From a virus, in IMG/VR virus record IMGVR_UViG_3300031999_000154, positions 1-29,053 of that record: a stretch of DNA of 29,053 nucleotides; one strand, given 5' to 3'. Below are positions 1 to 29,053 of this stretch, one piece after another. The number at the start of each line of letters is the position of its first letter. The stretch's first letter is position 1. The notes beneath the pieces were generated by a model. That model saw only the letters and a program-made list of their open reading frames with translations. It ran no database searches and had not been told where the DNA came from. The position numbers and the translations under genes are program-made.

Positions 1-1304
1 AAAAGATCCGCAATTAAATATGTTGATGTTAGCCATTTAATTGTCTGTACGCCTATTTCTGTGAGAATAACAGCCAACCCTGCGATGGTTTTAGCTATGT
101 CAAGAATAGATGGTCCTACTTGCTGAAATATGTCACGAATACCACTTATGATGCCAGCGATCGCGTTAAGCCCATCTCGAAGCGTCCCACTAGAAACAGT
201 CCATTTAAGAAATTCCACTACCCCACGGGCCAAATCACCGACAAGACCAGCAAGTTCTCCAGCCAATCCTTTCATCGCATCCCAGGTTTGATTGACTAGA
301 TTTCTATTTTCTTCCAACCATGCCCCGGCCCGACCAAGCGCATTGACAAACCTTTCCCCAAAGTCTGTCACCGCCTTTACCAGATCATCAAACACATTCC
401 CCATTGCAGTCACAATTGGTGTAAACGCTGGAGAAATAGTGACTGAACCAGCAACCCTATCAAGTTTCAAGAATTCCTGCTGGACCGAAATCATAAAGTC
501 TTTCAAACGGTCCTGGGCCGGTTTGAACATTTGCCCAAAGGTCACTTGCAATGTTTCTTTGAGGTTAGAAAGCGCCACTTGCCACGTTTTCGCGAGCTCT
601 CCACCCGCTGCAATAAACGTCTCTAACTTATTAAAGATATACTCAAAGAATTTATCGCCACCCTGGGCCTTCATGTTCCGAATCTCAGCGTTGGTAATCC
701 CCAACGCACGAGACACGCGGGAGTGGATGTTAATAGTGCCTTCGAACAACGACCGAATTTCTTCGTTGAACTGCTCGGTGGGCATATTGAGGGCGGTCGC
801 AGCCTGGACCACACCAATCGTCAAGACCCGAATTTGGTCCAGCGTCATCCCTGCTCGTGACCCGGCAGCAACCGCTTGCTGGAATGCCGTCACTAATTGC
901 TGAGTCGTTGCGACCGTTTCGAGACCAGCAATCTGTAACAAGCGAACTTGCCGAGTAGATTCTTTCAAAGACAAGGTTACCGCTTGGGTCGCATCTGCCA
1001 TACGGCCTTGACTACTTACAAAGTCGTAGTTCGCCGCCATGACAGAGGCCACACCTATCTTGGCAATTTCAATAACGGAGTTGAATTCAACGCCTGCACG
1101 AATAGCGCCGGTGATCCCTTGCCAAGCGGCAAAGAAGGAAGCGGCTTGGATGGCAAGTGACGCGAAGCTGAACCCGGTACTGGCTGCCGCACCGGTAAGG
1201 GAATGGAGACCTTTGTTGACCTTAGCAAATTCAGCAGATGCTAGATCAACTACACGAATCACAATAGCCAGTTGTCCGGCAGGACTACCCCCCATAAGTG
1301 CCAT
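1..1304 (-). CDS. tape measure protein, N-terminal part (runs off the window)
   Basis: The first 434 codons of a long open frame that is still open at position 1, so the C-terminus is missing. The ATG at 1304 has GGAGG five bases upstream and begins right after the frameshift extension of the tail chaperone gene. The protein is Ala/Gly-rich and mostly helical, with hydrophobic stretches near residues 36-67 and again at the window edge (ILDIAKTIAGLAVILTEIG). The middle resembles the helical core of lambda-type tape measures. The family sets tail length and is scaffolded by the chaperones encoded just upstream. Position straight after a G/GT-type chaperone pair is the classic siphophage order and is the main support. 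Membrane-active or lytic domains, if present, would lie outside the window. Confidence 0.9.
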   Translation of the reverse strand, partial: MALMGGSPAGQLAIVIRVVDLASAEFAKVNKGLHSLTGAAASTGFSFASLAIQAASFFAAWQGITGAIRAGVEFNSVIEIAKIGVASVMAANYDFVSSQGRMADATQAVTLSLKESTRQVRLLQIAGLETVATTQQLVTAFQQAVAAGSRAGMTLDQIRVLTIGVVQAATALNMPTEQFNEEIRSLFEGTINIHSRVSRALGITNAEIRNMKAQGGDKFFEYIFNKLETFIAAGGELAKTWQVALSNLKETLQVTFGQMFKPAQDRLKDFMISVQQEFLKLDRVAGSVTISPAFTPIVTAMGNVFDDLVKAVTDFGERFVNALGRAGAWLEENRNLVNQTWDAMKGLAGELAGLVGDLARGVVEFLKWTVSSGTLRDGLNAIAGIISGIRDIFQQVGPSILDIAKTIAGLAVILTEIGVQTIKWLTSTYLIADL

Positions 1305-1316
1305 GAAAACCTCCGG

Positions 1317-1643
1317 CTATCGTTTTTGTTTAGCCTGATATTCTTCGTAAGTAGCCACTTCGTCTGATAAAATCCGTATGGCTTTGACATACCACATGGA
1401 CTGATCGAACCACCCGCCAGCTACCGGAAGAATATTCCGCTGAAACAATCCATAGAGCTCCAACATAGTTGTAGTATCTTGCGTGACCAATGCCACCGGA
1501 CACCGATATAAGTTTTCCCCATCAATCGTAAAAACAGGAACCGGAGCAGGTTCCTTACAACCACGTTCTACTTGCTGAGTGGGGGAACAGGCAGAACATT
1601 TATACTTGATTTCTCCTGTAAGAAAGCCCGCTCCGATTTTTAG
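1317..1643 (-). CDS. -1 frameshift extension of the tail assembly chaperone (GT-like)
   Basis: An open frame of 108 codons in the -1 frame relative to the upstream chaperone gene. It has no early start codon and no ribosome binding site of its own; its first ATG lies more than half-way through. It is joined to the upstream gene by the slippery site at 1643-1649, giving a predicted fusion of about 233 residues (2017-1643, then 1643-1317). The extension contains cysteines in the pattern YKCSAC, then RGC, then RCPVAL, possibly a small metal site. In lambda and many siphophages the short form (G) and the shifted form (GT) bind the tape measure and tube protein during tail assembly. The TAG at 1319-1317 lies 12 bases before the tape measure ATG. 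Confidence 0.85.
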   Translation of the reverse strand, partial: LKIGAGFLTGEIKYKCSACSPTQQVERGCKEPAPVPVFTIDGENLYRCPVALVTQDTTTMLELYGLFQRNILPVAGGWFDQSMWYVKAIRILSDEVATYEEYQAKQKR

Positions 1644-2017
1644 TTTTTTACTTCGTCCTTGGTCGGTCGGGTCTGCTCCGTAATAGCGTTAGTCAATTCC
1701 CGCCGCCACTCGGGCCGGAGGTAGTCCCACCGTCGAACATCTTTCTTGTCAAAGGCGACCACCCCACCCGCTTCATTGAGCAAATTGTCCCATCCGACCA
1801 ATCCCATATCCAGCACCTTGAGCACATGACTGCCACTGTTGATTTGCATAGTGCCTTCAGCGCCCAATTTGACCGTGGACATGCTGTCTTCAAGCTGTGC
1901 CAATTCTCGGGCACTCAGCACTTTGAGATGGAATACTGTCTGTTCTTCCACTGGCAGCTTGCGGTCCTCTTCCAACACGTAGTCAAACGCCCGAGATGGA
2001 TCAATTGCTTTGGCCAT
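1640..2017 (-). CDS. tail assembly chaperone, short form (G-like)
   Basis: A 125-residue protein beginning MAKAIDPSRAF, acidic and charged, with the DRKLPVEEQTVF stretch typical of tail chaperones of HK97-like siphophages. GGGAGG six bases before the ATG is a strong ribosome binding site. It lies between the tail tube gene and the tape measure gene, where this family is found. The zero frame ends at TAA 1642-1640, directly behind a slippery heptamer, so the gene makes both this short product and a longer shifted one. The family coats the tape measure during tail assembly and is absent from the finished virion. Confidence 0.85.
   Translation of the reverse strand: MAKAIDPSRAFDYVLEEDRKLPVEEQTVFHLKVLSARELAQLEDSMSTVKLGAEGTMQINSGSHVLKVLDMGLVGWDNLLNEAGGVVAFDKKDVRRWDYLRPEWRRELTNAITEQTRPTKDEVKN
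1643..1649 (-). promoter_or_regulatory. -1 ribosomal slippery heptamer A AAA AAC
   Basis: Read on the minus strand, the last sense codons of the chaperone gene are GTA AAA AAC, followed at once by TAA. This places A AAA AAC exactly in the X XXY YYZ register needed for a -1 slip. An AAGGA sequence (1660-1656) lies a few bases upstream and could act as an internal Shine-Dalgarno stimulator, as at dnaX. I see no convincing stem-loop immediately downstream. Confidence 0.85.
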
Positions 2018-2040
2018 GCAACACCTCCCTTTCTTGAGCT

Positions 2041-2075
2041 GTGGGGTGCTAAGAGCTACCCCCCTAGCACCCCAC
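2041..2075 (-). other. 11-bp stem-loop ahead of the chaperone gene
   Basis: A perfect 11-bp inverted repeat (GTGGGGTGCTA and its complement) with a 13-base loop, between the tail tube terminator and the chaperone ribosome binding site. No T-run follows it on the minus strand, so it is not a standard intrinsic terminator. It would be at or near the 5' end of any chaperone transcript and may act as a processing or stability element. Confidence 0.6.
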
Positions 2076-2086
2076 CAGTCCGAGTG

Positions 2087-2111
2087 AAAAAGAGGGGCAT
2101 CGAAGCCCCTC
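2087..2111 (-). terminator. intrinsic terminator after the tail tube gene
   Basis: On the minus strand GAGGGGC, a six-base TTCGAT loop and GCCCCTC form a 7-bp GC-rich stem followed directly by five T. It sits 31 bases after the tail tube stop. A second, smaller stem (CGGGGT with ACCCCG, 2115-2132) precedes it. It probably lowers transcription of the chaperone and tape measure genes relative to the abundant tube protein. Confidence 0.85.
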
Positions 2112-2142
2112 GAACGGGGTGTTTCTACCCCGGTTGTTGGGT

Positions 2143-3069
2143 TTAGGTAATGGCGATGGACAGTTCGTCGTCGCCCGTATTCATGGCGCAGGCAAAGCCC
2201 AAGGTTCGCACACTGATGCCATTGCGATCCGCATCCGTCAACTCGCGGAACTGGGTCTTTGGGGCCGAGAGAGTCACGATGTTCCCAGCCGCTCCGGTCA
2301 GTGCCAACGACAGGGAACCCAAGGTGCCTGCCGTCCAGATGCCGTAGTAATCGGCATTGGCAACCAGATCCATTTCCGGATCCACCGTACCCTTGGGGTC
2401 ACGCCCGGTAATCAACGCAGAAGTGATCCCCTGGGCATTATTGGCACACTGACGCAGGGCGATGGTATTGCCCATGTCCAGATCAAACGAAGTGTAGCAG
2501 GGGTTTTCCGTGTGGATCGTGAAGATGTTATTGCCCATCATGCCAATTGGCACAACAGACGAGAAGGTGATGGGGGTGGGAGTGACAGCGTCAGTGACCG
2601 TGTCCAACACGCCTTGGAAATCCATCTCCATCATAACCGGTTCGCCAATCTTACCAGAGAAGCGCACGTTCCCCCGCATGCCCTTCCCCTTGAAGCACAC
2701 GCCGTCATCGTACACTGCCATTGTCAGACTGGGAATGGAGCTACTGGCCGGGAGGTAGGTCACTGATGTGGATGAAACGATGTTCTCTGCGAACCCACAG
2801 GCTCGCAGATACTTGCCCCAGTCTGGAGCTCCCCCAACCGTCCCGCTGCCCCGCAACTCAGTGCGGAACGTCACCTGGAATGGCCGCGTGCCATGGACCC
2901 CAGGCCCCCGTGACAAGGTACTCCGAACAAAGTCACGCTCAAACCAGTTGGCAGGCGTGACAATCTTCGGTTCGTACACCAGAATCCCACCATCGGCATT
3001 TGTCAGGGTTTCCCCTGTACCCTCAATCGCTTCAACCTTTGCCAGAACGCAGCGTTTCCGAATTAACAT
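2143..3069 (-). CDS. major tail tube protein
   Basis: A 308-residue protein beginning MLIRKRCVLAKVEA. It resembles the siphophage tail tube family I recognise from the LIRKR start, a central segment like RGSGTVGGAPDWGKYLRACGF (split over residues ~70-95), repeated DG/GN turns, and a C-terminal half containing ITGRDPKGTVDPEM and GAAGNIVTLSAPKTQF. The family forms the hexameric rings of the non-contractile tail tube. A very strong GGAGGAGG site lies about six bases before the ATG, fitting a highly expressed structural protein, and a terminator follows the gene. No sheath gene accompanies it, which argues against a contractile tail. Confidence 0.9.
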   Translation of the reverse strand: MLIRKRCVLAKVEAIEGTGETLTNADGGILVYEPKIVTPANWFERDFVRSTLSRGPGVHGTRPFQVTFRTELRGSGTVGGAPDWGKYLRACGFAENIVSSTSVTYLPASSSIPSLTMAVYDDGVCFKGKGMRGNVRFSGKIGEPVMMEMDFQGVLDTVTDAVTPTPITFSSVVPIGMMGNNIFTIHTENPCYTSFDLDMGNTIALRQCANNAQGITSALITGRDPKGTVDPEMDLVANADYYGIWTAGTLGSLSLALTGAAGNIVTLSAPKTQFRELTDADRNGISVRTLGFACAMNTGDDELSIAIT

Positions 3070-3289
3070 TGGAATCCTCCTCCTTCTTCTCGTGGGTTGT
3101 TATTTGAGGCTTGAAATACCGTTGCCGTTTTCGTTCCACAATAATTTGTTCTGGATTCTCCGCCACATGGTAATCTGGTTCTGGAGGTACAACCAACGTG
3201 CCATCGGGATTCAGTTCACGACCATATATGTCGTAGGTGTGACTTCCTCCATCACGAACGGTAAACGACTGCCGATGTTGCTCTGCCAT
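3032..3289 (-). CDS. small unknown protein before the tail tube gene
   Basis: An 85-residue protein starting MAEQHRQSFTVRDGG. I chose ATG 3289 because AGGAG lies seven bases upstream; the more upstream in-frame ATG at 3337 has no comparable site. The protein is polar and charged, with a KKEED-rich end that overlaps the start of the tail tube gene by 38 bases, so the two are probably translationally coupled. I do not recognise the family. Its place between the methyltransferase cassette and the tube gene may mean a minor tail or accessory role. Confidence 0.6.
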   Translation of the reverse strand: MAEQHRQSFTVRDGGSHTYDIYGRELNPDGTLVVPPEPDYHVAENPEQIIVERKRQRYFKPQITTHEKKEEDSNVNSETLRSGKG

Positions 3290-3349
3290 TTTACGACTCC
3301 TGTCTGTGCCATAGCATACCACATGGCATTTTACCATTAAATGAGTTTC

Positions 3350-4102
3350 TTACCGATAAGCAAAAAACCATCCAAGCCACTTTTGCGCGGGGCCAGGAAT
3401 GACCTCTACCTTGGTGAATCCGTTCATGAGTAACAACGTCTTCAAGGTATCAGCCGTATAGGCCACATGCCCATCTACTTTTGCACAATCAGGAATGAAT
3501 GGTTTGTGGGCTTGTTCAGGCAGCACCTTCGCCATATTTGGCCCACCAATCTCATGATACTCCCCAACGATACTGTCCACCCAAAATAATTTATTGGAGG
3601 TCAACAGAATAGGCCACTCTGACCCTTCACAATCAATTTTTATCATGTGAACCCGTTCCAACCCGTAGCTGGTCACTTCTTCCAAGATGGTATCTAATGG
3701 TATAGTCGGTACTACCTGCCCCTGCGGTGGACCCCACAACACATTTCCCCCTCCAGTCCATTTCAGATCTTCTGACGGTTGAAATGTCAAAGTCTTTGGC
3801 CCTTTGCCGTCAGACCGCCAGACCGCTGCACGCCGAATAGCCGCCTTGCCTTCTAGCCGATAATTCCGCAAGTTGTACAACGCCGCTTCATAGTTCCCAT
3901 GGTCCACTTCATATCCAAGCACCAATGACGCCCCAGATTGCAACGCCTTATACATGAATGACCCGCAGTGCGCTCCAACGTCTAATACGATACTATTTGC
4001 TGGTAACTGATCAGGAAGCCGGTACTCGTTATTAGTGACCACAGCCCGAAAATTTGCTTCATCTTCCGTTCCTGGTCGAAACATAAATGAATGAGGAGTC
4101 AT
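3350..4102 (-). CDS. FkbM-family SAM-dependent methyltransferase
   Basis: A 250-residue class I methyltransferase. Motif I is IVLDVGAHCGSF (residues ~38-49), followed by an acidic ribose-binding position in GYEVD (63-67). The FkbM hallmark IKIDCEGSEWPIL is at about 154-166. FkbM-family enzymes commonly methylate hydroxyls of sugars, in O-antigens, glycolipids and natural products. It is the last of three methyltransferases following a glycosyltransferase in a tight row and starts ten bases after the previous stop. I infer a role in modifying a glycan made by the same cassette; protein methylation cannot be ruled out. Confidence 0.85.
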   Translation of the reverse strand: MTPHSFMFRPGTEDEANFRAVVTNNEYRLPDQLPANSIVLDVGAHCGSFMYKALQSGASLVLGYEVDHGNYEAALYNLRNYRLEGKAAIRRAAVWRSDGKGPKTLTFQPSEDLKWTGGGNVLWGPPQGQVVPTIPLDTILEEVTSYGLERVHMIKIDCEGSEWPILLTSNKLFWVDSIVGEYHEIGGPNMAKVLPEQAHKPFIPDCAKVDGHVAYTADTLKTLLLMNGFTKVEVIPGPAQKWLGWFFAYR

Positions 4103-4112
4103 GACCTGTCCT

Positions 4113-4679
4113 TTAGCGTTGTGGTTTCCAGATCAAAGTTCGCATATGCTCCCGACGTTCTACAGAATACTGTGCAGCAAATTCCTCAACAGCCTTTCGT
4201 GCCCCTGGCAGGAAAAACCAATCATCACACACAATGGCGGCATTCGGCTCTAGTCGATCCGTTTCAACCAACCATTGAAAGACTTGCCGATGGGATTCAT
4301 ACAGATCTGGGTCTAAATAGATCAAAATAAATTTGATCCCCAACGGGAACAACGGCATGGTGTCTGCGAAGCGGCCCACGATTGGCGTGATATTTGGGTA
4401 GTCCACAAACATTTCTGGGAACGGTACTCCTGGTGTAAATCCGCCAGGACACATCAAGCTGGGAGGATCTACGGCTGAATCAGCAGTAAAGTCTTCAGCC
4501 GGGAGGCCACAGAATGTATCAAACGCATAGACCGGTCGGCCATAACAGGCAAGCTGTCTGGTACTCCCCCCATCGAATACCCCAAATTCTGCAATAGACC
4601 CAGGCAACTGCATACGTTCTACCATCAGCTTGTCGAACACTGCTCTATGATCAGAAATTGGTCCCGGAAGTGTTTTCAT
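4113..4679 (-). CDS. TylF/macrocin-type O-methyltransferase
   Basis: A 188-residue protein with the family's signature segments: EFGVFDGGST (31-40, SAM binding), YAFDTFCGLP (51-60), YLDPDLYES (121-129) and CDDW (151-154). Acidic residues in the last two match the metal and substrate site of the family. Known members (TylF, MycF) are metal-dependent sugar O-methyltransferases, and relatives occur in surface-glycan loci. It is somewhat shorter than typical members. The start is three bases after the stop of the preceding methyltransferase, so the genes form one translational block. Confidence 0.85.
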   Translation of the reverse strand: MKTLPGPISDHRAVFDKLMVERMQLPGSIAEFGVFDGGSTRQLACYGRPVYAFDTFCGLPAEDFTADSAVDPPSLMCPGGFTPGVPFPEMFVDYPNITPIVGRFADTMPLFPLGIKFILIYLDPDLYESHRQVFQWLVETDRLEPNAAIVCDDWFFLPGARKAVEEFAAQYSVERREHMRTLIWKPQR

Positions 4680-4682
4680 GAT

Positions 4683-5189
4683 TTACCTACAGGCTGTGAT
4701 ATACAAACTGGTATGACAGCGCGGCGTCCCAGTTATAGACAGCACCGTCATTCCCCGTTCCTCCAGTAATTGACGCAAATACTTACGGGTGAATCCCATC
4801 TTGTGGTACCCACCAGGATAATCCCCGACTCCATACACATGTTTCCCTAACTGCTCGTCTGACCACACTGGGTCTTTTCCTGTTTGCAGAATAAACCGAG
4901 CCAGGGCTTCTAGGTCTGGTGTTTCCAGATGCAGAATACCCCCAGGCTTGAGCAGACGAATCCAATCGTCTAACAGCCTACGGGTTTCATGCTGCCCAAA
5001 GTGCTCTAAGATTTCCAATGCCCATACTTCCTCAGCAGATTCCCACTCAAAATAATCTTCTACGTTAATTACGTCTCCACGCAAAAAGATAATTCCAGGT
5101 GGTGGAGTGAGATTTCGCCAATCAAAATTGATAACCCCATCTCCTTTCCAGTCTTCTCCACACCCTAGATTTATTCGTAGTAGTTTCAT
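4683..5189 (-). CDS. class I SAM-dependent methyltransferase (Methyltransf_11-like)
   Basis: A 168-residue Rossmann-type methyltransferase: RINLGCGED at 5-13 (motif I), NFDW at 21-24 (acidic SAM ribose contact), EILEHF at 59-64 and RLLKPGG at 78-84. Domains of this kind occur in sugar, lipid and small-molecule methyltransferases, often inside glycan loci, so the substrate cannot be read from sequence. The start ATG overlaps the glycosyltransferase stop (ATGA), indicating translational coupling. With its two neighbours it makes three unrelated methyltransferase families in a row. Confidence 0.85.
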   Translation of the reverse strand: MKLLRINLGCGEDWKGDGVINFDWRNLTPPPGIIFLRGDVINVEDYFEWESAEEVWALEILEHFGQHETRRLLDDWIRLLKPGGILHLETPDLEALARFILQTGKDPVWSDEQLGKHVYGVGDYPGGYHKMGFTRKYLRQLLEERGMTVLSITGTPRCHTSLYITACR

Positions 5190-6361
5190 GGTCGCATGTC
5201 CTTTAAGGTAGCAAGCACTTGGTCTACTGTATCACTTCCAAAGCATGTTGAGTATTTTCGACTATGAGGGGCCTGGGGAAGTGTTTCCTGATGCTTCCAC
5301 GGACAGGATGGTTTTTGATACTTATTTGCCAAACATGGGGTCGCACAGGCTTGAATACACCGAGCGGTTGGATAATACTTGGCGCGTTGACTTTTTCCAT
5401 CTAAGAAGTTAAAGATTCCTACCACTGGCTTCCGCAGAATACCTGCCCAATGAAATGCAGATGAATCTACAGAAAACACCGCATCAGCCACTGCAATCGC
5501 GGCCCCCATTTGCCGAATAGTTAAATTCATCAATGTCTGCGGACCCAGGTCTTGATGATGGAGATAATAGACACTCCAATGCTGTGTGGCTTGCAGAGCC
5601 ACATCTGCATGCCACGCATAACTCCGACTATCTGCTCCCGAAAAAGGTGCAATGAGTAACACAGGTTTTCGGGCCTTGGCAAAGCGACCTTTGGCTTCTT
5701 GAATTTCTTCTGGAGTCAGCACAATACACGTTCGGGGATTCTGCACTTTCAGGCCGATGAAGTGTGCCCAGATTTCTAACCGGTCTTTCCATTTCAACCC
5801 ATAGTTGCCGTCATATGATCCATACCATTGTTGGAGGTATTCATAGGCGGCACAGCATTGAGAAATATCTTCTACTAAATCGTAGTCTTTCCACACAGTA
5901 GATTTTCTACAATGAGTGGCATTGGTGTTTGGAGCATAGTTTGCCCCAAGATCTGATTCATTGAGCCACCACTGCCGATTGGCAATAACCCCACTTCCAT
6001 CAAACAACGATTGATAAAAACTTGGCACCGCGTAGTCCACATGAATTTCTGGAAATTGATCCTTGAGCATAGGAAACAATTGGGTTTGCACCAACACATC
6101 GCCCAAGCCACCCAAACGTCGTTCTAAGAGGAGTTTTTCACCGGGACGAAGATCATGGAGAGAAAATCGGAGCCGTGGTGGGTTGTAGGCAACTTCCTGT
6201 ACTTTCCATTTCTGTTGACTAATCGCAGTTTCTTGATCTTTCGTATAAATTATGACCTGCGAACCAGATTGGTATGTCTTTGGTGGAACTGACAACACGT
6301 ATCCATTCCGAACAAAAAATGCGCGTGGTTCTACCATTGTGTCTGTTTTAGTGAGCATCAT
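5186..6361 (-). CDS. GT9 (heptosyltransferase)-like glycosyltransferase with an N-terminal phage module
   Basis: A 391-residue protein from ATG 6361, chosen because GGAG lies eight bases upstream; a GTG at 6370 is too close to that site. Residues ~14-57 are a small module that also forms the N-terminus of the 8299-8691 product. From about 80 onward it looks like a GT-B enzyme of family GT9: RRLGGLGDVLVQTQLFPML near 82-100 (N-lobe glycine loop) and FSVDSSAFHWAGILRKPVVG near 296-315 (the D-S-x-x-H-W-A donor-site segment of heptosyltransferases). The C-terminus has a cysteine cluster (CIQACATPC, then PSCPW). GT9 enzymes classically add heptose to LPS core; the donor and acceptor here are unknown. 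The gene begins the cassette, 15 bases after the tail terminator gene. Confidence 0.8.
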   Translation of the reverse strand: MMLTKTDTMVEPRAFFVRNGYVLSVPPKTYQSGSQVIIYTKDQETAISQQKWKVQEVAYNPPRLRFSLHDLRPGEKLLLERRLGGLGDVLVQTQLFPMLKDQFPEIHVDYAVPSFYQSLFDGSGVIANRQWWLNESDLGANYAPNTNATHCRKSTVWKDYDLVEDISQCCAAYEYLQQWYGSYDGNYGLKWKDRLEIWAHFIGLKVQNPRTCIVLTPEEIQEAKGRFAKARKPVLLIAPFSGADSRSYAWHADVALQATQHWSVYYLHHQDLGPQTLMNLTIRQMGAAIAVADAVFSVDSSAFHWAGILRKPVVGIFNFLDGKSQRAKYYPTARCIQACATPCLANKYQKPSCPWKHQETLPQAPHSRKYSTCFGSDTVDQVLATLKDMRP

Positions 6362-6376
6362 GCAAGACACTCCACA

Positions 6377-6835
6377 CTAGGAAACCGTATAGGGGTCACC
6401 TTCTACGGTCCGATAATGAACGGTAAAGATGGTGTGCGTAGCAGCGAGTACATCTATCGGAGTGTCAAGATAGATGCTGTGCTCTGAGAACAATGTATCA
6501 ACAGCCAATCCCCCACGGGTCTTATCCGCAAGTAAGGCTACTTCTAAATCTGCTAGTAAGCCATTAACCTGCACACTCAGATCATCGTCCCCAGACCGAA
6601 TCCACGCCTGAATGACAATAACCAATTCTTTGGTCATCAGCGGATTTGGTCCTTGAGTTAGCCGTTCTGGCATTTCAAAAATAAAAAGTGCTGGAAACTC
6701 TAGGTTTTCTAGTAACGGAGTGACACGGGTTCGCTCAACCTGTCTGACTGTGAAATTATACACATCTCCTTCTACGATAGTTCGTAGCGCGGCTTCTATA
6801 TTCTGCAAAATGCGTTCGCGAACTGATTGTCTCAC
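6377..6835 (-). CDS. tail terminator / tail completion protein
   Basis: A 152-residue protein starting at GTG 6835, with AAGGGG eight bases upstream. The pattern is that of siphophage tail terminators (lambda U / HK97-like): an N-terminal helix (RERILQNIEAALRTIV), a central FPALFIFEMPE strand pair, ELVIVIQAWIRSGDDDL, then LLADLEVALLADKTRGG and a C-terminal TIFTVHYRTVEGDPY strand. The family caps the finished tail tube and joins it to the neck. Its position after connector and gp10-like genes fits. The glycosyltransferase cassette follows immediately. Confidence 0.75.
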   Translation of the reverse strand: MRQSVRERILQNIEAALRTIVEGDVYNFTVRQVERTRVTPLLENLEFPALFIFEMPERLTQGPNPLMTKELVIVIQAWIRSGDDDLSVQVNGLLADLEVALLADKTRGGLAVDTLFSEHSIYLDTPIDVLAATHTIFTVHYRTVEGDPYTVS

Positions 6836-6856
6836 GGTCGTTGCCCCTTAAAATAA

Positions 6857-6926
6857 TGCGGGGTCGGGAGTCGAACCCGCTGATTCCGGTGCATGAGCCG
6901 GTGAGCCGCCGTTGCTCCATCCCCGC
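6857..6926 (-). tRNA. atypical tRNA-Met(CAT)-like sequence
   Basis: A cloverleaf can be drawn on the minus strand: a 6-bp acceptor stem (GCGGGG with CCCCGC), TG, a perfect D stem (GAGC with GCTC), a 4-bp CCGG anticodon stem closing an eight-base loop CTCATGCA with CAT after T, and a CGGG-TTCGACT-CCCG T arm with a standard T loop. The irregularities are the eight-base anticodon loop, a four-pair T stem, an A-A mismatch at the base of the acceptor stem and no encoded CCA. It could be a real phage tRNA, a decaying one, or a tRNA-like RNA element. It fills the only gap between the gp10-like and tail terminator genes and lies on the transcribed strand. Confidence 0.6.
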
Positions 6927-6931
6927 ATAGA

Positions 6932-7612
6932 TTACGATTTTTGCAACATCGTTGCAAGCCGAGTATTTGCTGTACGTTCCAATAGCTCTACTTGACGTTG
7001 AGCAACTCCAAACATATCCACACGCGGAGGAACACTAACACTCTTTTTCAACACAAAAAGCGGCTGGATACCGCCATAGGTGCTTCCGGCTTGTGCCCCT
7101 CGCTGTCGAGCCAAGCGACCAAAGATGATCAGATTTCCCGCCCGTGAACGTTGAACGAAGGTATCTCCAAACACACTAGACCGTGGCCCTCCACGCAATG
7201 TACCCCCTGCGGTCAAGGCTTTCCCACCCATAATAGGAATGGGCAGATACTTTCCCTGTTTTGAATAGATATCATCTAATTGCCCACCTTTGCTCACAGT
7301 CCCGAGAACATGAGTTGGCGCGTACTTTGCCCCAGGGTCTACAAAGTGTACTTCACCTTCCAGTGTTTCTAGTGTGTTCCCGCGAACTCTGGATCGAAGT
7401 GACTCAATTAATTTCCCATGTCGTCGAGCAACACGAGTCGTGGTGGTGCCCCCTGTTAAATGAAAACTGATAAGATCAAGTCGAATGAGTTGTACCGTGG
7501 TTTGAAATAGTTTTCGCATGGCTCCCATTAGCTTAAAGGGAGCCTGTTGAAACATTTTCACTGTTTCTGCAATATCAATATTTACCTTAACGGTCAGTCG
7601 TTGATCAGCCAC
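6932..7612 (-). CDS. HK97 gp10-like neck/tail completion protein
   Basis: A basic protein of about 226 residues. GTG 7612 is preferred because GGGGGA lies upstream and it starts two bases after the previous stop; an in-frame ATG at 7633 would add seven residues but has a poorer site. The N-terminus (VKVNIDIAETVKMF) and the helix RRHGKLIESLRSRV, followed by a strand-rich DPGAKYAPTHVLGTV segment, match the gp10-like family that closes the connector and tail interface. It is longer than usual, with a Gly/Arg-rich middle and a C-terminal helix (RQVELLERTANTRLATML). Assignment rests on general pattern and position between connector and terminator genes. Confidence 0.65.
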   Translation of the reverse strand: MADQRLTVKVNIDIAETVKMFQQAPFKLMGAMRKLFQTTVQLIRLDLISFHLTGGTTTTRVARRHGKLIESLRSRVRGNTLETLEGEVHFVDPGAKYAPTHVLGTVSKGGQLDDIYSKQGKYLPIPIMGGKALTAGGTLRGGPRSSVFGDTFVQRSRAGNLIIFGRLARQRGAQAGSTYGGIQPLFVLKKSVSVPPRVDMFGVAQRQVELLERTANTRLATMLQKS

Positions 7613-7614
7613 CG

Positions 7615-8232
7615 TCAGTCCCCCGCATTCCACCGTCGTTCAGCATACAAACTTGCCCGGACATCTGGGAGCAGTTCAATGGACGTGTAGGTCACGGTCC
7701 CACTGTCTGTATGACCTACCGCCGTAGTCCCCAAGGAATCACGACGTTGCCACAAGAATCGCAACTGAAGTTCAAAGGCCAACCGAATCGGATTGCTTCG
7801 GTCTAGCTGGAGGACCCCGGTTTTGTCTACTGGGTATCCTCCATTGTACATGACCTTGATGTTTCCCACTCCAGGCATCAAAGTATGCCCCGGCAGTAGG
7901 TAGAGCAACCCCGTGCTGTCTTCCACATAATACTCTGACGACGGGATCAGACTGTTACCAGCAAACGCTCTGGTCGTGTCGTCATACAAACGTATAGTTT
8001 GTGTATTGATGTTGGGGTACGCTCGCAGAGACAAGAAGGCCCGACCATTTCGGCCCCCATGAAAAATCTCTGTACGAACCGCATCCGTGCCGGTCAATTT
8101 ATCCAGCGTGCGGTTCAGGACTTGGGCTATTCGACCAGAAAGCAATTGCACCATAATATCTAGGCGATTACTTTCTGTGTCTGTAACTTTCCCCATTAAC
8201 TCCTTGGCATCCGCGAGCGATATAATGTACAT
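7615..8232 (-). CDS. gp6-like head-tail connector protein
   Basis: A 205-residue protein starting MYIISLADAKELMGK with GGAG six bases before the ATG. The N-terminal helices (LADAKELMG, NRLDIMVQLLSGRIAQVLNR), the strand-rich middle with a YYVEDSTGLLYLL segment and NIKVMYNGGYP, and the later helix IRLAFELQLRFLWQRRDSLG are the usual layout of HK97 gp6 / SPP1 gp15 adaptors. These form a ring under the portal to which neck and tail attach. Such genes normally follow the major capsid gene closely; here about 17 kb of appendage genes lies between them. Confidence 0.85.
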   Translation of the reverse strand: MYIISLADAKELMGKVTDTESNRLDIMVQLLSGRIAQVLNRTLDKLTGTDAVRTEIFHGGRNGRAFLSLRAYPNINTQTIRLYDDTTRAFAGNSLIPSSEYYVEDSTGLLYLLPGHTLMPGVGNIKVMYNGGYPVDKTGVLQLDRSNPIRLAFELQLRFLWQRRDSLGTTAVGHTDSGTVTYTSIELLPDVRASLYAERRWNAGD

Positions 8233-8243
8233 TCCTCACTCCA

Positions 8244-8387
8244 TTAGCGATACTGCATATCGTCATCTTTGAGCATCCGGTCTAATCCCGGACGTGTTTT
8301 ACCGGCCCTTCCGGAAAGGGAGGGGCTTTTTGACAACTTTGGCTTTGATGGCTTTTTGGATGTCTTCTTTGATGTCTTCTGGCTCAT
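8244..8387 (-). CDS. short lysine-rich protein
   Basis: A 47-residue frame starting MSQKTSKKTSKKPSKP, ending eleven bases before the connector ATG. AGGAG lies nine bases upstream of its ATG. It overlaps the end of the 8299-8691 gene by 89 bases in another frame, and both reading frames are lysine-rich there, so one could be a shadow of the other. Without it there would be an unexplained 66-base gap before the connector gene, which supports reality. No family recognised; it looks disordered and strongly basic. Confidence 0.45.
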   Translation of the reverse strand: MSQKTSKKTSKKPSKPKLSKSPSLSGRAGKTRPGLDRMLKDDDMQYR

Positions 8388-8691
8388 CGTCCTCTTCTCC
8401 TGCAATTTGAGAATCCAACTGTGCATCCTGTTCTACATTGAGTATTGGTTTTGGTGTAGAGACAGACACAGGTTCGGGCATCGGTTCTGGAACAACAGGG
8501 ACTGGTTGAAGTTTTACGATAACTTCTTCAACCTTCCAGCGTTGACTTTCTACCGCCTGCAACATTTCTTCGGTGGCCACGAGAACATCAGTTCCACCTT
8601 CGTAAATCGTCCCACCCAGATGCAGCGCATAACTCTGCCGAACTTTGAACTTGCGTGCCACCTTTAGTAATGTTGGCTTGAGCATACTCAC
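8299..8691 (-). CDS. small protein with the N-terminal module shared with the glycosyltransferase
   Basis: A 130-residue protein beginning at GTG 8691 (GGGAGG six bases upstream). Residues ~14-57 form a compact module, FKVRQSYALHLGGTIYEGG through RWKVEEV, that aligns without gaps to the N-terminus of the GT9-like enzyme. A proline/valine-rich linker follows (VPVVPEPMPEPVSV), then an acidic stretch (EEDDEPEDIKED) and a basic tail (KAKVVKKPLPFRKGR). It lies at the boundary between the appendage island and the neck genes. No function known; a minor head or neck protein, or an adaptor, would fit the place. Confidence 0.75.
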   Translation of the reverse strand: MSMLKPTLLKVARKFKVRQSYALHLGGTIYEGGTDVLVATEEMLQAVESQRWKVEEVIVKLQPVPVVPEPMPEPVSVSTPKPILNVEQDAQLDSQIAGEEDDEPEDIKEDIQKAIKAKVVKKPLPFRKGR

Positions 8692-8703
8692 ACTACACCT
8701 CCC

Positions 8704-11700
8704 TTACAGTTCCTCAATGTCAAATGCAACCTTCCATACGTTGGGTGCCGCCTGTTCTGCCTTCAAGGAATCCCCGACCATCCGAACAGTATAGGTGACA
8801 TTCGTCAAAGGGTGGGTCCAATCAAACGCAGTCGCCCCACCGTGAATAGTATCAAAGAACGAAAGCATTGTATTCTTTTGGGCCGTGGGTAATACATCCC
8901 AATGTAACTTGAATAACTGATGCTTTCGTTGCCAGCGAGATCGAGTTTGTATTATGCCATCTGGAGCCGATGACCGCAAGTTCGTCCGTTTCGTTTTTTC
9001 CTCCAAGGGATAATCTGGAGGATACAAATCTGACGGCCAAGTGTATTTAGGAATATTCAACGTTGGAGCCTCTCCACCAAACACATAACCTCCGTATGCA
9101 AAACTCTGGATAGTGGTTTTAGGCATCGCCGATGTTGGTCTATCTGTTGTGCCCCCTAATTTATAGCCTCCTGTTGGAGTGTGCTGATATTCTACAGCAG
9201 ATAGTTCCACATTAGCACGGAGAAAGAAATGATGATCATCTGGATCATCTAATGCCGCCAAGTCGTCATACACATAAATTTGACTATTAGTGACTCGGCG
9301 TTGCGTAAACGACGACGTATCACCAGGGGCAATATGATAATATTCTAAGCCGGTACTACCTGGAAACGCCCCAGTGTCATAGGTGCAAGGTCGCCACGTT
9401 TTCCCCCCGTCATTAGAAAAGAAATGAATGGCCCCACCTACCCCATTTGCGGGGACACCATCTAGACCCATTAAGAAGTTCTGCGTAGGACCAACACTCA
9501 AACTGACTACCCACCCTCGCCCAGAAAACACTGGATTTGCTGGGTCATCACTTGGATCTATCTGGGTATGAACAGACTCACTGTAATCAGTCCAACCCTC
9601 CCCAAAATTTCCAGATCTCCACGCATACATATATGTGCGACCATCTGTTGCTGTCGGCACATACAGCGCATCTGCTTGTGTGTCCCCAGAAAGATCTATA
9701 TCTTCTCGTTCTTGTGTACAGGCTTTAAACGAACCTACGAGAAACACATTCCATAAATTGTCGCTAGTAGCCGCAGCACTGAATCCAAAATACCCACCGG
9801 CTCCCCGCAAGCGATTTTCGGCAATACGATGATTTGCCCAAGTAGATATTGGTTTGTGTCCTACCCACGTGACCCCATTGTCCACACTTCGCCACACGGC
9901 TGGACGGCCCTCGCTACAACAGCATCCAATCATCACAATGTTGTTGACAAAAATTCCACTACAAGCATAGGTCTTTTCAAACACCGTTCCGGCACCATTC
10001 GGTGTCCCCACCACTAGGATAGGATCACTCCAGGTAGATCCATTGTCATATGAGTGATAACCAATGATAGAGTATTGATCACCTCCAGCCACATGATATT
10101 CCCCCGCCACAGGATAGAATTCACCGTATGCAATCAGGTGCCCGCTGCCTAGATTAATAAATCCATTAATCTTTGCCCAGGACTCTGTATCTGCTGGTGC
10201 ATACCCTGTCGGGTACACGTCTTCGTAAGTCTCCCCATTATCAACACTCAATATAGCAAATTTTCCAATAGGATAACTTACTGACGGGGGTGTGGCGTGT
10301 GAAGTACACAGCAATCCCACAAGAATTCTATTTTCTACCGGAATAATCGTTGCGGTGGCTGCACTTCCTAACGCCACTTGAATTTCTGTGCCTTCTGTAA
10401 AGTTGATATTATTCGTGCTTTTCAATTGGCGGAGCACCACTCCATTTGCCGGAGGCGGAGCGTCACTTTGAATAATAGTTACTCGCAATTGATTCTGTGT
10501 AGTGATGGGACCAGTCACCAACACATCATTTGGGACCAAACTATCTAAGTCAGTAGACCGATACCATTTAATACCTTGCAGCACTTGAGCGTTCTGCGTT
10601 GTAGTCAAATACCCAGACACATAACCATGAATTGCGACATTAGAAACAAACTCAGCCTTTTCGTGCGTGGTAAATGCCGCCCCGGTTATTGTCAGCGATA
10701 GTGTTACTGACGTTGCAAAGAGTTTTTGTGTCGTTAAACTGTCTACACTGGCGGTCAGGGCCAAGGTGATTGACCCATACAACCCACTCTGTAACACCGC
10801 AGCCATGCTCGCGGTGACACTGGCCCTTACATAGATGTTGGCATCTGACAATGTCACATTCGGAGTCGTAATCGCCAGGGTCGCTTGGCCACCGATAATT
10901 GAGGCATCGAAGTACAGGGTTTCTACATCTACTGAAATCAAGCACGTACAGATCCCGTATATCGGGATGATGTTTAACCCTGGAGATTCTGCGTTGACGC
11001 TAAGTGTGATATTTGCATAAAGCGGAAAACGTTCATCGTCGGTCAACTGCATGTAACCTGGAACCACTGCACTGATACCTGGAGTTCCCGCCATAACCGG
11101 TCCAAAAGAATCTCCAGGAAGAATGGCGTCACGTAAATCAACCCAAGAATATGTTGATGTTCGGGCAGGATTCACTGGTTCTGTCGGAGTGGAGGCACTG
11201 TCCTTATCTTCTAGCTGTGTCCCACCGAACGGGACGATAGAATGCGCCGGATTGTCAATAACACTATAGTTATAAAACACTGGACCAAAAGTATTTCCTG
11301 GAACTAATATGTCACGTGCTGTAGGTATTGGTTCTGGTTCTACGTTATAGTCATCATCTTCATCAGTTACCTGTCCAAAATTTGGCACATTGATATCTAT
11401 GCCAAATGCGTTAAACATGGTAGGGCTGTCAGAGTTCCCTCCAAGCAAGAAACTTCGAAAACTTCGCCAAGGGATTGTGGTAATACGAGAAGAATCAGTT
11501 GAAGGTACTGGCCTAGAAAAAGTACGAACACCCTCTAAATGTATGCCTCCTGGTAAAGTCAAACTGTTATTGTCTACCGCCTTACTATTTACTCCGACAT
11601 CTTCATTAAAATAAAGTGCTTGATCACCAGGAATGACATATTCACGGTGTTCCAAATAGATGTTATTTTGAATATTTGTTAAAGACCAAAATCGTCGAGA

Positions 11701-12336
11701 GTATAGCTCAACCGGTGGGCCATCTTCTACGCTTGTCCCAGTGACTACTCCACTTGAGGTAGGATTTACTGACGAAAGATTGATTTCCGGTGAAAAGACA
11801 CCGTTAAGCGGAAGGTAGTGAGTAGGTGTGCCAAATGAAAGTGGATGCCTTCCCTTGTGAAACGCTAAAACCTCGTTTGCTGTGAGTGTTCGAGGAATGA
11901 CAGTAAATTCGGCGATTCTGGCATTTGCATTCTGTCCACCAGTTTCAATTTGTCCAATTTTCACAGGTCCATAACATCCGACGTTTAACCCACTAGCAGA
12001 CCCAATGGATGTTCCATTTAAATAGACAGTTTGAGGGGTAGCGTATAATCCCAAAGTCAGTACAAAGCTATTCCATGCGTTTTGATTGAGTGTGTAATTC
12101 CCACTAGTGATAGTGACATGATTATTACCAAAATAATATTGTCCAACTTTGAGGCTATTGTCAGACGCCTTCCAAGCATGGTAATACCCTGCTGGATCTC
12201 CTCCGGTGTACCAAATTGGATGATCAACACCATCAGTTTGACTAAATAGTGGATACCACCAACAAAGTATTGAACCTGAAAAGCCTATACTTTGAAAAGT
12301 AATAAGATCTGATGTACTATTAAATAGTCGGGCCAT
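8704..12336 (-). CDS. large chimeric appendage protein: LamG-like, internal repeats, Asp-box propeller, lambda M-like end
   Basis: 1210 residues. In order: a LamG/concanavalin-like domain (1-165, ending GKRIAEF-type strands) paralogous to the N-terminus of the 17536-18690 product; four diverged repeats of about 45 residues (~230-437) each with an (I/L)xPGxxF-like turn and an acidic end; a Thr/Ser/Val-rich beta region (440-585); a propeller-like region with Asp-boxes S-x-D-x-G-x-T-W near 697, 762, 817 and 974 and a decayed one near 908; and a C-terminal ~95 residues (FKLHWDVLPTAQKNTMLSFF, AFDWTHPLTNVTYTVRM) resembling lambda gpM-type tail domains. Asp-boxes occur in sialidases and many non-catalytic propellers; I see no clear catalytic set. 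Probably a virion adhesin. Confidence 0.85.
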   Translation of the reverse strand: MARLFNSTSDLITFQSIGFSGSILCWWYPLFSQTDGVDHPIWYTGGDPAGYYHAWKASDNSLKVGQYYFGNNHVTITSGNYTLNQNAWNSFVLTLGLYATPQTVYLNGTSIGSASGLNVGCYGPVKIGQIETGGQNANARIAEFTVIPRTLTANEVLAFHKGRHPLSFGTPTHYLPLNGVFSPEINLSSVNPTSSGVVTGTSVEDGPPVELYSRRFWSLTNIQNNIYLEHREYVIPGDQALYFNEDVGVNSKAVDNNSLTLPGGIHLEGVRTFSRPVPSTDSSRITTIPWRSFRSFLLGGNSDSPTMFNAFGIDINVPNFGQVTDEDDDYNVEPEPIPTARDILVPGNTFGPVFYNYSVIDNPAHSIVPFGGTQLEDKDSASTPTEPVNPARTSTYSWVDLRDAILPGDSFGPVMAGTPGISAVVPGYMQLTDDERFPLYANITLSVNAESPGLNIIPIYGICTCLISVDVETLYFDASIIGGQATLAITTPNVTLSDANIYVRASVTASMAAVLQSGLYGSITLALTASVDSLTTQKLFATSVTLSLTITGAAFTTHEKAEFVSNVAIHGYVSGYLTTTQNAQVLQGIKWYRSTDLDSLVPNDVLVTGPITTQNQLRVTIIQSDAPPPANGVVLRQLKSTNNINFTEGTEIQVALGSAATATIIPVENRILVGLLCTSHATPPSVSYPIGKFAILSVDNGETYEDVYPTGYAPADTESWAKINGFINLGSGHLIAYGEFYPVAGEYHVAGGDQYSIIGYHSYDNGSTWSDPILVVGTPNGAGTVFEKTYACSGIFVNNIVMIGCCCSEGRPAVWRSVDNGVTWVGHKPISTWANHRIAENRLRGAGGYFGFSAAATSDNLWNVFLVGSFKACTQEREDIDLSGDTQADALYVPTATDGRTYMYAWRSGNFGEGWTDYSESVHTQIDPSDDPANPVFSGRGWVVSLSVGPTQNFLMGLDGVPANGVGGAIHFFSNDGGKTWRPCTYDTGAFPGSTGLEYYHIAPGDTSSFTQRRVTNSQIYVYDDLAALDDPDDHHFFLRANVELSAVEYQHTPTGGYKLGGTTDRPTSAMPKTTIQSFAYGGYVFGGEAPTLNIPKYTWPSDLYPPDYPLEEKTKRTNLRSSAPDGIIQTRSRWQRKHQLFKLHWDVLPTAQKNTMLSFFDTIHGGATAFDWTHPLTNVTYTVRMVGDSLKAEQAAPNVWKVAFDIEEL

Positions 12337-12339
12337 GTC

Positions 12340-12825
12340 TTATTCCCAGATGATACAGGCTGACCATGTGGATACCACAGCCAAAGTCCAACCAGATGTT
12401 TCAAATACCAAATCCATAACCACTGTTTCTCCAACCACCAAGGTATCTCCATCTAATGTAACTTTGATTCGTTTGTACTGATCATTATCCCCACTGGCCC
12501 AGGTTAGCGTCTGGGTGCCTTCCGCTTGCAACGTAGCCACGTCTGGGGCCTCTTCAGGAGCAACGCTGGCCCACTTTGGGTTCACTTTGGCTGCGTTACT
12601 GGTCGCATTCGCCAAGGCCCAAAGGTCTAGTTTTCCAGTTCCATTTGGAAAAGCTGGAGGCATACGAAATCGTAATCGCCAAATAGAATCTCCATTCACA
12701 GACGCCATAACTCCCAGTCCTTCTTCATGCTTTGAATTTGACCCCGCTCCAACATGAATATTTGGAAAGACTTTACCCGCTGTTACCGCAACAGCAGAAT
12801 AGGGAAAAATCGGTCCGCCAGCCAT
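12340..12825 (-). CDS. appendage protein A', paralog of 18692-19216
   Basis: 161 residues, beta-rich, starting MAGGPIFPYSAVAV, with AAGGAG before the ATG. It aligns over its whole length with the 18692-19216 product: NIHVGAGSNSKHEEGLGV against NVHVGLGAYSKHDDGLGV, then IWRLRFRMPPAFPNGTGKL, WALANATSN, ITLDG-like strands and a C-terminal GWTLAVVSTW against NWTLTKTSTW. Its stop is three bases before the large LamG/Asp-box gene, and its paralog likewise directly precedes the other LamG gene. The conserved pairing suggests the two products work together, for example as anchor and shaft of an appendage. No named family recognised. Confidence 0.75.
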   Translation of the reverse strand: MAGGPIFPYSAVAVTAGKVFPNIHVGAGSNSKHEEGLGVMASVNGDSIWRLRFRMPPAFPNGTGKLDLWALANATSNAAKVNPKWASVAPEEAPDVATLQAEGTQTLTWASGDNDQYKRIKVTLDGDTLVVGETVVMDLVFETSGWTLAVVSTWSACIIWE

Positions 12826-12838
12826 AATACTCTCCTTG

Positions 12839-14383
12839 CTAAGTTACCCTGATTTTCGGATCTATAAACACTGTGTAAGAGGCTTTTGCACATCGGACAC
12901 GCGCAGTGACGACACCCTTGAGTTGAGGAGTTACACTGACCTCAAGCCTTTGTTTATTGACATTAGTAATACCGGTCGTGTACCATTCCGCCGTGCTGGT
13001 GTCCTGAGCGGTTCCAGTCAGTCCAGGACTACCTCGATCAGTACTCAAAGCTGCTAATGGCCAAGTAGCAGTAGTCAAAGTACAGACTTCCAACCAAATT
13101 TCTAAATTCGTTAAAGCAGTTGCACTGTCATGAAGGATTTCAATTGTCAAAGTTCTAGCCGACCCTATTTCATCAATCCAGGTCGCCATCCAAGGTGAAA
13201 CAACGCCATCAAACCCAGCGGCATTGGCATTCGTAACCATTTTCCAGGCAATTGGCGTTGTCCCATCACTTGCCCCACCTGTTCGCACATAGGTCACTTC
13301 ATCCATAAGAGTTCCACCACACTCACGTCTCCCCAACTTGTAGTTTTTCGTCCCGCTATCACAAAGTTCAACGGTAATCGCCCCCACGTTATTTTCTGGT
13401 GCATTCCCAGTAAAAAGTGTGACATTGGAATTTAGCTTACATCGAGAAATGGCCAGAGTATGCCCCCCCATATTTGTTGTGTCAATGAGATTCGATTCTA
13501 CCAATGACAAATCCATTCCGGTAATTGTGTTCATACCGCCAAAAGAAGCCGAGTTAAAATGAAGAAGAGTAGTGGGAGCCGTTCCAAGAATACCGCCCCC
13601 CAAGATAGTATGAGATCCACCACCTAACCAAATATATTGTCCCGCATGAGTAAACTCAATAGTCGTGTTAATCAACAACACATCATTGGCGTTATACGAG
13701 GAAGAAATGTTCCCCAGGAGCACACTACATCCCGTAACCGCATAGGCGAGTTTTAGCGCACAAGTATCAAATATATTACGTGCGTATTGACTTGCCCCCA
13801 ACACGAACCCTAGCGTCCCGGCGCTCGCACCATACCCCGCCTCAAATGTGACTCCATAATATCGGACACCAGAACAGCTCAGGGTTAGCGTTCCGATAGT
13901 TCGAAACTTAGCGCCAGCCGCCCTGCTCGTTGGTGGTTCATTGACGATATCAGAGGTACTAATCACGTTAGTCGGAACGACCATACTTCCCTGATTTGGC
14001 GCTCCACCCAACGTCATTGCTTCTGTGCAGTTCTCATCTATCGTATTATCTGCCCAAATAGAATCTCCCGCAGACCATATCGTCGCGGCGTTTGTCATTA
14101 AATATTCGATATAGAGTGTTGCATTAGCCCATGATGTTGGATTTCTAAGTGTCCACACCACACCATTATCGTTCACTGTCCCTGTTGTGGGCCAGGTTGG
14201 CTCTGTCGCACCGTGTGACGTGCCCCCGGTCGTACATTCGTACACGTACCGTCGCCGAGCGACGGTCGCATAGGCCCGACGGCAGACCACGCGATCTCCT
14301 GTCGTGTAGACTGTACCCGGTGCCCACTCTGCTCGACCAGTTCCGCCCATCGCACTTGGGGCTTTGATATACCAATGTGTCAT
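12839..14383 (-). CDS. tandem beta-helix appendage protein, copy 3
   Basis: 514 residues, the third and most diverged of three adjacent paralogs. The N-terminal ~100 residues (THWYIKAPSAMGGTGRAEWA, GDRVVCRRAYA, YECTTGGTSHGATEPTWP, VNDNGVVWTLR) form a small module I know from many phage virion proteins. The centre (~120-350) has short repeating strands (YYGVTFEAGYGA, LINTTIEFTHAGQ, ISRCKLNS) as in right-handed beta-helices. The C-terminal ~110 residues (LTIEILHDSATALTNLEIWL, VTPQLKGVVTARVRCAK, FIDPKIRV) are the shared end domain. GAGGGAG precedes the ATG. Likely a trimeric fibre or spike; the glycan-cleaving or binding role is unknown. Confidence 0.8.
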   Translation of the reverse strand: MTHWYIKAPSAMGGTGRAEWAPGTVYTTGDRVVCRRAYATVARRRYVYECTTGGTSHGATEPTWPTTGTVNDNGVVWTLRNPTSWANATLYIEYLMTNAATIWSAGDSIWADNTIDENCTEAMTLGGAPNQGSMVVPTNVISTSDIVNEPPTSRAAGAKFRTIGTLTLSCSGVRYYGVTFEAGYGASAGTLGFVLGASQYARNIFDTCALKLAYAVTGCSVLLGNISSSYNANDVLLINTTIEFTHAGQYIWLGGGSHTILGGGILGTAPTTLLHFNSASFGGMNTITGMDLSLVESNLIDTTNMGGHTLAISRCKLNSNVTLFTGNAPENNVGAITVELCDSGTKNYKLGRRECGGTLMDEVTYVRTGGASDGTTPIAWKMVTNANAAGFDGVVSPWMATWIDEIGSARTLTIEILHDSATALTNLEIWLEVCTLTTATWPLAALSTDRGSPGLTGTAQDTSTAEWYTTGITNVNKQRLEVSVTPQLKGVVTARVRCAKASYTVFIDPKIRVT

Positions 14384-14395
14384 TATCGTCTCCCT

Positions 14396-15952
14396 CTAAC
14401 TTACAACAATCTTTGGATCAACATACACTGTATAGTTAGGTTTCGCAAAATAGACTTTGGCGGTCACAAAGCCTTTCATTTGAGGAGTGACCACAACAGA
14501 TAATTTTTGTCTATTCGGGTTTGCCATCCCAACTGTGTACCAGGTCTCAGAACTAGAGGTCTGGGCCGTTCCTCCTAAAACTGGAACGCCTCTATCCGTT
14601 ACTATCAACGCTTGCGGATAATTCGCGTTCGTGAGGACCACCGCTTCTAACCAAACCTCGTCATCTTTTAATGCAGTTACACTATCATGCAAAATTTCCA
14701 CAGTCAAAGTTTTTTCTACTCCTGTCTCGTCAATCCAGGTCGCTATCTGTGGAGTTCGAAGTGCGAAGAAACAGTTATTTGCGGTGGATACCATTTTCCA
14801 AGCAATCGGAGTCGTTCCATCACTCGCTCCACCAGTACGGACACGAGCCGTCTCATCCACGACCGTTCCAGCAAAATCATAAACAGCCATTTTATAATTA
14901 GCAGTTCCTGCTGAACAAAGTTCTACAACAATATTTGCTCCACGTCTTGCAGAAACAAGAGTTCCCGTAAACGCATTTACAGATGAATTGAGTTTGCATC
15001 GAGATATTAAAAGTGATAAATCTTGCATGTTTGTTACGTTAATAAGATTTGTCGAAGCGTTAGAAAGATCTACTCCAATAATTGAAGTTGAACCCGAAAG
15101 ATAGTGTACTACTCCATAAAACAACGATGTTGGAGGTACTCCAAGTATTGCTCCACCAAACATCGTGGATCTTCCTAGTTCAACAGCAATACCCTGCCCC
15201 GCGTGAGTAAACTCAATATCAGTATCAATGAGACGTGCTTCTCCTGGTGCGAAGTTGCTACTTGAATTCCCATAATACACATAGCATCCAGTCACCGCAT
15301 ACGCTAATTTGATTTTACAATTTTCCAAAGTAATTCCACTATACCAACCGTTATTACCATTGACTGTGTAAAAATGTGGAGTGCCACTGGTCGCACCATA
15401 TCCAACCTCAAATATACATCCGTAAAAATGTAATGCTGAGGCAGCCGGTTCACAGTATGACGTAGATCGAAACTTAGCACCTACAGCCCGAGATGTTGGA
15501 GGCTCATGTGTCAGATCTGAAGTGCTTGTGATGTAAGTTGGAATAACATAATTCCCTTCATTGTAGTTTACATTCCCCAGAGACAGAATACCTGTTAGTT
15601 CAGTAACAAGACTATTGTCCACCCAAAAATAATCCCCTGCTGCCCAAGTCCAATCGGCTACTCCCATAATATAGTCCAAATAAATTGAAGCATTAATCCA
15701 AGTGATTGGTTGACGTGTCGTCCAGATCACCCCGTTATCATTCACCGTAGATGACGTAGGCCATACCGGCTCCGTACTCCCATGCGAAGTGCCTCCTGTC
15801 GTACATTCATAGACCCACCTTCGTCGTGTGGTACTCGCATACGTCCGACGGCACACCACGCGATCACCAACAGAATACACGGTACTCGGTGCCCATTCTG
15901 CTCGACCAGTTCCACCCATTGCACTTGGGGCTTTAATATACCAGTGTGTCAT
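14396..15952 (-). CDS. tandem beta-helix appendage protein, copy 2
   Basis: 518 residues with the same architecture as its two neighbours: N-terminal GDRVVCRRTYA...YECTTGGTSHG module, central beta-helix-like strands, and C-terminal LTVEILHDSVTALKDDEVWL...YVDPKIVV domain. It shares long identical DNA stretches with copy 1 (83 identical bases at 14862-14944 and 70 at 15466-15535), whereas other segments of the same genes differ strongly. AAGGGA lies six bases before the ATG, which is 12 bases after the stop of copy 1; the same 12-base spacing separates copies 2 and 3. This regular layout supports serial duplication. Confidence 0.8.
   Translation of the reverse strand: MTHWYIKAPSAMGGTGRAEWAPSTVYSVGDRVVCRRTYASTTRRRWVYECTTGGTSHGSTEPVWPTSSTVNDNGVIWTTRQPITWINASIYLDYIMGVADWTWAAGDYFWVDNSLVTELTGILSLGNVNYNEGNYVIPTYITSTSDLTHEPPTSRAVGAKFRSTSYCEPAASALHFYGCIFEVGYGATSGTPHFYTVNGNNGWYSGITLENCKIKLAYAVTGCYVYYGNSSSNFAPGEARLIDTDIEFTHAGQGIAVELGRSTMFGGAILGVPPTSLFYGVVHYLSGSTSIIGVDLSNASTNLINVTNMQDLSLLISRCKLNSSVNAFTGTLVSARRGANIVVELCSAGTANYKMAVYDFAGTVVDETARVRTGGASDGTTPIAWKMVSTANNCFFALRTPQIATWIDETGVEKTLTVEILHDSVTALKDDEVWLEAVVLTNANYPQALIVTDRGVPVLGGTAQTSSSETWYTVGMANPNRQKLSVVVTPQMKGFVTAKVYFAKPNYTVYVDPKIVVS
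14862..14944 (-). repeat. 83-base perfect direct repeat, copy in gene 2
   Basis: These 83 bases are identical to 16434-16516. They encode part of the beta-helix core ending in the AVYDFAGTVV segment of two neighbouring paralogs. The sequence differs at once on both sides, so this looks like recent recombination or gene conversion between the copies. Confidence 0.9.
15466..15535 (-). repeat. 70-base perfect direct repeat, copy in gene 2
   Basis: Identical to 17035-17104. It encodes the ITSTSDLTHEPPTSRAVGAK segment at the entrance of the central beta-helix region in copies 1 and 2. Confidence 0.9.
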
Positions 15953-15964
15953 GACTCTTCCCTT

Positions 15965-17524
15965 TTAACTCGTAATAACAACCTTTGGATCAACATATAT
16001 TGTGGAATTCACCTTTGCAAAAGCAACTCTAACAGTCACATAACCTTTGAGTTGTGGAGTTACATTTACTGATAATTGTTGTCTATTCGGGTTTGCCATC
16101 CCAACTGTGTACCAGGTCGCAGAACTAGAGGCTTGATTTATTCCACCAAACGTCGGAATTCCCTTATCTGTAGTCAGAGATGCTTGAGGAAAACTTGCGT
16201 CAGTAAGCGCCGTCACTTCAAGCCAAATCTCAGTATCTTTTAATGCAGTTACACTATCATGCAAAATTTCCACAGTCAAAGTTTTAGCTGACCCTACATC
16301 ATCAATCCAAATTGCGATTTGTGGAGTCCGAAGTGCGAAGAAACAGTTATTTGCGTTGGATACCATTTTCCAGGCGATTGGCGTTGTCCCATCGCTCGCC
16401 CCGTCTACACGGATAAAAGTCTTTTCGTCTACAACCGTTCCAGCAAAATCATAAACAGCCATTTTATAATTAGCAGTTCCTGCTGAACAAAGTTCTACAA
16501 CAATATTTGCTCCACGACGGCCTATATACGTTCCAGTAAACATATTTACAGATGAATTGAGTTTGCATCGAGATATTAAAACAGACAAACTGTACATGTT
16601 TGTTACATCAATAAGATTTGACGAAGCAGTAGAAAGATCTACTCCAACAACAGAAGCAAGTCCTCCGAAATAGTTGGTTGCTCCATAAAACACTGTTGTT
16701 GGGGAAGTCCCGATCACTGATCCACCAAGGATTTCAGATCTCCCATGATTAAATATAATACCCTGCCCTGCATGAGTAAACTCAATATCAGTGTTAATTA
16801 ATTTTGTATCTGATGAATAATACACCGAAGACCCACACCCTAAATACACATAGCATCCAGTCACCGCATACGCTAATTTGATTTTACAATCTTCAAAAGT
16901 TATTCCGCTAAAATTATCAGCGTTGTTAGGAACTGTATAAAAGCGTGGAGTGCCACTGGTCGAACCATATCCAACCTCAAATATACATCCATAAAAATAC
17001 ATTCCTGAAGAACGTGGATCAAAATGTCCTGCGAATCGAAACTTAGCACCTACAGCCCGAGATGTTGGAGGCTCATGTGTCAGATCTGAAGTGCTTGTGA
17101 TGTAGGTTGGAACAGTGTACGATCCAGGATTATAAGTCGTCTGTCCTATGTAAAGAGTACCACCATACTCAACCACAATACTACTATCCACCCAAAAACG
17201 ATCTCCTGCTGCCCAAGTCGTTGTTGTAATACTCATGAAATAGTCAAGAAACAATGTGGCATTAGCCCAAGAAGTCGGTTCTCTAGTTGTCCACACCACA
17301 CCATTATCATTTACCGTACCACTTACAGGCCACACCGGCTCAGTGGTCCCATGGCTTGTTCCCCCAGTCGTACATTCATAGACATACCGTCGCCGAGCGA
17401 CGGTACCATATCCCCAACTGCATATTACTCGATCACCGATTGTATATGCAGTATTTACTGTCCACAGTGCTCGGCCAGTCCCTGTGCCTACAGGACTTGC
17501 AGCTTTGACATACCAATGTGCCAT
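15965..17524 (-). CDS. tandem beta-helix appendage protein, copy 1
   Basis: 519 residues from ATG 17524 (GAGG eight bases upstream); the frame is open further upstream but that part lies inside the preceding gene and does not match the paralogs. N-terminal module residues ~1-105 (MAHWYVKAASP, GDRVICSWGYG, YECTTGGTSHGTTEPVWP), a central strand-rich region (~120-395) with ITFEDCKIKLAYAVTGCYVY and LINTDIEFTHAGQG, and a C-terminal domain (LTVEILHDSVTALKDTEIWL, VTPQLKGYVTVRVAFAK, IYVDPKVV). It is closest to copy 2 at DNA level. Together the three look like interchangeable fibres or spikes sharing both end domains. Confidence 0.8.
   Translation of the reverse strand: MAHWYVKAASPVGTGTGRALWTVNTAYTIGDRVICSWGYGTVARRRYVYECTTGGTSHGTTEPVWPVSGTVNDNGVVWTTREPTSWANATLFLDYFMSITTTTWAAGDRFWVDSSIVVEYGGTLYIGQTTYNPGSYTVPTYITSTSDLTHEPPTSRAVGAKFRFAGHFDPRSSGMYFYGCIFEVGYGSTSGTPRFYTVPNNADNFSGITFEDCKIKLAYAVTGCYVYLGCGSSVYYSSDTKLINTDIEFTHAGQGIIFNHGRSEILGGSVIGTSPTTVFYGATNYFGGLASVVGVDLSTASSNLIDVTNMYSLSVLISRCKLNSSVNMFTGTYIGRRGANIVVELCSAGTANYKMAVYDFAGTVVDEKTFIRVDGASDGTTPIAWKMVSNANNCFFALRTPQIAIWIDDVGSAKTLTVEILHDSVTALKDTEIWLEVTALTDASFPQASLTTDKGIPTFGGINQASSSATWYTVGMANPNRQQLSVNVTPQLKGYVTVRVAFAKVNSTIYVDPKVVITS
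16434..16516 (-). repeat. 83-base perfect direct repeat, copy in gene 1
   Basis: Partner of 14862-14944; all 83 bases match. Confidence 0.9.
17035..17104 (-). repeat. 70-base perfect direct repeat, copy in gene 1
   Basis: Partner of 15466-15535; all 70 bases match. Confidence 0.9.
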
Positions 17525-17535
17525 GAGCGTATCCT

Positions 17536-18690
17536 CTAATTTGTACTTGTCGCAGTAATCCGCGGGGCTATTGTGATCTCTGCTCCAGATGATCCAACAA
17601 TCACAGGATTCCCCACATACCGCGCGGCCCAATAGACTTTACGACTGACCTTCCCTTCGACCCAATAACCATAGACTGATCCTACTGCACCTGTCAAATC
17701 AAAGGTTCGGTAATAACTCAGGGCTACAGATGGGGTCGGTTCACCCGCCGTAAAAGTCCAATCTACGTTTTTAGATATTGTAAACGGACCATAATTAAAC
17801 CCATCTGGCTCTACAAAATTAGTTCGGGTAGTTAATTCATTAGGGTAATAGTCATTGATAAATAACCGAAGCCACAAATCTTCAGGTGAAGCAGTACCAA
17901 GCATCACTTGCTGAGCAATCACTTCCCCTTCATCGGGGACCACAAGCAAAGCATTGGCTCCACCTGGAAGGGGAGGGGCTGGCGGAACAAACGGTTCCGA
18001 ATAAGCAGCCGGAGCTTTCCACCAACGATCACTATAAGCTTTGGTTGGTGGGTTAGGAAACCGAGTTGTCCCATACACGGCTCCTACTTTGCCTTGGGCA
18101 ATTGCATCTATTTCTGGATCATGAATCCCCCACAAAGGAAAATGATGGGTAGTGCCGTAATGTGAGCCAGAATCAGAATCTAACAAGACAGGACTGGTGC
18201 CGCGCCCAAACGCAATATGATGATCTAAAGATAACGCCCGTCCATGAATGGCAAATTCCCCAATAGCACCAGCCGCAGAGGCTGTTCGTGCCGCATTATT
18301 TCCAATGGTGAATGAAAGGCCCGTAAAAGGATTCAATCCCCCACCGGATGTTGTCAGGACCACACCATTCAAACAAAACTTTGTCCCCCCACTTCCGCCA
18401 AAGGGGAACTGAATATAATTCCACGCATTGGTCAACAACGTATAGTTCGTGACCCGCATGTAGCCTTCACCAAAATAGTAGATTCCTCCGCCTATGGAAT
18501 TATCGGCGAATTTGGCAAAGACGTATTTCCCGTAGTTAAAATGGACTGGACATTCAAACACATAATGATCCAACCCATCATTTTGATTAAATGTCGGCCA
18601 CCACCAAAAGGACATACAGTTGTCGTAGAGGGTTTTAAACCCCACGGTGGGAAAGACAACCGCATCATTGCCTGTAAACAATCTGGCCAT
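17536..18690 (-). CDS. LamG-like appendage protein B with fused C-terminal D domain
   Basis: 384 residues. Residues ~1-215 form a LamG/concanavalin-like domain (SFWWWPTFNQNDGLDH, GGGIYYFGEGY, LLTNAWNY, GEFAIHGRALS, THHFPLWGIHDPEI) that aligns with the N-terminus of the 8704-12336 product. A proline-rich linker (PFVPPAPPLPGG) leads to a ~130-residue C-terminal domain (VVPDEGEVIAQQVMLGTA, GAVGSVYGYWVEGKVSRKVY) that is also encoded on its own by 19226-19624. The ATG lies one base after the stop of gene A. LamG-like folds bind glycans in many adhesins; here the role is inferred only from fold-like pattern and context. Confidence 0.75.
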   Translation of the reverse strand: MARLFTGNDAVVFPTVGFKTLYDNCMSFWWWPTFNQNDGLDHYVFECPVHFNYGKYVFAKFADNSIGGGIYYFGEGYMRVTNYTLLTNAWNYIQFPFGGSGGTKFCLNGVVLTTSGGGLNPFTGLSFTIGNNAARTASAAGAIGEFAIHGRALSLDHHIAFGRGTSPVLLDSDSGSHYGTTHHFPLWGIHDPEIDAIAQGKVGAVYGTTRFPNPPTKAYSDRWWKAPAAYSEPFVPPAPPLPGGANALLVVPDEGEVIAQQVMLGTASPEDLWLRLFINDYYPNELTTRTNFVEPDGFNYGPFTISKNVDWTFTAGEPTPSVALSYYRTFDLTGAVGSVYGYWVEGKVSRKVYWAARYVGNPVIVGSSGAEITIAPRITATSTN

Positions 18691-18691
18691 A

Positions 18692-19216
18692 TTATTGCTC
18701 TACCACAACCATCGGCAACATCCATGTGGATGTTTTGGTCAACGTCCAGTTAGCTGGGATAAAACAAAGATCCAACAGTAATACACTTCCATCTACCAAT
18801 GCCCCACCATCTAACGTAATTTTTGATTCCACATATTTATTCGCGTCACTGGCTCCCCAGGTTATAGTAGTCACACCTTCATCATACAATGCAACCGACG
18901 AGGGATCAGTCCCCATCGCTGCACAACCCCACTTAACTTGAACCTTGGCGACCTTGCTATTTTCATTGGCCAAGGCAACCAGACCAAGTTTCGGCGTGCC
19001 TGTAGGAATCGGCGCGAGTAGCCGATACCGCAATCGCCAAATAGCTCCTGCACTTGGCGCGAAGTGCAGAGAAATATTCCCCGCCATTTCGTACCCGACC
19101 CCAAGTCCATCATCATGTTTACTATACGCTCCAAGACCAACATGTACGTTGCCAAACGTATGGGGAGGAGACACGGGGACCGCCGACATAAACGCGCCTG
19201 CAATCGTTTGACTCAT
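18692..19216 (-). CDS. appendage protein A, paralog of 12340-12825
   Basis: 174 residues, beta-rich, starting MSQTIAGAFMSAVPVS, with AAGGTGAG just upstream. It aligns end to end with the 161-residue A' product (HVGLGAYSKHDDGLG; AIWRLRYRLLAPIPTGTPKL; VALANENSKVAKV; ITLDGGALVDGSVLLLDL; NWTLTKTSTW). In both places the A gene directly precedes a LamG-bearing B gene. No named family or catalytic motif seen; small all-beta virion protein is the most that can be said. Confidence 0.75.
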   Translation of the reverse strand: MSQTIAGAFMSAVPVSPPHTFGNVHVGLGAYSKHDDGLGVGYEMAGNISLHFAPSAGAIWRLRYRLLAPIPTGTPKLGLVALANENSKVAKVQVKWGCAAMGTDPSSVALYDEGVTTITWGASDANKYVESKITLDGGALVDGSVLLLDLCFIPANWTLTKTSTWMLPMVVVEQ

Positions 19217-19225
19217 GATCTCACC

Positions 19226-19624
19226 TTACTCGCACGTTTGAACAACAGGAATAATGACCTTGTCGCCGGTTACGGTAACTGCGATTGGAGCCGTAAATCG
19301 TTCACACCAATATACCTTTCCGCTTACACTTCCTTCAATCCAGTACCCGTACACCATCCCCAACGCTCCAGTGAACGTAAAGGTCATAAACGCTGTTTCA
19401 GCCTTTGACGGATCCCCTGGAGTAAATGCCCATTCTGTTCCTTTAATCAAAGTAAAAGCTGCATACCCAAACCCATTGGCCTCTGTAAATGATGCCGCAG
19501 TGACCGCTTTCGTCGGGGTGAGATTATTGACAAACAATTTTAGATGGAGATCCTCAGCAACCTCTGCCCCAAGAATAAGTTTGAGGGCAATAACTTCACC
19601 TTCCGTTGGAACAACGATTGCCAT
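19226..19624 (-). CDS. stand-alone D-domain protein
   Basis: 132 residues from ATG 19624, which has GGAGG eight bases upstream; the GTG at 19630 is too close to that site. The sequence (IVVPTEGEVIALKLILGAEV, EDLHLKLFVNNLTPTK, GFGYAAFTLIKGTEWAFTPG, FTGALGMVYGYWIEGSVSGK) is a free-standing version of the C-terminal domain of the LamG protein at 17536-18690. I recall similar small proteins among uncharacterised phage virion genes but no function. Fusion in one gene and separation in another suggests it is a modular assembly or adhesion domain. Confidence 0.75.
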   Translation of the reverse strand: MAIVVPTEGEVIALKLILGAEVAEDLHLKLFVNNLTPTKAVTAASFTEANGFGYAAFTLIKGTEWAFTPGDPSKAETAFMTFTFTGALGMVYGYWIEGSVSGKVYWCERFTAPIAVTVTGDKVIIPVVQTCE

Positions 19625-19638
19625 AACCACGTCCTCCG

Positions 19639-20031
19639 TTACGGAACTGGAACAGGAAGTTTCTCGCGATTGAACACTTGAAACTCTACTTCATGGTTGC
19701 CCGCCTTGACCCCTTGTGCCCCATACGTCCACTGAATAAACAACACATGGGTTTCCAATTGTTTGGTCACATCTATGATTATGTTGTCCGCTGGAACCAA
19801 CGTAATGGTCACAAGCCCTGTTCCACTTACGGTTCCCCGATCTGAGTTCAGAATACTTTTCTCTGTCACGGTATTGATAATTGCCGCATTTTCATTATTA
19901 AAGATTGTCAATTTGAGTGATACGATTGAAGAACTTGGCAGATTGGCTCCCGTCTCATCTACCAACTGGCCCGTATACCGAGCAGTTGTAAGTTCCGCGA
20001 CAGGCGTTTTGAAAACTGTTCGCAACGGCAT
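19639..20031 (-). CDS. small beta-rich virion-associated protein
   Basis: 130 residues starting MPLRTVFKTPVAELTTARY, with GGAGG seven bases before the ATG. It has an immunoglobulin-like strand pattern: YTGQLVDETGANLPSSSIVS, LKLTIFNNEN, a TVSGTGLVTITLVPADN strand pair and a final NHEVEFQVFNREKLPV. Such proteins are usual among fibre and baseplate genes of environmental siphophages, but I do not know a function. It follows two very small genes and precedes the D-domain gene by eight bases, so it is part of the same operon. Confidence 0.7.
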   Translation of the reverse strand: MPLRTVFKTPVAELTTARYTGQLVDETGANLPSSSIVSLKLTIFNNENAAIINTVTEKSILNSDRGTVSGTGLVTITLVPADNIIIDVTKQLETHVLFIQWTYGAQGVKAGNHEVEFQVFNREKLPVPVP

Positions 20032-20032
20032 C

Positions 20033-20188
20033 TTATGCCCTCCATGTTTCTTGTGTCAACATCACCGCCTGAAGCGCTTCTACGGTCATGAGCGAAAACA
20101 CCAGACTTTCTCTAATCAAAACACTCAACAGTAAATTAGAGTTGAGTAGTGTTGAATACGTGATTTCCCTATCCTGCAAATTAACCAT
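20033..20188 (-). CDS. 51-residue unknown protein
   Basis: A short frame starting MVNLQDREITYSTLLNSN, with GGAG seven bases before its ATG. The start overlaps the end of the preceding small gene by eight bases, and the stop TAA lies one base before the next ATG, so it fills the space exactly. The middle is hydrophobic (LLLSVLI...LVFSLMTV) but broken by Arg and Glu, so a membrane span is doubtful. No family recognised. Confidence 0.6.
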   Translation of the reverse strand: MVNLQDREITYSTLLNSNLLLSVLIRESLVFSLMTVEALQAVMLTQETWRA

Positions 20189-20351
20189 CCAACCACTCCA
20201 CGATAAACTGTGTGGTGGTCAACCGTTCTGGTGACACCAAAAACACCAGGTCTGGTATTCGGGCGTCGCCAAAAGTCCACAACCACACCGATTGCGGAAA
20301 TGACACGAACGCTTTGGCATTGCTCCAGTTAGTGATGCTACTCCCAAGCAT
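20181..20351 (-). CDS. 56-residue unknown protein
   Basis: A short frame starting MLGSSITNWSNAKAF, nine bases after the stop of the large beta-helix gene and overlapping the next small gene by eight bases. It is rich in aromatic residues (SVWLWTFGDARIPDLVFLV) and ends IVEWLDG. The ribosome binding site is weak (GTGG), so translation may depend on coupling. Function unknown; the tight packing is the main reason to accept it. Confidence 0.55.
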   Translation of the reverse strand: MLGSSITNWSNAKAFVSFPQSVWLWTFGDARIPDLVFLVSPERLTTTQFIVEWLDG

Positions 20352-20360
20352 GGGACACCA

Positions 20361-21713
20361 CTACTCAATCGTTTGAATCGTTAGAGGGACCGGAATCATT
20401 CCGGTAGCCGTCAACAAAATATAGATATCTGCTGCGTCGGTTTCCTGGGCAGTCAGGGAAATAGCGTACTGTTGATTGGTTTTGGCCACCACAGGATTGG
20501 TCAAGGTGGTAAACGCTCCCTGGTCCTTCGAGACCACCCCGGACACTACAAGCCCACTAGCCGTCAGCCCAACCGAAAGGGTCCGTACAAGTCCTCGACG
20601 GACCCCTAGACGGTAAGTATTTACCTGTCCAGTAACGTCCACAGTGCCCCCGGCAGCCGAATTATCCAACGTAAAGGCTCCCCGGCCCACAATGGTTCCA
20701 CCAGTCACCGTACTGTCAATATCCAAATGACCAGAGATAAAATCAATAACGGCTTTATTGTCTCCAGTCAAATTGGCAATTTTGATGGGACCAGAAAAGT
20801 TCCGGACAACCAAATTGCGTCCAGATCCCCCCATATCTACCACAGGAACATCACTCATTGAGGCTTGGGCCGCCCCACTCACACAATCAATAAAGTAACT
20901 ATCCATTGTCCCTGATAAAGCGATAGTCCCTCGGAGAATACAAGTGTAGAGATATCCTTCCAGATACACGAGATTTTCTACCGCACATTCTCGAAAGATA
21001 GAGTTCCCATCCAACACAGAATTGATGATATACGCCGTTCGCACTTCTGTGTTGACACATACCGCCCCAGTCTCGATAATTATGACTGTCAACGCAGGAC
21101 TGCGACCTTCTAAAATCAAGTTCGAAACATTATCCCCGGTAGACAACACCAAGTTGCCAATAATCCCCAACGTATCAAACCCTTTGGACAACACGATGGT
21201 TCTGGCATTAGGAATATTGTTGACCGGGCGTTCTCGTGTGCCAATTGGATACTCTGTTCCTGGTTCTCCGTTAAGGACATCCACCCATACTCTGTTTTGA
21301 TAGCTGGAATACTGTAAGGCGTCTTGCTCTTGCAGCGTGGCGCTCGCCGACGACACACGGTCTACGGTCACGAATGCCGTCGGCTGGCGCACGTCCATAT
21401 CTACTCTATTAGCATCCACAGCTACCAAGTTCCCCCCACTGAGTGAGCACAGCACCCAGGACGGCCCAGGACGTGCCTGGAAGGCTATTTTGGCATTCAG
21501 CAAGGTAACGGTGAGACCAACTTTGGTCCCACCGCCCAGGTTTTCTTTTCCAGAGGCATCTACAATACTGTCATCGTCCATAGACGATACCAGGGATTCC
21601 ATGGACCGCAGGGTGTCCAGTAAATCCTGCATCGTAATTTCAGTAGACGGAGCAGCCACAGTGATAATTCGTGGACTACTCGACCAGTCAACGCTTAGGT
21701 CGTTGCGAATCAT
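20361..21713 (-). CDS. beta-helix-type appendage protein
   Basis: 450 residues from ATG 21713 (MIRNDLSVDWSSSPRIITV), with GGAG eight bases upstream; the longer frame to 21770 lies inside the previous gene. An N-terminal ~100-residue region (helix TMQDLLDTLRSMESLVSS, then strands) leads to NRVWVDVLNGEPGTEYPIGT, a segment I recognise as the usual entrance to beta-helical domains in phage virion proteins. Stacked strands follow (LVLSTGDNVSNLILEG, AYIINSVLDGNSIFRECAVE). The C-terminal ~90 residues (LGVRRGLVRTLSVGLTASG) form an end domain. Likely a fibre or spike; no catalytic motif seen. Confidence 0.75.
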   Translation of the reverse strand: MIRNDLSVDWSSSPRIITVAAPSTEITMQDLLDTLRSMESLVSSMDDDSIVDASGKENLGGGTKVGLTVTLLNAKIAFQARPGPSWVLCSLSGGNLVAVDANRVDMDVRQPTAFVTVDRVSSASATLQEQDALQYSSYQNRVWVDVLNGEPGTEYPIGTRERPVNNIPNARTIVLSKGFDTLGIIGNLVLSTGDNVSNLILEGRSPALTVIIIETGAVCVNTEVRTAYIINSVLDGNSIFRECAVENLVYLEGYLYTCILRGTIALSGTMDSYFIDCVSGAAQASMSDVPVVDMGGSGRNLVVRNFSGPIKIANLTGDNKAVIDFISGHLDIDSTVTGGTIVGRGAFTLDNSAAGGTVDVTGQVNTYRLGVRRGLVRTLSVGLTASGLVVSGVVSKDQGAFTTLTNPVVAKTNQQYAISLTAQETDAADIYILLTATGMIPVPLTIQTIE

Positions 21714-21858
21714 AACGCCGCTCCACCTCAACTGCGAACGCCCGCAATTGCTCAGGCGTAAAGACCCCATGAAGCTCTATCCAGTTGGCGCGAGGGAGAA
21801 TAGGACTCGCCGTCGCGCCATACTGGTCTGTCAGTGTGACTGCTTCATCAAAGGTCAT
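21688..21858 (-). CDS. 56-residue protein between appendage genes
   Basis: A short frame starting MTFDEAVTLTDQYGATA and ending VERRYDSQRPKR. Its ATG lies one base after the stop of the 21860 gene (TAACATG) and its end overlaps the start of the next large gene by 26 bases, so it is probably translated by coupling. The sequence looks like ordinary folded protein (PRANWIELHGVFTPEQLRAF, a strand and helix). I recall similar small proteins beside fibre genes in other phages, without a known role. Confidence 0.65.
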   Translation of the reverse strand: MTFDEAVTLTDQYGATASPILPRANWIELHGVFTPEQLRAFAVEVERRYDSQRPKR

Positions 21859-21859
21859 G

Positions 21860-23464
21860 TTAGGTGGCCTGCGGGTCTGGCGTGAGAATCGGGCTGAAGG
21901 TCAACCCGGTCGTGCCAAACTGTGTGTCCTGCGTATAGGGCTTATATCCGTACTTCCGCACAACCGTTCGCACATCAAAGGTTGTGTTGTAGATGATGTT
22001 GGCGCTCAGTTCTGATGTAGCATCTGCTGTGACATCCAACAGGGGAGCGTACAACGACCCCGTCTGTCCAGAAGGACTTGGGGATACCCCACTGAACACC
22101 ATGCCTGCAAAACTCGTATAAACGAACCGAGCATCTCCCACTCGTACGACACCCGCTTGTGGAACTTTATTGGCGTTAATCGTTGCAGTCACGGTGATGG
22201 AGTTTGCAGTGGTCGTGTTAATGGTGTACTGGTTCTTAACGATGACTCCACCGCTAATTTCGGCCACGTACACATTGCAGCCAGACAGGTTCACATGGTT
22301 CGCAGCCACCTTCTGATACGACGGAGGCAACTGCACGTCGCCATTGGCGTCAGTCAACTGGAAGGCCGCCGCCGCATAGTTCTCTACCCACACCCCACGC
22401 GCTCCGAAGAACGTGCCACCCGCGAAGGTGCCGAATGGTGCTTGCTTGGTATCTGTGTAGACCCCTTCGTTCGTAGACCGGTATTCCTCACCGGTATCAG
22501 CGTTGATTGTGGTAGCCGAGTTATGGCGACAGATGAATTTCAGGTATTGATACACCTGGGTCATCGTCCGACCCGCACAATCTATCACGACCTTGTATGG
22601 CTTGCCCCCTGCTCCATTGTTCAGGTCTTCGGTGGAATCACCAAACGTCAGCGTAATGTCATCATACCCACTGATGACTTCTATTTCACCCGCTGCGCCA
22701 AGTACGGCGGTCGTCCCGGTACTGGCCCCACCACGAGTCGTTCGCTCTTGTACCGTTTCTCCGGCTGCGGTGAACGGCAACCCTTCACCCATCACACAGT
22801 ACAGGCGAGTATTCGGCGTGTCAATATACTGGATACGGGCCGTGGCGGCTGACGTTACCCCTGCCACATAGTTCCCCACATCAAAACCCGTTACCGTGTC
22901 CACATCCAGGTAGAAGTCACCAGTGTTCTGGTAGTTCAAATCTTGGAAGGTGTTCACGCCGACCGGGTTTCGACCACCGCCAGCCAAGTTGACATCATTG
23001 TGGTCGTACAACCCGTCCGAATCACGCGACATGACTCGCACGTTGCCCGAATCGATCAGGGAACCCCCGGTCTTGACATTCAACAGAATGTCAATGTTAC
23101 CAACCCCCCACCATGGGGCGATTTCTGCGTCATTCTGAATGACGTAGATGAACGAAGATCGGTACTGATCACCAAGGGAATACAGGTTGGACCAGAGGTC
23201 GTTGCCGGTACTTGACTCAATAGATCCTCCCTTGAGGAACTTGTAATCCACGGTGGGTGCGCCGAAGGCCCACCCATTGATCCACTTGAAAACCGTCGGG
23301 GTGTCAGACTGGATGCAGTAGTCATCATCCATCTGGGCCTGGGCGGCAAACTCTGCCGCAAGCCATTGGAAAAACTCCAGCGCAGTGTAGACTGTCGTCC
23401 CAGAGGTATGCTGAACCGTTTTCGTCGCCCCATATGTGATGGTCCAGTCACTTGCGATGGGCAT
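21860..23464 (-). CDS. large beta-rich appendage protein with C-terminal RKYGYK domain
   Basis: 534 residues; AAGGAG seven bases before the ATG. The N-terminus (TVYTALEFFQWLAAEFAAQ, MDDDYCIQSDTPTVFKWING) is a helix-strand cap seen in other phage virion proteins. The body is rich in Gly, Asn, Thr and Asp with strands such as KTGGSLIDSGNVRVMSRDSD. The last ~90 residues (DARFVYTSFAGMVFSG, then TTFDVRTVVRKYGYKPY, TPDPQAT) correspond to the end of the next upstream gene product. Probably a shaft or head/tail fibre. The GC content looks higher than that of the genes at 9-17 kb. Confidence 0.75.
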   Translation of the reverse strand: MPIASDWTITYGATKTVQHTSGTTVYTALEFFQWLAAEFAAQAQMDDDYCIQSDTPTVFKWINGWAFGAPTVDYKFLKGGSIESSTGNDLWSNLYSLGDQYRSSFIYVIQNDAEIAPWWGVGNIDILLNVKTGGSLIDSGNVRVMSRDSDGLYDHNDVNLAGGGRNPVGVNTFQDLNYQNTGDFYLDVDTVTGFDVGNYVAGVTSAATARIQYIDTPNTRLYCVMGEGLPFTAAGETVQERTTRGGASTGTTAVLGAAGEIEVISGYDDITLTFGDSTEDLNNGAGGKPYKVVIDCAGRTMTQVYQYLKFICRHNSATTINADTGEEYRSTNEGVYTDTKQAPFGTFAGGTFFGARGVWVENYAAAAFQLTDANGDVQLPPSYQKVAANHVNLSGCNVYVAEISGGVIVKNQYTINTTTANSITVTATINANKVPQAGVVRVGDARFVYTSFAGMVFSGVSPSPSGQTGSLYAPLLDVTADATSELSANIIYNTTFDVRTVVRKYGYKPYTQDTQFGTTGLTFSPILTPDPQAT

Positions 23465-23479
23465 TGTCCTGCTCCTTTC

Positions 23480-25063
23480 TTACACTTGTTGAGGATCTAT
23501 TGCCAAGGTGACATATACGGTGATGTTACTGGTACTAATATCCACCAATTGTTTGAATTGTTTGTACCCGTACTTTCGAACTCGCCACCGCGACCCATTG
23601 ACCGTGCTCCCAGCATAACTTGTTGACGCAACGCCATCAGCCCCTGTTGTGGTATTCAAAATGAATGGTGATTGATCATTATTATCTATGTATGCAAACG
23701 CTCCATTTACAAACTGATTGTTTTCATCCTTCACAATCATTGTAAGTGTAACTGATGTTGGAAATGAAACGGTCCCAGTGTAGCCTGCGGCTTTCCGAAT
23801 CGTAGGTGTAGAAGCACTCCCTGCCACTGTAATCGCTAAGTTTGCTGAACTCGTACAATTAATATAGATGACTTCATTACCAGATGAACCATCACTGGCA
23901 GCGTAGCCAGTTGCCGGACAATTCCACACCATTTCCCCATCACTGATGCTGGTCAATTCTACCGCATGTCCAGTCCCATCGGAGATGAACGAACAGGCGT
24001 TCAATTTATCAAGTTCAGTGGTCGTGACTGCAATTGTCCCAGACGCTTTGTCAAACAAACACCGATTAAATGCAGCCCCGGCGTTGGTCACCAATCCGCA
24101 TCGGCGCCACGTAGAATCATCTACAGTCGCGTTCGACTGAAAGATGAAAGAGTCCATATCCGTAAACGTGCATTTGGCAATGTTGACATCTGCATTGGCG
24201 TGCATTTGAAAACGCCCTTTGGATAAGGTGCCCAAAGGTGCAAATGAAACACTCGTCCAATCTACACGGCTGGAAGCATGCCGTACTTCTAATCTATTAA
24301 AATCGGCGTAAGTCCGTGGGGTGTCATCAATAAAAATAACCCGGTTTTCATCACGAAAATCTACTGCGGTCGCATCTGTGCCAAATGACAGTAATCCCTT
24401 AAACAAGTACGAACCAAACTGATATTGAAAGATTCCCCACCGGGCTGAGTCTGCGTCATTCGCCGTGGCCATTCCTGCGAATGTCCCATACCCATTCGCC
24501 ACATCCCCGAGTGTTACCTCTAATTTGGCACGACCATATCGAAGAGCATCCACACAATGCGGATTGCCTTTGCTCACTGCTTGCAAAAGATTTGGAGCAG
24601 AACAAAAGATACGATACGCCCCCGCGCCAGGGGAACCAATTGTTTCGTCAGCGGTATACGTGGGGTCAACGGCGATGTTACTGAACCCTCCATACGGATT
24701 CCGACCATAGTCAGACCCAACAGCATTCCACAACTTGACCGCTCCAGCAGCACTCCCGATTCCAAACCGAATACCACCGTTCGCCCAAGTCGCAATGGCT
24801 TTTGGAGCCTGCCAGTAAAGCCACACAGATGCTATGAATCCAGTGGTCCATGAGATGTTACTACCGAAGTCAAACTGCAAACCGACCGTAGCACCAGTCG
24901 CCGCACCGGTAGACTGTGAAACGCAATACGACTGTTGGATATAGGCACGGTCCTCTTGCGTCGCCGCACCGCCAGACGTCCGACCGGTCATTTCTGACCA
25001 CCCGGTCGTGGCCTCACACAGACTTACCGTTTGTAAATCAGTTCCATATGCTGGAGCAGCCAT
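23480..25063 (-). CDS. beta-helix-like appendage protein with C-terminal Ig-like domain
   Basis: 527 residues starting MAAPAYGTDLQTVSL. The first ~200 residues look like a jelly-roll (LQFDFGSNISWTTGFIASVW, strands of equal length). The middle (FNRLEVRHASSRVDWTSVSF, ADVNIAKCTFTDMDSFIFQ, LNACSFISDGTGHAVELT) has beta-helix-type turns. The last ~90 residues (LTMIVKDENNQFVNGAFAYI, TTTGADGVASTSYAG, RWRVRKYGYKQF) resemble a CNA-B/Ig-like domain. No strong ribosome binding site is seen, only GAG six bases ahead. It shares the RKYGYK and terminal DPQ features with the next gene, suggesting a common attachment or folding domain. Confidence 0.75.
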   Translation of the reverse strand: MAAPAYGTDLQTVSLCEATTGWSEMTGRTSGGAATQEDRAYIQQSYCVSQSTGAATGATVGLQFDFGSNISWTTGFIASVWLYWQAPKAIATWANGGIRFGIGSAAGAVKLWNAVGSDYGRNPYGGFSNIAVDPTYTADETIGSPGAGAYRIFCSAPNLLQAVSKGNPHCVDALRYGRAKLEVTLGDVANGYGTFAGMATANDADSARWGIFQYQFGSYLFKGLLSFGTDATAVDFRDENRVIFIDDTPRTYADFNRLEVRHASSRVDWTSVSFAPLGTLSKGRFQMHANADVNIAKCTFTDMDSFIFQSNATVDDSTWRRCGLVTNAGAAFNRCLFDKASGTIAVTTTELDKLNACSFISDGTGHAVELTSISDGEMVWNCPATGYAASDGSSGNEVIYINCTSSANLAITVAGSASTPTIRKAAGYTGTVSFPTSVTLTMIVKDENNQFVNGAFAYIDNNDQSPFILNTTTGADGVASTSYAGSTVNGSRWRVRKYGYKQFKQLVDISTSNITVYVTLAIDPQQV

Positions 25064-25073
25064 TGTCTACTCG

Positions 25074-25490
25074 TTACGCGAAGGTGATTTGCAGCGCCCC
25101 TGCCCCAAACGCCGGAGCCGGATCCCCATTGTTGACCGTCTTGGGTGTGGTCAACGAACCTTTAAACAGCATGTCACCGCTAGTGGAAGCGGTCCAGGCA
25201 CTGAAATGCGAAATGGTGCCCCAATCTCCACTTGGCGTCGGAAAGGTGATGGTGTTGACATTAGCAAAGACCCCATTCCCCGCCGCAGGAGCAGTCCACT
25301 GAGCATCTGCTTGTGCCACCTGCACTCGCCCGTAGTTATTCGTGCTTGGAACTTCATTGGCCCCAGGCGAGGCTTCTCCGGGATCCCCGGTATGCAAGGC
25401 AATGTAGACCGCTGCCGGTTTCCAGGCAGTCTGGGTCCGCAAGATCACATTGCCAAGCATTTCCTCAAGGTAATTAGTCATGGCACTCAT
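25074..25490 (-). CDS. conserved small virion protein (AlHTGDPGE type)
   Basis: 138 residues. An N-terminal helix (MTNYLEEMLGNVILRT) is followed by VYIALHTGDPGEASPGANEV, a segment shared by many uncharacterised virion proteins of tailed phages, then NYGRVQVAQADAQWTAP, TITFPTPSGDWGTISHFSAW and a short beta end. AAGGAGA lies eight bases before the ATG at 25490. It is the first gene after the head-module terminator and opens the appendage island. Function is not established; small beta-structured tail or fibre-associated protein is the best description. Confidence 0.75.
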   Translation of the reverse strand: MSAMTNYLEEMLGNVILRTQTAWKPAAVYIALHTGDPGEASPGANEVPSTNNYGRVQVAQADAQWTAPAAGNGVFANVNTITFPTPSGDWGTISHFSAWTASTSGDMLFKGSLTTPKTVNNGDPAPAFGAGALQITFA

Positions 25491-25552
25491 GGATCATCTC
25501 TCCTTAGAAAAAAGAGCGGCTTACAAGAAAATTGCAAGCCGCTCTTGATCAA
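25487..25552 (-). other. possible 21-codon leader frame across the terminator
   Basis: AGGAGG (25566-25561) lies eight bases before a TTG at 25552. From there 21 codons run straight through the terminator stem to a TGA that overlaps the ATG of the next gene. If translated, ribosomes would open the hairpin and link head-gene and appendage-gene expression. This is speculative: the start is TTG and there is no homology evidence. Confidence 0.2.
25508..25546 (-). terminator. strong intrinsic terminator after the head module
   Basis: On the minus strand AAGAGCGGCTT and its exact complement form an 11-bp stem, extended by three more pairs beyond one mismatch, followed by TTTT (six T counting the last two stem bases). 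It lies between the probable decoration gene and the appendage island. On the plus strand no T-run follows, so it acts in the direction of the genes. It probably sets high capsid and low appendage expression. Confidence 0.9.
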
Positions 25553-25590
25553 TATTGAGCCCTCCTGGTTATACCAGAATGCCCTCTACT

Positions 25591-25992
25591 TTACACCGGC
25601 TCGATGTACGAGTCACCGAGAACCAGAACGGCACTGATCAACGCCTTGGGGCTAGACCCACCCGCCAGCGCCGGAGTGACCAACACCTTGACAAACCGCT
25701 CGTAACTCCGCAAGTCAATGTTGAGTTCTTGCTTGACCCCATTGGCAACAATCTGGGTAATAACCTCTCCGGTCACGTCGTTGAACTGCCCGTCGCTAGT
25801 CGCGCAATGCTGCATCTTGGCATTGACAGTGTAGCTGCTCGGCGAGCCAGTCGCCGCCCCGTTCTCCACGACCAACACAGCCGAGAAGAACCCCTTGCGA
25901 TCAATCGCTGCACTGGTCTGCAACGAATCCGCCGCAATCGGCGCAACCGCCATCTGCACAGAAATCTTGGTTCCGACACCCACTCCAGACAT
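25591..25992 (-). CDS. probable capsid decoration or small head protein
   Basis: 133 residues starting MSGVGVGTKISVQMAVAP, with AAGGAGG six bases before the ATG. All-beta pattern: FFSAVLVVENGAATGSPSSY, TVNAKMQHCATSDGQFNDV, KQELNIDLRSYERFVKVLV and ALISAVLVLGD. Similar small proteins often sit directly after the major capsid gene in environmental siphophages. The high-GC codon use matches the major capsid gene, and the two share a transcript closed by the 25508 terminator, so strong expression is likely. Decoration is inferred from position and size; a head-fibre base or neck protein is also possible. Confidence 0.7.
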   Translation of the reverse strand: MSGVGVGTKISVQMAVAPIAADSLQTSAAIDRKGFFSAVLVVENGAATGSPSSYTVNAKMQHCATSDGQFNDVTGEVITQIVANGVKQELNIDLRSYERFVKVLVTPALAGGSSPKALISAVLVLGDSYIEPV

Positions 25993-26011
25993 TGCTGTCC
26001 TCCTTACCTGT

Positions 26012-26040
26012 GGGCTGAGGGGGATTTAGCCCCTCAGCCC
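26012..26040 (-). other. 11-bp stem-loop between capsid and decoration genes
   Basis: GGGCTGAGGGG and its exact complement, with a seven-base loop, lie just after the capsid stop and just before the next ribosome binding site. No T-run follows on the minus strand. It may protect the capsid message or mark a processing site. Confidence 0.7.
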
Positions 26041-26068
26041 ACGCCAGATGTGAAGTTAATGGTGTGAG

Positions 26069-27268
26069 TTAGGCACCGATCACGCGAGCATCACTGCACA
26101 GGCAGAAGCTGGCCGCATGCCGCAGGCCAATGTCCACCCGCTGGATCGCCCGAATCCAAAGCTGATCGCTGCTGAACGCGCCGCCCGAGGCATCACCAGC
26201 CACGTTGCTGGCCGCGATTTCCAACCCCTGCCACATGCCAATCAGGAGCTCGTTCCAGTTGGCGAAATACACCTCGGAACAGTCGGCGCTGGTGCTCTTC
26301 GAGATGTTCACCGGAATCTGCGTGGTGGTCCCGAAATCGTACCCGAGCAGGTCGCGCAGCATGGCGTCACTCACGGTCGGCAGCACGATGTACGAACCAC
26401 CCGCGTCACCAGAGAACTGTGCCACCTTCTGCCGCTTGAGCAGCCGCTTGACCTTGGGCGAGAACACATACCCGAGGGTGCCGCGCAGGGCATTGGCATC
26501 TTCCAGCTTGCCTTCCATGGCACTGGCATGATCCCAAGTGAACACCCCACCCGCATCACCGATGTCGTAAGTGGCAATGCTCGGGGTGTTGGCGATACCC
26601 AGCGGCACGTTCGGGCTACCCGCCCCACGCAACCCCGCCAGATCCACCGCAAGGCCCAGGGCCAACGCGATGTCACGCCGCACCATTGCCTCGGCCGAAG
26701 GATTGCTGAGCAGGGCCAGATCGTTGGACATCTTGACCAACGCGGCCACTTTCTTCGGCGCGAGAGACAACTGCCCGACAGTCAGGTCACTCGGGGTGAT
26801 TGCTGCGTTCTCCCCAACCCAGTAGGCCGTGGCACCAGTCAACTGCCGAGGCCATGTCACCGGGCTGCCCACCAAGCCAGTCAACATCGTGGCACCCATC
26901 TTGATGATCACGGTGTTGGCACGGAACATCTCGATCAGACCGGTCATAGCTTCGGCAGGCACCAGATACCCAGCCGACCCAGTCCCCGTACCCATGGTCT
27001 TCTTCCGCATCTGATCAAAGACTTCCTTCTCAAACGCGGCATGTTCCCACTGACCAGTGCAAATGCCGTAGATCGCCTTGGTGAAGCTGAACTGCTCCTT
27101 GCCCGCCTCCACCCCCGGCAGACTGTAAGACTGCCCAAACACCTTGTCCTCAACCGCCTTCAGGCGGGTGCTGATGTCGGTCTGGCCGGTCTTCAGTCCA
27201 TCCACATTGGCTGCCACATCCGAGATACCCTTGGTGATCCCATCCATCTTCTCAATCAACTCTTTCAT
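26069..27268 (-). CDS. major capsid protein, HK97 fold
   Basis: 399 residues from ATG 27268, preferred because GGAGG lies at normal distance, whereas the in-frame ATG at 27283 overlaps that site. Residues ~1-45 (KELIEKMDGITKGISDVAAN...STRLKAVEDKVF) are a coiled-coil delta/scaffold region that the upstream protease is expected to remove. The rest matches HK97-type capsids: GSAGYLVPAEAMTGLIEMF, SPVTWPRQLTGATAYWVGEN, the long helix region KMSNDLALLSNPSAEAMVRR, LGYVFSPKVKRLLKRQK, and a C-terminal AFSSDQLWIRAIQRVDIGLR. Forms the icosahedral shell. Its DNA is visibly richer in G+C than the appendage genes. Confidence 0.95.
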   Translation of the reverse strand: MKELIEKMDGITKGISDVAANVDGLKTGQTDISTRLKAVEDKVFGQSYSLPGVEAGKEQFSFTKAIYGICTGQWEHAAFEKEVFDQMRKKTMGTGTGSAGYLVPAEAMTGLIEMFRANTVIIKMGATMLTGLVGSPVTWPRQLTGATAYWVGENAAITPSDLTVGQLSLAPKKVAALVKMSNDLALLSNPSAEAMVRRDIALALGLAVDLAGLRGAGSPNVPLGIANTPSIATYDIGDAGGVFTWDHASAMEGKLEDANALRGTLGYVFSPKVKRLLKRQKVAQFSGDAGGSYIVLPTVSDAMLRDLLGYDFGTTTQIPVNISKSTSADCSEVYFANWNELLIGMWQGLEIAASNVAGDASGGAFSSDQLWIRAIQRVDIGLRHAASFCLCSDARVIGA

Positions 27269-27297
27269 CGGATTTTCCTCCATCGTGTGTTGTACGG

Positions 27298-28608
27298 TTA
27301 TTTATCCAAGGTCGCCAACAGGCTCGTTGCAGACTGCGTAGCATCCAGGAGCAAAGCATACGGATTCATCTCTTGCGAAGAAGTTGTTGGTGCGCTTTGG
27401 GTACTTTGTACTGTACCAGCGACACCCAACTTTCGCAGGACCTGATCAACCTGTTGCTCAAACTCCTCGAGATTATCTGGATCCACGCCACGGGTCTTCT
27501 CAGGGGTACCGACAGGAACAACTGGTTCTTTGGGAATGGTTGGCTCAACCACGGTCTTTACAGTCACTGGAGCCGCTTCTTCCTCTTCCTCTTCATCTGC
27601 TGTTTCATCCATCAATTCCTGGCAGATGCTCATGATCTCTTGCAACTTCTCTTTGAGATCCTTGATGGTTTTGGCTTGCCGAACGACTTCTTTAACCGGG
27701 TCGGCTTCCACAACGACTGCTGGAATAACCGCCACTTCCACTATCGGCTCAGCAGAGGGGACTGTAGGAACAGCTTCCTCAGCCACGGGGGCAGGAATAG
27801 ACTCTGGAGCAGCTTCCTCAACCACGGGGGCGGGAGTGGACTCGGTGACGAGAAGCTGTGTCGGAACGCTGACAGTGCGAGCTTCCACTCGCAACTCGCG
27901 GACCTTGGCTACGGCTTCTTTCCACCGTTCCACCACATCTCTGTCCTCATCCGGCAGTCCTTTGAGAGAGTTGAGAATTCGCTCACATTGCCCAGTCAAC
28001 CACAGCATGTCCGCCTGTCGTAACCCGATAGCATCAAACCCATTTACGATCAATGCACTCGGATTGGCAGGCACGGTCACGGCGCTTAGTTCCAGGAGCT
28101 CTTGCTTTGTAAACTTAAAACCACCAGTCCAGTACTCTTTATCGCCTTCTTTTTCCATAATCGGCTCGTATGCCAAAGGCATGAAGCCAACCGAAACGGC
28201 GTTAAGCATACGAGGTTCACTCGTATACATCCGATAGACCGTTTCCGGCGTCGGCGTCGTGATTGGCCAGTCATCATAGTGGTTGCCCTTCTCGGCGAAT
28301 TGCACATGATGAATCAATGCCTCTTTGTTCTTCTTGCTCGGGTGTGAACCGATAAACGTCTTAACGCTCCGACCAATGGGAAGACTGTGATGACTATGCC
28401 CCCACAAGAACACCGGATTCTTCTTGTACGCAGCATATTCCCACCCGTCGGTCATGACAATATCTTTATATCGGTCCCGGGTTTCATCACTCGCTACAAA
28501 CTCCAGTGTCCGTTCTTTCGCCTCACCTACCCGCCGAATTTCTGCCGTCACAATACGGATCTGTTGCTCCCCACTTGGGAGCTCCGGCTTCGGCAACATG
28601 ATTTCCAT
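27298..28608 (-). CDS. prohead protease with fused scaffold-like tail
   Basis: 436 residues from ATG 28608 (AGGGAGG five bases upstream; the GTG at 28611 is too close). Residues ~1-190 are the HK97-type maturation protease: FVASDETRDRYKDIV, FLWGHSHHSLPIG with the expected catalytic His near 71, LNAVSVGFMPL with the catalytic Ser near 139, and ELLELSAVTVPANPSAL. Residues ~240-436 are very rich in Glu, Pro, Val and Ala, with a helix KTIKDLKEKLQEIMSICQEL followed by an acidic run and a final coiled segment. That region resembles scaffolding domains, so the gene probably makes protease and scaffold in one chain. It directly precedes the capsid gene, as is typical. Confidence 0.9.
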   Translation of the reverse strand: MEIMLPKPELPSGEQQIRIVTAEIRRVGEAKERTLEFVASDETRDRYKDIVMTDGWEYAAYKKNPVFLWGHSHHSLPIGRSVKTFIGSHPSKKNKEALIHHVQFAEKGNHYDDWPITTPTPETVYRMYTSEPRMLNAVSVGFMPLAYEPIMEKEGDKEYWTGGFKFTKQELLELSAVTVPANPSALIVNGFDAIGLRQADMLWLTGQCERILNSLKGLPDEDRDVVERWKEAVAKVRELRVEARTVSVPTQLLVTESTPAPVVEEAAPESIPAPVAEEAVPTVPSAEPIVEVAVIPAVVVEADPVKEVVRQAKTIKDLKEKLQEIMSICQELMDETADEEEEEEAAPVTVKTVVEPTIPKEPVVPVGTPEKTRGVDPDNLEEFEQQVDQVLRKLGVAGTVQSTQSAPTTSSQEMNPYALLLDATQSATSLLATLDK

Positions 28609-28685
28609 CACATCCTCCCTATTTGTAGTTTCTGACTTCTATCGTCATGTTACAGTCAAATGGTCAGTTTTCGCAAACAAAATCT

Positions 28686-29053
28686 TTAGGACGCGGCAAC
28701 CGGTTCATCTCCTGTCGTGTCTACCTTCGGCACCGCGATCACAAAACATCGGCAATGAATCACTTCGGCAGCAGCCCCTTGCGGGTCTCCAGGATATCGG
28801 AGCCCATTGGGAAACCGGTCCCCTAACAACCGCACCACCCCATCGCAGGTCTTGTGGGTCAACCGTACCCGTTCATCATGGGCCGTCACCCATTGTCCTC
28901 CTTCGACATTTTCTGCCTGCATGGCGAAGTACCGCCCCGCGTTCACAGCGGAACTCATTTCAGTCCTCGAGATCCCCAGGGACCGTGCCTGGGTGAAGTT
29001 GTAGGTGTCCCGAATACGCTGCGCCATGGCTTCTACAGAATCACCCGTCGTCA
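28686..29053 (-). CDS. Mu F-like minor head protein, C-terminal part
   Basis: The frame is open through the window edge at 29053, so only the last ~121 codons are seen; the ATG at 29027 is probably internal. The signature of the Mu F / SPP1 gp7 head morphogenesis family is clear: the helix FTQARSLGISRTEMSSAVNA, WVTAHDERVRLTHKTCDG, then YPGDPQGAAAEVIHCRC. The family acts in prohead assembly near the portal, either as a separate protein or fused to the portal. Its position before the protease gene is the standard order. Confidence 0.9.
   Translation of the reverse strand, partial: TTGDSVEAMAQRIRDTYNFTQARSLGISRTEMSSAVNAGRYFAMQAENVEGGQWVTAHDERVRLTHKTCDGVVRLLGDRFPNGLRYPGDPQGAAAEVIHCRCFVIAVPKVDTTGDEPVAAS

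Follow-up and report, generated by a model that had tools for sequence, protein, structure and literature searches.

A glycosyltransferase (GT) gene and three methyltransferase genes lie among the tail genes of an uncultured tailed phage, which raises the question of what these enzymes modify and why they are found there. The window, by which we mean the whole stretch of DNA that was analysed, was IMG/VR record IMGVR_UViG_3300031999_000154 (29,053 bases). ORFs cross both of its ends and it is therefore apparently a fragment.

Gene organisation of the window

All of the recognised genes in the window were late genes on the minus strand. They encoded head morphogenesis proteins, a protease, an HK97-type major capsid protein, a run of large proteins and a head-tail adaptor, followed by the tail terminator, the four-gene cassette, the tail tube and the tape measure (Table 1). 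The tube protein could be aligned with three phage tail tubes. The arrangement described in an earlier sequence-only reading, in which the tail terminator and tail tube genes enclose a GT and then three methyltransferases on the same strand, was confirmed for all four ORFs. Two of its details were corrected. The GT had been given a start at 6361, which is only the first ATG, as the ORF can begin with a GTG at 6370; and the FkbM-type gene is separated from the tube gene by a small ORF that gave no matches when PHROG was searched.

Table 1. Features of the cassette and its surroundings in the window
Feature	Position	Strand	Size	Basis or remark
Tail tube; downstream flank of the cassette and candidate acceptor	2143-3069	-		Phage_tube_2, E 1.2e-14
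Small ORF between the FkbM-type and tube genes	3032-3337	-	101 aa	may not be a gene
FkbM-type methyltransferase	3350-4102	-	250 aa	Pfam, TIGR01444
TylF-type sugar O-methyltransferase	4113-4679	-	188 aa	Pfam, phrog_6608
Class I SAM methyltransferase (Methyltransf_11/23)	4683-5189	-	168 aa	Pfam, LGCG motif
GT9/heptosyltransferase-like GT	5186-6370	-	394 aa	weak GT9 score, motifs kept
N-terminal module of the GT	6182-6361	-	~57 aa	homologous to 8512-8691
Tail terminator; upstream flank of the cassette	6377-6835	-		phrog_4204, E 8.6e-14
Protein of the same structural operon, upstream of the adaptor	8299-8691	-	130 aa	shares the GT module

The GT and class I methyltransferase genes overlapped by 4 nt (5186-5189), and gaps of 3 nt, 10 nt and 12 nt separated the class I methyltransferase from the TylF-type gene, the TylF-type from the FkbM-type gene and the FkbM-type gene from the small ORF respectively. 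The start of the class I methyltransferase gene was preceded by AAAGGA. The GC content of the cassette genes was 0.46-0.49, compared with 0.57 for the tube gene and 0.60 for the capsid gene, and that of the tail terminator gene (0.46) was like the cassette. Promoter and terminator scans gave results that were no better than those for shuffled sequence. The structural operon also contained a tRNA-like element with a CAT anticodon (6856-6927), with a connector-region gene on one side and the tail terminator gene on the other; the element was absent from the Rfam matches at the gathering score.

The glycosyltransferase

The GT kept the motifs of heptosyltransferases and its GT9 assignment was weak. 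Pfam Glyco_transf_9 matched residues 282-345 (64 residues) only, with an E-value of 1.7e-4 and a score of 21.4 bits that missed the gathering cut-off of 22 bits; the GT9-like call of the sequence-only reading was retained on its motifs, at less strength than had been claimed. The NCBIfam heptosyltransferase I model also matched (E 3.2e-6), far under its equivalog cut-off. A phmmer search of all PDB chains with the GT gave no match at E-values up to 1. A profile built from the GT and three phage homologs gave weak PDB matches to 3TOV (E 0.006), 1PSW (E 0.04) and 2H1F/2GT1 (E ~0.35), which fell on the GxGD and D..H motif regions. G88, G90, D91, D302 and H307 were invariant in the four phage homologs including the GT, which retained GxGD and D-S-S-x-x-H-x-A-G motifs. 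The structure model of the GT, made from a three-sequence alignment, had a pLDDT of 34 and was unusable. No relatives were found when the GT alone was searched against viral contigs or when the GT alignment was searched against genome contigs.

The GT resembled the GT9 heptosyltransferases WaaC and WaaF in that the GxGD and D-[ST]-[SG]-x-x-H motif regions were at the expected places. Unlike these enzymes, it fell under the family cut-offs, bears an extra N-terminal module and is encoded by a phage. TibC and Aah, the bacterial autotransporter heptosyltransferases, are heptosyltransferase-type enzymes that modify proteins, and a GT9-like protein glycosyltransferase is therefore plausible.

The extra N-terminal module was shared with the 130-aa protein of the same operon. 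The two aligned by BLASTP with an E-value of 2e-9, and their alignment score of 93 compared with a mean of 26 and a maximum of 57 for shuffled sequences, such that none of 5000 shuffles reached it. The 130-aa protein had no match in Pfam or in phage records, and searches of phage records and of viral contigs gave no further copy of the module. The simplest reading of the shared module would be that a phage domain was duplicated onto the GT, and such a duplication would fit the targeting of the GT to a virion or assembly protein. As the module is common to the GT and a protein of the same operon, we would guess that the GT may dock on a part of the virion through it.

Homologs of the GT were also present in three large uncultured phages (L090, L178 and L179, ~3600-9000), where their neighbours include an MptE-like protein and large proteins that look structural; these regions are perhaps another glycosylation set. 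The homologs were without the N-terminal module.

The three methyltransferases

The sequence-only reading had assigned the three methyltransferases to the Methyltransf_11, TylF and FkbM types, and all three assignments held, the first by a narrow pass (E 1.7e-4, 22.6 bits against a cut-off of 21.2) and the others clearly. For the TylF-type protein the Pfam match had an E-value of 3.3e-12 and 46.6 bits (cut-off 23), and phrog_6608 matched with an E-value of 1.4e-14. Its PDB matches were 5I10/4CDZ and NovP (2WK1); 4CDZ, which the PDB record names as an O-methyltransferase, we take to be SpnK. D123, D125, D152 and D153 are kept in a 10-sequence alignment and also align with SpnK-type chains. The corresponding Asp residues of NovP bind metal or act as a base. 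The TylF-type assignment is firm, and the matched SpnK and NovP are both sugar O-methyltransferases. No relatives were found when the TylF query alone was searched against viral contigs. The FkbM-type protein matched Methyltransf_21, the FkbM family of Pfam, with an E-value of 2.6e-9 and 37.9 bits (cut-off 22.7), and TIGR01444 with an E-value of 9.9e-14 and a score of 52 (cut-off 37.7), from which the family assignment can be regarded as firm.

The insertion site in tail-tube relatives

In the relatives with a recognised tail terminator (13 loci), the terminator ended 4-236 nt before the tube ORF. Among 51 relatives whose sequence extends at least 3.5 kb upstream of the tube, all but three had a terminator-sized ORF abutting the tube, and none had homologs of the cassette enzymes next to it. 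TylF, FkbM and GT2 genes were also sought in 50 tail-tube relatives; no such cassette was found at the tube site, and the searches gave no FkbM genes and a single TylF gene (G045), which lies ~47 kb away from the tube gene. As many of the relatives surveyed are near-duplicates, their effective number is smaller. The Synechococcus phages S-LBS1 and S-CBS1 were without the cassette. As the site between the terminator and the tube is empty in relatives, the cassette is most simply read as a lineage-specific insertion. The survey of related phages for the cassette at the same site, which the sequence-only reading had proposed, was negative among the tail-tube relatives.

Similar gene sets in unrelated phages

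A homologous TylF gene lies beside GTs in the structural modules of Catdawg and Corndog (cluster O) and of Gordonia GMA2. Corndog gp35-38 comprise an O-methyltransferase and three glycosyltransferases (PMC4351075), the Catdawg counterpart being gp33-36. In three papers, each of which cites Freeman et al. 2023, the cluster O mycobacteriophage enzymes are said to modify the capsid and tail tube (PMC11600133), Corndog gp38 and Che8 gp110 are named as essential for capsid glycosylation (PMC12363180) and the mycobacteriophage capsid and/or tail is reported to be O-glycosylated (PMC11652166).

Like the cluster O loci, the window has a TylF gene (about 31-35% identity between the homologs) adjoining at least one GT on one strand and inside the virion structural operon. 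The two differ in position, as the cluster O genes sit between the portal and the protease whereas the cassette is between the terminator and the tube, and in content, as cluster O has one methyltransferase only and three GTs without detected similarity to the window GT. When the window GT was compared with the ORFs of the Catdawg locus (L005) by phmmer nothing was found, and only TylF matched. Since the GTs gave no sequence match to one another, we rejected the idea that the cassette came directly from a cluster O phage. Like the cassette, GMA2 Orf21-23 include a TylF methyltransferase, with two GTs after it, and are bordered by connector and tail genes; the GTs are different ones and no FkbM or Methyltransf_11 gene is annotated at Orf21-23.

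Further cases were obtained from a scan of viral contigs. The siphophage L097 (IMGVR_UViG_3300037467_000637) has, in its connector module, a GT-like gene with GxGD, a methyltransferase and TylF in the same order as in the window, within the gene order head-tail adaptor, GT-like, methyltransferase, TylF, head closure, neck, terminator and tube. Unlike the window, its GT-like protein belongs to phrog_6804, its methyltransferase is of the Methyltransf_24 type, FkbM is lacking and the site is between the adaptor and head closure genes. A set richer than that of the window was found in L112 (6773-13044), where radical SAM, TylF, 784-aa GT-like, FkbM and Methyltransf_11 genes are flanked by tail-type and endolysin genes. 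In L144 the terminase is followed by a GT9-like gene and then TylF, and in L092 TylF comes after a portal of the Mu type. In L093 and L094 TylF lies among genes that we read from their ORFs as packaging-type, close to HldE-like heptose kinase genes. The TylF relatives in L095 and L096 were not clearly in structural modules. Gene combinations similar to the cassette recur in unrelated phages, where they lie in structural, packaging or tail modules.

The HldE-like genes encode homologs of HldE domain I (L093:1254-2060, E 2.2e-37; L094:3072-5831, E 1e-44) and, in L094, of domain II (E 2.6e-19), all of them below the equivalog cut-offs. Because these close viral relatives of the TylF gene lie near HldE-like genes, there are hints that the sugar used by the cassette may be derived from ADP-heptose. 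These genes and the GT itself are the only links to heptose; the 29-kb window, itself a fragment, had no ADP-heptose gene that could be recognised.

Candidate acceptors

The capsid and tube genes lay ~23 kb apart in the window, compared with a median distance of 2.05 kb for 27 relatives. Large proteins are encoded in the additional DNA, and many of them are Ser/Thr-rich (18-21%); two have Laminin_G-type lectin domains and three are paralogs of ~520 aa. Fibre- or decoration-like proteins occupy ~16 kb between the capsid and adaptor genes (8704-25063), with internal duplications at 12839/14396/15965 (56-68% identical), 12340/18692 and 17536/19226/8704. A structure model of a fibre-like paralog had a pLDDT of 44 and its best Foldseek matches were phage tailspikes with TM-scores of ~0.2, a hint that these paralogs may be beta-helical. 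The large fibre-like proteins, among them those encoded at 12839-17632, are candidate acceptors alongside the tube and the major capsid protein (26069-27283).

Function of the cassette

We consider it probable that the cassette glycosylates the virion and then O-methylates the added sugar. This reading is favoured because the genes are tightly packed on one strand inside the structural operon and because the cluster O enzymes are reported to modify virions. The four genes would form a virion-decoration cassette that is expressed late. The GT9-like enzyme, brought to the assembling particle by its N-terminal module, would transfer a sugar, plausibly heptose from an ADP-activated donor, to at least one virion protein, and the TylF- and FkbM-type enzymes, and probably the Methyltransf_11 enzyme too, would O-methylate it. 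The acceptor could be the tube, the capsid, the 130-aa protein or the large fibre-like proteins. A more specific proposal, in which the GT is a virion-docking protein O-heptosyltransferase and the three methyltransferases act on different positions of the heptose to give a multiply methylated heptose coat, is doubtful in our view. The sequence-only reading had also preferred a virion glycan, a preference which the cluster O precedent, the shared GT module and the absence of membrane and flippase genes from the cassette strengthened, while its GT9 basis was weaker than stated.

The main rival to virion glycosylation, which we judge unlikely, is that late in infection the cassette modifies a glycan of the host surface (LPS or capsule) and so blocks superinfection or the binding of progeny to debris. 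GT9 enzymes build LPS core, the GT profile matches LPS heptosyltransferases, and enzymes of the FkbM and TylF families have sugars as substrates, all of which would agree with a host target. None of the four enzymes had a membrane segment (the highest 19-residue hydrophobicity mean was 1.46), and when the cassette was compared with a Gtr-type O-antigen conversion operon it contained no membrane flippase, membrane GT or polyprenyl-linked GT. The late structural placement, the GT module common to a structural-operon protein and the nearest precedent, cluster O, whose enzymes modify virions according to the papers cited above, also argue against the host surface. It is rather improbable that the genes are loosely gathered morons, with the GT and the methyltransferases each acting on a substrate of its own (protein side chains, a small molecule or nucleic acid) and grouped only because the insertion site tolerates them. 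The enzymes have only distant relatives in other phages, their combinations vary among phages and the class I methyltransferase has no assigned substrate, as such a collection might show, but a GT and TylF are found together again in unrelated phages (L097, L112, L144, cluster O and GMA2) and the cassette genes overlap or almost touch.

Hypermodification of DNA, with the enzymes glycosylating and methylating modified bases of the phage genome, is very improbable. TylF enzymes are sugar-directed and GT9 enzymes act on glycans or proteins; moreover, no base-modification gene was recognised in the window and the cassette is inside the tail module. The evidence for it is the best phage match of the FkbM-type protein (MW202657; 31% identity, E 3e-4), which is encoded near pyrimidine hydroxymethylase, DNA polymerase and HaeIII-type methylase genes and not in a structural module.

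With virion glycosylation as the preferred reading, what is already known is that such cassettes exist in some mycobacteriophages; here the enzymes and the site are different. What is new is the GT module common to a protein of the same operon and the HldE-like genes near close viral TylF relatives. The shared module is a concrete lead on how the GT could find its virion target, and the HldE-like genes are a lead on the sugar involved. Together with the parallels, the cassette suggests that the self-decoration of phages with methylated sugars is wider than the mycobacteriophages and may be carried out with different enzymes in unrelated environmental phages.
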